This document shows positions 1 to 64,000 of a stretch of DNA of 64,000 bases, in pieces (positions within the stretch are counted from its first letter, which is position 1; every line of letters begins with the position of its first letter). The stretch comes from Microbacter margulisiae (GTDB lineage Bacteria > Bacteroidota > Bacteroidia > Bacteroidales > Paludibacteraceae). The translations under genes were made by a program, and so were the position numbers. The stretch covers positions 1,364,001 to 1,428,000 of the forward strand of contig NZ_JACHYB010000001.1 in NCBI RefSeq assembly GCF_014192515.1, written 5' to 3'. Under the pieces are notes generated by a model. The model made no database searches. It saw only the letters and a program-made list of their open reading frames with translations, and had not been told where the DNA came from.

Positions 1-1
1 C

Positions 2-1411
2 CGTTATCCCAGAGCGACTACTTCGGAATGCGTTACTCAAATTGTTAACGATTTAGATTCAGCAGCGAATTTGTTGCCTACATCCTGGTCTTCTTCTACA
101 GATTATGGGCGTTTTACCAAAGGAGCGGCATTAGCTGAAATAAGCCGCGTGTTATTAACTTATGCCAGCCCTCTGTTTAACACAGACTGGGATAACACAT
201 CTGATTCCCGTTGGCAGGCTGCACTTGCTGCAGGGCTTGCTGCTGAAAAAGAATGTAGTGCTGATGGCTATGGCTTATATGGTAGTTCAGCAAAAGACTG
301 GGCAAATATGTTTGTATCGAGTGCGGGTTACAAAAAAGAAGGCATCATTGTATTTCAATGTTCTTCATCCAGTACTCCAAGTGCAGAAATCAATAACCAG
401 TGGGAAAACTCCATTCGCTTAAAGAGCCAGGGTGGCAGCGGTGGCATAGCTGTTCCAAAAGAAATGATTGATTTATTCCCTATGGCAAATGGAACCCGTC
501 CTACAGTAGCCGACGGATATAACGATTCTTTGTTCTTCTTAAACCGGGATCCACGTTTCTATCGTACATTTGCTTTTAGTGGTTGTAAATGGGCAAACAA
601 AGCAAACGCCAATTCGGTGGTATGGGCATATCGCTATGTTAACTCAAAAGGCGCGTATACATATCATGGCAACAACCAGCTAAAGAGTCCGTGTTTTGTC
701 CGTAAAATGTCTGATCCTTCTGCCGATAGTACTGCATTCAGCTACTCAGGAACTCCTATTATGGAATATCGTTATGCAGAATTGATACTGAACATAGCTG
801 AATGTTATGCAGCAACGGGAGATCTATCCGATTGTTTAACTTATCTGGAAAGAATTCGTGCACGGGTTGGTATACCTTCAGCAAACAATTATGGTTTAGG
901 AACATTCACTGATAAGTATCAAGCCATAGCTGCATGTCTGTATGAACGTCAGGTAGAACTGGCATATGAAGGCAAACGGTTCTGGGATATCCAACGGTGG
1001 ATGCTCTTCAATGATGATGCTTCAAGTGGCAATAATACCTGTGCCAAATTGGGATTAACCCCGCTTGATCAAACTACTCGTGTCGGCGATTACTGGCAGG
1101 CTAAAACCGTTAGCAATACTGATCCTGTAGCATCTGCAATAAATACTATTTCCATTGATCCGGATGCTTCGAACTTTACCCAGGAACTAAATTCTTTAGC
1201 AACATTATATAACACCTATTTTGTTCGTGTTGCTGCAAGTCCTGCCATGGATACATATAACAATCAAACCCTGACACAATTTGGCTGGCAACAAAACTAT
1301 TATATCCAGGGATTGCCTACTACGGTTTTGACCAATAACCCATGGCTATTACAAACCAAAGGATGGTATGACGCTTATGGCTCTCAGGGAACATTTGATT
1401 ATCAACAATAA
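2..1411 (+). CDS. SusD/RagB-family outer-membrane glycan-binding protein, 5'-truncated by window edge
   Basis: The open frame runs in from the left edge (first full codon at base 2) and shows 469 residues of the protein's C-terminal part; the true start lies upstream. The TTG at 71 is internal. The segment has the typical SusD pattern: helical TPR-like stretches, an 'YRYAELILNIAECYAATGD' block followed by 'LERIRARVGIP', then 'RQVELAYEGKRFWDIQRW', which is characteristic of the family's C-terminal half. SusD proteins are surface lipoproteins that pair with a SusC TonB-dependent transporter to capture oligosaccharides. The signal peptide and the SusC gene must lie left of the window. A terminator-like hairpin follows. 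By context its ligand is probably an RG-II or pectin oligosaccharide; this is inference. Confidence 0.93.
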   Translation, partial: RYPRATTSECVTQIVNDLDSAANLLPTSWSSSTDYGRFTKGAALAEISRVLLTYASPLFNTDWDNTSDSRWQAALAAGLAAEKECSADGYGLYGSSAKDWANMFVSSAGYKKEGIIVFQCSSSSTPSAEINNQWENSIRLKSQGGSGGIAVPKEMIDLFPMANGTRPTVADGYNDSLFFLNRDPRFYRTFAFSGCKWANKANANSVVWAYRYVNSKGAYTYHGNNQLKSPCFVRKMSDPSADSTAFSYSGTPIMEYRYAELILNIAECYAATGDLSDCLTYLERIRARVGIPSANNYGLGTFTDKYQAIAACLYERQVELAYEGKRFWDIQRWMLFNDDASSGNNTCAKLGLTPLDQTTRVGDYWQAKTVSNTDPVASAINTISIDPDASNFTQELNSLATLYNTYFVRVAASPAMDTYNNQTLTQFGWQQNYYIQGLPTTVLTNNPWLLQTKGWYDAYGSQGTFDYQQ

Positions 1412-1460
1412 TTAGGGTTAGTAGACTGAATAAAAGATTGTGTAGTTATAACAAAAAAAC

Positions 1461-1488
1461 AAGAGGGTGCCCTTTGGACACCCTCTTT
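1461..1488 (+). terminator. Rho-independent terminator-like hairpin after susD
   Basis: A perfect 9-bp stem, AAGAGGGTG (1461-1469) with CACCCTCTT (1479-1487), closes a 9-nt loop. It is preceded by an A-run and ends in TTT. It lies 50 bases after the susD stop and 73 bases before the PL1 start, so it probably ends or attenuates the SusC/SusD transcript relative to the enzyme genes. Confidence 0.7.
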
Positions 1489-1560
1489 AACCCTGGTATT
1501 AACAATTTAATCAGAATAGATAAACAACCCAGTTCATATCAATAAATTAAATTAGTCAAA

Positions 1561-3339
1561 ATGAGAAAATTTGTTTTTTTAAGTTTAATCGCTCTTGCTT
1601 TTGTATCACTACAAACAGCTAAAGCACAGTACCCACAGGTACCTGACAGCATTCGCATAAAAGATGCAAAAATGATGCAGGCCTGTTACGCACACTCTGA
1701 CTCGGCATGGCAAGTCGCACTTCCTATTGTAAAAGAGCAGGCCATGCATGGTAAACCGTACATACCATGGGCTCATCGTCCATCAGATTTACCTCAGGCC
1801 AGCATTCCTGCATTTCCGGGGGCTATGGGAGGAGGAGAATATTCATTTGGTGGCCGTGGCGGAAAAGTATATACTGTAACCAATCTGAATGACAGCGGAC
1901 CCGGCTCTTTCCGCTGGGCTTGCGAACAAGGAGGCGCACGTATCATCGTATTTAACGTATCCGGGATTATTCATTTACATACACCTGTCATCATCAGAGC
2001 TCCTTACGTTACCATCGCAGGGCAAACTGCTCCGGGTGATGGTGTAATCATTGCAGGCGAATCCGTATGGATTAATACGCATGATGTTGTTATACGCTAC
2101 ATGCGTTTCATGCGCGGTATTACCGATGTGGGAAGACGTGACGATGCTCTTGGCGGAGACCCTGTAGGGAATATCATTGTTGACCATTGTTCAGGAGAAT
2201 GGGGAGGTGATGAAAGCATCTCTTTGTACCGGCACATGTACAATCCAGGGGATGGAACAAAAGCTTTCAAATATCCTACCGTCAATCTCACCATTCAAAA
2301 TTCCCTTATTGCACAAACTTTAGACACCTGGAACCATGCTTTTGGGAGTACTTTAGGAGGTAGAAACTGTACCTTTATGCGCAATATGTGGGCTGATTGT
2401 ATTTGTAGAAATCCATCGATTGGTGAAGATGGCATTTTCAATTTTGTCAACAATGTTCTATACAACTGGGTATCCCGGTCAGTAGACGGTGGTGACTATA
2501 CGGCATTGTATAATATCATCAACAACTATTACAAACCAGGTCCATGCACACCGAAAAACGAACCTATCAGCTACCGTATTCTGAGACCAGACGCAGGTCG
2601 CTCAAAATTAGGATATAAGGTATTTGGACGCGTTTATTGCAACGGTAATTATGTGGATGGCTATCCGGCAGTCACCAAAGATAACTGGGATGGTGGTGTT
2701 CAGTTGGAAACCCAACCTTTGAAAGTAAGAGGCGACTCTGCATTCTTAGCATCATTGAAAGAGTATCGTAAGAATGACTTCTGGTCAAATCTAACCACAA
2801 AAGAATATTATGCATTGGTAAAATGGAACAAACCGTTCCCAATGCCGAAATTCCCTATTATGAGTGCACAAGAAGCATACAACTATGTTCTTGAAAATGT
2901 AGGTGCAACATTGCCTGTACGGGATATTACCGATCAAAGGATTATAGAACAAGTGCGTACAGGAAAAGCATATTACGATAAAAGCGCAGACAGCCGCACT
3001 TACTTCCAATTCAAGCACCGCAGATTGCCCGAAGATTCATATAAAGAAGGTATCATTACCGACATAAGCCAAGTTGGAGGTTATCCAAAACTGAGCAAAG
3101 ACTGGAAACGGTACAAAGACAGCGATGGTGATGGTATTCCAGACTGGTGGGAAATCAAATATGGCTTGAATCCTCATAATCCTGCAGATGCTAATGGAGA
3201 CATCAACGGGGACGGATATACCAACATTGAAAAATATATCAATGGAATCGATCCAACGAAAAAAGTTGACTGGACAAATCCCAAAAATAACCGCGATGTT
3301 TTAGCCGGTAAAACAAAATTATGGAATCATTCCAACTAA
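1561..3339 (+). CDS. Secreted PL1-family pectate lyase with C-terminal Ca-binding (dockerin/TSP3-like) repeats
   Basis: Cleaves de-esterified homogalacturonan by beta-elimination in the periplasm or at the surface. Residues 1-22 form a signal peptide ending AKA|Q. From about residue 80 the protein has the PL1 parallel beta-helix signature: 'FPGAMGGGEYSFGGRGG', 'VTNLNDSGPGSFRWA', repeated 'xxVIIxGxxVWI' rungs, and the acidic block 'DHCSGEWGGDE', a plausible calcium/substrate site. Near residues 519-565 lies 'DSDGDGIPDWWEIKYGLNP' followed by a second Asp/Asn/Gly-rich loop, resembling thrombospondin type-3 or dockerin calcium loops seen on Bacteroidetes pectate lyases. First enzyme gene after the susD terminator. 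In RG-II loci a PL1 enzyme trims the homogalacturonan linked to RG-II. Confidence 0.88.
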   Translation: MRKFVFLSLIALAFVSLQTAKAQYPQVPDSIRIKDAKMMQACYAHSDSAWQVALPIVKEQAMHGKPYIPWAHRPSDLPQASIPAFPGAMGGGEYSFGGRGGKVYTVTNLNDSGPGSFRWACEQGGARIIVFNVSGIIHLHTPVIIRAPYVTIAGQTAPGDGVIIAGESVWINTHDVVIRYMRFMRGITDVGRRDDALGGDPVGNIIVDHCSGEWGGDESISLYRHMYNPGDGTKAFKYPTVNLTIQNSLIAQTLDTWNHAFGSTLGGRNCTFMRNMWADCICRNPSIGEDGIFNFVNNVLYNWVSRSVDGGDYTALYNIINNYYKPGPCTPKNEPISYRILRPDAGRSKLGYKVFGRVYCNGNYVDGYPAVTKDNWDGGVQLETQPLKVRGDSAFLASLKEYRKNDFWSNLTTKEYYALVKWNKPFPMPKFPIMSAQEAYNYVLENVGATLPVRDITDQRIIEQVRTGKAYYDKSADSRTYFQFKHRRLPEDSYKEGIITDISQVGGYPKLSKDWKRYKDSDGDGIPDWWEIKYGLNPHNPADANGDINGDGYTNIEKYINGIDPTKKVDWTNPKNNRDVLAGKTKLWNHSN

Positions 3340-3415
3340 TCAACCAGTTGAATGGCCATTGATTTTGAATTATGAACTTGAAATTATGTGCAGAAATTAG
3401 AAATATGTAAATTCC

Positions 3416-3457
3416 ATAATAGAAACTATAGGTACCCAATCCTATAGTTTCTATTAT
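3416..3457. other. Perfect 17-bp inverted repeat (stem-loop) between PL1 and DUF3826 genes
   Basis: Bases 3416-3432 (ATAATAGAAACTATAGG) are the exact reverse complement of 3441-3457, with an 8-nt loop (TACCCAAT). The hairpin begins 76 bases after the PL1 stop and ends 18 bases before the ATG at 3476. No T-run follows on either strand, so it is not a textbook intrinsic terminator. It could be a processing or stability element, an attenuator, or a weak terminator. Confidence 0.6.
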
Positions 3458-3475
3458 AAATACCTTCAACTACTC

Positions 3476-4132
3476 ATGACAAAAACATTCCGAATTGCAA
3501 TCGTATTATTGTTATTTGCGGCAGGCATGTCCGCACAATCAAATGATGCTGCCTACATTAAGACATTAACGCTCAGATCCACTAAAATTGTAAAGAAATT
3601 AAACATATCAGACACTGCTGTCTTTAACCGGGTGGTCAATATTCTGGTTAATGAATACGCCAGTGTTGGAAAAATTTTTGACGATAATAATGCTGCAATG
3701 AAAGCCGCCAAGGCAACTGCAGGAAACAATAAAGCATCACTTCAGGCTTTAGACAAAACAATTGAAGGCGATACTAACACACAATTATATAATTTATATT
3801 GTGCCTTTACCGGTGCTCTTTCGGGAGATTTAACACCACAACAAATCGAAGAAGTAAAAAATGCAATGACATATAATGTGCTCAAAGTTACTTATGGAGC
3901 ATACTTGGCTATGATTCCTACACTGAAACCAAATGAAAAACGACAAATTTATTCCTGGTTGGTAGAAGCAAGAGAGCATGCAATAGAAGCCCCATCCTCT
4001 GGAAAAAAACATGCATGGTTTAATAAATATAAAGGTCGGATAAACAATTATCTTTCCAAACAAGGATACAATATGCAGCAGGAAAGAGTTGCCTGGGCAA
4101 AAAGAATAAAAGAAGCTCAGGCTAAAAAGTAA
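3476..4132 (+). CDS. Secreted DUF3826-family protein
   Basis: 218 residues, with a signal peptide at about 1-20 (hydrophobic run then MSAQ|S). The rest is mostly alpha-helical, rich in Lys, Ala and Asn, and ends in a positively charged helix. The pattern ('RVVNILVNEYASVGKIFDD', 'YGAYLAMIPTLKPNEKRQI', 'AMTYNVLKVTY') matches DUF3826, a Bacteroidetes family I associate with pectin-degradation loci next to pectate lyases. No catalytic motif is apparent, so no function is assigned. A periplasmic helper of the neighbouring lyase or a binding protein would be a guess. A perfect 17-bp hairpin stands just before its start. Confidence 0.75.
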   Translation: MTKTFRIAIVLLLFAAGMSAQSNDAAYIKTLTLRSTKIVKKLNISDTAVFNRVVNILVNEYASVGKIFDDNNAAMKAAKATAGNNKASLQALDKTIEGDTNTQLYNLYCAFTGALSGDLTPQQIEEVKNAMTYNVLKVTYGAYLAMIPTLKPNEKRQIYSWLVEAREHAIEAPSSGKKHAWFNKYKGRINNYLSKQGYNMQQERVAWAKRIKEAQAKK

Positions 4133-4174
4133 TACTTATCAATTATATTTCTATCATTTCTCCAGTTCTGAAAC

Positions 4175-7100
4175 ATGAAAAGCTTCTTCAACCATTTAAG
4201 CGTAAAAAAAATACTCATTGCATTATTAGCAATGATCTTTGGAGCTAACATTGGAGCTCAGGCAAAAAAGAGTGTAATAACGCTTCCTCCGTTATATTTA
4301 GCCAATGGACAACTGCAGTACAAAAGCGATAGTCTCGGAAATCGTATTCCTGATTTTTCTTATTGTGGATATATGGAAGGAGAATCATCCATTCCGACTA
4401 TTCCCGTCATAATTGTAGTACCCGCAAAACCAGGAGATGCCACAGCCCGCATTCAGGCAGCATTGGATTATGTAGCTAAATTAAAACCTGATGCAAAAGG
4501 CTTTAGAGGAGCAGTATTGTTAGGATCAGGAACATTCAATGTATATGGACAATTAATAATGAATGCTTCCGGAGTAGTTTTACGTGGTTCAGGAACCGGA
4601 GAAAACGGAACAAAACTTATAGCCGCCGGGGATGACAGGCGGACTTTAATCAGAATCTTAGGAGAAAATGATCGGCAATTAGGCACTCCGATACCCATAG
4701 TAAATTCGTACGTGCCTGTTAATTCATTTTCAGTAACTGTAAATAATATAGGATCACTAAAGGTTGGTGATAAAATTATCATTCACAGGCCAATCACACA
4801 GAAATGGATTCAAACCTTAGGAATGGTAACTTTTGGAGGTGGAGTTTCGGCTCTTGGATGGAAGCCCAATGATCGTACGATTAACTGGGACAGAACCATT
4901 ACCGCCATTAACGGGAACAAAATTACGTTCGATGCGCCTTTAACCACAGCGCTGGATCCACAATATGGAGAAGGCCAGGTTATTCCATACACATGGCCGG
5001 GACGGATATCGAACGTAGGCGTTGAAAACATGCAGTGTATTTCCAACTATGATACCACAAACGTAAAAGATGAAGCACACTCATGGATGGCTATTACCTT
5101 AGAAAATGTTGAAAACGCATGGATTAGGCAAATCACCTTTTCTCATTTTGCCGGCTCTGCCGTAATGGCTCTTTCCACTTCCAAACAAGTAACCGTTGAA
5201 GATTGCATTTCCTTACAACCAATCTCAGAAATAGGAGGACAACGCCGCAATACCTTCTATACGGAAGGACAACAAACGCTCTTTGAAGATCTGTATGCAG
5301 AACATGGCATTCATGATTTCTCTACCGGTTTGTGTGCTGCTGGCCCCATTGCGTTTGTTCAGTGTTACTCAGAATTACCCTACAGTTTTAGCGGAACAAT
5401 TGGAAGCTGGGGCTCCGGAATTCTTTTCGACATGGTCAATGTGGATGGAAATGCTTTACGTTTTGCCAACAGGGGGCAAGATGACAGAGGAACCGGATGG
5501 AGCGGTGCCAATAGCGTATTCTGGCAATGCAATGCTGCTTTAATTGAATGTCCCAAGCCTCCCACTGCTGAAAACTGGGCATTTGGCAGCTGGTCACAAT
5601 TTGCAGGTAACGGAGGCTGGTATGAATCAAATAATCACCTCCAACCACGCAGCCTGTATTTGGAACAATTGGCAGAACGTTTACATAAACCTGTTGATGA
5701 AAGCTCGCTAATGATGCTGAATAACTCAGAAGATAGTAGTCCCAGTATAGCTATGGCTGCAAAACTGGCACAAGAAGCTAAACATCCCGCCCCTACATTA
5801 ATAAACTGGATTGAACATGCCGGACAACGCAATCCTATTTCAACAGCAACCGATGGCGCCAAAACTATTGATGAAATCGGATATGTTCACACAACCGGCA
5901 CAATCAATACTTTACCTACTCGCATCGTTAACGGGCATATCGTACATGGAGATGTGTTGCTTTATGGAAATCGGTTGGAGGCTCCCTGGTGGAACGGTAG
6001 TACCCTACCCTCATTTTTACCGAAAGCCAAACCCGATATCACACGCTATGTACCTGGCAAAGTTGGATTAGGCTTGACCGATAATCTGAATGACGTTGTT
6101 GCATGGATGAAAAAGAACGATGTAGTTTCCCTCGATCATAACTATGGACTTTGGTATGATCTTCGCAGAGATGATCACGAACGGGTGAGAAGAATGGATG
6201 GAGACGTATGGCCTCCATTTTATGAACAACCATTTGCACGTTCAGGAGAAGGAACCGCATGGGATGGATTAAGCAAATATGACCTAACCAAATACAACAC
6301 ATGGTATTGGAGTCGTCTAAAGAAATTTGCCGATTTAGCAGATCAAAACGGTTTGGTTCTATTACACGAAAATTTCTTCCAGCACAATATTCTTGAAGCT
6401 GGCGCTCATTGGGTAGATTGTCCATGGAGGCCTGTCAACAATATAAATCACACCGGATTCCCCGAACCGGTAAACTTTGCCGGCGATAAACGCCAATTTA
6501 TGGCGGAACAGTTTTATGACACTACCAATCTGGTTCGTAAAAAGTTGCTTAAAGCCTACATCCGCAAATGTTTAGAAAATTTCGCCAACAATACGAGCGT
6601 TATTCAACTAACAAGTGCTGAATATACAGGGCCGTTGCATTTCATGCAGTTTTGGCTGGATGTTGTTGGAAACTGGGAGAAAGAAACAGGGAAACACCCA
6701 CTCATCGCCTTAAGTGCAACCAAAGATGTCGAAGACGCTATTTTACGAGACCCCAAACGTGCCAAGGTAGTTGATATAATAGATATCCGTTATTGGTTTT
6801 ATCGCAAAAACGGCACTGCATACGCACCCCTAGGAGGAGAAAACCTAGCTCCGCGACAACATATGCGATTAGTCAAACCGGGAGTAACTTCTTTTGCCCA
6901 GGTATATCGTGCCGTAAGCGAATACAGGCTTAAATATCCGCAAAAAGCTGTTATGTACTATGCAGATAATTATCCTGCATATGGGTGGGCTGTATTCATG
7001 GCCGGCGGATCATTACCTAACTTACCAGCAGGCATAGATCCTACATTCCTTAAGGATGCTGTACATATGGAGATCATTCCATCTCATTCGAACAATCAAT

Positions 7101-7321
7101 ATATCTTAGGAAATAACAACATCGGATACATTGCTTATTTACAATCAGGGAACAAAATATCATTAGACCTGACAAAAACCACTAAAACATATATTGCCTG
7201 CTGGATGAACCCTGCTACAGGGATTCTCATGAAGAAAAAATTCCATGTAAAAGGCGGACACGTTGTTTCGATTAAATCTCCTGATAAGGGAAGCATCGTA
7301 CTTTGGTTATCCTTGAAATAA
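4175..7321 (+). CDS. Large secreted DUF4955/DUF6298-like protein: parallel beta-helix plus C-terminal GH-like TIM-barrel region
   Basis: 1048 residues with an N-terminal export signal (about 1-30, ending AQA). Residues about 75-480 read as a right-handed parallel beta-helix: 'GVVLRGSGTGENGTKLI', 'ISNVGVENMQCISNYD', and rungs such as 'VTVEDCISLQP'. This is the pectate-lyase-like scaffold. Residues about 600-960 look different and resemble a TIM barrel ('DHNYGLWYDLRRDDHERV', 'GLVLLHENFFQHN', 'LTSAEYTGPLHFMQFW'), followed by a short C-terminal beta-sandwich. The layout agrees with Bacteroidetes proteins annotated DUF4955/DUF6298. Its linkage specificity is unknown to me. Position between pectate-lyase-associated genes and a GH43 supports a role in RG-II or pectin processing. 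Either module could be the catalytic one. Confidence 0.65.
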   Translation: MKSFFNHLSVKKILIALLAMIFGANIGAQAKKSVITLPPLYLANGQLQYKSDSLGNRIPDFSYCGYMEGESSIPTIPVIIVVPAKPGDATARIQAALDYVAKLKPDAKGFRGAVLLGSGTFNVYGQLIMNASGVVLRGSGTGENGTKLIAAGDDRRTLIRILGENDRQLGTPIPIVNSYVPVNSFSVTVNNIGSLKVGDKIIIHRPITQKWIQTLGMVTFGGGVSALGWKPNDRTINWDRTITAINGNKITFDAPLTTALDPQYGEGQVIPYTWPGRISNVGVENMQCISNYDTTNVKDEAHSWMAITLENVENAWIRQITFSHFAGSAVMALSTSKQVTVEDCISLQPISEIGGQRRNTFYTEGQQTLFEDLYAEHGIHDFSTGLCAAGPIAFVQCYSELPYSFSGTIGSWGSGILFDMVNVDGNALRFANRGQDDRGTGWSGANSVFWQCNAALIECPKPPTAENWAFGSWSQFAGNGGWYESNNHLQPRSLYLEQLAERLHKPVDESSLMMLNNSEDSSPSIAMAAKLAQEAKHPAPTLINWIEHAGQRNPISTATDGAKTIDEIGYVHTTGTINTLPTRIVNGHIVHGDVLLYGNRLEAPWWNGSTLPSFLPKAKPDITRYVPGKVGLGLTDNLNDVVAWMKKNDVVSLDHNYGLWYDLRRDDHERVRRMDGDVWPPFYEQPFARSGEGTAWDGLSKYDLTKYNTWYWSRLKKFADLADQNGLVLLHENFFQHNILEAGAHWVDCPWRPVNNINHTGFPEPVNFAGDKRQFMAEQFYDTTNLVRKKLLKAYIRKCLENFANNTSVIQLTSAEYTGPLHFMQFWLDVVGNWEKETGKHPLIALSATKDVEDAILRDPKRAKVVDIIDIRYWFYRKNGTAYAPLGGENLAPRQHMRLVKPGVTSFAQVYRAVSEYRLKYPQKAVMYYADNYPAYGWAVFMAGGSLPNLPAGIDPTFLKDAVHMEIIPSHSNNQYILGNNNIGYIAYLQSGNKISLDLTKTTKTYIACWMNPATGILMKKKFHVKGGHVVSIKSPDKGSIVLWLSLK

Positions 7322-7333
7322 ACAGCTAAAACA

Positions 7334-8266
7334 ATGAAGTATCTATTTTTGGCCATAGTAGGAATGATTGCTTTGTCATCGTGTAAAACAACACAGGCAT
7401 ATCTGTTTTCTACATTTAGAGAACCTCAACAGGATGGATTGCTGTTAGCCGGCAGTACTGACGGTTATCACTGGAAGAGTCTTGGCGGGCCATTCAATAC
7501 TCCGGGAGTAGGCAGGGACAAAGTCTTCAGAGATCCATCGATTGTAGAAGGACCTCATGGCACCTTTCATATGGTATGGACTTGTAGCTGGACAAATGAC
7601 AAAGGGTTTGGTTATGCAAGTTCAAAAGACCTAATACACTGGACTAAGTCGCAATATGTCGAAATAATGAAAAGTGAGCCCACGACCATTAATGTGTGGG
7701 CTCCGGATTTATTTTATGACGCACGGAAAAAAGATTTCATTATTATTTGGGCATCGACTATTCCATATCGTTTTCCGAAGGGAGAAGAAGCCGAGGACAA
7801 CAATCATCGGTTATACTATACGATTACGAAAGATTTTAAGACTTTCTCTCCTGCAAAATTATTTTTTGATCCGGGATATAGTGTAATAGATGGTACGATT
7901 TTTAAAGTTGCTTCCAAGAATTATGTATTAGTATTTAAAGATAATACCCGTCCAGAGAGAAACGTCAAAGTAGCATTCTCACACTCTCCTATCGGGCCAT
8001 ACGCTATTCCGTCAGCGCCGTTCTCGCCACACTTTAGCGAAGGACCTACCGTGGTGAAAATCGGACACAACTATTTGATTTATTTCGAACGTTATGTAGC
8101 AAAAAAATATGGAGCCGTAGAAACAAAAGACTTCAAAACGTTCACTGACATTTCCAACGAAGTGTTTTTACCGAAGGGGCAAAAACACGGCACTATATTC
8201 AAAGTCAAATACAGTATTTATAAGAAACTATTAAAATACCAAGCTCAAGCCAACAAGGGACACTAA
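7334..8266 (+). CDS. GH43-family lipoprotein (arabinosidase/galactosidase-like five-bladed propeller)
   Basis: 310 residues. The leader ends in a lipobox, L14-S15-S16-C17, so this is a lipoprotein; there is no acidic run after Cys17, which weakly favours the periplasmic face. GH43-like features are spaced as in the family: 'FRDPSIV' (Asp67), 'YSVIDGTIFK' (Asp186) and 'HFSEGPTVV' (Glu236), giving a candidate base, pKa modulator and acid. Repeated blade motifs 'SKDLIHWTKS', 'TKDFKTFS' and 'ETKDFKTFTD' also fit. Starts 12 bases after the previous stop and ends 12 bases before the GH143-GH142 gene. In RG-II a GH43 would fit removal of L-arabinose; the exact linkage cannot be read from the sequence. 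Confidence 0.75.
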   Translation: MKYLFLAIVGMIALSSCKTTQAYLFSTFREPQQDGLLLAGSTDGYHWKSLGGPFNTPGVGRDKVFRDPSIVEGPHGTFHMVWTCSWTNDKGFGYASSKDLIHWTKSQYVEIMKSEPTTINVWAPDLFYDARKKDFIIIWASTIPYRFPKGEEAEDNNHRLYYTITKDFKTFSPAKLFFDPGYSVIDGTIFKVASKNYVLVFKDNTRPERNVKVAFSHSPIGPYAIPSAPFSPHFSEGPTVVKIGHNYLIYFERYVAKKYGAVETKDFKTFTDISNEVFLPKGQKHGTIFKVKYSIYKKLLKYQAQANKGH

Positions 8267-8278
8267 TCAATATTTGAA

Positions 8279-11200
8279 ATGAAACATCAAACCATAACAT
8301 ATCTGGTTACTATAATTCTGGCTATTTTTTCAAGTACAATAACAATCCATGCTCAGGATGGAATTTACTATACGGGCACTACACTATCGAATGTCAACTA
8401 CCATGATGGGCAATTGCCTCTTGCCGTAGGTGTTCACAACATTCAGGTACTAAGAGCGAACAGAGAACATCCTGCATTGGGAGGCGGCGTAAGTTGGACA
8501 TACAATCATGCTCCCATGCTGGCTTACTGGAATCATCAGTTCTATTTGGAATATCTGTCTGATCCTGTAGGAGAGAGTGTTCCTCCGGGAAGGACTTTAT
8601 TATTAACTTCCAAAGATGGGTATCGCTGGTCAAATCCCGTCATTATTTTTCCTCAGTATCGGGTTCCGGATGGGACAACAAAACCCGATAGCAAAATAGT
8701 TGCTAAGCATTTGTGGGCTGTGATGCACCAACGGATGGGATTTTATGTATCGAAAAGCCATCGACTGTTAGTACTGGGTTTTTATGGCATTTGTCTGGGA
8801 CCCAAGGATCATCCGAACGATGGGAATGGTATAGGCCGTGTTGTACGGGAAGTTTTCCCCAATGGAAAATTTGGACCGATTTACTTTATTCGCTATAATC
8901 ACGGATTTAGTCAAAAAAACACTACTTATCCGTTTTATACCCAAAGCAAAGATCAAGGGTTCGTAGATGCCTGTAACGAGCTTTTATCAAAACCACTTAT
9001 GATGCAACAATGGAATGAGGAAGCAGACAGAAATGATCCTCTGATTCCACTGAAGCTGGATTTCAAAGCATTTGATTATTATCATTTACCAAATGGGAAC
9101 GTTGTAGGCTTATGGAAATGTGCGGTGACATCCATTAGTAAAGATAATGGACGTACATGGTTAACACATCCGCAGAGGGCTCAAGGTTTTGTGAATGGCA
9201 ACGCCAAAATTTGGGGACAACGAACTTCTGACGGACGATATTCTACCGTATATAATCCCTCATCATTTTACCGTTGGCCGTTAGCCATTTCAACAAGCAA
9301 CGACGGGTTGAATTATAACGATATGTATTTAGTTCATGGGGATTTGACTCCAATGCGATATGGAGGAAATTTTAAAAATCCGGGCCCTCAGTATGTACGT
9401 GGCATCATTGAAGGGAATGGAACACCACCCGATGGCGATGAATGGGTAACCTACAGCATGAACAAAGAAGACATATGGGTTTCCAGGATTCCTGTTCCGG
9501 TAACGGACAGAGCTACGGCACAAGCAAATGATGATTTCAACAACTTCCATTCCATTGCAGAGATGACCCAATGGAATATTTATAGTCCGTTGTGGGCGCC
9601 GGTAAGTATTGAAAAGCGCGCAGACGGACGGCGTTGGTTAACATTGCAGGATTGGGATCCTTTTGATTATGCAAAAGCAGAAAGAGTAATTCCCACATCA
9701 AAGAAACTGACTGCCGAATTTACGATTGTTCCTGGACAAAACAACAAAGGAGAGTTGGATATTGAGTTTGAGAACAAAACCGGACAACCCTGCATTCGTT
9801 TAATCTTCGATAAAGACAAGCTTTTCAAAGCACAAACAGGGCCACACTATTCAACGCTTGCCCACTATCAGGGAGGAGAAGTATTTCATATTGAGCTCGC
9901 ATTAGATGCAACAACGAACAGTTACACAATGGTGGTAAACGGTAAAAAGATTTCCACACATCTTTTCTTTAATCCAGTAGCATCCGTTAGCCGTATCGTC
10001 TTCCGGACAGGAGAATTACCTATAGAGCCCACACCTGACAGTCCGGCATTTCGTTATACTGATTTACCTCATGCAGGAAGTACAGCACCTAAAGCTGTAT
10101 TTTACATCAAAAACTTGAAAACGGTTAGCTTGGACGACGACAGTCATGCAGCAGTGTTAAAGGCTGATGAATTTAAGCATTTTGTGGATTTCTTCAATTC
10201 GATGGAAAATGAAAATATCACCCTGGCTATTTCGAATGCCCAATCATGGGACTGGATGAAAAAGAATATTCCATTGTTCGAATGCCCTCAATATACTATG
10301 GAGCAAATGTATTACTACCGGTGGTGGACATATCGTAAACATATAGAAAAAACACCGGTCGGTTATGCAATTACTGAATTTTTGGTACCGAGGCATTATG
10401 CAGACAAGTATAACTTAATAAGCTGCGCTTTGGGCCATCATATTTACGAAGGCCGTTGGTTGCGTGACCGCCAATATGTTGACGATGATATTCATGTATG
10501 GTACCGGGGAAATGATGGTAAACCGATGAAGAAACTGCGCAACTATAGCAGTTGGGCAACAGATGCAATCTATAATAAATATCTGGTCGATGGGGATACT
10601 ACATTTCTTTTGAATATGTACCCTGATCTAAAAGCCAATTATGCTGCCTGGGAAAGCGATCATCGATTACATAGCGGGTTGTTCTGGCAAAGCGATGTAC
10701 AGGACGGCATGGAAGAATCCATCAGCGGAGGACGCAGAAAACATTATGCCCGACCAACGATCAACAGTTACATGTATGGAAATGCCAAAGCATTATCTGA
10801 AATTGCAGCCCTGGATGACAATCAAACTGATGCGAGATTTTACCAACTGAAAGCAGATACATTGAAGTCTCTTGTTCAGAACTTGTTATGGAATAAAGAC
10901 AGCCTCTTCTTTGAAACATTACGTAAACCCGGCGAAATGGCTCAGGTTCGGGAAGAGATAGGATTTCTTCCATGGTATTTCAATCTGCCGGACAAAAATA
11001 AAGGATATGATGCTGCATGGAAACAAATTACGAATCCAAGAGGTTTTTATGCTCCGTTTGGCATCACTACTGCAGAACAGCGTAATCCGGAATTCAGGAC
11101 ACATGGAGTTGGTAATTGTGAATGGGACGGTGCCGTATGGCCATTTGCCACATCACAAACATTGACTGCAATGGAAAATTTAATCAATAACTATCCTCAA

Positions 11201-11620
11201 ACAGAAATGAATGATAGTATCTATTTTGCCAGGCTTGAACAATATGTTGAATGCCAATCGTACAGAGGACGACCCTACATAGGCGAATATTTAGATCAAA
11301 GGACTGGCTATTGGTTAAAAGGAGATCAGGAACGCAGCAGATACTATAACCATTCTACGTTTAACGATTTAATCATAACCGGGTTGGTTGGTTTACGGCC
11401 ACGTCCTGATAATACAATTGAGATCAATCCTTTGCTTCCTAAACATCAATGGAACTGGTTCTGTCTGGACAATGTGCTCTATCATGGAAAAAATCTTACC
11501 ATTGTCTGGGATAAAACCGGAGGAAAATACGAATTAGGGAAAGGCCTAATGCTGTTTATAAATGGTCACAAGGTGGCATCAAGACCTGACTTAGGTAAGC
11601 TGACCTATACAATGAAGTAA
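8279..11620 (+). CDS. GH143-GH142 bimodular enzyme: DHA hydrolase plus beta-L-arabinofuranosidase (BT1020-like)
   Basis: 1113 residues with a signal peptide ending HAQ. Residues about 25-420 form a sialidase-type propeller ('SKDGYRWSNPVI', 'SKDNGRTWLTHP', 'STSNDGLNYND'). A beta-sandwich linker covers about 425-615 ('NDDFNNFHSIAEMTQWNIY'). Residues about 650-1085 form an (alpha/alpha)6 barrel ('YRWWTYRKHIEKTP', 'FWQSDVQDGMEESISGG', 'GVGNCEWDGAVWPFATSQ'). This order and length match Bacteroides thetaiotaomicron BT1020. There, GH143 releases DHA (3-deoxy-D-lyxo-2-heptulosaric acid) and GH142 removes the beta-L-Araf that caps it in RG-II side chain D. It is the strongest single marker that this locus targets RG-II and supplies the likely substrate for the aldolase cassette two genes downstream. 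Confidence 0.87.
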   Translation: MKHQTITYLVTIILAIFSSTITIHAQDGIYYTGTTLSNVNYHDGQLPLAVGVHNIQVLRANREHPALGGGVSWTYNHAPMLAYWNHQFYLEYLSDPVGESVPPGRTLLLTSKDGYRWSNPVIIFPQYRVPDGTTKPDSKIVAKHLWAVMHQRMGFYVSKSHRLLVLGFYGICLGPKDHPNDGNGIGRVVREVFPNGKFGPIYFIRYNHGFSQKNTTYPFYTQSKDQGFVDACNELLSKPLMMQQWNEEADRNDPLIPLKLDFKAFDYYHLPNGNVVGLWKCAVTSISKDNGRTWLTHPQRAQGFVNGNAKIWGQRTSDGRYSTVYNPSSFYRWPLAISTSNDGLNYNDMYLVHGDLTPMRYGGNFKNPGPQYVRGIIEGNGTPPDGDEWVTYSMNKEDIWVSRIPVPVTDRATAQANDDFNNFHSIAEMTQWNIYSPLWAPVSIEKRADGRRWLTLQDWDPFDYAKAERVIPTSKKLTAEFTIVPGQNNKGELDIEFENKTGQPCIRLIFDKDKLFKAQTGPHYSTLAHYQGGEVFHIELALDATTNSYTMVVNGKKISTHLFFNPVASVSRIVFRTGELPIEPTPDSPAFRYTDLPHAGSTAPKAVFYIKNLKTVSLDDDSHAAVLKADEFKHFVDFFNSMENENITLAISNAQSWDWMKKNIPLFECPQYTMEQMYYYRWWTYRKHIEKTPVGYAITEFLVPRHYADKYNLISCALGHHIYEGRWLRDRQYVDDDIHVWYRGNDGKPMKKLRNYSSWATDAIYNKYLVDGDTTFLLNMYPDLKANYAAWESDHRLHSGLFWQSDVQDGMEESISGGRRKHYARPTINSYMYGNAKALSEIAALDDNQTDARFYQLKADTLKSLVQNLLWNKDSLFFETLRKPGEMAQVREEIGFLPWYFNLPDKNKGYDAAWKQITNPRGFYAPFGITTAEQRNPEFRTHGVGNCEWDGAVWPFATSQTLTAMENLINNYPQTEMNDSIYFARLEQYVECQSYRGRPYIGEYLDQRTGYWLKGDQERSRYYNHSTFNDLIITGLVGLRPRPDNTIEINPLLPKHQWNWFCLDNVLYHGKNLTIVWDKTGGKYELGKGLMLFINGHKVASRPDLGKLTYTMK

Positions 11621-11658
11621 TTTACAGGGTTTCAAGAATGTTTTAAGATTAGTTAGCG

Positions 11659-14418
11659 ATGAACAGAGGAGTAGCAAGAAGTATTTTGTGTGTTATCATT
11701 GCAATGATGCCATTGTTTGCGAATGCAATTGTAATAGCCAAAACTACTTGCGACATGGCTGTCAATCCGTTATCGATCAATACCGTTGAACCCCGGTTTG
11801 GCTGGCAATTGCAATCGGCTACCAACGACGACAAACAAACTGCTTATGAAATAGAGGTAAGTCCTAAATTTTCTAACGCTAACAATCCTATTTGGAAGAG
11901 CGGAAAGATAAAATCAGACAGAAGCCAATTGATTCCCTACGGGGGAACTGGGAAATTACAACCGGGACACTTTTATAAATGGATAGTAAGAGTTTGGGAT
12001 GCAAAAGGGAGGGCTTCTTCATGGAGCCTCCCCTCCTATTTCTCTATAGCGCCTTATCCATCTTTCATGAATGCCCGGTGGATCGGAGCCATCACAAGAA
12101 CATATGCTCATTTGCCAATCGGCAGAAGCTTCCACATGCCTTCTCTTAAAAAGAAAGCAAACCTTGAATTATTGGATTCCATCAATAGCTTGGCATTGCG
12201 CAGTATTATGCTCAGAAAGTCATTCACCGTGCACAAAAAAATCCGGGACGCCATAGTTTATATCTGTGGACTCGGGCATTACAGGCTATCCATCGATGGA
12301 GAAAAAATTAGCAATAGTCAGTTTGCCCCGCTGTGGAGTGATTACGATAAAACCGTTTATTACAATACCTACGATGTCACTTCACAGCTACACAAAGGTG
12401 AAAATGTGATTGGAGTCATCCTGGGGAATGGTTTTTACAATGCCATCAGCAACCGGTACAGTAAGCTATGGCGTACTTATGGGCCTCCCACCCTATTTTT
12501 CAAAATGGTAATACACTATACCAATGGTACAGAACAAACAATCTGCTCTGATCAAAGCTGGAGCTACGCATTGAGTCCCATTACTTTTAATAACATCTAT
12601 GGCGGAGAAGATTACAATGCGAACTTAGAGCAAAAAGGCTGGGATAGCCCCGCATTTAATGACAAAGGAAAAGCATGGAAACCGGTGGTCATACAGGAAT
12701 CCCCAAAGGGAGAGTTAACTCCGCAATTGGCTCCTCCTGTCGTCATCCACAAGCAATATGGAATAAAGAGCATTCATCAATTATCCGATTCCGTATATGT
12801 GCTGGATATGGGACAAAACCTGGCCGGCTTTCCATCGATTAAAGTAAAAGGTAAAAAGGGACAAACCATACGGTTGTGGGTAGGTGAAAGCTTGGATAAA
12901 GACGGATACGTCAGCCAGAAACGCACCGGTAGACCTTACTATTTTGAATACACATTAAGCGGAGACAGCATTGAGCAATGGCATCCTTTGTTCAGTTATT
13001 ACGGATTTCAATATATCGAAGTGGTAGGAGCCAATGTCTTGAAAGCGCCTAAAGGGAGCCAACTCCCCTTAATAACAGCTATAAAATCAGACTTTGTCTA
13101 TTCCTCAGCTCCGGAAATCGGTTCGTTTAACTGCTCCGATTCACTCTTTTCCCATACTCATTTTATAATCAACAATTCAATAAAAAGTAACTTCCAGGGA
13201 GTACTTACAGATTGTCCTCATCGCGAGAAACTGGGTTGGCTGGAACAGGATCAATTAAACGCACCCGGCTTAATGTATAATTACGACATGTCAACTTTCT
13301 TCCCGAAAATCATGCGTGATATACGCGACGCCCAATATGCCGACGGACTTGTTCCAAGTATCTGTCCGGAATATGTACATTTTGGAGGAGATTTTACAGA
13401 CTCACCTGAATGGGGCTGTGCATCTATCGTTATACCATGGATATATTACGAACATTATGGTGACAGTTCATTGATCCGTCAGTATTATCCTGTCATGAAA
13501 AGATACCTTGATTATCTTACATCCAGAGCCAAATGCCATATTCTTTCCTATGGATTGGGAGACTGGTATGACTATGGCGTAAAACCTGCTGGATACTCGC
13601 AAAACACATCCATTGCATTATCAGCAACAGCACATTATTATTTATCAGCATCCTTGATGTATAAAGCCGCCAAGCTGTTAGGTACAAATGACACAACAAA
13701 ATTCAAACAGCTCGTTAATGAGATAAAAAAAGCCTATAACGAACGTTTCTTTAATCCGGCAACAAAACAATATGACATTGGGAGCCAATATGCAAATGCG
13801 GTTTCTCTCTATTTAAACCTGGTCGACCCGAAAAATAAACAAGCGGTTCTGAACAATTTGGTTGCGGACATCCGTTATCATGGCAATCATCTGACAACAG
13901 GCGATATTGGTAACCGTTACCTGTTTCAGACACTGGCAAACAATGGGTTGAATGATGTAATGTTTGATATGTTAAATCGTTATGATGTTCCGGGATATGG
14001 ATTCCAGGTAAAATACGGATTAACTACGCTTGCAGAACAATGGGACCCACGTAAGGGAAATTCCAGAAACCATTTTATGTTGGGACAAGTAGAGGAATGG
14101 TTTTATAAAACGTTAGCCGGTATACAGGATGATCCGGAAAGTCCAGGATTCAGACATTTCTATATCAAACCGATTCCTGCCGGCAACATCAAAACAGTAT
14201 CTGCTTCAACAGAAAGTTTATATGGAAGAATTCAGGTTGAATGGACAAAACAAGCGAAAGAATTTACGCTAAGAATCACTATTCCTGTAAATTCTTCAGC
14301 AACAGTAACATTACCCTTCAAGGTCAATTCGGCTGTCATAAATCATAAAACAGAAGCGATAAAAGACAATACCATTGACTTAGGATCAGGAAGATGGAAT
14401 ATCATCACAAGTCTATAA
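11659..14418 (+). CDS. GH78 alpha-L-rhamnosidase
   Basis: 919 residues with an export signal ending FANA. The full GH78 layout is present: N-terminal fibronectin-like domain ('TTCDMAVNPLSINTVEPRFGW'-type start), accessory beta-sandwich ('AIVYICGLGHYRLSIDGEKI'), then an (alpha/alpha)6 barrel with 'DCPHREKLGWLEQDQ' (Asp518, Glu523) and 'LTTLAEQWDP' near the C-terminus, plus a closing beta-domain. Ends 24 bases before the aldolase gene. In B. theta the GH78 next to the GH143-GH142 enzyme (BT1019) removes rhamnose from the Rha-Kdo side chain C of RG-II. The same adjacency here suggests that role, but GH78 specificity is not readable from motifs. Confidence 0.9.
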   Translation: MNRGVARSILCVIIAMMPLFANAIVIAKTTCDMAVNPLSINTVEPRFGWQLQSATNDDKQTAYEIEVSPKFSNANNPIWKSGKIKSDRSQLIPYGGTGKLQPGHFYKWIVRVWDAKGRASSWSLPSYFSIAPYPSFMNARWIGAITRTYAHLPIGRSFHMPSLKKKANLELLDSINSLALRSIMLRKSFTVHKKIRDAIVYICGLGHYRLSIDGEKISNSQFAPLWSDYDKTVYYNTYDVTSQLHKGENVIGVILGNGFYNAISNRYSKLWRTYGPPTLFFKMVIHYTNGTEQTICSDQSWSYALSPITFNNIYGGEDYNANLEQKGWDSPAFNDKGKAWKPVVIQESPKGELTPQLAPPVVIHKQYGIKSIHQLSDSVYVLDMGQNLAGFPSIKVKGKKGQTIRLWVGESLDKDGYVSQKRTGRPYYFEYTLSGDSIEQWHPLFSYYGFQYIEVVGANVLKAPKGSQLPLITAIKSDFVYSSAPEIGSFNCSDSLFSHTHFIINNSIKSNFQGVLTDCPHREKLGWLEQDQLNAPGLMYNYDMSTFFPKIMRDIRDAQYADGLVPSICPEYVHFGGDFTDSPEWGCASIVIPWIYYEHYGDSSLIRQYYPVMKRYLDYLTSRAKCHILSYGLGDWYDYGVKPAGYSQNTSIALSATAHYYLSASLMYKAAKLLGTNDTTKFKQLVNEIKKAYNERFFNPATKQYDIGSQYANAVSLYLNLVDPKNKQAVLNNLVADIRYHGNHLTTGDIGNRYLFQTLANNGLNDVMFDMLNRYDVPGYGFQVKYGLTTLAEQWDPRKGNSRNHFMLGQVEEWFYKTLAGIQDDPESPGFRHFYIKPIPAGNIKTVSASTESLYGRIQVEWTKQAKEFTLRITIPVNSSATVTLPFKVNSAVINHKTEAIKDNTIDLGSGRWNIITSL

Positions 14419-14442
14419 CACGTTAATAACAGAACTGATATA

Positions 14443-15354
14443 ATGCAAAAGAGATTTTCAGGAGTAGTAGTTCCGGTCATTACGCCATTAAATAAAGATT
14501 TCACAGTAGATATTACGGCTGTAGGATTAATCCTGAACCAACTAGCGCAAAACAATATAGATCCGCTGGTTTTAGGAACAACCGGCGAATCAAGTTCCAT
14601 AAATGAACAGGAAAGTTTGCGTTTCGTTCAGGCTGCAGTAACCGTAAAAGGGACACACCAAACCATTTATGCCGGATTAGTTGGCAATCAGGTTTCGGAT
14701 TTAATCAAACGGGGAAATCAATATATCGACTTAGGGGCTGATGTTGTAGTGGCTACCCTGCCCGCCTATTATATCCTGACACCGGAACAAATGGAAGCCT
14801 TTTACATTCAGTTGGCAGACCATATAAAAGGGCCTGTGATGCTCTATAATATTAAGGCCACAACGCAAATGTCCATTCCATTGGCTGTTGTGGAAAGATT
14901 AAGCAAGCATCCAAATATTTGGGGGTTGAAAGATTCCGAACGTGATATCGAACGGATGACAACCTGTATTGAAACCTATCGCGATCGTGAAGATTTCTCC
15001 TATTTCTGCGGATGGGGAGCACAAAGCGCCAACAGCCTGCAACTGGGCGCCGACGGGATAGTGCCCAGTACAGGGAATATTGTCCCTTCCCTTTATGGCA
15101 AAATGAAGCAGGAAGCGTTGCTCGGCAATTGGGACGCAGTTCAGCATTATCAGGAACTGACAGATATTGTAGCAATTCTTTATCAGCAAGACCGGACGCT
15201 TGGACAATCGTTAGCCGCCCTGAAAGTAATGATGCACGGGGAAAAAACATGTAATACCACGATGATGCCTCCGTTAACGGAACTTTCAGCTCGGGAAACT
15301 GAGCTTATCATAGCAAAATTTGATTATTACAAAAAGAGAACCGCAATCATTTAA
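14443..15354 (+). CDS. Class I aldolase of the DapA/NAL superfamily; predicted 2-keto-3-deoxy-aldarate (DHA or Kdo) aldolase
   Basis: 303 residues, no signal peptide, so cytoplasmic. An (alpha/beta)8 barrel of the dihydrodipicolinate synthase / N-acetylneuraminate lyase superfamily. The 'GTTGES' carboxylate-binding loop is at residues 45-50, Tyr135 in 'LYNIK', and the Schiff-base Lys166 in 'WGLKDSE'. Members cleave 2-keto-3-deoxy acids to pyruvate plus an aldehyde. Placement between RG-II hydrolases and a kinase/PdxA pair argues against lysine biosynthesis. RG-II yields two such acids, Kdo and DHA. Retro-aldol of DHA would give pyruvate and a four-carbon aldehyde acid, exactly what the three downstream enzymes could process. 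Substrate is inferred; superfamily is clear. Confidence 0.85.
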   Translation: MQKRFSGVVVPVITPLNKDFTVDITAVGLILNQLAQNNIDPLVLGTTGESSSINEQESLRFVQAAVTVKGTHQTIYAGLVGNQVSDLIKRGNQYIDLGADVVVATLPAYYILTPEQMEAFYIQLADHIKGPVMLYNIKATTQMSIPLAVVERLSKHPNIWGLKDSERDIERMTTCIETYRDREDFSYFCGWGAQSANSLQLGADGIVPSTGNIVPSLYGKMKQEALLGNWDAVQHYQELTDIVAILYQQDRTLGQSLAALKVMMHGEKTCNTTMMPPLTELSARETELIIAKFDYYKKRTAII

Positions 15355-15421
15355 CGGCAAAATGGAACGGCAGCTCTTTTTTATCCATAAACATAGTTGA
15401 ATCTCTTTATTTCCAAGATAC

Positions 15422-16966
15422 ATGCTGAATAGTCCAATACACTGGATTGACGGATTGATTGTCATATTATCGATATTGTTTACAGTCGGGACAGGCCTTT
15501 ACTTTTCAAAAAGGCAAAAAAGTTCTGACCGATACTTTATAGGGAGCAAGAACTTTCCTTCGTGGGCAATAGGACTATCCATCTTTGCCACCTTGCTAAG
15601 CAGCGTTACTTTCTTAGCCTATCCGGCAGCAGCTTATAGGTCAAACTGGATATTGCTTGTGCAAGGTTTAATGGTGCCGGTCGTATTGGTAGGAATCATT
15701 TGGATCATTGTTCCATTGTTTCGCAGAGTGGTACGGCTAAGTACATATGAATATTTTGAACGGCGATTTGGATTCTTTGCCCGGCTCTACAGCTCAATAG
15801 CGTTTATGCTGACCCATTTTTCCAAGATGGGAACCGTATTATACCTGATTTGTCTGGCTATGAGCAGCTTCTTTCATCTCCACATCCTGGCTATTATGTT
15901 CATATTGTGGTTTGCCATTGTCGCCCTTACGCTATTGGGAGGGATGGAAGCTGTCATCTGGATGGATGTGATTCAGGGAAGCTTACTGATAGGAGGAGGA
16001 TTACTCTGTCTGGGAATTTTGTTGTTCCGCAATGCCGGAGGACCTACTGAAGCTTTAAGCCAGGCATTACATATGGGAAAAATTGGCGTTGGCCCGTTCA
16101 CGTTTAGTTTACAAAAGCTCACATTTTGGGTGATGGTGTTTAATGGTGCTTTTTATGCACTTCAGAAATATGGAACGGATCAAACGATCGTTCAACGTTA
16201 CCTGACTGCAAAATCGGACAAGGATGCTAAGCATGCCGCCTACATTGGCGTATTTGCAAGCGTTTCCGTATGGACGTTATTTATGTTGATTGGTTCATTA
16301 TTATATGTATTTTATCATACGGGAACTGCCACTTTACCTCAAGGTATCACCGCTGACAAGGTATTTCCTTACTTTATTTCCACGCAGCTTCCCGTTGGTG
16401 CTGTAGGGCTAGTCCTTGCTGCACTTGTAGCAGCCGCACTTGCCAGTTTACAGTCCGACCTGAACTGTCTTTCGGCTATTGGAATAGGAGATTACTATCA
16501 ACGCTTCAAACCAAACAGCACTGACAAACAAAAATTGAGGATGGGACGATTACTTGTCTTCATAGCAAGCCTGTTGATGATGTTGGTAACCTACCTGTAT
16601 ATTACATGGAACGGGCAAGGAGTGTTGGGGGTCGTCTTCGGACTCTATTCCATCTTCTCAGCCGGAATCGTTGGCATATTCCTATTAGGCATCCTGTCCA
16701 GGCGGGCAAACCGGCAGGGATTATATATAGGAATTGCCGTATGCGTTCTTTTTACAGCCTATGCCGTGCTTACCTCGACACAAATACATGATAAACTGAT
16801 TTTGAATCTGGGGAAATATAATTTTCACCAACATAAATATATGCTTGGCGTCTATAGCCACCTGATTGTTCTTTTTGTAGGTTATGCAGCCAGTTTCCTG
16901 TTTAAGTCACAACCTGCAGAAGACGATCTGACAATTTACGGATATTTCAAGAAGAAAGCAGCATGA
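15422..16966 (+). CDS. Sodium/solute symporter (SSS family), candidate ulosonic-acid transporter
   Basis: 514 residues, about 13 hydrophobic helices, with SSS hallmarks: 'SSDRYFIGSKNFPSWAIGLS' near the N-terminus, 'GGMEAVIWMDVIQG' after helix 5, and 'QKYGTDQTIVQRYLTAKS' in the middle. It sits in the inner membrane. Gene order (aldolase 68 bases upstream, dehydrogenase 77 bases downstream) places it inside the acid-sugar catabolic cassette. SSS proteins import sialic acids in some bacteria, and DHA and Kdo are structural relatives, so import of DHA and/or Kdo from the periplasm is a reasonable inference. Rhamnose has its own transporter elsewhere in the window. Confidence 0.85.
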   Translation: MLNSPIHWIDGLIVILSILFTVGTGLYFSKRQKSSDRYFIGSKNFPSWAIGLSIFATLLSSVTFLAYPAAAYRSNWILLVQGLMVPVVLVGIIWIIVPLFRRVVRLSTYEYFERRFGFFARLYSSIAFMLTHFSKMGTVLYLICLAMSSFFHLHILAIMFILWFAIVALTLLGGMEAVIWMDVIQGSLLIGGGLLCLGILLFRNAGGPTEALSQALHMGKIGVGPFTFSLQKLTFWVMVFNGAFYALQKYGTDQTIVQRYLTAKSDKDAKHAAYIGVFASVSVWTLFMLIGSLLYVFYHTGTATLPQGITADKVFPYFISTQLPVGAVGLVLAALVAAALASLQSDLNCLSAIGIGDYYQRFKPNSTDKQKLRMGRLLVFIASLLMMLVTYLYITWNGQGVLGVVFGLYSIFSAGIVGIFLLGILSRRANRQGLYIGIAVCVLFTAYAVLTSTQIHDKLILNLGKYNFHQHKYMLGVYSHLIVLFVGYAASFLFKSQPAEDDLTIYGYFKKKAA

Positions 16967-17043
16967 GGCAGACCTGTAGATGAGGACGACGGTACAACGG
17001 ACAAATAACCGTCGAATAGAAGACAATCTAAAAAAATTAAAAT

Positions 17044-18192
17044 ATGAACTCGATTATATTACAACAACCCGGAACCATAGTATTTGGAGAAAATTGTATA
17101 GGCCGATTAATTGACAACCGGTTTGTACAGGCATCAAAAAGAATATTATGGCTGATCACTTCACCATTAATAAATACCCTTCAACCTACGTTAGAAGCTA
17201 TAACAACCAGCGGGAAGACAGTAGAATTAATCGACTATAATTTCCCCGGCGAACCTACTTTTAGTCAGTTCGAAGCATTATTAGCCCAATCAGAACAATT
17301 TAATCCTGATTGTGTTATAGGCATAGGAGGAGGAAGCGTGTTGGATTGCGCCAAATTACTGGCTGCGCTGACGGGGAATAATCAGAAACTGGAGGATATT
17401 GCCGGCATAGGATTGTTAAACGGAAGATCGAAGAAGCTGATCTGTTTGCCGACGACTTCAGGCACAGGAAGCGAAATGTCGCCGAATGCAATTTTATTGA
17501 ATGAAACTACCTTGGCAAAAAGTGGTATTATCAGTCCCTATCTGTTGCCTGATGCCTGCTATATCGATCCCGTATTAACGATATCTTTACCAGCACGTTT
17601 AACGGCAGAAACAGGAATGGACGCCCTCGCCCATTGCATTGAAGCCTACACGAATAAATTTGCTCATCCGGCTGTTGATATTTATGCATTAAAGGGGATG
17701 GAGCTGATTGCTCAGAATTTGCAGCGCGCCTGTGAAAATGGAAATGATATCGAAGCCAGATCAGCTTTGGCATTAGGATCCATGTACGGAGGATTATGTC
17801 TTGGGCCGGTAAATACAGCCGCAATTCATGCTTTGTCATATGGATTGGGCGGAAGATTTCATGTACCCCATGGATTAGCCAACGCTATAGTAATGCCGGA
17901 GGTTTTACGATTCAACATGGAGGCCTCTATAGAACGACATGCGACAGTAGCATTAGCCCTGGGAGTTCAAAACAAAGGAGATGAAAAAGAAACAGCCCTT
18001 GCCGGAATTGAAAAGATAAAGGAAATATCAAGAGCATGTGGTATTCCACAACATTTGAGTGATATCGGTATTAAAGCAGAAGACTTATCGGAACTGGCTG
18101 ATATTGCCATGGGGGTAACTCGTTTATTAAAAAACAATCCGAGAGAAGTAACGAAAACCGACGCGATTGAAATCTACAGAAAACTGCTTTGA
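17044..18192 (+). CDS. Iron-containing (group III) alcohol dehydrogenase; predicted C4 aldehyde-acid reductase
   Basis: 382 residues, cytoplasmic. N-terminal NAD(P)-binding domain with 'GIGGGSVLDCAK' near residue 100 and 'TTSGTGSEMS'. The C-terminal helical domain carries the metal set Asp193, His197 ('MDALAHCIEAY'), His262 ('AIHALSYGLGG') and His276 ('PHGLANA'), with the spacing seen in FucO-type enzymes, which interconvert aldehydes and primary alcohols. In this cassette it would reduce the aldehyde made by the aldolase: from DHA the product would be D-threonate. The physiological direction and substrate are inferred. Alternatives are lactaldehyde reduction from rhamnose or fucose catabolism, but no isomerase, kinase or aldolase for those sugars is beside it. 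Confidence 0.85.
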   Translation: MNSIILQQPGTIVFGENCIGRLIDNRFVQASKRILWLITSPLINTLQPTLEAITTSGKTVELIDYNFPGEPTFSQFEALLAQSEQFNPDCVIGIGGGSVLDCAKLLAALTGNNQKLEDIAGIGLLNGRSKKLICLPTTSGTGSEMSPNAILLNETTLAKSGIISPYLLPDACYIDPVLTISLPARLTAETGMDALAHCIEAYTNKFAHPAVDIYALKGMELIAQNLQRACENGNDIEARSALALGSMYGGLCLGPVNTAAIHALSYGLGGRFHVPHGLANAIVMPEVLRFNMEASIERHATVALALGVQNKGDEKETALAGIEKIKEISRACGIPQHLSDIGIKAEDLSELADIAMGVTRLLKNNPREVTKTDAIEIYRKLL

Positions 18193-18263
18193 TTTTATAT
18201 ATGAAATCAATATAATACAGAGACTGTTTTTTCATTGCACTAAAAAATTTGAGACTAAAAATT

Positions 18264-19292
18264 ATGACACCAATTATAGGAATAAGCATGGGAGATCCGG
18301 CAGGGATCGGTCCTGAAATATGTATCAAAGCACTATCGAATTCATATATATATGAACAGTGTCATCCTTTTATTGTCGGGGATGCCAATGTACTCAAGAA
18401 AACGGCAGAAGATTTGCATTTATCCTTAACGGTCAATCCAGTCAGGTCACATGAAGAAGCAATATTCAAACATGGATGCATTGATGTACTGGATATGCAA
18501 AGCGTCAACCTTCCGGAGTTAAGACTGGGCGAAGTATCGGCAATGGCCGGAGATGCCGCCTTTCAAGCTGTACGGAAAGTAATTGAGTTAGCATTGAACG
18601 GAGACATCGATGCAACAGTAACAGCGCCGATTAATAAAGAATCCATTCATAAAGCAGGGCATAATTTTTCAGGGCATACGGAGATTTATGCTCATTTCAC
18701 CAATACGAAGAAGTATGCCATGTTATTGGTAGATGATAGTTTAAGAGTGATACATGCCACCACTCATGTTTCGTTACGAAAGGCCTGCGATTTATGTACT
18801 AAAGCAAGAGTACTGGAAGTAATCCAGTTGTTACATGATGCATGTGTACAATTTGGAATCGCCAATCCCCGAATAGCAGTGGCAGGCCTTAATCCTCATG
18901 CAGGCGAGAACGGGCTTTTTGGAGACGAGGAGATCAACGAAATCATACCTGCCATTGTAGAAGCAAAAGAAAAAGGATTCAACGTGGAAGGCCCCGTACC
19001 ACCCGATACAATGTTTGTGAAAGCCGTTCAAAAGAAATATGACGGCTGTGTAGCGATGTATCACGACCAGGGACACATCCCATTTAAACTGGAAGGCTTT
19101 CAATGGGACAATGAAAAGCAAACCATGAAAAGTGTGAAAGGAGTAAATATCACATTGGGGCTGCCTATTATACGTACCTCTGTCGATCATGGGACAGCGT
19201 TTGAGGTTGCAGGGAAAGGCATAGCATCACCGGACGCCATGCTGCTGGCAATTGATTATGCGATTTTAATGTCGAAATATAAGAAGAAATGA
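18264..19292 (+). CDS. pdxA: PdxA-family 4-phosphate acid-sugar dehydrogenase (PdxA2-like; predicted D-threonate-4-phosphate dehydrogenase)
   Basis: 342 residues from the ATG at 18264; an in-frame TTG at 18249 adds five residues not typical of the family, which starts close to 'MTPIIGISMGDPAGIGPE'. The PdxA metal/substrate residues are present: His138 ('GHTEIYAHF'), His168 ('ATTHVSL'), His212 ('NPHAGE') and His267 ('YHDQGH'). PdxA2 enzymes work with DUF1537 kinases: they oxidise C3 of threonate- or erythronate-4-phosphate and decarboxylate to dihydroxyacetone phosphate. The stop codon overlaps the start of the DUF1537 kinase by four bases (ATGA), so the two are probably translationally coupled. 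That coupling and the aldolase/ADH neighbours argue against pyridoxal-phosphate synthesis. Confidence 0.88.
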   Translation: MTPIIGISMGDPAGIGPEICIKALSNSYIYEQCHPFIVGDANVLKKTAEDLHLSLTVNPVRSHEEAIFKHGCIDVLDMQSVNLPELRLGEVSAMAGDAAFQAVRKVIELALNGDIDATVTAPINKESIHKAGHNFSGHTEIYAHFTNTKKYAMLLVDDSLRVIHATTHVSLRKACDLCTKARVLEVIQLLHDACVQFGIANPRIAVAGLNPHAGENGLFGDEEINEIIPAIVEAKEKGFNVEGPVPPDTMFVKAVQKKYDGCVAMYHDQGHIPFKLEGFQWDNEKQTMKSVKGVNITLGLPIIRTSVDHGTAFEVAGKGIASPDAMLLAIDYAILMSKYKKK

Positions 19293-20437
19293 TAACGGTA
19301 ATTGCTGACGATCTGACGGGAGCGGCTGAAGTAGCTGGCATTTGCCTTCGCTATGGATTGAAAGTGGCGTTTGGAATTGATTCCATGCCATTGAAACAAG
19401 CGGATGTATTCATTATTGCCACCGACAGCCGTTCCAAAACAGAAAAAAAGGCGTTTCGCGAACATTTACAAATGACGCGTAAGGCTTTGTCAGCAAAGGA
19501 CTCTCTATTATTCAAAAAAACAGATTCTGTACTCAGAGGTTATATCATGGCTGAATTAGAGGCTATGATGCAAATCACCGGGAAATCTAAGGTGCTTTTT
19601 CAACCTGCTAATCCGGCAATCGGAAGATGTATCCGGAATGGCGTTTACTATGTCAACGATAGCTTATTGGAAAAATCGGGATTCTCAATGGATCCTGACT
19701 TCCCAGCGCACACCTCCGTAGTGAAAGAGCTGCTTACCCAAAGATGCACCTCGAAGGGAACAAAACTGTTATCCGATAATGTAATAGATGTGCCTGATTG
19801 TAATGTTAGCGATGACCTTGGAAAAATTCTCAAAACATGGAACAAAAACACATTGCTGGCAGGGAGCGCCGCGTTTTTTGAACAAGTACTGATTATGGCG
19901 TTTGGACTACCAAAATACAGCACGAGCTATAAAACAAAAAGTTTTACCAATTATTTGATCGTTTGCGGAACTACGCACCCGCAGAGTCGCGATCATTTGA
20001 AACGACTTGAAGCATCCGATTGTCTGGTAAGATTTTTCCCTGAAAATCTTTTAGCCGAACAATGTTCAGACGACGATCTTTATAAATGGGCGCAATCTCT
20101 GGATCTTGAATGGACAAGAAGCCACAAAATGGCAATTGCATTTGCCCCTGAAAAAATATCGTTTTGTAATGATGCTGCAATCTTAAAAATGAGGATGAAT
20201 AAAGTCGTAAGGCACATGGTAAAAAACTGCACAATTAACGAATTATTGATAGAAGGAGGCGCTACGGCTTATAGCATTATGAATTATTTAAGCTGGAAGA
20301 CGCTTGCTCCGCAACAGGAGTTATTCCCTGGCGTAGTAAGAATGCAGGTAATGCGAATGCCATCATTGCACGTAACCATAAAACCGGGTAGTTATACATG
20401 GCCATCCGGCATCTTTAACTTAACAGGAAAACAATAA
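19289..20437 (+). CDS. Four-carbon acid sugar kinase (DUF1537 / OtnK-DtnK family)
   Basis: 382 residues, cytoplasmic, slightly shorter than the usual 400-430. The N-terminal domain has the substrate signature 'ADDLTGAAEVAG' (residues 6-17) and 'KKTDSVLRG'. The C-terminal nucleotide-binding domain has the Gly-rich 'IEGGATAYSIM'. DUF1537 kinases phosphorylate C4 acids (D- or L-threonate, D-erythronate) at O4, and a PdxA2 or aldolase partner completes conversion to DHAP. Overlaps the PdxA2 gene by four bases. Together with the aldolase and Fe-dependent dehydrogenase this forms a plausible route from DHA through D-threonate to DHAP and CO2. Family is clear; the exact acid is inferred. Confidence 0.87.
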   Translation: MITVIADDLTGAAEVAGICLRYGLKVAFGIDSMPLKQADVFIIATDSRSKTEKKAFREHLQMTRKALSAKDSLLFKKTDSVLRGYIMAELEAMMQITGKSKVLFQPANPAIGRCIRNGVYYVNDSLLEKSGFSMDPDFPAHTSVVKELLTQRCTSKGTKLLSDNVIDVPDCNVSDDLGKILKTWNKNTLLAGSAAFFEQVLIMAFGLPKYSTSYKTKSFTNYLIVCGTTHPQSRDHLKRLEASDCLVRFFPENLLAEQCSDDDLYKWAQSLDLEWTRSHKMAIAFAPEKISFCNDAAILKMRMNKVVRHMVKNCTINELLIEGGATAYSIMNYLSWKTLAPQQELFPGVVRMQVMRMPSLHVTIKPGSYTWPSGIFNLTGKQ

Positions 20438-20450
20438 AGAAACCGTCACA

Positions 20451-22034
20451 ATGAGACACCTATTAATTGCCCTTATCTTATTATTTTTAGGAAAAAACAT
20501 GACTGCAGAAACCATTAATATGCAGAAAACCGGTTGTATAGCAGATGGTAAGACATTGAATACCGAAATCATTAAAAAGGTAATTGATCAATTATCAGCT
20601 AAAGGAGGCGGCACTCTTTTCTTTCCGGCAGGCACTTATCTCACGGGGCCCATTGTATTGAAAAGTAATATTACCATTGATATTGAAGCAGGAGCAACGT
20701 TATTATTTTCCAATAATTTTGATGATTACCTTCCATTTGTAACCATGCGTTATGAAGGTGTAGTTATGAAAAGCTTTTCTCCCCTATTTTACGCTTATGG
20801 TCAGGAAAATATAACCATCGAAGGACGAGGAAAAATTGACGGGAACGGAGCAGCCTGGTGGAATGCCGCATGGGCATTTGAAACTAAAAATGAAGCTCTG
20901 ATTAAAAACAAGCTGGAAAAATACAGGCTGTTATGGGACAAAGAGAATCCCGGTTTCCATATTGAACCCAACTCCGATTGGAAGGGAACATTGGCAAAGA
21001 AATTCTTCCGTCCTCCGTTTATTCAGTTCTACAAGAGCAAAAACATTCGTATAGAGGGAATTACACTAACAAACTCCCCTTTCTGGACGATTGATCCCGT
21101 ATTTTGTGACAATGTAACAATAACCGGAGTTACCATTCAGAATCCATATCATTCGCCAAATACAGATGGGATAAATCCATCGTCGTGTAAGAATGTGCAT
21201 ATATCCAATTGCTACATCAGCGCAGGCGACGACTGCCTCACCATTAAATCCGGACGTGATGCACAAGGGCGTAAATATGGCATTCCCAGTGAAAACATTA
21301 CAGTAACCAACTGCACCATGCTGGCAGGACATGGAGGTGTGGTGATTGGCAGCGAAATGTCCGGAGGAGTACGCAATGTTGCTGTATCAAACTGTGTATT
21401 TGATGGTACTGATAACGGCATCCGTATTAAATCCGTTCGTGGCCGCGGAGGTGTTGTTGAGAATGTCAGCTTCAATAACATAGTGATGAATAATATCAAA
21501 AAAGGAGGCATTGTCGTAAATCTCTTTTATGCGAATATTCCACCGGAACCGGTATCTGAACGCACACCGATATTCCGTGACATTCATATTTCAGGAATTA
21601 CAGGCCGTAATATCAATCAGGCTTGTGTAGTGAAAGGTTTGGAAGAAATGCCAATTTCGAATATCTCATTTGACAACATCAATATGGATGCAAAGACAGG
21701 ATTTGATATCAGCAAAGCCAAAGATATTAGATTAAACAATGTGCAGGTGAATGTGCAATTAGGCGCCGCATTCAAATTGAGCGATGTAGAAAACAGTTAC
21801 TTAAACAACATTTATACGGCTAGTCCACTTGCTGCAAAGCCATTGATTGAGGCTGACAATACCCGGGGAATGTTTATCACAGGATGTTTCCCCTCCGGAA
21901 ATCAATCTTTCCTGTCGTTAAGCGGAGAAAAAAGTGATTATATTGTATTATCCAATGATTATCTTGGAAGATTATCTCAGCCCATTGTAAAGCAAGATAG
22001 CCTGAACAAAAACATACATTTCATTGAAAAATAA
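20451..22034 (+). CDS. Secreted GH28 enzyme (polygalacturonase family; BT1018-like alpha-D-galacturonidase)
   Basis: 527 residues with a signal peptide at about 1-18 (MTA|E). A parallel beta-helix with the complete GH28 catalytic set: Asp239 in 'NTDG', Asp260 and Asp261 in 'GDDC', His294 in 'GHGG', and Arg325/Lys327 in 'RIKS'. GH28 hydrolyses alpha-galacturonic linkages in homogalacturonan. In RG-II loci an exo-acting relative removes backbone or side-chain GalA. Starts 13 bases after the kinase and ends four bases before the CE19 start, the same pairing as BT1018-BT1017 in B. theta as I recall it. Confidence 0.92.
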   Translation: MRHLLIALILLFLGKNMTAETINMQKTGCIADGKTLNTEIIKKVIDQLSAKGGGTLFFPAGTYLTGPIVLKSNITIDIEAGATLLFSNNFDDYLPFVTMRYEGVVMKSFSPLFYAYGQENITIEGRGKIDGNGAAWWNAAWAFETKNEALIKNKLEKYRLLWDKENPGFHIEPNSDWKGTLAKKFFRPPFIQFYKSKNIRIEGITLTNSPFWTIDPVFCDNVTITGVTIQNPYHSPNTDGINPSSCKNVHISNCYISAGDDCLTIKSGRDAQGRKYGIPSENITVTNCTMLAGHGGVVIGSEMSGGVRNVAVSNCVFDGTDNGIRIKSVRGRGGVVENVSFNNIVMNNIKKGGIVVNLFYANIPPEPVSERTPIFRDIHISGITGRNINQACVVKGLEEMPISNISFDNINMDAKTGFDISKAKDIRLNNVQVNVQLGAAFKLSDVENSYLNNIYTASPLAAKPLIEADNTRGMFITGCFPSGNQSFLSLSGEKSDYIVLSNDYLGRLSQPIVKQDSLNKNIHFIEK

Positions 22035-22038
22035 CATC

Positions 22039-23439
22039 ATGATGAAAAAAATCCTGCTTACACTATTTGTCGTTGTTTTAACCGGACAAGTTTTTGCACA
22101 AACATCAGATGACGACTATACACGTCCATTAGTCGACGTTTTGAAAAAGATAGAGACGGAGTTTCATGTACAGATTAAGTATGACTCAAAACTGATAGCC
22201 GGGAAGCAATTAAAATATGCCGACTGGCGCATTCAGCCCTGGAGTGTGACAAAGAGCCTGCAGGCTGTGCTTGCTCCGTTTGACTATACGTATGTCATGG
22301 ATCACGGCATGTACAAAATCAAACCCTTTGACTATACCCGGATGTCAGATGCAGAAGGGAAAGAGTTTATAGACTATCTGGAAACATTATACAATAACAA
22401 AAGTAGTTGGGAGAAACGGAAGGATGAATTAAAATCATGTATGTGGCAAGTTTTAAAACTCCCGGTGTTGCTGTCGCATCAACCCAAAGCCAGGGTAATA
22501 CTCACTCCAAAAAGAAAATACGATGGTTATACGGTTGAAAATTTTGCCCTTGAAACATTACCGGGTCTTTACGTATGCGGTTCAATCTACATGCCATCAA
22601 AAATAAAAGGAAAATGTCCTGTCATGCTAAATCCCAATGGCCATTTTGCCGATGGACGCTATCGTACAGACGAACAGATCCGTTGTGCAATGGAAGCCCG
22701 AATGGGGATCATCGCTGCTGACTGGGATTTGTTTGCATGGGGAGAAAGCAGGCTGCAATTCAACAGCGCACTACACCGGACAAGCGTTGCTGGAAGCATT
22801 CAAATACTTAACGCCATTAGCGTTTTGAATTATCTATTAAGTCTCAAAGACGTAGATACAACTAGAGTCGGCATTACAGGAGGATCAAACGGAGGAGGCA
22901 CATCGATCATGATATCCGCACTCGATAACCGGATTACATTAAGCATTCCTGTGGTTATGCTTACTTCTCATTTTGCCGGCGGTTGCCCATGCGAAAGCGG
23001 ATTACCGCTTCAACTTTGTGGAAACCGTACCAATTATGCCGAGATAGCAGCCATGTTTGCCCCCAAGCCACAGTTAGTGGTTTCCGATGGGCATGACTGG
23101 ACAAGTACCGTCCCCACGCTGGAATTTCCTTTTTTACAACGGACTTATGGATTCTATAACGCAGTGAATGAAGTTAAGAACGTTCACTTTCCCAATGAAG
23201 GACACGATTATGGGCCGTCAAAACGTAAAGCAATGTATGAATTCACGGCAGCGCATTGGGGATTGGATATAAATCGGATGAAGGATAAAGCCGGTAATTT
23301 TGACGAAAACACAGTGACCATAGAAAAAGATCCCCAAATGTATGCTTTTGGCCCTAACGGGGAGAATCTGCCTGCAAACGCAATTAAGGGAAAAGCAGCC
23401 TTGACAGCAATGCTTACAAAAATCGGATATTATAAATAA
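22039..23439 (+). CDS. CE19 pectin methylesterase (BT1017-like) with N-terminal STN-like domain
   Basis: 466 residues from ATG 22039 (a second ATG at 22042 is equally good; the in-frame TTG at 22024 would overlap GH28 and is unlikely). Signal peptide ends VFAQ. Residues about 30-100 ('VLKKIETEFHVQIKYD', 'VTKSLQAVLAPFDYTYVM') resemble an STN domain. The rest is an alpha/beta-hydrolase with nucleophile Ser283 in 'TGGSNGGGTS' and probable catalytic His389 in 'NEGHDYGP'. The homologue BT1017 removes methyl esters from the pectin backbone linked to RG-II. It would release methanol in the periplasm, worth noting beside the corrinoid methyltransferase genes further downstream. Confidence 0.82.
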   Translation: MMKKILLTLFVVVLTGQVFAQTSDDDYTRPLVDVLKKIETEFHVQIKYDSKLIAGKQLKYADWRIQPWSVTKSLQAVLAPFDYTYVMDHGMYKIKPFDYTRMSDAEGKEFIDYLETLYNNKSSWEKRKDELKSCMWQVLKLPVLLSHQPKARVILTPKRKYDGYTVENFALETLPGLYVCGSIYMPSKIKGKCPVMLNPNGHFADGRYRTDEQIRCAMEARMGIIAADWDLFAWGESRLQFNSALHRTSVAGSIQILNAISVLNYLLSLKDVDTTRVGITGGSNGGGTSIMISALDNRITLSIPVVMLTSHFAGGCPCESGLPLQLCGNRTNYAEIAAMFAPKPQLVVSDGHDWTSTVPTLEFPFLQRTYGFYNAVNEVKNVHFPNEGHDYGPSKRKAMYEFTAAHWGLDINRMKDKAGNFDENTVTIEKDPQMYAFGPNGENLPANAIKGKAALTAMLTKIGYYK

Positions 23440-23494
23440 CCGGCATAAACTGACTAATATATCAAAACAGAAATTACTAAATATAGAGTTCTCT

Positions 23495-25951
23495 ATGAAA
23501 ATTCGCATTATATTTATCTTAGTATCATCACTATTACTCAGTAATTATGCTATTGCCAATAAAAAATCTGATTTAATATTGTGGTATACTAAACCTGCCG
23601 CTAATTGGGACGAAGCATTGCCTTTAGGAAATGGAAGGTTGGGCGCGATGGTATTCGGCACACCGTCTGTTGAACATATACAACTCAATGAAGGCACCGT
23701 ATGGGGAGGATCGCCAAATAACAATGCCAACCCAAATGCAAAAGCGGCTATACCTGAAATACGGAAGCTGATCTTTGAAGGGAAGTATGGTGATGCCCAA
23801 AGACTGGCAGACGAAAAAGTCATGTCACATACCAATTCCGGCATGCCTTATCAGTCAATGGGAGATTTTTATATCTCATTCCCGGGGCATAATAATTACA
23901 CGGATTATTACCGTGATCTGAACATCAGTAAGGCAGTAGCTTCGGTTTCGTACAAAGTAAACGGGACGGTTTTTCACCGTGAAGTCTTCACCTCTTTCAC
24001 CGACCAGGTAGTTATTGTTCGTTTAACGGCTGATAAACCAGGTAGTATCTCATGTAATGCGTTTCTTACGACTCCCCACCAAAAATTTAATATCACGAAT
24101 GACAGTAGTTCGTTGATTCTTTCAGGAATTACAGAGACACATGAAAATCAAAGCGGCAAGGTTCATTTTTACACAGAGATAAAAGCGAAGGTTTTTGGAG
24201 GGACACATATCGTAAAGGATGCAGTAATGTCCATTTCCAAAGCCAATGAAGTCATTTTCTATATATCAATGGCTACCAATTTCACCAACTACAAAACACT
24301 TAATACCAATGAAAAACTTAAGTGTTTAAACTATTTGGACAAAGCCATGACCGTCAACTATGACGAAGCGAAACGGGAACATTCCGCTTATTATGCAAAA
24401 TTTTTCAACAGGGTAAAACTTGATTTGGGCACAACTTCTGCTGCAAATTATCCCACGGATGAAAGAATCGAAAGATTCAGTTTATGTTTTGATCCGCAGT
24501 TAGCAGCACTCTATTTTCAGTTTGGCCGTTATTTGCTGATTTGTGCATCACAACCGGGAGATCAGCCCGCAACGCTTCAAGGTCTTTGGAATTATCAGAT
24601 ATTGCCGCCATGGGATTGTAAATACACCACCAATATCAATGTGGAAATGAATTACTGGCCTGCGGATGTGACCAATCTAAGCGAAATGCTGGAACCTTTC
24701 ATACAGATGGTGCGCGACGTTTCTGTCTCTGGACACGAAACAGCCAGGATAATGTATGGAGCCAGAGGATGGGTTCTGCATCACAACACGGATATCTGGA
24801 GAATAACCGGGCCTGTCGATCATGCCGCATCGGGGATGTGGCCTTCCGGCGGAGCATGGGTTTGCCAGCAATTATGGGAACATTATTTGTATTCCGGGAA
24901 TAAAGCTTATCTGGATTCAATATATCCTGTCATGAAAGGAGCTGCAAAGTTCTTTGTGGATTTTATGATTCCAGATCCAAGGAACGGATACTTAATCGTA
25001 TGTCCTTCTGTGTCTCCTGAACATGTACACCCGGGCGATGGAGGGAAATACAGTATTTGCGGAGGATGTACAATGGATAATCAATTGGTCTTCGATTTAT
25101 ATTCCAATGTGATTGCAGCCTCAAAGATTCTCAAAACAGATTCGCTTTTTGCAGATACGCTAAGAATGTTGCGCAATAAAATTTCTCCCATGCGGATCGG
25201 TCACTTTGGACAGTTACAGGAATGGGAAGAGGATTGGGATAATCCCAATGATACCCATCGCCATGTATCCCATTTGTATGGAGTATTCCCCAGCAATCAA
25301 ATCTCGCCCTACCGGACTCCCAAATTATTTGATGCTGCACGTACCTCTTTAATTCATCGCGGAGATCTTTCAACAGGATGGGCAATGGCCTGGAGACTTT
25401 GCTTATGGGCACGGTTCCTGGATGGAAATCATGCGTATAAACTCCTTCAAGATCAGTTGAGCTTAGCTTCAACCATTAAAAAGAAAGGTGGAACCTATCC
25501 CAACATGCTGGATGCACATCCTCCTTTCCAGATTGATGGAAATTTTGGATGTACTGCCGGTATTGCAGAGATGCTAATACAGAGTTATGACGGGTTTATC
25601 TATTTATTACCTGCATTACCAACAGTTTGGAAAAACGGCACTATTGACGGTCTGAAAACACGCGGAGGATTCACTATTGACATGACATGGAAAAACGGCA
25701 AGGTAGAAACCCTGACGATTCATTCTTCCTTAGGAGGAAATTGCCGCTTACGAGTCAAAAATCAGTTAATCGGGAAAGGGCTAAAACTTGCACAAGGGAA
25801 AAATCCCAATCCATTTTTCCATGTACCGGATGTAAAACAACCCATCATTTCCGATAAAGCGAAATTAAATGCCGTGCACCTGGTTCCGACGTTTCTGTAT
25901 GACTTAAAAACTGAAGCCGGTAAAAGTTATACGTTTAGAGCAAAACAGTAA
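23495..25951 (+). CDS. Secreted GH95 alpha-L-galactosidase/alpha-L-fucosidase (BT1010-like)
   Basis: 818 residues with a signal peptide ending AIA|N. The GH95 layout is intact: N-terminal beta-domain ('EALPLGNGRLGAMVFGT', 'IQLNEGTVWGGSP'), then an (alpha/alpha)6 barrel with 'LQGLWN', 'TTNINVEMNYWP' (Asn380 and Asn382, matching the catalytic Asn pair of GH95 fucosidases), 'HHNTDIW' (429-435), 'GMWPSGGAWVCQ' and 'IDGNFGCTAGIAEML' near the C-terminus. GH95 acts on alpha-1,2-L-fucosyl or alpha-L-galactosyl linkages. In RG-II, L-galactose on chain A is the expected target and the B. theta enzyme at this step is GH95. I cannot separate the two activities from motifs. Confidence 0.9.
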   Translation: MKIRIIFILVSSLLLSNYAIANKKSDLILWYTKPAANWDEALPLGNGRLGAMVFGTPSVEHIQLNEGTVWGGSPNNNANPNAKAAIPEIRKLIFEGKYGDAQRLADEKVMSHTNSGMPYQSMGDFYISFPGHNNYTDYYRDLNISKAVASVSYKVNGTVFHREVFTSFTDQVVIVRLTADKPGSISCNAFLTTPHQKFNITNDSSSLILSGITETHENQSGKVHFYTEIKAKVFGGTHIVKDAVMSISKANEVIFYISMATNFTNYKTLNTNEKLKCLNYLDKAMTVNYDEAKREHSAYYAKFFNRVKLDLGTTSAANYPTDERIERFSLCFDPQLAALYFQFGRYLLICASQPGDQPATLQGLWNYQILPPWDCKYTTNINVEMNYWPADVTNLSEMLEPFIQMVRDVSVSGHETARIMYGARGWVLHHNTDIWRITGPVDHAASGMWPSGGAWVCQQLWEHYLYSGNKAYLDSIYPVMKGAAKFFVDFMIPDPRNGYLIVCPSVSPEHVHPGDGGKYSICGGCTMDNQLVFDLYSNVIAASKILKTDSLFADTLRMLRNKISPMRIGHFGQLQEWEEDWDNPNDTHRHVSHLYGVFPSNQISPYRTPKLFDAARTSLIHRGDLSTGWAMAWRLCLWARFLDGNHAYKLLQDQLSLASTIKKKGGTYPNMLDAHPPFQIDGNFGCTAGIAEMLIQSYDGFIYLLPALPTVWKNGTIDGLKTRGGFTIDMTWKNGKVETLTIHSSLGGNCRLRVKNQLIGKGLKLAQGKNPNPFFHVPDVKQPIISDKAKLNAVHLVPTFLYDLKTEAGKSYTFRAKQ

Positions 25952-26004
25952 TATTCTCATAAAAATCAAATTATCCAGCTATAGTTCATATCGCTTCATA
26001 ATTC

Positions 26005-29000
26005 ATGAACAAGAAAATGTATCAATATTTTTTCAGGACCTCCGTTGGGATCATTATGTTGTTAGGCATAGCATGTTGCAACACTACATTTGCGCAATCA
26101 GACAGCACAAACCTGTCAAATATATCCAGCCTGAAGCAACGATTTCAACACCCACCTACCTCGGCGAAACCATGGGTGTATTGGTATTGGATGAAAGGAG
26201 CTGTCACGAAAGCAGGCATAAAGACCGATCTGGAGGCAATGAAAAAGGAAGGTCTTGCAGGAGCTTATTTAGTGCCTATTGAGGCAGCTCCGAATCCTCC
26301 TTTGGTAAATCCTCCGGCCAATACATTTACGCCACAATGGTGGAAAATGCTTCGTTACGCTTTTGAAGAAGCGAAACATTTGGGATTGTTTTTCACCATG
26401 CACTGTGGAGATGGTTATGCTACAGCGGGAGGACCATGGATTACGCCCCAGCTTTCCATGCAAAAGGTAACATGGAGCGAACTACATGTAGTCGGGAACA
26501 GGGATTTTAACGATACGCTTCCCCATCCGCCATCGCTCAGAAATTATTACAGAGATATTGCCATCCTGGCATTCCCATCGCCTGAAGGTTCTGGAATTAC
26601 AACGCAATCGGTAACACCCATAGTCACTACAAGTACGGGAGAGGATGCCTCTTTTCTGGCACAAAAAAACAACAAGAAAGTTTTCAAAAGCATTCATCCT
26701 TGCTGGATTCAATATGAATTTGCACAACCATTTACCTGCCGCTCCGTCATCACTGGAGGTGCAACTAATAATTATCAATCTCATCGTTTATTAATAAAAA
26801 CGAGTAATGATGGCATTCATTTCCATACATTATGTCGTTTGACTCCTGCCCGCAATGGATGGGATGATTCGGGATTCAATTATACCCATCTTGTTCCAAC
26901 AGTTACTGCCCGTTATTTTCGTTTTTATTATAATAAAGCCGGATCGGAACCCGGATCGGAAGATAACGAAATGGCAAAATGGAACCCTAATTTAAAGATC
27001 AAAATATTAGAATTATCTTCAGCAGCAGTCATTGATGAATACGAAGGTAAAAACGGAGAGGTCTGGCGTTTTTCACCGGCAACGCCATCATCAGAACTGG
27101 ATAGTTCGGTTTGTGTCCCTTTTAATAAAATCATAAACATCACCAACAAATATCATGACGGAAAACTTTCTTGGCATATTCCGGCAGGAAAATGGATCAT
27201 CTTTCGCGTTGGATATACAACTACCGGTACCGAAAATATGACAGGCGGAACGGAAATGGGCTTGGAATGTGATAAGTTTAATCCGGTGGCAGCCAAACTG
27301 GAATTCAATAACTGGTATGGAACTATTCGCAAAAAACTCGGGAACCAATTAACTGCCGATGTATTAAAACGTATTCATGTTGACAGTTGGGAATGTGGAA
27401 GTCAAAACTGGTCTCCGGTATTTAAAAAGGAATTTATCAAACGCAGAGGATATGACCCTACATTATATCTTCCTGCAATGGCTGGAATTCCTATTCAAGA
27501 TGCCCAATTCTCCGAAAAATTCCTGTATGATATTCGCAAGACAATTTCGGAATTATATGTAGACAATTTCTATGGCGTATTAGATTCTCTGGCGAAAAAG
27601 AATGGATACGAATTTTCAGGAGAGTCTGCCGCTCCTGTCATGTGTGGAGATGACATGTTGCATTATAAAAAGCTGGACATTCCAATGGGTGAATTCTGGC
27701 TCAATAGTCCTACGCACGATAAGCCGACAGACATACTAGACGCTATATCAGCAGGACATGTCTATGGAAAACCTGTCATTCAGGCAGAGGCTTTTACCAC
27801 ATTACGCATGGATTGGAATGAATATCCCGGAATGTTGAAATATATACAGGATCGAAACTATTCATTAGGAATCAATCGGTTCGTTTTCCATGTGTTTACG
27901 CTGAATCCATGGCCGAATCGCATGCCAGGTATGACGCTCGGCCCAACGGGTTTGTTTTTTCAACCTGCACAAACGTGGTGGAAACCTGCAAAAGCATGGG
28001 TTACCTATACCCAACGATGCCAGGCTTTGTTACAATATGGGACACCGGTTGTCGATATTGCTGTATTCACGGGAGAAGGATTGCCACGCCGTGCCATTCT
28101 GCCGGAACGTCTGATTAACACGTTACCTGGTCTCATTGGCAAAGCTGCAATAAAAAGAGAAGAAGCCAGATTGGCAAATGTAGGCGTTCCAATGTGGAAC
28201 AAGCCGGATGGAGTAATGAACTCAGCAAATACCAGTAATCCTGCCGATTGGATTGATCCATTAAGAGGATATAAGTATGATTCGTTAAACCCGGATGCAT
28301 TCTTTCATCTGATTTCGGTAAAAAATGGTGACATGGACATGCCGGGGGGTGTTAGTTATAAGTTATTGGTATTGCCAAGAGCAAACCCAATGATGCCGGA
28401 TACAACGCTCTCCGAACAGGTTCAGAAACGCCTTGCCGAGTTACAACATGAAGGAGTCAAAATAATTCGTTTCTATAATCAGAGGACATTGAATCCTTTA
28501 GGTATCAGACGTGATATCATATTCAGAGATTCAACGAATAAAATTGTAGACGGCTTTGCCTGGACACACCGAAGAACAGCAACGACGGATATATATTTCA
28601 TTTCTAACCAACAAGATTCATTACGACATGTAATCGTATCATTGCGGGTTGCAGGCCGTGTCCCCGAGCTTTGGGAGCCGGTGACCGGTAAAACCAGAAT
28701 AGCAAGTCAGTGGAAGATCGAAAACGGACGTACGGAATTACCGATACAATTGGATGCCTATGGATCCATATTCATTATCCTGCATACGCCCACCCATGCA
28801 ACCTATGCAAATAATGGATTAAACTGGAATCGCATTACAAATGCAATAAATATTCATGGCCCATGGAAAGTAAAATTTAATCCAAAATATGGAGGCCCGA
28901 AGAAAGCAATTCTTTTCCCCAAATTACAGGATTGGAGAAATCAAGCTGATCCTGCCCTAAAATATTACTCAGGAACAGCCATCTATACAATAAATTTAAA

Positions 29001-29328
29001 ATGGAATAAAAACAAAACTAGCTTGTCACATCAGTGGCTTGACTTAGGCAAAGTTGATGATATTGCCAAAGTAACCGTTAATGGCGTTCACTGCGGAGTA
29101 GCATGGACTGCCCCATACCGTGTCGATATCACCAAAGCGCTAAAAAATGGGAATAACAAGATAGAAATTGCTGTAACCAACACCTGGATCAACCGACTAA
29201 TAGGAGATAGTTTATTACCCGCAAAACAACGCGTCACCTATTTAGTAAATCCGGTTTATCGTTTGAATGATAAAACCACAAAAGAGGCTGGATTAATCGG
29301 ACCTGTAAAACTATTAAGTGAAGAATAA
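26005..29328 (+). CDS. Secreted GH106 alpha-L-rhamnosidase (BT0986-like)
   Basis: 1107 residues with an export signal ending TFAQ; Cys24 and Cys25 precede it but the lipobox is non-canonical. The catalytic barrel starts near residue 45 ('KPWVYWYWMKGAVTKAGI'). Glu463 ('DSWECGSQNW') and Glu595 ('IQAEAFTT') sit 132 residues apart and align with the two catalytic glutamates I recall for BT0986 (E461 and E593). C-terminal beta-domains run from about 870 ('VAGRVPELWEPVTGKTRI', 'GKVDDIAKVTVNGVHCGVAWTAPYRV'). Removes alpha-L-rhamnose from RG-II side chains. Two bases separate its stop from the GH140 start. Confidence 0.92.
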   Translation: MNKKMYQYFFRTSVGIIMLLGIACCNTTFAQSDSTNLSNISSLKQRFQHPPTSAKPWVYWYWMKGAVTKAGIKTDLEAMKKEGLAGAYLVPIEAAPNPPLVNPPANTFTPQWWKMLRYAFEEAKHLGLFFTMHCGDGYATAGGPWITPQLSMQKVTWSELHVVGNRDFNDTLPHPPSLRNYYRDIAILAFPSPEGSGITTQSVTPIVTTSTGEDASFLAQKNNKKVFKSIHPCWIQYEFAQPFTCRSVITGGATNNYQSHRLLIKTSNDGIHFHTLCRLTPARNGWDDSGFNYTHLVPTVTARYFRFYYNKAGSEPGSEDNEMAKWNPNLKIKILELSSAAVIDEYEGKNGEVWRFSPATPSSELDSSVCVPFNKIINITNKYHDGKLSWHIPAGKWIIFRVGYTTTGTENMTGGTEMGLECDKFNPVAAKLEFNNWYGTIRKKLGNQLTADVLKRIHVDSWECGSQNWSPVFKKEFIKRRGYDPTLYLPAMAGIPIQDAQFSEKFLYDIRKTISELYVDNFYGVLDSLAKKNGYEFSGESAAPVMCGDDMLHYKKLDIPMGEFWLNSPTHDKPTDILDAISAGHVYGKPVIQAEAFTTLRMDWNEYPGMLKYIQDRNYSLGINRFVFHVFTLNPWPNRMPGMTLGPTGLFFQPAQTWWKPAKAWVTYTQRCQALLQYGTPVVDIAVFTGEGLPRRAILPERLINTLPGLIGKAAIKREEARLANVGVPMWNKPDGVMNSANTSNPADWIDPLRGYKYDSLNPDAFFHLISVKNGDMDMPGGVSYKLLVLPRANPMMPDTTLSEQVQKRLAELQHEGVKIIRFYNQRTLNPLGIRRDIIFRDSTNKIVDGFAWTHRRTATTDIYFISNQQDSLRHVIVSLRVAGRVPELWEPVTGKTRIASQWKIENGRTELPIQLDAYGSIFIILHTPTHATYANNGLNWNRITNAINIHGPWKVKFNPKYGGPKKAILFPKLQDWRNQADPALKYYSGTAIYTINLKWNKNKTSLSHQWLDLGKVDDIAKVTVNGVHCGVAWTAPYRVDITKALKNGNNKIEIAVTNTWINRLIGDSLLPAKQRVTYLVNPVYRLNDKTTKEAGLIGPVKLLSEE

Positions 29329-29330
29329 CA

Positions 29331-30797
29331 ATGAAAACAATATGTATTCATATGAATAGTAAAAATCTGGCATTATTACTGAGCCTTATTCTGTTAATGA
29401 ATGGATTTTCAATACTTAATGCTCAAAACAAGAAAGAAAAAGCAGCTTCTCCATGGAACAACGGTAGATTAAGAGTAAGTGATAATCATCGTTTCTTACA
29501 GTATGCCGATGGAAAACCTTTTTTCTGGCTGGGGGAGACTGCATGGCTATTGCCAAGCAGGTCAAAGCGTGAGGAGGTAAGCTATTTTATGGATGAAACG
29601 GCTAAAAGCGGATTCAATGTTGTATTGGTTTCTGTACTACACACCATTCCGGCCATTAACAGTTACGGACAATTGGCATTACCCGATGGCTTCAACTTTA
29701 AACATATAGATAAAAGAGGCGAATACAGTTATTGGCAGCATGTAGATTTTATTGTACAACAGGCTAAACAATATGGCATTTACGTCGGTATTGTATGTGT
29801 CTGGGGGACGCCAGTGAAAGAGGGACAGGTAACCATCGAAGATGCCAGAAAATACGGACGTTTTCTCGCCGAACGATATAAGAAATATCCCAATATCATT
29901 TGGATAATAGGAGGTGACACGTATGGAAATGAGAAGAAAGAAATTTGGGAAACGCTGGCTAATACCATTAAACAGTACGATCCCAACCATTTAATGACTT
30001 TTCATCCACGCGGCAGAACCATATCTTCGATCTGGTTTGATAAAGATTCATGGCTGGACTTCAACATGTTTCAATCGGGTCATCGGCGTTACGGGCAACA
30101 ACCGGAAGACAGTTTGATTCCTCCCAATACAGAAGAAGATAACTGGCGCTATGTAGAACGCAGCCTCCAAACGCAACCTTTGAAACCCGTCTTAGACGGA
30201 GAACCTTCCTACGAAGATATTCCACAAGGATTGCATGATACTACACAACCCCGGTGGAAAGCGCGTGACGTACGCCGGTATGCTTATTGGTCAGTCTTTG
30301 CAGGATCATGCGGGCATACCTATGGCAACAATTCGACCATGCAAATGTACCACCCTGGCTATATGCCGGCATTTGGCGCTGACCGGCCCTGGTATGAAAC
30401 GATACATGACCCGGGATGTTTAGAAATGCAATATGTAAAGGATTTAATCTATTCATTTCCCTATTTTGACCGGATTCCCGATCAAAGCGTCATAGCCGGT
30501 AAAAATGGAACTCAGTATTACAGGGACATTGCCACCCGGGGCAACGATTACATTTTAGTCTATAACTATACCAATACACCCATGGATATTGACATGACGA
30601 AAATATCAGGTGATAAGAAGAATGCCTGGTGGTTTAATCCCCACAATGGTGCATTGGAGTATATAGGCGAATTTAATAATGGCAAACACGTTTTTGTCCA
30701 TGATGGTGGTTCTTACCCGGGCAATGATCATGTGCTCATTATTACAGACGCCAGGACATCCTATATTCAGCAAGATCAAAAATATATCAACAAGTAA
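29331..30797 (+). CDS. Secreted GH140 apiosidase (BT1012-like)
   Basis: 488 residues; signal peptide ends LNAQ. An ATG at 29352 ('MNSKNLAL') is an alternative start giving a shorter leader. Residues about 40-370 form a TIM barrel ('PFFWLGETAWLLPSR', 'GFNVVLVSVLHT') with candidate acid/base Asp196 in 'IIGGDTYG' and nucleophile Glu291 in 'LDGEPSYE', at the positions known for GH140. A short C-terminal beta-sandwich follows ('AWWFNPHNGALEYIGEF'). GH140 cleaves the apiose-galacturonate bond that anchors RG-II side chains A and B to the backbone, so this enzyme is RG-II-diagnostic. Confidence 0.92.
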   Translation: MKTICIHMNSKNLALLLSLILLMNGFSILNAQNKKEKAASPWNNGRLRVSDNHRFLQYADGKPFFWLGETAWLLPSRSKREEVSYFMDETAKSGFNVVLVSVLHTIPAINSYGQLALPDGFNFKHIDKRGEYSYWQHVDFIVQQAKQYGIYVGIVCVWGTPVKEGQVTIEDARKYGRFLAERYKKYPNIIWIIGGDTYGNEKKEIWETLANTIKQYDPNHLMTFHPRGRTISSIWFDKDSWLDFNMFQSGHRRYGQQPEDSLIPPNTEEDNWRYVERSLQTQPLKPVLDGEPSYEDIPQGLHDTTQPRWKARDVRRYAYWSVFAGSCGHTYGNNSTMQMYHPGYMPAFGADRPWYETIHDPGCLEMQYVKDLIYSFPYFDRIPDQSVIAGKNGTQYYRDIATRGNDYILVYNYTNTPMDIDMTKISGDKKNAWWFNPHNGALEYIGEFNNGKHVFVHDGGSYPGNDHVLIITDARTSYIQQDQKYINK

Positions 30798-30813
30798 ATA
30801 AAAGCACGATAAC

Positions 30814-33800
30814 ATGAAAAAAACGATCTTATTGGTTTTAAGCTTAATCTATTTTGCATCTGTTAGTGCAATTGAAGTATGCAATCTGCGGACAGAAATG
30901 CTTACCAATCCCGAAGGAATTGACATCATCCATCCACATGTAAGTTGGATGACCGAAAGCAATGCCCGCAATGTAGTTCAGACTGCATACCAAATCATGG
31001 TAGCCTCCAGTCCGGAAAAACTAAATGCAGGACAAAGTGATATATGGAATTCCGGGAAGATTGTTTCCAATCAATCAATCAATGTCTTATACGGAGGAAC
31101 GACGTTACAAAGCGGGCATAACTATTACTGGAAAGTGAAAATATGGACAAACAAAGGAGAAAGCGACTGGAGTCAGCCGGCCCAGTGGAGTATGGGATTA
31201 TTGCATAAAGCCGACTGGCAAGGAGAATGGATTGGATTGGACAAAGCTTTTCCGTGGGATAAGCTTGTTTTTCACTCCCGTTTGTCAGCTCGTTACTTTC
31301 GAAAAGAGTTTGATGTAAATCACAAAAAGACCATTAAACAAGCCACAGCTTATATCATTGGCCTGGGGATGTATAAACTATACATCAATGGAGAAAAAAT
31401 TGGCAGCCAGGTATTATCACCCAGCCCAACCAATTATGATAAAGACGTAAAATATAATACGTTTGATGTAACAACCGCAATACGGCAAGGAGACAATGTT
31501 ATTGGAGTAGTTTTGGGGAATGGCCGCTATTTTAATATGCGTCAAAACTACAAACCACAAAAAATTAAAACGTTTGGATTCCCAAAAATGTTATTTCAGT
31601 TACAAATTGAATATACAGACGGGACTAGTTCAACCATCGTTAGTGATGGCACATGGAAAGTAACCCCGGACGGGCCTATTCGTAGCGATAATGAATGGGA
31701 TGGCGAAGAATACGATGCAACCAAAGAATTAACAGGATGGGATTTGCCGCATTACAATACAAAGAAATGGCTTCCGGCTGAATTAGTATCAGCTCCAACG
31801 GGCATCATATCAGCTCAAATGAATCCAAACATGGCAATACACGAATCTGTAAAGCCGGTCGCCATTCATGCCTTACCTAACGGTGCATATGTTCTTGATA
31901 TGGGACAAAACATGGCAGGATGGTTAGCATTGAAAGCACAAGGCCAGAAAGGAGATACAATTACACTCCGTTTTGCAGAAACCCTAAACCCGGATGGTTC
32001 TATAAACCGGGCTAACTTACGCAGTGCACTCCAGACCGATGTATATATCATGAATGGCAAAGGAGTGGAATCATGGCAACCCTCTTTTGTATATCATGGA
32101 TTCCGTTATGTTGAAATTACAGGATATCCCGGCGTTCCCACACTAAATGATTTTGAAGGAAAAGTAATATACGATGGGTTCAACACCATCGGTTCATTTA
32201 CCTGTTCGGATTCATTGCTGGACAAGATATATCACAATGCATTCTGGAGTATTCGCAGTGATTATAAAGGCATGCCTGTAGATTGTCCTCAACGGGATGA
32301 ACGTCAGCCGTGGCTTGGAGACCGCGCCTCCGGGTGTATCGGTGAAAGTTTCATCTTCGATAATGAAAACCTATACATTAAATGGCTCGATGACATCATG
32401 TATTCGCAAAAACCTGATGGACAACTACCTGATATGGCTCCTGCTTTTTACAAAACATATTACTCGGATAATATGACGTGGCCGGGAACTTATTTAATGG
32501 TAGCAAACATGTTGTATGATCAGTTTGGAGACAGTGCAGTGATAAAAAAACATTACCCCCATATGAAACAATGGCTTTCGTATATGAAAACACACTATAT
32601 GAAAGACTATCTTTTAACAAAAGATAAATATGGGGATTGGTGTGTACCTCCTAAATCGAAAACGCGGATTCATTCTATAGATCCTGCACGCCTGACTTCA
32701 GGAGAATTAATTTCCACGGCATATTATTATTATTTTATGCAGCTAATGGAGAAATTCGCAAAAATATCCGGGAATGAACAAGACATTCCAGCATATATCG
32801 CATTGGCAGCAAATATAAAAACGGCCTTTAATCAGAAATTCTATAATAAAGAAACATACCAATATGGAAACAATACCGTTACTGCCAATCTTTTACCGCT
32901 GGCTTTCGGAATGGTAAACAACGATAATGAAAACGCAGTTTTTCATCAAATGTTGGATAAGATTGTGAATCAGGATAAAATGCATATAAGCACCGGCGTC
33001 ATCGGCACACAATGGTTGTTGCAAGAATTGACACAACAAGGCAGAACCGATGTAGCTTTTAGAATTGCCACACAAAAAGACTATCCAAGTTGGGGATATA
33101 TGGTAGAAAACGGAGCTACTACTACCTGGGAATTATGGGATGGAAATACAGCCAGTCCAAAAATGAGCTCCCGTAATCATGTGATGTTGCTTGGTGATCT
33201 GATAGCCTGGATGTATGAAGATTTAGCAGGCATTCAGACCCATCCGAATCATCCGGGATTTAAGTGGTTGGTGATGGAACCCCATCCTGCAGAAACATTA
33301 AAAGATGTAAGCGCACAAACAATGACTCCGTATGGTGTGGTAAAAAGCGCTTGGACCCTGCATAAAGGAATCTTCACATGGCATGTTTCCATTCCGGCAA
33401 ACACAAGAGCAAACCTGTTAATTCCGGCATCAACTGTCAATGATATAACAGAAAATGGCAACCCTGTGATGAAAATAGAGGGTATCAAATTTGTACGCGT
33501 AGAGGATTACCGCATTAATCTTGAAATAGGCTCCGGCGATTATACGTTTGTATGCAAATATGGGGAAGCTCAAAATCGTTGGAAAGCGGGCATTATTGCA
33601 GATGAGTTTATTAATAAAAATGCACCTTATCCGGAATGCCATGCTGCCACTATTGCACAAGCGACAAATGGGAATCTGGTTGCCGCATGGTTTGGCGGTA
33701 CCAAAGAACGTAATCCGGATGTCTGCATATGGGTAAGCCGTCGTGTAAACGGGAAATGGACTCCAGGCGAAAACGTAGCAAATGGAATCATCAATGATAC

Positions 33801-35433
33801 GTTACGCTACGCATGCTGGAATCCGGTTTTGTATCAAGTTCCCGGGGGAGAACTCCAGTTATATTACAAAGTTGGTCCAAATACCGCAAAATGGAAAGGT
33901 AAATTAATTGTATCACATGACGGAGGCATTACCTGGTCGAAACCACAGGATTTACCTGCCGGCTTCCTAGGCCCAATCAAAGACAAACCGGTATTGCTAA
34001 AAAATGGAACCTTAATTGCTCCTTCAAGTACTGAAAGTGGAGGCTGGAAAATCCATTTCGAACTAACAAAGAACTTTGGCAAAACATGGAAGTATGCCGA
34101 ACCTGTTGATGGCAATAATTTCCAGGCTATACAACCAACTATTCTTGTACATAAAAATGGCGAATTACAAATGCTTTGCCGGACAACAGAACGCACTATT
34201 GCCGAATCATGGTCAAAAAATAATGGCAAAACATGGTCTCCTCTGGAAAAGACCTCATTACCCAATAACAATTCGGGCATAGATGCAGTTACCCTAAGAA
34301 ATGGCTACTTCTTGCTTGTCTATAATCACGTATTGCCACCAGCAAATGCCATAAGGGGTAAAGGAGCAAGATCTCCGCTGAATATAGCAGTTTCTCCTGA
34401 CGGAAAGACATGGTACGCAGCCGTAGTATTGGAAGATTCTCCTATTGGGCAATATTCTTATCCCTCTGTAATTCAATCATCGGATGGAAACATACAGATC
34501 GTATATACCTGGCGGAGAAAAGCTATTAAATACGTGGAGATTGATCCGACAAAACTTATATTTTCAAAAATCGAAAATGAACAATGGCCTTCAGACTCAG
34601 AAACAAAAGAAATCAATATTGTAAATCTACATAGATACAAGGTTTCAGTCTGCGATTGGATGATCCTGAAACGCCAGAAATTGGGAGCAATCGATTTGGC
34701 TAAAGAGATTGGAACAGACGGCGTCGAAGTAGATATGGGAGGACTAGGGAAAAAAGTTGACTTTGCGAATAAGCTGAACCAGAAAAAGGTGCAAGAAGAG
34801 TACATTGGAGAATGTAACCGGTTAGGCATGCAAATTAGTTCCATCGCCATGTCCGCCTTTTATGGACAATCATTTGCAACACGACCTAACTATGAGCAAC
34901 TGGTTGATGAATGTATATCGGTCATGAAAGCCTTAAAAGTGAAAGTGGCATTTTTACCTCTTGGAGATGAATGTGATAAAGTGAAACACCCGGATCTTTA
35001 TCCAATCATATTACAACGGTTGAAAGTGATTGCAAAAAAAGCGGAAGCCGCCGGAGTCGTGATTGGAATTGACACTTCAATACCTGCGAAAGCAGAAGCA
35101 GAGCTGATTGATCAGGTAGGTTCGCCTGCCATTCGTTGCTATGTAAATTTTTCTACTATCCTGAAACGCCATGGCAATATTTGCAAAGATCTGAAGACAC
35201 TGGGGAAAGACCGCATTATTCAAATACATGCTACCAATACAGATGGATATTGGCTGCAAAACGATCCTCGTATCGATATGGCCAAGATTAAAGAAACACT
35301 CGATAAGATGGGTTGGAGTGGCTGGTTGGTTCTTGAACGTTCGAGAGACACTAAAGATGTGCATAACGTAAAATGGAATTATAGCGCCAACGCTGCTTAT
35401 CTCAAAAAGATATTTCAACAATCAATACGTTGA
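30814..35433 (+). CDS. Three-module fusion: GH78 alpha-L-rhamnosidase, BNR sialidase-like propeller, sugar isomerase/epimerase-like TIM barrel
   Basis: 1539 residues in one uninterrupted frame with a signal peptide (about 1-18). Residues about 20-915 are a complete GH78 with 'DCPQRDERQPWLGD' (490-503) and 'GATTTWELWDG'. Residues about 925-1262 are a BNR/sialidase-like propeller with Asp-box-type repeats: 'SHDGGITW' (1034), 'TKNFGKTW', 'SKNNGKTW' and 'SPDGKTW', plus 'PECHAATIAQATNGN' at its start. Residues about 1269-1539 are a xylose-isomerase/AP-endonuclease-type TIM barrel ('VSVCDWMILKRQKLGAIDLA', 'GTDGVEVDMGG', 'GWSGWLVLERSRD'). These modules are normally separate proteins, and an isomerase-like domain on a secreted protein is odd. 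A plausible joint task is Rha-Kdo side chain C. No frameshift is needed to explain it. Confidence 0.85.
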   Translation: MKKTILLVLSLIYFASVSAIEVCNLRTEMLTNPEGIDIIHPHVSWMTESNARNVVQTAYQIMVASSPEKLNAGQSDIWNSGKIVSNQSINVLYGGTTLQSGHNYYWKVKIWTNKGESDWSQPAQWSMGLLHKADWQGEWIGLDKAFPWDKLVFHSRLSARYFRKEFDVNHKKTIKQATAYIIGLGMYKLYINGEKIGSQVLSPSPTNYDKDVKYNTFDVTTAIRQGDNVIGVVLGNGRYFNMRQNYKPQKIKTFGFPKMLFQLQIEYTDGTSSTIVSDGTWKVTPDGPIRSDNEWDGEEYDATKELTGWDLPHYNTKKWLPAELVSAPTGIISAQMNPNMAIHESVKPVAIHALPNGAYVLDMGQNMAGWLALKAQGQKGDTITLRFAETLNPDGSINRANLRSALQTDVYIMNGKGVESWQPSFVYHGFRYVEITGYPGVPTLNDFEGKVIYDGFNTIGSFTCSDSLLDKIYHNAFWSIRSDYKGMPVDCPQRDERQPWLGDRASGCIGESFIFDNENLYIKWLDDIMYSQKPDGQLPDMAPAFYKTYYSDNMTWPGTYLMVANMLYDQFGDSAVIKKHYPHMKQWLSYMKTHYMKDYLLTKDKYGDWCVPPKSKTRIHSIDPARLTSGELISTAYYYYFMQLMEKFAKISGNEQDIPAYIALAANIKTAFNQKFYNKETYQYGNNTVTANLLPLAFGMVNNDNENAVFHQMLDKIVNQDKMHISTGVIGTQWLLQELTQQGRTDVAFRIATQKDYPSWGYMVENGATTTWELWDGNTASPKMSSRNHVMLLGDLIAWMYEDLAGIQTHPNHPGFKWLVMEPHPAETLKDVSAQTMTPYGVVKSAWTLHKGIFTWHVSIPANTRANLLIPASTVNDITENGNPVMKIEGIKFVRVEDYRINLEIGSGDYTFVCKYGEAQNRWKAGIIADEFINKNAPYPECHAATIAQATNGNLVAAWFGGTKERNPDVCIWVSRRVNGKWTPGENVANGIINDTLRYACWNPVLYQVPGGELQLYYKVGPNTAKWKGKLIVSHDGGITWSKPQDLPAGFLGPIKDKPVLLKNGTLIAPSSTESGGWKIHFELTKNFGKTWKYAEPVDGNNFQAIQPTILVHKNGELQMLCRTTERTIAESWSKNNGKTWSPLEKTSLPNNNSGIDAVTLRNGYFLLVYNHVLPPANAIRGKGARSPLNIAVSPDGKTWYAAVVLEDSPIGQYSYPSVIQSSDGNIQIVYTWRRKAIKYVEIDPTKLIFSKIENEQWPSDSETKEINIVNLHRYKVSVCDWMILKRQKLGAIDLAKEIGTDGVEVDMGGLGKKVDFANKLNQKKVQEEYIGECNRLGMQISSIAMSAFYGQSFATRPNYEQLVDECISVMKALKVKVAFLPLGDECDKVKHPDLYPIILQRLKVIAKKAEAAGVVIGIDTSIPAKAEAELIDQVGSPAIRCYVNFSTILKRHGNICKDLKTLGKDRIIQIHATNTDGYWLQNDPRIDMAKIKETLDKMGWSGWLVLERSRDTKDVHNVKWNYSANAAYLKKIFQQSIR

Positions 35434-35436
35434 CAG

Positions 35437-36114
35437 ATGAAACGGTTTAGCATTATTCTATTCGTAATCCTTATTCTTGCCCCAACGGTGGAAGGCAAGA
35501 ATAAGACTACCTATAATTCTGTTATTGAAATAATTGTGCCAAACAAGAATGATCTTTTCAAATCAAAGATCTTGCATTTTTGCAAAGAAAACAGGATTAA
35601 CACGAATGATTTATTTGCCTGGCAAGCACACTGGGTTTTGTATGCTCATTTTAACCACATTGAAAATACGAAACTAAAGCTTGAGAAGGTATTCCCATCA
35701 GTACGCATCAAACTCTACAAAACACCATTTTACATCTTTGACCGGAAACAATTTATAAAAACAGATATTGCAAAAGAATGGGACAACGTTATTATGACTG
35801 CTGATCTGGTGAAAGATACTGCAATGCAACATCAATACATTGAATATCACAAAACTCAATTCCAGAAGTGGCCGGAAATTGCACAAGGCTTTTGCAATGC
35901 GGATTTTCAACAATTGCTGGTCTTTCACAACGGAAGACAGCTTATGTTGATTATCAGTATCCCCAAAGGAAAAACTCTCAATGAATTAAATCCGCTGACA
36001 GTCAAAAATAATCCCAAAATGGATCAATGGAATGCCATCATGAGCAAATACCAGGTAGGGATTCCGGATGCTCCGGCAGGCACCACATGGGTACTTTTTC
36101 ATCATGTCAAATAA
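35437..36114 (+). CDS. Secreted L-rhamnose-mutarotase-like protein, possibly two-domain
   Basis: 225 residues with a signal peptide (about 1-20, VEG|K). The second half ('WDNVIMTADLVKDTAMQHQYIEYHKTQF..' cut here) resembles the rhamnose mutarotase (RhaM) alpha/beta-barrel: a Y-x-x-x-H turn, 'KWPEIAQGF', a beta-strand pair and 'NNPKMDQWNAIM' in place of the usual 'NPxxxxWW'. The first half has similar alternation and may be a degenerate copy. Starts three bases after the fusion's stop, so it is tightly coupled. A periplasmic mutarotase would equilibrate rhamnose anomers released by the four rhamnosidases. Active-site residues are only partly conserved, so a non-catalytic role is possible. Confidence 0.5.
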   Translation: MKRFSIILFVILILAPTVEGKNKTTYNSVIEIIVPNKNDLFKSKILHFCKENRINTNDLFAWQAHWVLYAHFNHIENTKLKLEKVFPSVRIKLYKTPFYIFDRKQFIKTDIAKEWDNVIMTADLVKDTAMQHQYIEYHKTQFQKWPEIAQGFCNADFQQLLVFHNGRQLMLIISIPKGKTLNELNPLTVKNNPKMDQWNAIMSKYQVGIPDAPAGTTWVLFHHVK

Positions 36115-36132
36115 AAATCAGTTATAAGCATC

Positions 36133-38361
36133 ATGAAGCAAACGAATTATCAACTATTTGATTTCTTAGATTTTAATCCTGCACTGAATGAAGGTGACAG
36201 GCTCTGGAGAGCGTGTACTCCAACGTCTATTGAAGCCAAAGAAGGAGACATACTGATTACAATTCCATTTCAACAGCAATTAAACTCGAACGAGATTAAT
36301 CCAGACACCTCCGTAGCACGAAAATCCTATCAAATGAGGTTGCGTGCATATGGTACCAAAATCATCCGGGCCGCTATCGGCTTTGATACCGAATGGATGG
36401 AAACCTCCGCAATGTTACAGCTTGACTCTCATCTAACCAAAAACCATTTACACTTTGAGAAAGCTGAATACGAATGGATTGTAAAAGATTCCGACAATCA
36501 AACAAAAGCTATTGTAGATTTTCATCCTGTTGAAACAGATTGGTGGAGCGATTTGGTTCCGGCGCCGGCAGAAACCATCAACCTGGCATTTTTTCCCGAT
36601 GGACAACATGAAGTAAAATTATCAGCATATGACATGTTCTCGCCGGCACGTCACGACGCTTTTGCATTGGCATTTATAGAAAAAGATGGGCAGCCTCATC
36701 GCGCTACCTGTGCTATTCAGGCCAAAGCAGACGAATGTTTTACCGGGACAGGGGAACGTTTTGCAAAAATGGATCTATCGGGGCACACATTCCAATTGTA
36801 TAACCAGGACGGGCAAGGGGTAAATAATCGCCGCGCTTACAAAAATATTCCGTTCTATCTCTCCAGTGCGCCTTACGGTCTGTTTTTACATACTACTTCG
36901 TTTGCCAAATTTTCATTGGCAGATCATTCCACGCGTTCAGCCCAAATCCTGGCAGAAGAGCCTGTTATTGATCTTTTCCTTATTGGCGGAGACAATGCAG
37001 AGCAAATTCTTTATGGATATCGACAACTGACGGGATTCCCGGCAATGCCTCCAGTGTGGAGCTTTGGCACATGGATGAGCCGGATGACATATTTTTCGGC
37101 TGATGAAGTGAATAAGATTTGCCATCGAATGCGAGTTGAAGGATACCCATGCGATGTGATTCATCTGGACACAGGATGGTTCAAAACCGACTGGTTATGT
37201 GAATGGAAATTCAATGAAGAACGTTTTCCCAATCCAAAGAAATTTATCGCCGGTCTTAAGGGAAATGGTTACCGTGTGAGTTTATGGCAATTGCCCTACA
37301 TTTCATACGATGCCGAACAATATGAAGAGGCTAATGAAAACGATTATATAAGCAAAAGTGAACGAAAGATTTCCGGATCATCCAATTTTAGCATCCAGGA
37401 TTATGCCGGTACGATTGATTTTACTTACGACAAAGCGACGGAATGGTACAAAAACCTGTTAAAAAGATTGCTGGATATAGGAGTTGCCTGTATTAAAACA
37501 GACTTTGGAGAAGATATTCATCTGGATGCAAAATATCACTCCATGACACCGGAAAAACTGCATAATCTCTATCCTTTGCTTTATCAAAAAGCAGCTTACG
37601 AGATAACAAAAGAAGTTACAGGCGACGGCATTATATGGGCGCGTGCCGGTTGGGCAGGATGCCAGCGCTATCCGTTACATTGGGGAGGCGATTCAGCCTG
37701 TTCCTGGGATGGATTGGCAGGATCGTTAAAAGGAGGCTTGCATCTTGGCCTTTCGGGGTTTGGATTCTGGAGCCATGATGTACCTGGTTTTCATGGAGTG
37801 CCAAACTTTATGAATTCAAAACTACCGGAAGATATTTATGTACGTTGGACACAATTCGGCGTATTCTCATCGCATTTACGTTATCACGGCTCACATGCCC
37901 GCGAACCCTGGCTCTATCCCAATATTGCCCCGATTATCAAACAATGGTTGCAGTTGCGGTATCATCTCATTCCATACATTTTGGAACAAAGCCAAAAGGT
38001 GACGTGTAGTGGTTATCCGATGATTCGCGCTCTTTTATTCCATCATCCGCAAGATAGGACTTGCTGGCATATCGACGATCAGTACTATTTCGGCGATAAT
38101 ATCATGGTGGCTCCCGTGATGAACCCGGACAACCGTCGTGACATTTATTTACCGGAAGGAAAGTGGGTACATTTCTTTACAAAAGAGATTACAGAGGGAG
38201 CCCGATGGTTGAGAAATGTAGCAGTACCCCTTTCGGAAATGCCGGTTTATGTAAAATATGGAGCTGAAATTCCTTTCTATCCTGAACAGGTAAATTGTAC
38301 GGATGAAATGAATTTAAGCAAAACGATCAAGATACGTTTCGACGAAAATACACCTAAATAA
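36133..38361 (+). CDS. Cytoplasmic GH31 alpha-xylosidase-like enzyme; candidate 2-O-methyl-alpha-D-xylosidase
   Basis: 742 residues with no signal peptide, unlike almost every other hydrolase here. YicI-type GH31: N-terminal beta-domain, catalytic barrel with nucleophile Asp457 in 'CIKTDFGEDI' and acid/base Asp520 in 'HWGGDSACSW', then C-terminal beta-domains ('NIMVAPVMNPDNRRDIYLPEGKW'). GH31 enzymes of this type release alpha-xylose. RG-II side chain A ends in 2-O-methyl-D-xylose alpha-1,3-linked to fucose. The next gene, six bases away, is a URO-D-type methyltransferase-like protein that begins a corrinoid cluster. I infer that it acts on an imported 2-O-methyl-xylosyl-fucose; plain alpha-xylosidase activity is the fallback. 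Confidence 0.88.
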   Translation: MKQTNYQLFDFLDFNPALNEGDRLWRACTPTSIEAKEGDILITIPFQQQLNSNEINPDTSVARKSYQMRLRAYGTKIIRAAIGFDTEWMETSAMLQLDSHLTKNHLHFEKAEYEWIVKDSDNQTKAIVDFHPVETDWWSDLVPAPAETINLAFFPDGQHEVKLSAYDMFSPARHDAFALAFIEKDGQPHRATCAIQAKADECFTGTGERFAKMDLSGHTFQLYNQDGQGVNNRRAYKNIPFYLSSAPYGLFLHTTSFAKFSLADHSTRSAQILAEEPVIDLFLIGGDNAEQILYGYRQLTGFPAMPPVWSFGTWMSRMTYFSADEVNKICHRMRVEGYPCDVIHLDTGWFKTDWLCEWKFNEERFPNPKKFIAGLKGNGYRVSLWQLPYISYDAEQYEEANENDYISKSERKISGSSNFSIQDYAGTIDFTYDKATEWYKNLLKRLLDIGVACIKTDFGEDIHLDAKYHSMTPEKLHNLYPLLYQKAAYEITKEVTGDGIIWARAGWAGCQRYPLHWGGDSACSWDGLAGSLKGGLHLGLSGFGFWSHDVPGFHGVPNFMNSKLPEDIYVRWTQFGVFSSHLRYHGSHAREPWLYPNIAPIIKQWLQLRYHLIPYILEQSQKVTCSGYPMIRALLFHHPQDRTCWHIDDQYYFGDNIMVAPVMNPDNRRDIYLPEGKWVHFFTKEITEGARWLRNVAVPLSEMPVYVKYGAEIPFYPEQVNCTDEMNLSKTIKIRFDENTPK

Positions 38362-38367
38362 ATAGCT

Positions 38368-39432
38368 ATGTCAACCTGGAAAGCAAACTTTGAAGCATCA
38401 AAACAGCACTATCTGGACTGGTGGAATCAAAAAGGTATTGTGTTAACGATGTGGGAACATATAACTAAGGAGGGCGCTCCCTATGCGAATGTCCTCCCTC
38501 CTACTCCACATAAAGATATGAATCAGTTTTGGTTCGATCCACAATGGAGAGCCGGCTATTTACATTATACCATGTCGCGCAATTCGTACATGGCCGATAT
38601 CCTTCCCGTAGCCAATACGCAACTGGGGCCGGGTTCTCTGGGAGCCATTTTAGGAGCAGATCTTGAAGGACGTGAAGATACGATTTGGATTCGGGACAAA
38701 AGTGATTTTAATGGCGACATCATCCTTGATGAAAACAATAAATGGTTAAAACTCCATTTCGATTTGCTTAAGGCATGCAAAGCAAAGGCACAAGGAAACT
38801 ATTTTGTAGGATGTCCTGATCTGATAGAAGGACTTGATGTTTTGGCCAGTTTAAAAGGATCAGACAACGTGCTAATGGACATGATACTCGATCCGGATAA
38901 GACCCTGGAACAGTTGCAGGCAATCAATGATGCTTATTTCAAAGTATTCGACGCTATTTATGACATTATCAATATTGACGGGGAGATGGCCTTTTGTTAT
39001 TTTTCAATCTGGGGACCCGGTAAAGTTTCAAAACTTCAGGCTGACATTTCCATTATGATCTCTGAAGAAGATTTCCGAACATTTTCCATGCCGTTTCTTC
39101 AGGAACAGTGTAATAAAATCGATTATACGCTTTACCATCTGGATGGCGTAGATGCAATCCGGCACCTCGATGCAATCCTTGAAATCGGGAATCTCAATGC
39201 AGTTCAGTGGACGCCAGGATATGGGCAACCACAAGGCGGCAATCCTCAATGGTATGACCTATACAGGAAAATATTGGCTAATGGGAAATCCGTTATGGCG
39301 AACTGGGTCACCATGGACGAATTACAGCCGTTACTTGACAATGTAGGCAATCAGGGATTACATATCAATGTCGATTTTAAATCAGAGAAAGAAATAGAAC
39401 AGGCAATGAAAATCGTAGAGCAATACCGTTAA
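38368..39432 (+). CDS. URO-D superfamily protein, putative corrinoid-dependent methyltransferase (lacks H-x-C zinc motif)
   Basis: 354 residues, cytoplasmic. The fold pattern matches uroporphyrinogen-decarboxylase-like proteins: 'NYFVGCPDLIEGLDVLASLKG', 'WGPGKVSKLQADISIMIS', 'LYHLDGVDAIRHLDAILEI' (His257) and 'AVQWTPGYGQPQGG'. Where thiol methyltransferases of this superfamily have His-x-Cys, it has His-Leu-Asp, so it is unlikely to be an MtaA-type thiol methylase. Genuine HemE is improbable in this context. Six bases after GH31 and in the same block as a corrinoid protein and activase, it could be a substrate-specific methyltransferase I taking the methyl group from a methylated sugar. Substrate and chemistry are inferred. 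Confidence 0.72.
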   Translation: MSTWKANFEASKQHYLDWWNQKGIVLTMWEHITKEGAPYANVLPPTPHKDMNQFWFDPQWRAGYLHYTMSRNSYMADILPVANTQLGPGSLGAILGADLEGREDTIWIRDKSDFNGDIILDENNKWLKLHFDLLKACKAKAQGNYFVGCPDLIEGLDVLASLKGSDNVLMDMILDPDKTLEQLQAINDAYFKVFDAIYDIINIDGEMAFCYFSIWGPGKVSKLQADISIMISEEDFRTFSMPFLQEQCNKIDYTLYHLDGVDAIRHLDAILEIGNLNAVQWTPGYGQPQGGNPQWYDLYRKILANGKSVMANWVTMDELQPLLDNVGNQGLHINVDFKSEKEIEQAMKIVEQYR

Positions 39433-39488
39433 ACGCATACAACCCGATACAAATTGTTAACCATTCATCTTATCCAAATTATTATCTA

Positions 39489-41057
39489 ATGATAAATGTC
39501 TTAAGTAGCCTTCGATCTCTCGATTTTGTCATCATTGCCATATACCTGATTGTGTTGGTTGGCATCGGATATTGGGTCAGCTTTGTGAAGAAGAAAAAAG
39601 AGAACGAAAACATATTTCTTGCCGAACATTCACTAACATGGCCATCCATCGGTCTTAACATGTGGGGAACAAACGTAGGCCCATCCATGCTGTTAGCTTC
39701 TGCCAGCGCTGGATACACAACAGGCATTGTAGCAGGAAACTTTGCGTGGTATGCATTTATTTTTATTTTAATGTTAGCGGTAATTTTTGCACCACGCTAT
39801 TTAGGTGCTAAAGTTTCCACTTTGCCAGAATACATGGGAAAGCGGTTTGGACAATCCACACGCCACCTGTTAGCCTGGTATACATTAATTACCATATTAA
39901 TCTCATGGCTATCATTAGGCCTTTTTGCTGGTGGTATCATGGTGGAACAATTATTAGGAATCCCAATGTGGTCGTCTATTTTGATAATGGTCGTGCTGGC
40001 AACGGTACTTACTGCTGCCGGAGGTTTGAAGGCGATTGCATATACCAGTGTTTTTCAAATGATTTTGTTGATTGTGGTTTCATTAACACTGACGCTGATC
40101 GGACTCGAACGCATTGGGGGAGCCTCTGCATTGTTTCACCATACCCCTGCAAATTATTGGGATATGTTTTTACCAAACTCAAACAAAGACTTTCCATGGC
40201 TTGCCATTATTCTGGGATATCCTGTTATGGGAATATGGTTTTGGTGTACGGAGCAGTCAATGGTTCAATCTGTTCTGGGAGCGAAGAACTTAAAACAGGG
40301 ACAATTGGGAGCAAGTTTTATAGGATGGTTAAAAATTCTGGATGTACCCTTATTTATCATTCCGGGAATTATTTGTTTCGTTCTTTTTCCTCATTTATCA
40401 AACCCGGACACTGCTTATCTTGTCCTGATTACTAATTTATTCCCCATGGGAATGAAAGGGCTGATCATAGTAGTGCTGCTAGCCGCATTGATAGGGAATG
40501 TAGGATCGTCGCTCAATTCTGTAAGTACCGTTTATACGATGGACATCTATTTGAAGAAACACAATCCCAACGCCACAAATGCCGAGATTATAAAAACAGG
40601 CAGATGGGTTACGGTGGTCAGCGCTATTGTTGCGGTTGCAATTGCATTAGCAATCGATAATATTAAGGGACTGAATCTTTTCAACATATTCCAGTCTGTA
40701 TTGGGATTTTTAGCGCCCCCGATGTCGGTAACTTTTCTTTTTTCCGTATTATGGAAGAATACATCCCGCAAAGCCATTAACTGGGTGCTGTCTGCAGGAA
40801 CATTTTTGTGTTTAGCCGTCGGAATTTTGTTTTATGACAAACTCATATTCAAAGATCTGCATTTCCTGTATCTCTCATTTTTCCTGTTTATCCTTCTTTC
40901 TCTGTTTGTTGTCGTGTATTCATTGTTAGACAGATATAGCAACAGGGAAGAAGAAAACATGTTGAAATATGAACATATAAAAGTGTCACGCACGGTCAAA
41001 ATTTCATGGGGGTTATTATGCGTGACGATGGTTATTCTATACGTTATCTTTAGATGA
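39489..41057 (+). CDS. SGLT-type sodium/sugar symporter (SSS family)
   Basis: 522 residues with about 14 hydrophobic helices. 'NENIFLAEHSLTWPSIGLNM', 'ISWLSLGLFAGGI', 'GGLKAIAYTSVFQMIL' and 'CTEQSMVQSVLGAKNLKQGQ' mark the sodium/glucose branch of SSS, distinct from the symporter near 15.4 kb. Inner-membrane location. It is surrounded by the URO-D-like genes and follows the cytoplasmic GH31, so the cargo is probably a neutral mono- or disaccharide from RG-II. A methylated sugar or 2-O-methyl-xylosyl-fucose would fit, since a cytoplasmic GH31 needs its substrate imported. Confidence 0.87.
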   Translation: MINVLSSLRSLDFVIIAIYLIVLVGIGYWVSFVKKKKENENIFLAEHSLTWPSIGLNMWGTNVGPSMLLASASAGYTTGIVAGNFAWYAFIFILMLAVIFAPRYLGAKVSTLPEYMGKRFGQSTRHLLAWYTLITILISWLSLGLFAGGIMVEQLLGIPMWSSILIMVVLATVLTAAGGLKAIAYTSVFQMILLIVVSLTLTLIGLERIGGASALFHHTPANYWDMFLPNSNKDFPWLAIILGYPVMGIWFWCTEQSMVQSVLGAKNLKQGQLGASFIGWLKILDVPLFIIPGIICFVLFPHLSNPDTAYLVLITNLFPMGMKGLIIVVLLAALIGNVGSSLNSVSTVYTMDIYLKKHNPNATNAEIIKTGRWVTVVSAIVAVAIALAIDNIKGLNLFNIFQSVLGFLAPPMSVTFLFSVLWKNTSRKAINWVLSAGTFLCLAVGILFYDKLIFKDLHFLYLSFFLFILLSLFVVVYSLLDRYSNREEENMLKYEHIKVSRTVKISWGLLCVTMVILYVIFR

Positions 41058-41118
41058 AATAAAATATATTTTGAATTCAACGATTAACCGAACTCACATC
41101 TATATACCTATACCAAAG

Positions 41119-42156
41119 ATGAATCATAAAGAACGATTTCATGCAACAATTGCCAATCAGCCGGTTGACAGACCTGCTTCCTGGTTAGGGCTTCCCGTAC
41201 CAGATGCACAAAAAGGATTAAAGGACTTTTTTAAGGTAAACTCTATTGATGAATTGAAGATGCTAATTGATGATGATATCTACCCCATTGATGTTCCTTA
41301 TCATTTCCCTCCATCCAATCATATTGCCTGTGCTTTTAAATTTGCGAAAGTGGCTCATGATGACAAACCGGATGACAGAACGCTGACAGCTCCAGGTTTT
41401 TTTGAGGACATTGACGATCCAGACGATGTGAATAAATTTGATTGGCCGGATCCTGAAAAATACCTTGACAGAGAAGAATCAAAAAGATGGGCTCAAGCTG
41501 TTGATGAAAATTATATTCGGATGGGTATTATGTGGAGCGCCCATTTTCAGGATGCATGCTCTGCTTTCGGCATGGAAAAGGCGCTTATGGTCATGCTGAC
41601 CAATCCCGATATGTTTACCGCTGTAATAGATAAAATCACAGAATTTTATCTAAGAGCAAACGAATTGTTTTATGAAGCCACTAAAGGATATTTAGATGCA
41701 ATATTGATCGGGAATGACTTTGGCAGCCAAAACGGATTAATGGTTGATCCGGAATCATTACGAACCTATGTATTTCCGGGAACCAAAAAACTAATCGATC
41801 AGGCAAAAAGTTATGGATTGAAAGTGATTCACCATTCATGTGGATCTATTTTCCCTATAATTAATGATTTGATAGACATGGGAGTTGATGCAATTCATCC
41901 TATCCAGGCATTGGCTCAGGATATGGATGCCCCAACTCTAAAGGCTAATTTCGGTGGGAAAACAGCTTTTTGCGGAGGAGTCGATGCGCAGCATTTACTT
42001 GTTAATGGCACACCGGATGAGGTAGCCTGCAAAGTACATGAGTTACGGGAAATCTTTCCGACAGGATTAATCATTTCCCCTAGTCATGAAGCCATACTCC
42101 CCGATATTCCACCTGCTAATATCAAAGCAATGTTTGATGCAATCAAAAACCATTAA
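41119..42156 (+). CDS. URO-D/MtaA-family methyltransferase-like protein with H-x-C motif
   Basis: 345 residues from ATG 41119 ('MNHKERF', the usual start of this family); the in-frame TTG at 41071 adds a leader with no family resemblance. Cytoplasmic. Putative metal ligands are His239 and Cys241 in 'HHSCGSIFP' and Cys285 in 'FCGGVDAQHLL'. At the C-terminal site where MtaA has Cys it has 'SPSHEAILPDIPP' (His323). Such proteins move methyl groups to or from corrinoid proteins. Position between a symporter and RhaM, and 1.5 kb upstream of the corrinoid protein, supports membership in one methyl-transfer system, either as a second substrate methyltransferase or as a methyl-acceptor enzyme. Confidence 0.78.
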   Translation: MNHKERFHATIANQPVDRPASWLGLPVPDAQKGLKDFFKVNSIDELKMLIDDDIYPIDVPYHFPPSNHIACAFKFAKVAHDDKPDDRTLTAPGFFEDIDDPDDVNKFDWPDPEKYLDREESKRWAQAVDENYIRMGIMWSAHFQDACSAFGMEKALMVMLTNPDMFTAVIDKITEFYLRANELFYEATKGYLDAILIGNDFGSQNGLMVDPESLRTYVFPGTKKLIDQAKSYGLKVIHHSCGSIFPIINDLIDMGVDAIHPIQALAQDMDAPTLKANFGGKTAFCGGVDAQHLLVNGTPDEVACKVHELREIFPTGLIISPSHEAILPDIPPANIKAMFDAIKNH

Positions 42157-42205
42157 TTATCATTCAGATAAATAGACAGATAACGCAAGATTCCGTAATC
42201 ACCTC

Positions 42206-42544
42206 ATGAAAAACAATATGAATCGACGATTTGGGCAAATAATCCGGTTAAAGCCAGAAGGAGCCGACGCTTACATTCGGTATCATTCAGCAGTGTGGAA
42301 AGATGTGCTCGATACCATCAAACAGTGTCATATAACAAACTATTCCATATATCATAAAGACAACATATTGTTTGCATATTTTGAATATGCCGGCAATGAC
42401 TTTGAAGGAGACATGGATAAAATGGCGGCAGATCCGGAAACACAAAAATGGTGGGCAGTTGTAAAGCCTTTGATGGAACCTATTGAGACCAGAAACGCAA
42501 ACGAATTCTGGGCAGATATGGAAGAGATTTTTCATTTGGACTAA
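42206..42544 (+). CDS. rhaM: L-rhamnose mutarotase
   Basis: 112 residues, cytoplasmic, full family length. Typical sequence: 'RLKPEGADAYIRYHSAVW' with the family's Tyr and His, 'NYSIYHKDNILFAYFEY', 'MDKMAADPETQKWWAVV' and 'LMEPI'. Interconverts alpha and beta anomers of L-rhamnose so that the isomerase RhaA is supplied. An alternative start is at Met5 ('MNRRFGQ'). It is 36 bases upstream of rhaT, an understandable pair for uptake of the abundant rhamnose from RG-II. It interrupts the methyltransferase genes, suggesting co-transcription of sugar uptake and demethylation. Confidence 0.9.
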   Translation: MKNNMNRRFGQIIRLKPEGADAYIRYHSAVWKDVLDTIKQCHITNYSIYHKDNILFAYFEYAGNDFEGDMDKMAADPETQKWWAVVKPLMEPIETRNANEFWADMEEIFHLD

Positions 42545-42580
42545 AAAAACAGATTCAGGCTTCAATTATTATAACATCTT

Positions 42581-43642
42581 ATGATTACGCCAAATCCAAT
42601 AATGGGGACATTTTTTCATGCAGTAGGGGGAGCTTCTGCATCTACATGTTATCTGCCATATCAAAAGACGAATCGTTGGTCGTGGGGAACTTTTTGGTTA
42701 GCTCAATCTGTATTTGCATGGCTGTTAATGCCTCTTTTAATTGGCGTTATTACAGTCCCTTATTTTTTTGACATCTTGCTGCAAGCTCCTCCAAAAGTGA
42801 TTTGGGGCGCCTTTTTATTGGGGGCAGTATATGGTTTCGGCGGCATGTCTTTTGGATTTGCTATCCGAAATATAGGATATTCGCTTACGTACACCATAGG
42901 CATTGGGCTTTCTGCCATTTTAGGGACTGTGACCCCGCTTTTATTAAAAGGAGAAATCATCGAATATTTTTCGCGACCAGGAAGTAATATTGTATTATGG
43001 GGAATGGTGTTATCCATCATCGGCGTAGCGCTTTGCGGACTGGCAGGTTTCCGGAAAGAACGTGATTTAGGTGAGCATAAAAAAGAACAAAATTTTAATA
43101 TGACGGTCGGACTAATGCTTGCCATTATAGCAGGATTACTATCGGCAGTTTTTAATATTTCACTGGAAGTCGGACAACCTATTGCTGATTTAGCAGCCAA
43201 AAGCGGCGCCGGAGAGTTTCAAGGCGATGCAAAATTAATTGTCTCAACCGCAGGTTGCTTTGTCGTTAATTTAATATGGTTTCTGGTATTGGGCATCAGG
43301 CAAAACACATTAAAGGAGTTTATCCATTCCGAACTAACAACCAAACAAAAAGCAAAAAATCTTTTGTGGTCAGCTATTGCCGGCTCTTTATGGTGCGGAC
43401 AATTCTTTTTCTATGGGCTGGGACATGTGCGCATGGGTGATTTTAAGTTTGTCAGTTGGGTTCTGCATATGTCCATGCTGATATTCTTTAGTTATATCGT
43501 AGGAGTTGTGATGAAAGAATGGAAAAATGTATCAAAGAGAACTTATGCAATGTTGCTGTTTGCTTTATTCATTTTGATCATTGCTTCAGTAACCATCTCC
43601 TATGGCAGCTTTTATGGAGATTTGACCGCTAATGCCAAATAA
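42581..43642 (+). CDS. rhaT: L-rhamnose/proton symporter RhaT
   Basis: 353 residues with about ten membrane helices. The RhaT signature runs along the whole length: 'GTFFHAVGGASASTCYLPYQ', 'RWSWGTFWLAQSVFAW', 'YGFGGMSFGFAIRNIGYSLT', 'GLLSAVFNISLEVGQPI', 'IAGSLWCGQFFFYGLGH' and 'FKFVSWVLHMSMLI'. Imports L-rhamnose released by the GH78 and GH106 enzymes encoded in the window. No rhaA, rhaB or rhaD is present, so catabolism is encoded elsewhere. Confidence 0.95.
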   Translation: MITPNPIMGTFFHAVGGASASTCYLPYQKTNRWSWGTFWLAQSVFAWLLMPLLIGVITVPYFFDILLQAPPKVIWGAFLLGAVYGFGGMSFGFAIRNIGYSLTYTIGIGLSAILGTVTPLLLKGEIIEYFSRPGSNIVLWGMVLSIIGVALCGLAGFRKERDLGEHKKEQNFNMTVGLMLAIIAGLLSAVFNISLEVGQPIADLAAKSGAGEFQGDAKLIVSTAGCFVVNLIWFLVLGIRQNTLKEFIHSELTTKQKAKNLLWSAIAGSLWCGQFFFYGLGHVRMGDFKFVSWVLHMSMLIFFSYIVGVVMKEWKNVSKRTYAMLLFALFILIIASVTISYGSFYGDLTANAK

Positions 43643-43698
43643 ACGGTAACGCATAAAATAGATTATCAATAATTACACACTAAACAAAAAAAATCGAC

Positions 43699-44367
43699 AT
43701 GAATCAAGAGCTCTTACCTCAATTATCCGAATGCGTTGAATTCGGAAAGATAAATCTGGCATCCCCCTATCCTCCTGCTATGAAAGGAAAACCAGGCGCG
43801 GATGAATACGCACAACAAGCTATTGAAGAAGGAATAACACCTAATGACATATTAGACGAGTTAATAGGCGCCATGAACAAAGTTGGCCAGAAGTTTAGCG
43901 AAAATAAGATTTTCGTACCACAAATGCTCCTATCCGCAAAAGCCATGAATGCCGCAATGATGCACCTAAAACCATTTTTCATGAGTGGCGCAGTTCAACG
44001 AAAAGGCGTTTTTATTATCGGTACAGTTTTCGGCGATTTACATGACATAGGAAAAAACCTGGTAAGCATGATGATTGAAGGAGCAGGCTGGGAGGTAATT
44101 GATTTAGGCATTGACGTGAAGGCTGACAAGTTTGTTGAAGCCATACAGCAACATCCTGGAGCTGTGGTAGGCATCTCAGCATTACTAACCACAACCATGG
44201 TCAATATAAAACCGGTAATTGAAGCTGTAAAAACAACTTCTGCCAATACCAGGATTATTGTAGGAGGTGCTCCCCTTTCGGCTGAATTTGCACAATCTAT
44301 CGGAGCAGACGCATATGGAAGAACGCCACAAGACAGCATCAAATGGTTGGACTCCATATCAAACTAA
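43699..44367 (+). CDS. Corrinoid (cobalamin-binding) methyl-carrier protein, MtaC/MtbC-like
   Basis: 222 residues, cytoplasmic. Residues about 1-95 form the helical cap ('AIEEGITPNDILDELIGAMN', 'KFSENKIFVPQMLLSAKAMN'). Residues about 100-222 form the Rossmann B12-binding domain with the Asp-x-His-x-x-Gly box, Asp113-His115-Gly118, where His115 is the lower axial cobalt ligand, then 'VGISALLTTTM' and 'IIVGGAP'. Such proteins shuttle a methyl group between two methyltransferases in methanol, methylamine and O-demethylase systems. It is followed by an MtaA-like gene and an activase gene, giving the core of a complete system inside an RG-II locus. Confidence 0.92.
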   Translation: MNQELLPQLSECVEFGKINLASPYPPAMKGKPGADEYAQQAIEEGITPNDILDELIGAMNKVGQKFSENKIFVPQMLLSAKAMNAAMMHLKPFFMSGAVQRKGVFIIGTVFGDLHDIGKNLVSMMIEGAGWEVIDLGIDVKADKFVEAIQQHPGAVVGISALLTTTMVNIKPVIEAVKTTSANTRIIVGGAPLSAEFAQSIGADAYGRTPQDSIKWLDSISN

Positions 44368-44436
44368 ATATCAATCTGAGTTATATTGTCTATTACATTT
44401 TTAAAATTCATAATTTTCAAAAAACACAACACAATC

Positions 44437-45438
44437 ATGAAGCCATGGATTGATACCGTTTTAGCAAGCAAAAAACAGATTGCATTACCCTTAATGACTC
44501 ATCCCGGGATAGAAGCCATTGGGAAAAGTGTTAAAGAAGCTGTTTCCAACGGACAAATTCATTATGAAGCCATAAAAGCCGTATCAGAACAATTCGATGT
44601 AAAGGCTTGTTCTGTCATTATGGACCTTACTGTGGAGGCAGAAGCTTTTGGTGCAGCCATTAAAATGCCAGATAATGAAGTTCCTACCATCGTAGGTCAG
44701 CTTGTTTCAGATGCCGCTTCAATAGCAGCGCTTGAAGTTCCTGCCCTGGATAAGGGGCGTATCCCCGCCTATTTGTTAGCCAACAAATTAGCTGCTGAAA
44801 ACATTAAAGATAAACCCATTTTCTCCGGATGTATAGGGCCATTCTCACTTGCCGGGCGTTTGTATGACATGTCAGAAATCATGGTTGCCATCTATATTGA
44901 TCCCGAAAGTATTCGTCAGCTTTTAGCGAAATGCACAGACTTTCTTATCAATTATTGCAAGGCGTTAAAAGCAACCGGAACACAGGGTGTTGTTATTGCA
45001 GAACCGGCAGCCGGATTATTATCAAACGATGATTGCATGGAGTTTTCCACAACGTACGTTCAACAAATAACAAAAGCCGTTCAGGACGACTCATTCACTG
45101 TTATATTGCATAATTGCGGGAATACCGGCCATTGCACCAATGCCATGATAGCCAGCGGCGCGCGGGGATTACATTTTGGGAATAAAATCGACATGATTCA
45201 AACGCTTAAGGAATGCCCTTCGGATATACTCGTCATGGGAAATCTGGATCCGGTAGAAGTTTTCAAACATGCTGAGCCTAAAAAAGTATATGAAGAAACC
45301 ATGAGTCTGTTACAACAAACAACAGCATATTCTAATTTTGTAATTTCATCGGGTTGCGATATTCCTCCCCACGTCCCAACAGACAATATAAAGGCATTTT
45401 TTCGGGCGGTCAACGAATATAACAATCAATTTAACTAA
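44437..45438 (+). CDS. MtaA/CmuA-type corrinoid methyltransferase (URO-D superfamily, zinc H-x-C...C)
   Basis: 333 residues from ATG 44437 ('MKPWIDTVL'); the in-frame extension to 44386 is AT-rich leader. Cytoplasmic. The MtaA zinc set is complete: His225 and Cys227 in 'ILHNCGNTG' and Cys307 in 'SSGCDIPPHVP'. MtaA/MtbA methylate a thiol (coenzyme M in archaea) from a methyl-corrinoid, while CmuA-type relatives load the corrinoid. Coenzyme M is not expected in Bacteroidota, so the acceptor would be another thiol such as homocysteine, or the enzyme works in the loading direction. It lies between the corrinoid protein and activase genes. Confidence 0.82.
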   Translation: MKPWIDTVLASKKQIALPLMTHPGIEAIGKSVKEAVSNGQIHYEAIKAVSEQFDVKACSVIMDLTVEAEAFGAAIKMPDNEVPTIVGQLVSDAASIAALEVPALDKGRIPAYLLANKLAAENIKDKPIFSGCIGPFSLAGRLYDMSEIMVAIYIDPESIRQLLAKCTDFLINYCKALKATGTQGVVIAEPAAGLLSNDDCMEFSTTYVQQITKAVQDDSFTVILHNCGNTGHCTNAMIASGARGLHFGNKIDMIQTLKECPSDILVMGNLDPVEVFKHAEPKKVYEETMSLLQQTTAYSNFVISSGCDIPPHVPTDNIKAFFRAVNEYNNQFN

Positions 45439-45464
45439 ACAAAAGAGCCGGAATAAAATAAGTC

Positions 45465-46181
45465 ATGCAACATAGCCAGTTCCATTCATATCGTTTTACT
45501 TTTCAAGAAGTAAGTCCTACGTTAGATGATATTTTTTCTGTCTTACGTTTAGATCAAGAGGAAGAAGATCATCCTGCTACAGTATTTGTCAATGAGATCT
45601 TTCCAAAATTACATGGGAACAAAGACATCATAGGTGGATATAATATTTTGCCTGTCAATAAAATACAAATAAGAGAAGGCATGATTGAGATTGCAGGTAC
45701 AAACCTGCATCTTGAACGGCAAATCTGTAGCTATATGAAAGGGGCAACATCGGCTGCGCTGTTTCTGTGTACAGCCGGAAATATATTTACCAAACTGGCA
45801 AATCAGTTGACAAATAAAGGAGATTTGCTGGAAGCCTATATTGTAGATGTAATAGGATCATTAACAGTGGAAAATGCCATGGATAAAATCCAGGATATTT
45901 TGTCATCTGAGGCCTCATTAGAAAATCTGAATATTAGCAATCGCTATAGCCCTGGATATTGTAATTGGCATTTAGCGTCCCAAGAAACATTATTTCATTT
46001 GATAGGAACAAATCCTACCGGTATTTCATTAAGTGAATCTTGTCTTATGCAACCCATCAAATCGGTAAGCGGCATCATTGCCATTGGGGCAGAAGTCAAA
46101 AAAAGAGCCTATGGATGCCCTGTTTGTAAAAATCAGAGTTGTATTTACCGGAATATTCAACGACATGAAGAGAGAGCCTAA
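45465..46181 (+). CDS. Corrinoid activase with methionine-synthase (MetH) activation domain
   Basis: 238 residues, cytoplasmic. The C-terminal half matches the vitamin-B12-dependent methionine synthase activation domain: 'NRYSPGYCNWHL' (AdoMet-binding RxxPGY-like turn), 'PTGISLSESCLMQPIKSVSG' and a Cys-rich tail, Cys218-x2-Cys221-x4-Cys226 in 'GCPVCKNQSC'. Stand-alone proteins of this kind accompany corrinoid methyltransferases and reductively remethylate inactive cob(II)alamin with AdoMet. There is no methionine synthase catalytic part here. Its presence strongly implies that the preceding corrinoid protein undergoes redox turnover. Its 3' end overlaps the GH141 start by 17 bases. Confidence 0.85.
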   Translation: MQHSQFHSYRFTFQEVSPTLDDIFSVLRLDQEEEDHPATVFVNEIFPKLHGNKDIIGGYNILPVNKIQIREGMIEIAGTNLHLERQICSYMKGATSAALFLCTAGNIFTKLANQLTNKGDLLEAYIVDVIGSLTVENAMDKIQDILSSEASLENLNISNRYSPGYCNWHLASQETLFHLIGTNPTGISLSESCLMQPIKSVSGIIAIGAEVKKRAYGCPVCKNQSCIYRNIQRHEERA

Positions 46182-48015
46182 AATTTATCTGTTGCTTTGC
46201 TTATTAAGCATATCGGCAACCTTGTTGGGAATCAATATTTACATCTCCCCGACCGGGAATGACAATTCGGGAGGGTCAATCCAGGCGCCATATGCAACGT
46301 TATACAGGGCTTTATGGCAAGCCCGCGAGCTACGTCGTTTGCATAAGGTGTCGGTAAAAGATACAGTCCATATTATCCTGAAAGGAGGAACTTATCCTCT
46401 TTATGAACCGCTTGTTATTCGTCCTGAAGACAATGGGACAAAAACTAGTCCTACAATCATTGAAAATGCCCATAATGAGCAGCCCATAATCAGTGGAGGA
46501 ATCGCAATAACAGGATGGGAAAAATCAGGAAATTTCCAGGTTGCTTCTGTACCGGAATTTAACGGAAACAAGGTCAACTTTAGACAATTATGGATTAATG
46601 GGCGTAAAGCTGTCAGAGCGCGTAATGTATCCGACTTCAATAAAATGGATCGGATATTAGGATTTAACAAACAAACCAGAACGCTCTGGATTCCGGCATC
46701 TTCAGTCCGGGGATTGACCAATATTCCGCATACCGAACTTGACCTTCTCCAGATGTGGGAAGTGGCTAACTTGCGCATTAAATCCATCCGGTTTCATGGA
46801 GACTCTGCCGGGGTAACCTTTCACAATCCTGAATCTCAAATAGAATTTGAACATCCATGGCCGCATCCGATGATTCAAAAAGGGAATAACTCACCGTTCT
46901 ATTTGACAAATAATATAGCATTTCTGGATCAACCGGGCGAATGGTATTATGATCAAGATCAGTCTAAAATCTATTATTTGCCTCGTAAAGGGGAAGATAT
47001 GAATAATGTCAAAGCTGTAATTCCTGTCCTACAAACGCTGATCGAGATAAAAGGGACGCCGGATCATCCGGTTCAATATATTCAGTTCAAAGGGATTGGA
47101 TTTGAATATGCAGGCTGGACACGTCCTTCTGAAAAAGGGCACGTTCCTCTGCAAGCGGGAATGGATATATTGGAAGGATATTCCTTAAAGCCTCCGGGAG
47201 CATTAGGAAATAAAAATAAAGGACTTGAAAATCAGGCATGGATAAAACGACAACCTGCTTCGGTATCCTTAACCGACACCCGGAACATAACCATTAAACA
47301 ATGCAAGTTTGAGCATTTGGGAGCATGCGGGCTGGATATTATTTCAGGATCAAAATTCACGACGGTAAAAGGATGCCTCTTCCGCGATATAGCAGGAAAC
47401 GGCATGCAGATCGGTTCTTTTGACGATAACGGATCGATAGAAACCCATATGCCCTATCATCCTGCCGACAAACGTACCGTATGTTCTGATCAACGTATTA
47501 TGGATAATTACATTACGAATGTCTCTAACGAAGATTGGGGCTGCGTCGGGATTGCTGCCGGGTTTGTCAAAAATATTTATATTGAACATAATGAAATAAA
47601 TGATGTTTCATACACCGGAATTAGTTTAGGATGGGGTTGGACAAAAAGTCCCAATTGCATGAGAAACAATCATGTTATCGCCAATTATGTTCATCATTAT
47701 GCAAAGCACATGTACGATGTCGCAGGAATATACACTCTTTCGGCACAACCAAAAACGATTATCGAGGACAATGTGGTGGATAGTATCTACACACCGTCTT
47801 ATGCACATGATCCGAATCATTGGTTTTACCTTTACACAGACGAAGGGTCATCCTATATAACGATTAAAAATAACTGGACTCCGGCGGAAAGATTCCTGAA
47901 AAACGCAAATGGGCCGGGAAACGTCTGGAAAAACAACGGGCCAACAGTATCTGACAGCATAAAAGAACATGCCGGATTGGAAAAGAAATACCGATTCTTA
48001 CAGAAAGAATTCTGA
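46165..48015 (+). CDS. Secreted GH141 alpha-L-fucosidase-like enzyme (BT1002-like)
   Basis: 616 residues from ATG 46165 ('MKREPKIYLLLCLLSIS', a signal peptide); the upstream in-frame TTG at 46078 lies inside the activase gene and would destroy the export signal. Right-handed parallel beta-helix: 'YISPTGNDNSGGSIQAPYAT' start, 'VSLTDTRNITIKQCKFEHLG', 'AGNGMQIGSFDDN', 'VGIAAGFVKNIYIEHNEIND' and 'SYTGISLGWGW', with Asp-containing loops near the end. GH141 (BT1002) removes L-fucose from RG-II side chain A. The same neighbours, a short GH78 and GH127, follow here. Confidence 0.87.
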   Translation: MKREPKIYLLLCLLSISATLLGINIYISPTGNDNSGGSIQAPYATLYRALWQARELRRLHKVSVKDTVHIILKGGTYPLYEPLVIRPEDNGTKTSPTIIENAHNEQPIISGGIAITGWEKSGNFQVASVPEFNGNKVNFRQLWINGRKAVRARNVSDFNKMDRILGFNKQTRTLWIPASSVRGLTNIPHTELDLLQMWEVANLRIKSIRFHGDSAGVTFHNPESQIEFEHPWPHPMIQKGNNSPFYLTNNIAFLDQPGEWYYDQDQSKIYYLPRKGEDMNNVKAVIPVLQTLIEIKGTPDHPVQYIQFKGIGFEYAGWTRPSEKGHVPLQAGMDILEGYSLKPPGALGNKNKGLENQAWIKRQPASVSLTDTRNITIKQCKFEHLGACGLDIISGSKFTTVKGCLFRDIAGNGMQIGSFDDNGSIETHMPYHPADKRTVCSDQRIMDNYITNVSNEDWGCVGIAAGFVKNIYIEHNEINDVSYTGISLGWGWTKSPNCMRNNHVIANYVHHYAKHMYDVAGIYTLSAQPKTIIEDNVVDSIYTPSYAHDPNHWFYLYTDEGSSYITIKNNWTPAERFLKNANGPGNVWKNNGPTVSDSIKEHAGLEKKYRFLQKEF

Positions 48016-48070
48016 CTTACAAACGAATAACTTGAAGCATAATGCCAATAATCTCACAAAGTATATAAAT

Positions 48071-50233
48071 ATGAAACGAACCATTTTACTTGTTTTAATG
48101 TCAATTGTTATGCAACTGACCTTTGCTCAAAAAGTCGCTACATGGATCTATTATCCCGGAGATTTTGAGATTTGGCTGGCAAATCAGGTGCAAAATCGTC
48201 GCACCGACCGGGGAACGTTCTTCCCTCCATTCTGGAAGATGGATAGTTTCTATGTACTGGTTGAGTTTTCAAAGAAGGTGACATTAGCAAAGCCAGAAGA
48301 TATATCGTTAAGGGTAGAAGGCAAATACAACGTCAAAATCGACGATAAATTTCTTCCGGGATTCCCCACAAAAATTGCTATCCCGGCAGGACATCACCTC
48401 ATTCAAGTCAAAGTTTACGATCAAGCCAATGTCCCGGCTATTTATGTGAATGGTACAACCATTAAATCTGACAGTTCATGGCTGGTAACCTATGAAGACA
48501 AAGAATGGATTGATGCATCCGGAAGAGCCTCAGACACTTCGACCGGAACAGTATATGTAAATGCCGGATCATGGAATTTCAATTCGCCGGATACTCCCCC
48601 ATCTCACTTCAAACTTCCCACGACACCTGAATCGCCGGTTTCGATGACAAAGAAAGACAAAGGAATGTTGTATGATTTTGGCAAAGAGACTTTTGGATAT
48701 GTGAAATTTAACGGATTACGAGGGAAAGGACTCATCCATATCTATTACGGAGAATCCCCGGAAGAAGCGCTTTCAACCCATTATTGCGAGACATTGGATA
48801 GTCTGCCTGTAGACAACAGGTTGCCTAAAAACGTAACCATGACGGATTCCAAAGCTTTCCGTTACATCTATATCGTAAAGGACGGACAATTATCCTATCA
48901 TTCATTATCGATGAATTATGAATATCTTCCATTGCAACAAACAGGATCCTTCAAATGTAACGATACTTTAATCAACAAAATCTGGGATGTTTCTGCCTAT
49001 ACGTTACGTCTGACAACACGGGAATTCTTTCTCGATGGCATTAAACGGGACCGGTGGATATGGAGCGGCGATGCTTACCAAAGTTATCTGATGAACTATT
49101 ACAGCTTTTTCAATTCACCGGCAGTAACCAGAACCATATATGCATTACGGGGTAAAAATCCGGTAACAAGCCATATAAACACCATTATGGATTATACTTT
49201 TTACTGGTTTATGAGCATCTATGATTATTACCAGTATACGGGGGATAAATTCTTTATTAAACAAATATATCCCCGGATGAAAAGCATGATGAATTTTTGC
49301 CTGACAAGAAGAGATGCGAATGGAATGATGGAGGGATTGCCTGGTGATTGGGTCTTTATTGATTGGTCGGACTTTAAAATGAGTAAAGCAGGAGAAGTAA
49401 GCTTCGAGCAGTTGCTGTTTTGCCGTAGCCTGGAAGTCATGGCATCATGCGCAAAATTAGAAAACGACACTATTCATGAAAAAGAATATAATGATCTGGA
49501 GAAAGGACTCAGATCGAAATTATTCACAGCATTCTGGTCAAACAAGGCAAATGCTTTCATCCAAAACAGGGTCAATGGGATAAAAAGTACGCAGGTAACT
49601 CCGTACACCAATATTTTTGCGGTATTGTTCAATTACCTGGACTCAACAAAAACAGAGGATATTAAAAGCGGGGTATTATTAAATCCTAATGCCTTGCAAA
49701 TTACAACGCCCTACATGCAGTTTTACAAACTCGCCGCGCTTTGTGCGTTAGGCGAACAAAAACATGTTCTTAATGATATCCGAAGCTATTGGGGAGGAAT
49801 GCTTAGACTGGGAGCAACTACTTTTTGGGAACAATATAATCCGAACGAAAAAGGAGCTCAGCTTTTAGCAATGTATGGCCGACCTTTTGGGAAAAGCCTG
49901 TGCCATGCATGGGGCGCCAGCCCAATATACCTGTTGGGGAAATATTATCTTGGCATCAGACCCACCACACCAGGCTATAAAACCTATGCAATAGAACCTC
50001 ATTTAGGAGGATTGCAATGGATGGAAGGGACAGTTCCCACACCTCATGGAAAAATTTATGTATACTATAGTCATACGCTAATCAAGGTTAGATCCGACGA
50101 AGGCACGGGCGTGTTACATTTTTCCAGCCTGTTAAAACCATCATGTGAGAACGGGGATATTATAAACAAAGGTCATCATCAGTATGAAATGCAGGTTCAG
50201 GCGGGAAGATCATACACAATAACCTGCAAATAG
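48071..50233 (+). CDS. GH78 alpha-L-rhamnosidase, short form (BT1001-like)
   Basis: 720 residues from ATG 48071 ('MKRTILLVLMSIVMQLTFAQ', signal peptide); upstream in-frame sequence to 47969 overlaps GH141 and is non-coding in this frame. Shorter than the other GH78 enzymes because accessory beta-domains are reduced. Catalytic cluster Asp322, Asp327 and Asp334 in 'FFLDGIKRDRWIWSGDAY', with the 5- and 7-residue spacing of the characterised GH78 acid cluster. 'GATTFWEQYNP' marks the C-terminal half of the barrel. In B. theta the GH141/GH78/GH127 trio acts on RG-II chains A and B. Expected role: removal of a chain rhamnose in the periplasm. Confidence 0.88.
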   Translation: MKRTILLVLMSIVMQLTFAQKVATWIYYPGDFEIWLANQVQNRRTDRGTFFPPFWKMDSFYVLVEFSKKVTLAKPEDISLRVEGKYNVKIDDKFLPGFPTKIAIPAGHHLIQVKVYDQANVPAIYVNGTTIKSDSSWLVTYEDKEWIDASGRASDTSTGTVYVNAGSWNFNSPDTPPSHFKLPTTPESPVSMTKKDKGMLYDFGKETFGYVKFNGLRGKGLIHIYYGESPEEALSTHYCETLDSLPVDNRLPKNVTMTDSKAFRYIYIVKDGQLSYHSLSMNYEYLPLQQTGSFKCNDTLINKIWDVSAYTLRLTTREFFLDGIKRDRWIWSGDAYQSYLMNYYSFFNSPAVTRTIYALRGKNPVTSHINTIMDYTFYWFMSIYDYYQYTGDKFFIKQIYPRMKSMMNFCLTRRDANGMMEGLPGDWVFIDWSDFKMSKAGEVSFEQLLFCRSLEVMASCAKLENDTIHEKEYNDLEKGLRSKLFTAFWSNKANAFIQNRVNGIKSTQVTPYTNIFAVLFNYLDSTKTEDIKSGVLLNPNALQITTPYMQFYKLAALCALGEQKHVLNDIRSYWGGMLRLGATTFWEQYNPNEKGAQLLAMYGRPFGKSLCHAWGASPIYLLGKYYLGIRPTTPGYKTYAIEPHLGGLQWMEGTVPTPHGKIYVYYSHTLIKVRSDEGTGVLHFSSLLKPSCENGDIINKGHHQYEMQVQAGRSYTITCK

Positions 50234-50303
50234 CTATTCAAAAAAAAATCACACACAGCATTTCTGCAAGGATTTTAATGTATATCATGACAAATAACAG
50301 CAA

Positions 50304-52337
50304 ATGAATAGACAGAAAATAAATATTGTAATTGGAGTATGTACCTGGATCATCGTTTTTTCTTTATCCGGACAAAACCGGAGCCTGGTCAACACATCCC
50401 AAAGTCCTTTTGCAAAACTTACAGGTGTAAACATGGGAGATGTACGTTGGACGAAAGGGTTCTGGGCTGATCGTTTTAATGTATGCCTCCATACAATGTC
50501 GCCCAAGTTGATGCAAACTTACATGGATGGACACATAGGACATGCTATTCAGAATTTCGAAATTGCGGCTGGCCTGGATACAGGATCTTATGTAGGGCCT
50601 CCGTTTCAGGATGGCGATTTTTATAAGATTTTTGAAAGCCTGGCAAGCTTGTACAGCATCACCAAAAGCAAGAAGCTAGACGAAGAAATGGACTCGGTCA
50701 TTTCGATCATTGCCAAAGCTCAACTGCCGAACGGGTACATAAATACAACTACCATTATAGCAGAAAAAAAAGATCCCATGGAGGCCAAAATGTTTGCCGA
50801 CAAAATGAATTTTGAGACATACAACATGGGGCATTTAATGACTGCTGCCTGCATACATTATCGCGCTACAGGAAAACGTTCCATGCTCAATATTGCAATT
50901 AAAGCAGCAAACTATTTATGCGATTTCTATAAATCCTCATCGCATCAACTGGCTCGCAATGCCATATGCCCGTCTCATTACATGGGGTTAATTGAATTAT
51001 ACCGCACCACCCATGATGCCAAATATTTAGAATTAGCAGAAAACCTGATTAATATGCGAGGGTTAGCAAAAGGGGGAACAGATCAGAATCAAGATCGAAT
51101 CCCATTCCGTGAGCAAACCGTAGCGATGGGACATGCCGTAAGAGCGAACTATCTTTATGCTGGAGTGGCCGATTTGTATGCCGAAACAGGAGACACAACA
51201 TTACTGCATGCTTTAAACCTGATTTGGAATAATCTGGTACACACTAAAATGTATATTACCGGCGCTTGCGGAGCATTGTACGATGGAGTTTCTCCCGATG
51301 GTACTTCATATAAGCCCGGCGAAATTCAGGAAGTACATCAGGCGTACGGACGTGATTATCAATTGCCGAATATGACAGCATATAACGAATCGTGTGCCAA
51401 CATAGGCAATTTATTATTTAACTGGCGTATGCTACAAATTACCGGTAATGCAAAATATGCTGATGTAGTAGAAACCATCCTTTATAACAGCTTGTTATCG
51501 GGAGTAAGCCTGAATGGAATAAACTTTCGCTATACAAATCCGTTAAGCGTTTCATCTAAATTTCCGTACAAACTACGCTGGGCAGGGAAGCGCATTCCGT
51601 ATATTTCATTATCAGATTGTTGTCCGCCAAACATAACACGGACAATAGCTGAAGTTCAAGATTATATTTATGGCTTATCAAAAGACGGTTTATGGATAAA
51701 CCTTTATGGAGGTAATACATTAAACACTAAATTGAGGAACGGTGAATCTATCCAACTCACTCAAACAACCAACTATCCCTGGGATGGGCATATAATCATT
51801 AAAATGCAGCAAGCGCCGCAAGATCCTTGTGCAATCTATTTAAGAATTCCGGGATGGTGCGATAATGCTACAGTGGCTATAAATGGCATCAAGCAACATG
51901 AAATCCTTACACCAGCCTCCTATGTGAAATTAAAACGCACATGGAAAACCGGCGACGAAATAGAACTAAACCTCCCCATAAAAACAATGTTGATAGAGAC
52001 CAATCCATTAGTAGAAGAAACCCGAAATCAGGTTGCTATACAACGGGGCCCGGTTGTGTATTGTTTAGAAGGATGTGATTTGCCAAACTACAATATTTTT
52101 GAAGTTGTTATTCCATCGTCTGTTCATTTCAATGCAAAACCGATGATGATTGACGGAAGCCGTTTCTATTGCCTTAATGGAGTTGCTGACGTAGAAAAAA
52201 CAGCAAGCTGGCACAATGTGTTATATCGCGAAATTGCTCCGCTACAGACAAACGTACATATTCATCTAATACCATACTTTGCCTGGGGAAACAGAGGGAA
52301 ATCCGATATGGCTGTATGGTTAAACCTGAAACGATAA
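50304..52337 (+). CDS. Secreted GH127 enzyme (BT1003-like aceric acid hydrolase)
   Basis: 677 residues with a signal peptide (about 1-23). (alpha/alpha)6 barrel plus beta-sandwich of the former DUF1680 family. The zinc/cysteine site is intact: Glu362 and Cys364 in 'YNESCANIGN', Cys439 and Cys440 in 'DCCPPN', with the spacing of the known GH127 arabinofuranosidase, where a Cys is the nucleophile. The RG-II member in B. theta, BT1003, hydrolyses L-aceric acid, a branched sugar unique to RG-II. Position after the GH78/GH141 pair supports the same activity; beta-L-arabinofuranosidase is the family alternative. Confidence 0.88.
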   Translation: MNRQKINIVIGVCTWIIVFSLSGQNRSLVNTSQSPFAKLTGVNMGDVRWTKGFWADRFNVCLHTMSPKLMQTYMDGHIGHAIQNFEIAAGLDTGSYVGPPFQDGDFYKIFESLASLYSITKSKKLDEEMDSVISIIAKAQLPNGYINTTTIIAEKKDPMEAKMFADKMNFETYNMGHLMTAACIHYRATGKRSMLNIAIKAANYLCDFYKSSSHQLARNAICPSHYMGLIELYRTTHDAKYLELAENLINMRGLAKGGTDQNQDRIPFREQTVAMGHAVRANYLYAGVADLYAETGDTTLLHALNLIWNNLVHTKMYITGACGALYDGVSPDGTSYKPGEIQEVHQAYGRDYQLPNMTAYNESCANIGNLLFNWRMLQITGNAKYADVVETILYNSLLSGVSLNGINFRYTNPLSVSSKFPYKLRWAGKRIPYISLSDCCPPNITRTIAEVQDYIYGLSKDGLWINLYGGNTLNTKLRNGESIQLTQTTNYPWDGHIIIKMQQAPQDPCAIYLRIPGWCDNATVAINGIKQHEILTPASYVKLKRTWKTGDEIELNLPIKTMLIETNPLVEETRNQVAIQRGPVVYCLEGCDLPNYNIFEVVIPSSVHFNAKPMMIDGSRFYCLNGVADVEKTASWHNVLYREIAPLQTNVHIHLIPYFAWGNRGKSDMAVWLNLKR

Positions 52338-52382
52338 AACAACTCTTTTGTACCTATTGACATACAACAAACAACGCAAAAA

Positions 52383-55112
52383 ATGAAAATTAAAATATCC
52401 ATATTCTTCTGGTTGTGCTTTTTTACGACAGCTATATATGCCCAACAAGTAAATATTATTACGCATGGGAAAAGTTCCGTATGCGCTACGTTTGGCATTC
52501 ACTGGCTGACTAAAACATTACAAACGGATGGATTTAAGGTCAATCAAACAACAGTTCTCAAAAAACACACGACGGGTACAACCATTGTAATTGGCACAAT
52601 GACTGATAAATGGCTGGAACAATTCATTGCCGGCAAAAAAGTTGTTTTTGAGAAAACTCCGGGCAAAGAAGGGTACTCGATCAAAGCTCTTGGCAAATTG
52701 ATCATTGTTCAGGGGGCAGATACAAGTGGAACATTATACGGATGTGTAGAACTTGCAGACAAGATCAGGGCTTCTCATAGATTGCCGACATCAATGGATA
52801 TAACGGATCAGCCAGAAATGGTCATGCGGGGAGCTTGCATTGGTTTGCAAAAACCTTATTTGTTGCCTGGTCACGGAGTCTATGAATATCCGTACACTCC
52901 TCAAAATTTTCCCTGGTTCTATGATAAAGCTTTATGGATCAAATACCTGAATATGATGGTTGAAAACCGGATGAACACCCTCTATCTATGGAATGGACAT
53001 CCCTTTGCCTCACTGGTAAAATTAAAAGATTATCCTTTTGCCGTGGAAGTTGATAATCAGACACTCAAAAAGAATCAGGAGATGTTTGCATTCTTAACCA
53101 GAGAAGCTCAGAAACGCAATATCTGGGTAATCCAGATGTTTTACAATATCATTGTTTCCAAGCCTTTTGCAGAACACTATGGCATAAGAACGCAAGATCG
53201 AAATCGTCCTATAACACCATTAATTTCGGATTATACCCGTAAATCAATTGCCGCCTTTATTAAACAATATCCTCACGTAGGGCTTTTGGTTTGCCTCGGC
53301 GAATCGATTGATTCATATCCGGATGGCGTAAAATGGTTTACCCAAACGATTATTCCGGGAGTTAAAGACGGGCTAAAAGCATTAGGTAGAACCGATGAAC
53401 CACCGATAATCCTCCGTGCGCACGATACTGATGCTAAAACGGATATGCAGGAGGCTTTACCTCTCTATAAAAATTTATATACGATGTGGAAGTATAATGG
53501 AGAGTCATTAACCACCTACAATCCTCGCGGGCCTTGGGCAAAAGAACATTTGGAACTAAGCAAACTGGGTCCTGTACATATTGTTAATGTGCATATTCTG
53601 GCGAACTTAGAACCATTCCGGTATGGCGCTCCTGATTTTATTCAAAAATGTGTGCAAGCTATGCATAGCAAATTAGGCGCTAATGGCATACACATTTATC
53701 CCCAAGCTTCTTATTGGGACTGGCCTTATACGGCTGACAACACCCATCCCAGATTATTGGAAATGAACAGAGATTGGATTTGGTATGCGGCATGGGCACG
53801 ATATGCCTGGAACGCAAACCGTAATCCAAAAGATGAAGTGCATTACTGGAGCTATCGTCTTGATACATTATACGGATGCGGCTTAGATGCAGCAAAAAAT
53901 ATTTTGGAAGCATATGAACAAGCGGGAGAGATATCGCCGGAACTAACAAGAAAATTTGCCATAACGGACGGGAATCGTCAAACATTCTTATTAGGCATGT
54001 TTATGAGCCAATTGGTAAATCCTAAAAAATGGACTATTTACCCGGACTTTTTTAAATCATGTGGGCCAAAGGGAGAAGTACTCACCGAATACATGGATAA
54101 GGAATGGAATCACCAGCTTCATACAGGAGAACTGCCGCCTCAGCTTATTGCCGGCGCCGTAATACAAGGCGCCAAAGCAGTGCAAGCCATTGATTCGGCA
54201 GCGCCTCACGTCACACACAACAAGGCTGAATTTGAACGTTTGAAAAATGACATGTATTGTTACAACACATTTGCAAACTATTTTAACCAAAAAGTTAAAG
54301 CCGCAATGCTAGTGTTACGTTATAGTCATTCCAACGACATAAAAGATTTGGAAGCTGCCGTTCCATATCTCGAAAAAAGCCTCCAATATTATCGGCATTT
54401 AGTTGCCCTGACAGAAAACACATATCTATATGCCAATAGTATGCAAACCAGTCAACGGCGAATTCCAATAGGAGGAGGCGGAGGAAAAAATAAAACATGG
54501 AAAGAAATGCTTCCTTATTTTGAAACTGAATTGCAGAATTTCAAAAGAAACGTTGCATATTTACAAGAACATGGCAATACTATTTTAAGTGACACAACAG
54601 TATTAAAGCCTGCCAATGTAAAACTATCAGACAAGAACCTGCAAACATATTCCCTGGCGAAAGGCGCTAAAATATTTGGAGACAAAAACCTGGTCATTGA
54701 CACGGTTGCCAATGAATTACGCGATCTTAAAGCCATTCAGTTTGACTTGAAGCATCAAATGGCTGACGGAACTTCCTTTACATTTGAAAGCAATCATCCT
54801 GTGAGTGTCCTGGTAGGATATTTTAATTCGGAACGGAATGAATTTGCAAAACCTCCAAAACTCGAAACCGACGCTAATGCGAACGATTTTGGCCAGGCCG
54901 ATGTCAAAATTGCCAATGCATTAGAAGTTCACGGACAATTATCTGTCAATGTCCACACATATACCTTCCCCAGTGGTATCCATACGTTATCATTAGGAAA
55001 AGGAGCATTAATGGTATTAGGCTTTATCAACGCATCTCAAAAAATCACTTTTCATGATGATGGCATGGGCAGTAATACGAAAACGCGTAATATTGATTGG
55101 TTATTTTATTAA
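52383..55112 (+). CDS. Secreted GH138-like alpha-D-galacturonidase (BT0997-like)
   Basis: 909 residues with a signal peptide ending YAQ. N-terminal alpha/beta domain about 20-140 of the type seen on GH67/GH20/GH115 enzymes ('GTTIVIGTMTD', 'GTLYGCVELADKIR'). A TIM barrel follows, about 150-500 ('RMNTLYLWNGHPF', 'QMFYNIIVSKPF', 'LLVCLGESIDSYP', 'NGIHIYPQASYWDWPYT'), then a helical domain and a C-terminal beta-sandwich. This four-domain plan and length fit GH138, which removes alpha-1,2-linked GalA from RG-II side chain A. The next gene is the GH137-GH2 fusion, the same adjacency as BT0997-BT0996. I cannot pin the catalytic acids with certainty. Confidence 0.8.
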   Translation: MKIKISIFFWLCFFTTAIYAQQVNIITHGKSSVCATFGIHWLTKTLQTDGFKVNQTTVLKKHTTGTTIVIGTMTDKWLEQFIAGKKVVFEKTPGKEGYSIKALGKLIIVQGADTSGTLYGCVELADKIRASHRLPTSMDITDQPEMVMRGACIGLQKPYLLPGHGVYEYPYTPQNFPWFYDKALWIKYLNMMVENRMNTLYLWNGHPFASLVKLKDYPFAVEVDNQTLKKNQEMFAFLTREAQKRNIWVIQMFYNIIVSKPFAEHYGIRTQDRNRPITPLISDYTRKSIAAFIKQYPHVGLLVCLGESIDSYPDGVKWFTQTIIPGVKDGLKALGRTDEPPIILRAHDTDAKTDMQEALPLYKNLYTMWKYNGESLTTYNPRGPWAKEHLELSKLGPVHIVNVHILANLEPFRYGAPDFIQKCVQAMHSKLGANGIHIYPQASYWDWPYTADNTHPRLLEMNRDWIWYAAWARYAWNANRNPKDEVHYWSYRLDTLYGCGLDAAKNILEAYEQAGEISPELTRKFAITDGNRQTFLLGMFMSQLVNPKKWTIYPDFFKSCGPKGEVLTEYMDKEWNHQLHTGELPPQLIAGAVIQGAKAVQAIDSAAPHVTHNKAEFERLKNDMYCYNTFANYFNQKVKAAMLVLRYSHSNDIKDLEAAVPYLEKSLQYYRHLVALTENTYLYANSMQTSQRRIPIGGGGGKNKTWKEMLPYFETELQNFKRNVAYLQEHGNTILSDTTVLKPANVKLSDKNLQTYSLAKGAKIFGDKNLVIDTVANELRDLKAIQFDLKHQMADGTSFTFESNHPVSVLVGYFNSERNEFAKPPKLETDANANDFGQADVKIANALEVHGQLSVNVHTYTFPSGIHTLSLGKGALMVLGFINASQKITFHDDGMGSNTKTRNIDWLFY

Positions 55113-55131
55113 TTCCGTATAAAATGAGACA

Positions 55132-58100
55132 ATGAAGAAGTATCTGTTAATATTCATCTGCACCACTTTTTTACACGCATACGCGAAGGAAATGCCTCAA
55201 AGGGTTCCTCTACAAGTCATGCAGGAAATCTATCAGAAAGTAAAGACTCCCTACAAATTTGGTTTGGTATTAGCGCCAAAGAACAATCATTACAAAATAG
55301 ATTGCCCTACGGTATTCCATGTAAAATCAAAATGGTATATGAGTTATCTCATTTATAACGGAGAGGAAGGAAGAGATGGGCGGGGCTACGAAACCTGGCT
55401 GGCAACAAGTAATGACCTTTTGCATTGGCATACATTGGGACGCATTCTGGCTTATCCCAAAGGGAATGTTTGGGATGAAAACCAAAGAGCAGGATACATT
55501 GCCTTGATCAATTATAAATGGGGAGGAAATTATCACGCTCAAATGTTTAATGGGAAACATTGGATGTCCTATTTTGGAGGCAATACCAGAGGGTACGAAA
55601 TGGGAACCCTCAAAGAAGGCATGGCCTTTACAACAGGAGACATTACCAAAGCCCATGAATGGCAAACATTAGGGCATCCCACACTATCGCCGACAGATTC
55701 CGACAGAGGATGGTGGGAGAATGTTACGCAGTATAAATCAACAGTGCTTTGGGATAAATCAAAAAAATTAGGATATCCGTTCGTGATGTATTACAATGCA
55801 GGAGGCATTGATCCTGTCACTAAAGTCAAAGCAGAACGCATTGGCATAGCGTTGTCCAACGATATGATCCATTGGGTACGATATAAGCACAATCCGATTT
55901 TTACGCATGCCGAAGGAATCACCGGAGATCCCGTGATTCAAAAAATAGGCAAAGTATATGTAATGTTCTATTATAGTGCCTTTCGCAAGAGCCGTCCATA
56001 TAAAGCATTTAATACATTTGCATGCTCTTATGATCTCGTTCATTGGACTGATTGGACCGGGCCTGATTTAATCATTCCAAGTGAGCCCTATGATAATTTA
56101 TTCGCTCACAAATCATATGTAGTCAAATGGAAAGGAGTAGTCTATCATTTCTACTGTGCCGTTGACGTACACAATCAGAGAGGAATTGCTGTAGCGACAT
56201 CTAAAAATATGGGAACGAGTACAGTAGAGTTTCCAAAACCTGACGAATCTACATTCAGAAAAAAAATATCGCTTGATGCTGATTGGTTGACAGCAGAAAA
56301 TGACACAAATAGAGATGCGTATGCCGGCTTTGAAAACCCGGTATACAAACCAATAGGATGGCAACATGTAGATGTACCTCACAACTGGGACACCTATCAA
56401 GGAGCCCGTCGTTTAAAACATGGAAATAAACATGGATATGCGTGGTATAGAAAAAGTTTTGAAATCAAAAACCAAGGTTCCGGTAAAGAATACTTTTTAT
56501 ACTTTCAAGGTGTTGGTTCATATGCAACAGTATGGTTAAACGGGAAAAAAATAGGATATCATGCAGGTGGATTAACAACCTTTACGATCGACGTGACTAA
56601 AGATATTCGTTTTGATACAACTAATGTATTAGCCGTGAGAGCAGATCATCCGGCAATGATTACTGATTTACCCTGGGTGTGTGGAGGGTGTTCTTCCGAA
56701 TGGGGATTTTCCGAAGGTTCAGAACCTATGGGAATTTTTCGTCCGGTGACTTTAGTAATAACAAACCCAACACGCATTGAACCCTTTGGAGTACACGTCT
56801 GGAATGATGTCCCTGCCAATGCCCGGGATCCTCATTTCGTATTACACATTAACAGTGAAATAAAAAACTATGGGAACAAAACATCCCATATCAGCGTAAT
56901 CAGTAAACTAGTGAATGAGGATGGCCTCCAAGTGGCACGGGTGACCGATACGTTAACATTACAGGGAAATGAAAGTAAGACCATTCATCAAGACACAAAA
57001 GACATTGCGAATGCCCATTTATGGAGTATTTCCGACCCTTACTTATATCATCTGATCACAATGATTAAAGAAAATGGGAAAGTCATTGATGAAACTACGA
57101 CCGATTATGGGTTTCGTTGGATTAGCTGGCCAAAAAACGATCCTCATCATAGTTCTTGTTTTCACCTTAATGGCAAGCCGGTATTTATTAACGGAATAGC
57201 AGAGTACGAAGATAAATTAGGCGATAGTCATGCTTTCGATACGACAGAGATCACTGCACGGATAGACCAGATTAAATCGGCTGGCTTCAATGCATTTCGC
57301 GGGGCACATCAGCCGCACAATTTATTATACCAGGATCTGCTTAATAAAAACGGGTTGCTTTTCTGGTCGCAGTTTTCTGCTCATATCTGGTACGATACGC
57401 CTGAATTTCGTATGAATTTTCTCAATAATCTAAAAGAATGGATCAAAGAACGGCGTAACTCTCCTTCAATAATTCTTTGGGGAATACAAAATGAAAGCGT
57501 ATTACCCTATGATTTTGCGAAGCAATGCACCGACATCATTCATCAAATGGATCCAACTTCCCCGTCACAAAGACTCGTAACAACATGTAACGGCGGAACA
57601 GGGACAGATTGGAATGTAAGCCAAAACTGGTCGGGCACTTACGGGGGGAATCCCTATCAATACGGACAAGACTTAAAGAAAGAATACCTTAATGGAGAAT
57701 ATGGCGCATGGCGTAGCATTGACTTACATGCAGAAGGACCATTCAATCTTAAACAGAATGGCATTTGCAGTGAAGATAGAATGACGCAGTTGCTGGAACT
57801 GAAAGTCAAATTGGCAGAACAGGTAAAAGACAGCGTTTGCGGACAATTCCTCTGGGAATATAATTCGAATGATAATCCCGGCAGAATTCAGAATGAAGAA
57901 GGTTATCGGGATATTGACCGCATTGGTCCGTTTAATTATAAAGGCCTATTTACCATCTGGGGTGAACCAGTTGATGCATACTATATGTATTGTTCCAATT
58001 ATGCTCCTGCGAAAACAGAACCCATGGTATATATTGTATCCCACACATGGAATAACCGATGGACAAAACCAGGTATCAAAAGCGGAATTATCGTTTATTC

Positions 58101-59577
58101 CAATTGTGATGAAGTAGAATTGTTCAATGATGTACGTGCCATACCGTTAGGCAAAAGATTTAAGCATGGAATGGGAACGCATTTTCAGTGGGACAATGTC
58201 AATATCAAATATAATGTTTTGTATGCCGTAGGATACATCAAGAATAAACCGGTAGCTGAAGATTGCATTATATTAAATCATTTACCTAAAGCGCCACACT
58301 TTTCCAGATTATACAGTGGCGCCAAGGACATCACCAAACCCGCAAAAGGCTATCACTATATTTACCGGGTTAATTGCGGAGGGCCGGATTACATTGACAT
58401 AAATCACAACAAATGGTTGGCAGACAGGCATCAAACCAGCAATAAAACTTGGGGATCATTATCATGGACGAACGATTTCAAAGATTTGCCTGCATTCCTT
58501 GCCTCTCAAAGAGAAACCAAAGATCCGATTGCAGGAAGCCGAGACTGGACATTATTCCAATCATTTCGATATGGTCTAAATCGTTTACGTTATAAGTTTC
58601 CTTTACCAAATGGAGAATATCGTGTAGAGCTCTATTTTATCGAGCCGTGGTATGGCGTTGGAGGAGGCATCAACTGCACAGGATATCGGGTATTTGACGT
58701 AGGAATCAATGGTAAAACAGTCATTAAAGATCTCGATATATGGAAAGAAGCCGGATGTGATAAAGCAGTAAAGGAAGTCGTACCAGCTCAGGTAACCAAT
58801 GGAATATTAGAAATTAACTTCCCGAAAGAATCAGCCGGACAAGCCGTTATATCGGCAATAGCCATAGCATCACAGAATAAAGCTATCAAGGCAGCTCCAT
58901 CTTCCGCTTCTATAATGACCGACATAAAAGGTGGCATACCCGGTACATGGCTGGAACCTAATGCTTATTTTCCAACAATACTTCCGATAATGTACGGAGC
59001 AGAATGGATAAGACCAAAAAACAACAACCATACAATGCGTTTTGTTGTGACTTCTGATGCCAATATTTACATTCCAAACGATACGGATTATATAAAACGT
59101 TTTTATAAAAAAGGCGATACCGTAATTACATCAGGGAATAAATGTCTGGCAATCCTGCCTCAAATCCATTGGCCTAAAGAAGCGAATGTAAGGCCAGTAA
59201 CCACTTATGCCAGTCAAACAGCAGAATTACAAGGTAATTGGGAGAAATCTACCTATAGACAAGATTCCTGTGTAGAAGCTTCAACAGAAGGACAACACAG
59301 CATTACATGGAATGTTACTACGGGACTTGCCAACATTTATGCATTACGGTTTACCTATATGAACCTCAATACAACGGCAATAGATGCAGTCATCACGATA
59401 ACAGATGCCAATGGACAGATGATACATAATGACACTTTGCATTTCCCTCCGACTCCTCATAAATGGAAGCTTCTCAACACATCAACGGAATCTTTTATTA
59501 ATGCCGGTCATTATAAAATCAAAATCAGTGGGCTGCATTTACAAGGCCTATATTTAAACACATTACAAATACAATAA
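55132..59577 (+). CDS. GH137-GH2 bimodular enzyme: beta-L-arabinofuranosidase plus beta-D-glucuronidase-type GH2 (BT0996-like), with malectin-like domain
   Basis: 1481 residues with a signal peptide (about 1-18). Residues about 25-375 are a five-bladed propeller ('DCPTVFHVKSKWYMSYLIYN', 'TSNDLLHWHTLGRI', 'SNDMIHWVRYKHNPIF') matching GH137. Residues about 385-1000 are a GH2 enzyme with acid/base Glu788 in 'WGIQNES' and nucleophile Glu856 in 'NGEYGAW'. Then a malectin-like domain about 1070-1250 ('YRVNCGGPDYIDINHNKW') and a terminal carbohydrate-binding-like beta-sandwich. BT0996 has this order and removes terminal beta-L-Araf from chain B and GlcA from chain A of RG-II. Starts 19 bases after the GH138 gene. 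Confidence 0.88.
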   Translation: MKKYLLIFICTTFLHAYAKEMPQRVPLQVMQEIYQKVKTPYKFGLVLAPKNNHYKIDCPTVFHVKSKWYMSYLIYNGEEGRDGRGYETWLATSNDLLHWHTLGRILAYPKGNVWDENQRAGYIALINYKWGGNYHAQMFNGKHWMSYFGGNTRGYEMGTLKEGMAFTTGDITKAHEWQTLGHPTLSPTDSDRGWWENVTQYKSTVLWDKSKKLGYPFVMYYNAGGIDPVTKVKAERIGIALSNDMIHWVRYKHNPIFTHAEGITGDPVIQKIGKVYVMFYYSAFRKSRPYKAFNTFACSYDLVHWTDWTGPDLIIPSEPYDNLFAHKSYVVKWKGVVYHFYCAVDVHNQRGIAVATSKNMGTSTVEFPKPDESTFRKKISLDADWLTAENDTNRDAYAGFENPVYKPIGWQHVDVPHNWDTYQGARRLKHGNKHGYAWYRKSFEIKNQGSGKEYFLYFQGVGSYATVWLNGKKIGYHAGGLTTFTIDVTKDIRFDTTNVLAVRADHPAMITDLPWVCGGCSSEWGFSEGSEPMGIFRPVTLVITNPTRIEPFGVHVWNDVPANARDPHFVLHINSEIKNYGNKTSHISVISKLVNEDGLQVARVTDTLTLQGNESKTIHQDTKDIANAHLWSISDPYLYHLITMIKENGKVIDETTTDYGFRWISWPKNDPHHSSCFHLNGKPVFINGIAEYEDKLGDSHAFDTTEITARIDQIKSAGFNAFRGAHQPHNLLYQDLLNKNGLLFWSQFSAHIWYDTPEFRMNFLNNLKEWIKERRNSPSIILWGIQNESVLPYDFAKQCTDIIHQMDPTSPSQRLVTTCNGGTGTDWNVSQNWSGTYGGNPYQYGQDLKKEYLNGEYGAWRSIDLHAEGPFNLKQNGICSEDRMTQLLELKVKLAEQVKDSVCGQFLWEYNSNDNPGRIQNEEGYRDIDRIGPFNYKGLFTIWGEPVDAYYMYCSNYAPAKTEPMVYIVSHTWNNRWTKPGIKSGIIVYSNCDEVELFNDVRAIPLGKRFKHGMGTHFQWDNVNIKYNVLYAVGYIKNKPVAEDCIILNHLPKAPHFSRLYSGAKDITKPAKGYHYIYRVNCGGPDYIDINHNKWLADRHQTSNKTWGSLSWTNDFKDLPAFLASQRETKDPIAGSRDWTLFQSFRYGLNRLRYKFPLPNGEYRVELYFIEPWYGVGGGINCTGYRVFDVGINGKTVIKDLDIWKEAGCDKAVKEVVPAQVTNGILEINFPKESAGQAVISAIAIASQNKAIKAAPSSASIMTDIKGGIPGTWLEPNAYFPTILPIMYGAEWIRPKNNNHTMRFVVTSDANIYIPNDTDYIKRFYKKGDTVITSGNKCLAILPQIHWPKEANVRPVTTYASQTAELQGNWEKSTYRQDSCVEASTEGQHSITWNVTTGLANIYALRFTYMNLNTTAIDAVITITDANGQMIHNDTLHFPPTPHKWKLLNTSTESFINAGHYKIKISGLHLQGLYLNTLQIQ

Positions 59578-62898
<3,321 letters not shown>

Positions 62899-62939
62899 AA
62901 ACCACATAATCTAAAAATAAACTATTAATAATAAGCATA

Positions 62940-64000
62940 ATGAGCAAACAATCATTATTATCGTTATTTTTTATCAGCGTGTTTTTGTTGAACATAGTTC
63001 ATGTACACGCCCGCAAACATGAAACAGCACTACCAGCATCGTCAACATCTACCGAAATCCAATATCTTTCAGGACATGGACCTGAGGATGCTGTAAGCTG
63101 GGATTTCTTCTGTACGAAAGGAAGAAATAGCGGTAAATGGACAACCATCAAAGTTCCTTCATGTTGGGAACTTCAGGGGTTTGGCACTTACCAATATGGG
63201 TTACCTTTCTATGGGAAGGCTAATCCTCCGGGAATTGCCAATGAACAAGGATTATATAAATATAAATTCAAAGTACCTGCCAATTGGGAAGGCCGGATAA
63301 TTCGGATTGTCTTTGAAGGCGTAATGACCGATTGTAGTGTAAAAATCAATGGCAGAAAATGTATCAAATTACATCAAGGCGGATTTTATCGTTTCAAAAG
63401 CCAGGATATAAGCGGACTCTTATCTTTCGGGAATAAAGAAAATTTACTGGAAGTCACCGTAAGCAAAGAATCGTCCGATCCCAATGTTAATCTGGCAGAA
63501 CGAAGAGCCGATTATTGGAATTTTGGAGGAATTTTCCGTCCGGTATTTTTGGAGTCAATGCCAGCGCAGTATATTGATCGCACTGCAATCAATGCTTTGG
63601 CAAACGGACATTTCTCTGCTGATGTCTATTTCGGTTACGCACTAAATAGTGATTTTAATGTACGTGCGCAATTAACAGATGTACAAGGGCATGATATTGG
63701 GCATTATGTTGACGTTCCGGTTCGGGGAGGCGCTGATCATGTTCAAATAGACACCTGCTATTCAAACATTAAAACATGGACACCGGAAACCCCAAATTTA
63801 TATTATATCAAACTGTCTTTGATGCAAGGAGATACTGTTCGGCATGTTGTAAAAGTCCGGTTTGGATTTCGTACTATAGAAGTCCGTCCACATGATGGTT
63901 TATATATCAACGGGCAGAAGGTGCTGGTTAAAGGTATTTGTCGCCATAGCTTTCGTCCTGCAACGGGTAGAACACTTTCAAGGAAAGACAACTATGATGA
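62940..64000 (+). CDS. Secreted GH2-family enzyme, 3'-truncated by window edge (BT0992-like)
   Basis: Starts at ATG 62940 and stays open to the right edge (353 residues visible). Signal peptide about 1-25 ('MSKQSLLSLFFISVFLLNIV' start, HVHA|R). N-terminal GH2 sugar-binding domain: 'TTIKVPSCWELQGFGTYQYG', 'GLYKYKFKVPANW', 'INGRKCIKLHQGGFYRF' and 'RADYWNFGGIFRPVFLES'. Then the immunoglobulin-like domain and the start of the barrel at 'INGQKVLVKGICRHSFRPAT'. The catalytic glutamates lie beyond the window. Paired GH2 genes follow GH137-GH2 here, recalling BT0992/BT0993. A beta-galacturonidase or related role is likely but unproven. Confidence 0.85.
   Translation, partial: MSKQSLLSLFFISVFLLNIVHVHARKHETALPASSTSTEIQYLSGHGPEDAVSWDFFCTKGRNSGKWTTIKVPSCWELQGFGTYQYGLPFYGKANPPGIANEQGLYKYKFKVPANWEGRIIRIVFEGVMTDCSVKINGRKCIKLHQGGFYRFKSQDISGLLSFGNKENLLEVTVSKESSDPNVNLAERRADYWNFGGIFRPVFLESMPAQYIDRTAINALANGHFSADVYFGYALNSDFNVRAQLTDVQGHDIGHYVDVPVRGGADHVQIDTCYSNIKTWTPETPNLYYIKLSLMQGDTVRHVVKVRFGFRTIEVRPHDGLYINGQKVLVKGICRHSFRPATGRTLSRKDNYD

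Follow-up and report, generated by a model that had tools for sequence, protein, structure and literature searches.

A corrinoid methyltransferase cassette in a predicted RG-II operon that probably removes 2-O-methyl groups from two sugars without oxygen

The window, i.e., the whole stretch of 64,000 nucleotides analysed, contained a corrinoid (vitamin B12) cassette in a predicted rhamnogalacturonan-II (RG-II) operon, which probably removes the 2-O-methyl groups from two RG-II sugars without oxygen and likely delivers them to homocysteine. From the observed gene content, domains, fusions, conserved neighbours, and co-occurrence, we predict both substrates and all of the following reactions. 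A cytoplasmic GH31 would free 2-O-methyl-D-xylose, the form in which the alpha-1,3-xylose of RG-II chain A occurs (PMC12168206), from fragments imported by an SSS symporter, and MT_A would hand the methyl group of this sugar to the Co(I) of the corrinoid protein CORR. MT_B, together with a RhaT symporter and a RhaM mutarotase, would transfer the methyl group of 2-O-methyl-L-fucose to CORR. An MtaA-type protein would then take the methyl group from CORR and place it on a thiol, with homocysteine as the most likely acceptor, giving methionine; some relatives have a MetH-type homocysteine methyltransferase in place of the MtaA-type protein or fused to MT_A. Oxidised CORR would be rescued with S-adenosylmethionine by ACT, and the free xylose and fucose would enter ordinary catabolism.

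The five cassette genes were all open on the + strand in one run: MT_A (38368-39432), MT_B (41119-42156), CORR (43699-44367), the MtaA-type gene (44437-45438), and ACT (45465-46181). The preliminary description had placed these five genes on one strand inside an RG-II locus, and the ORF and Pfam/NCBIfam scans confirmed this; its list lacked the GH31 (36133..38361, +) and the RhaM-type (L-rhamnose mutarotase family) protein (42206..42544, +; PF05336, 108 bits). Interspersed on the same strand were the SSS-family sodium:solute symporter (39489..41057; Pfam SSF), which is predicted to import sugar for the MT_A module, and the RhaT-type sugar:proton symporter (42581..43642; PF06379, 192 bits). The cassette is followed by a BT_1002-like GH141 (46111..48015, +; PDB 5mqp, 761 bits; PF21231), whose true start is probably near 46165, overlapping the 3′ end of ACT, and this neighbour ties the cassette to RG-II. 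The RG-II-specific hydrolases of such degradation loci (BT_1020 type, apiosidase, and GH141) were all present in the window, including a BT_1020-like enzyme (8279..11620, +; PF24067, 402 bits; PDB 5mqr, 1587 bits) that carries the survey marker used below. The RG-II-type enzymes around the cassette include an apiosidase-like GH140, GH106, GH78, GH95, and GH127. The ORF at 52383 was labelled ‘GH139?’, a guess from the locus content, and was included among the RG-II markers of the 80-locus neighbourhood survey.

MT_A had no Pfam, NCBIfam, or PDB-sequence match and belongs to a large protein family without a name (3225 matches). Its predicted model matched MtaA/UROD, and it is assigned to the UroD superfamily by this predicted fold only. 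Profile comparison gave no significant similarity to MtaA and a weak one to MT_B (E 5e-4, probability 32%); thus, the link is carried by fold, not sequence. The claim that the cassette has three URO-D/MtaA-superfamily proteins therefore held by Pfam for the products of 44437 and 41119, and by predicted fold only for that of 38368. Residues H257 and D259 of MT_A were invariant in 83/83 near and 3/3 distant rows, and this His-x-Asp falls, in a weak alignment, at the place matching the MtaA-type thiol site. The GH31 gene ends 6 bp before the start of MT_A; its product belongs to Pfam GH31, has its best PDB match in 5f7c (1143 bits), and has the alpha-xylosidase model PRK10658 as its best NCBIfam match (476 bits, under the cut-off of 606). 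Neither GH31 nor MT_A had an evident signal peptide by a crude test with false negatives, as it missed the 8279 protein, whose start is signal-peptide-like by eye.

Neighbourhoods were surveyed in 80 loci, the best of 321 related ones, with MT_A located by tblastn because ORF calling did not recover it in L049, L064, and L080. Upstream sequence was too short for the GH31 test in 12 of the 80, and for 30 of the 80, flanks of 9 kb on both sides were not available. Among these best 80 of 321, GH31 lay directly 5′ of MT_A in 51 of the 68 testable loci, homocysteine-fusion loci without an adjacent GH31 accounted for 14 of the 68, and an SSS symporter lay 3′ of MT_A in 40 of the 50 fully flanked loci. 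Distant MT_A relatives adjoined GH36 or another GH31, along with RhaT-like transporters.

For MT_B, whose ORF is also open from a TTG at 41071, Pfam URO-D covered the C-terminal two thirds (95 bits), PDB 4ay7 (MtaA) was matched at E 5e-5, and the predicted model matched MtaA/UROD. Of the 12 named loci with MT_B, 10 had RhaT and 9 had the mutarotase next to it, and alpha-L-fucosidases were located beside it in 4 of 18 examined loci (L104-L106 and L132), in line with its predicted role on 2-O-methyl-fucose.

CORR, the putative methyl carrier, contained B12-binding and B12-binding_2 domains and an intact D113-x-H-x-x-G box, as the preliminary description had noted; the box was present in 53/53 CORR-type ORFs. 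Its best NCBIfam match was the glycine-betaine corrinoid protein model, under the cut-off. The MetH-type activase of that description was likewise borne out by Pfam: ACT is a stand-alone MetH-type activation domain (PF02965, 40 bits), predicted to be the reductive reactivase of CORR, with 1j6r as its sole PDB relative (E 9e-5) and an R..PGY/F motif in 37/39 relatives. The MtaA-type protein was MtaA/CmuA-like (URO-D, 194 bits; PDB 4ay7 MtaA, E 7e-21), and its H225, C227, and C307 were invariant in 10/10 aligned rows. As a refinement of the preliminary description, the MtaA-type protein, which retains the His-Cys...Cys (H-x-C...C) site of thiol methyltransferases, is more likely an acceptor-side enzyme than a demethylase.

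Fusions in relatives bear on the methyl acceptor. MT_A was fused to CORR in 7 of 83 rows (Bacteroides/Phocaeicola), and to both a MetH-type homocysteine methyltransferase and CORR in 14 of 83 rows, plus one ending at a contig end (Prevotella-type). This triple fusion points to homocysteine as the likely methyl acceptor. L014 and L017 have a stand-alone homocysteine methyltransferase with CORR/ACT and no MtaA, L038 has one with ACT, and the MT_B locus L128 also has one. Among the fully flanked loci of the best 80 of 321, the MtaA-type gene was kept in 7 of the 11 already having a homocysteine domain, and neither was within reach in 16 of 50, which argues that their roles are not simply interchangeable; corrinoid genes were out of MT_A's reach in 12 of 50. 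The genome itself encodes no corrinoid:folate methyltransferase besides MetH, its two Pterin_bind genes being a 1235-codon MetH and probably a dihydropteroate synthase; folate as a direct acceptor via a dedicated enzyme was thus set aside. By a rough estimate, the methyl supply from RG-II exceeds the need for methionine synthesis, so another sink is possible. No Rfam match reached the gathering threshold in the window or in L078, L025, L061, and L084, and hence no cobalamin riboswitch was seen in these sequences.

That the cassette is linked with RG-II loci had been set beforehand as the point on which a genome survey could refute the proposal, and the survey upheld it. In a draw of 392 genomes from the order, PF24067 occurred in 20; this marker was found in 8/8 MT_A genomes versus 12/384 others (p 9.8e-12). 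The marker cut (E<1e-80, 20 genomes) was set after viewing the list, and with all 25 matches the overlap was still 8/8. Matches at E 2e-72 or better, 8 in all, were counted as MT_A positives. A further 4 matches, all distant (26–28% identity), were kept apart, and none of the 4 carried the marker. The marker was also present in 43 of 49 named MT_A genomes and missing in 6 (L035-L084 without L070, among the best 80 of 321 loci, with L005-L034 left out). Some genomes appear under both a named and an unnamed locus (identical MT_A in L109 and L033, and in L108 and L023), so the two surveys overlap. In P. vulgatus, the marker lay ~0.24 Mb from the cassette. Together with the CORR fusions, the link of MT_A to the marker supports the earlier proposal of oxygen-free corrinoid demethylation of 2-O-methyl sugars, as far as sequence data can. 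For MT_B, the marker was absent in 3 of the 8 MT_B genomes in the 392-genome draw, where MT_B adjoins alpha-L-fucosidases, and was present in 3 of 39 distant MT_B relatives; distant paralogues thus lack the tie to the marker. The class-wide draw returned MT_B in 1/376 genomes (its own only), and family draws gave 1/7 around G118, 7/71 around G324, and 8/13 around G098.

A tractable homologue may be available in B. thetaiotaomicron. The GH31 of the B. faecis locus L063 aligns with PDB 5f7c, which we take to be BT_0339. The gene order of L063 matches BT_0338-BT_0343, where BT_0338 is a GH141 (PMC8264420), BT_0339 an alpha-xylosidase (PMC10434189), and BT_0340/0342/0343 are named ‘Mta’ methylamine/trimethylamine corrinoid proteins (PMC8941943). 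On this gene order and alignment, BT_0338-0343 looks like the cassette's counterpart, and the ‘methylamine’ label would be corrected if the proposed function is true. If true, the proposal would also explain how anaerobes finish RG-II, the most complex pectin, and give a function to the large unnamed MT_A family. It would connect pectin in the diet with the need of gut Bacteroides and Prevotella for vitamin B12 and with their supply of methionine. In chemical terms, the methyl donor in this corrinoid reaction would be a sugar ether that is not activated. In the literature searched, with most subscription journals outside its scope, we found no description of corrinoid demethylation of sugars and no oxygen-free removal route for the two methyl-ether sugars of RG-II. 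There is about an even chance that the cassette is a B12 methionine-making system fed with methyl groups by a sugar ether of the plant cell wall, combined in one polypeptide in the Prevotella type, and that it founds a wider family of oxygen-free methyl-sugar demethylases, each with a glycosidase and transporter of its own; in such a family, the partner of MT_A would be a xylosidase, that of MT_B a fucosidase, and those of the distant MT_A relatives GH36 or another GH31 together with RhaT-like transporters.

The same chemistry could act on another substrate, namely a 2-O-methyl-xylosyl-fucose disaccharide or another methylated sugar, or with MT_A and MT_B swapped, which we regard as rather unlikely. 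With no evident signal peptide on GH31 and MT_A, the disaccharide could enter whole, and GH141 precedes GH31-MT_A in many gut loci. The founding member of GH141 is an alpha-L-fucosidase. The names RhaT and RhaM denote rhamnose families, and the neighbours of distant MT_A relatives (GH36 or another GH31) also leave room for other sugars; however, the constant neighbour of MT_A is GH31, not a fucosidase, and it is MT_B that was found beside alpha-L-fucosidases in the four loci above.

Use of methanol from pectin methyl esters, or of methylamines, by a classical Mta/Mtt system is improbable. It would account for the RG-II site, since pectin yields methanol, and fits both the glycine-betaine model matched by CORR and the published names of BT_0340/0342/0343, but methanol explains neither the GH31 directly 5′ of MT_A nor the tie to the RG-II marker, and the reading was set aside as Pfam matched no methanol- or methylamine-demethylase family among the 35 window ORFs. 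A sulfur role is very improbable. Type 1 mlp clusters, proposed for methyl-sulfur/selenium (Kountz and Balskus, PMC10418091), have the same set of several UroD-superfamily proteins, a corrinoid protein, and an activase without a folate methyltransferase, and the MtaA-type protein carries the thiol-type site; yet in MT_A the invariant His-x-Asp takes this position (by a weak alignment), no sequence similarity of MT_A to MtaA was detected, the activase is MetH-type, and the glycosidase neighbours would be unexplained. Such clusters are defined by Mlps with >25% identity to the soluble CoM methyltransferase, with at least the Mlp2 and Mlp3 subtypes, and by a Ram/RACE activase; here, PDB 4ay7 was matched by the MtaA-type protein (E 7e-21), only at E 5e-5 by MT_B, and not by 38368, and ACT, unlike Ram/RACE, is the MetH activation domain. 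A word search of the main text of PMC10418091 returned no sugar or Bacteroid term.

Demethylation of 2-O-methyl sugars, the reading we prefer, resembles several known systems in part. In acetogens and methoxydotrophic archaea, the corrinoid O-demethylases MtvB, OdmB/VdmB, and MtoB have aryl methyl ethers as their known donors. As in these systems, also mentioned in PMC10418091, a UroD-fold methyltransferase (UroD/MtaA fold by predicted model; 38368 has no PF01208 match), a corrinoid protein, and an activase are encoded together, and an ether methyl group would pass to Co(I). Unlike in acetogen operons with their dedicated methyl-corrinoid:tetrahydrofolate methyltransferase, the genome has none besides MetH, the neighbours encode glycosidases and sugar transporters, and relatives carry the homocysteine-domain fusion. 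In marine Flavobacteriia, a P450 demethylates 6-O-methyl-D-galactose in an oxygen-dependent reaction yielding formaldehyde (PMC10033563); the proposed route would likewise free a polysaccharide sugar of its methyl ether and open it to catabolism, but no P450 was present among the 35 window ORFs, and P450-type oxidation was set aside. The triple fusion is MetH-like at its acceptor end and is not a MetH member, judging from the homocysteine and corrinoid domain chains of L061 and L083, in which Pfam detected no folate-binding domain; unlike MetH, it includes the UroD-fold MT_A domain, and its predicted donor is a sugar ether. As in MetH, the homocysteine S-methyltransferase and corrinoid domains are joined in one chain in these Prevotella-type relatives, and a MetH-type activation domain is encoded close by in most of the triple-fusion loci.

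The genes from 36133 to 46181 were consecutive on the forward strand, with intergenic gaps of 6–69 bp, in the order GH31, MT_A (38368..39432; a predicted methyl-sugar:corrinoid methyltransferase), SSS symporter, MT_B (41119..42156; likewise), RhaM-type mutarotase, RhaT symporter, CORR (corrinoid protein, 43699..44367), an MtaA-type protein (44437..45438), and ACT (MetH-type activase, 45465..46181). A GH141 gene followed on the same strand, overlapping the end of ACT. This cassette was surrounded by enzymes of the rhamnogalacturonan-II (RG-II) type, including a BT_1020-like protein (8279..11620; best PDB match 5mqr, 1587 bits), a BT_1002-like GH141 (761 bits), an apiosidase-like GH140, GH106, GH78, GH95, and GH127. 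A single 1539-aa ORF at 30814..35433 combined a GH78 rhamnosidase with a propeller of the BNR/sialidase-like type and a TIM barrel resembling xylose isomerase. At 17044..20437, genes for an iron alcohol dehydrogenase and for proteins of the PdxA and four-carbon-acid kinase types adjoined an SSS symporter and a DHDPS-type aldolase; they look like a sugar-acid pathway serving one of the rare sugars of RG-II. The genome comprised 2 contigs (3.56 Mb), and its closest MT_A relatives on the MT_A tree, among the best 80 of 321 related loci, were Bacteroidetes, including Paludibacter.

Among 392 genomes of the same order, MT_A (E 2e-72 or better) occurred in 8, which bore eight different family labels; 20 had PF24067, the propeller of BT_1020 (E < 1e-80). 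All 8 MT_A genomes carried PF24067 (Fisher p = 9.8e-12; 1.9e-10 with the genome of M. margulisiae left out), bearing out the association of the cassette with RG-II that the preliminary description had proposed to survey. In the same draw, the marker was found in 0 of 4 genomes having distant MT_A relatives only and, at background level, in 3 of 39 having distant MT_B relatives only. Among the best 80 of 321 loci, 43 of the 49 genomes searched carried it. The link is at the genome level, not always at the neighbourhood level; in P. vulgatus the marker lay ~0.24 Mb from the cassette. Distant MT_A relatives (L113:6309-7403, L115:2768-3850, and L114; 26–28% identity, H-x-D motif kept) adjoined RhaT-like transporters and glycosidases (GH36-type, another GH31, and GH106-like, respectively), and are possibly demethylases for other methylated sugars.

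A GH31 gene ended at most 400 bp upstream of MT_A on the same strand in 51 of the 68 loci (from the best 80 of 321) with at least 2.3 kb upstream; 14 of the 17 others were loci with homocysteine-domain fusions. In the 50 loci of the best 80 of 321 with 9 kb on both sides of MT_A (fully flanked), GH31 was adjacent in 39 and present anywhere in 45; the SSS symporter was present in 40, CORR in 38, ACT in 33, MtaA in 30, a homocysteine domain in 11, and MT_B in 10. At least one RG-II-type hydrolase of the window occurred in 39 of them, counting a tentative 'GH139?' marker whose label is our guess. The GH31–MT_A order was kept in Planctomycetota and Verrucomicrobiota loci (L052, L057). The window GH31 was alpha-xylosidase-like by sequence matches, and it probably acts alongside MT_A in the cytoplasm, since a signal peptide was detected in 0 of 65 relatives by a crude test known to miss some. 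According to passages of one publication, alpha-1,3-linked xylose is present in RG-II chain A, and a mutant in one xylosyltransferase lacked 2-O-methyl-D-xylose (PMC12168206). A Gfo/Idh/MocA-type oxidoreductase gene lay between MT_A and the SSS symporter at L008:11069-12130 (assigned by Pfam) and in L035, L038, L039, and L055, whose copies were alike at the start. A PhyH-type dioxygenase near MT_A in Sunxiuqinia indica (L055:12884-13627) could be an oxygen-dependent alternative.

Twelve of the best 80 of 321 loci held MT_B, with RhaT nearby in 10 and a mutarotase in 9. MT_B orthologues (at least 61% identity) occurred in 8 of the 392 genomes, 5 of which had the RG-II marker (p = 1e-5); in all 3 marker-less genomes (L104, L105, and L106), an alpha-L-fucosidase and a RhaT-like gene adjoined MT_B, the latter with 29% identity to the window RhaT in L104. 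When further relatives were included, a fucosidase was present in 4 of 18 MT_B loci, so the MT_B–fucosidase link is suggestive, not constant; a RhaT-type gene was present in 8, and MtaA and/or CORR inside the examined stretch in 6. MT_A was missing from one locus (L128) that had MT_B together with a mutarotase, RhaT, CORR, ACT, and a homocysteine methyltransferase. The neighbouring genes suggest a split of substrates in which MT_A would act on a xylose ether and MT_B on a fucose ether. Genomes of one family had, beside MT_B and MtaA or CORR, another divergent URO-D protein (L103:8662-9786, L135, and L136) together with an MFS transporter; this URO-D protein is perhaps a third donor enzyme. The system looks confined to a few lineages: in the class-wide sample of 376 genomes, M. 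margulisiae itself was the one with an MT_B orthologue, against 8 of 392 in the order.

Fusions point to CORR and homocysteine methyltransferase as the partners of MT_A. MT_A and CORR formed one protein of ~600 aa in 7 of 83 rows (Phocaeicola and Bacteroides, e.g., P. vulgatus ATCC 8482 and B. faecis MAJ27), and a homocysteine S-methyltransferase domain was fused to MT_A in 15 (Prevotella-type genomes, L083, and L111). CORR followed the homocysteine domain in frame in 14 of these 15, giving 929–971 aa in 13 loci and a frame of 1012 codons in L111; the fifteenth (L067) stopped at a contig edge. In L061 and L083, the chains that were scanned, Pfam confirmed PF02574, PF02607, and PF02310, and the best 120 database matches listed, near-copies rather than independent sequences, had the same three domains in 109 and PF02574 only in 11. 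A stand-alone homocysteine methyltransferase (Pfam-checked in L014 and L038) lay with CORR and ACT in L014 and L017 and with ACT in L038, loci from which the MtaA-type gene was absent. Since these loci were separate from one another and from the fused group on the MT_A tree, the homocysteine methyltransferase seems to have been recruited to the MT_A donor more than once. A simple swap of MtaA for the homocysteine domain is argued against by the counts: among the 50 fully flanked loci, 23 had MtaA only, 4 the homocysteine domain only, and 16 neither, and MtaA was retained in 7 of the 11 having the homocysteine domain.

The three URO-D matches in the M. margulisiae genome were a probable HemE, the MtaA-type protein, and MT_B. 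Its two Pterin_bind matches were MetH and a probable dihydropteroate synthase; thus, no dedicated corrinoid:folate methyltransferase was found by this search. Homocysteine is the probable acceptor of the cassette methyl groups. Of 39 ACT relatives, 37 kept R..PGY/F, the SAM-binding motif of MetH, and 38 kept a cysteine motif at the C-terminus; the sole PDB relative of ACT was 1j6r (E 9e-5), which bears the name methionine synthase and consists of a 214-residue chain standing on its own.

Overall, the cassette would represent a new form of corrinoid methyl transfer, with known parts, a new donor–acceptor fusion, and a predicted new class of donor. For B. thetaiotaomicron, part of one report gives the B12-dependent MetH as the only methionine synthase (PMC8941943). 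The B. faecis locus (L063) had the order GH141–GH31–(MT_A–CORR). Its GH31 aligned at near-identity over 746 residues (1701 bits) with PDB 5f7c, presumably B. thetaiotaomicron BT_0339, and the BT_0340 region, matched by gene order, looks like a tractable homologue.
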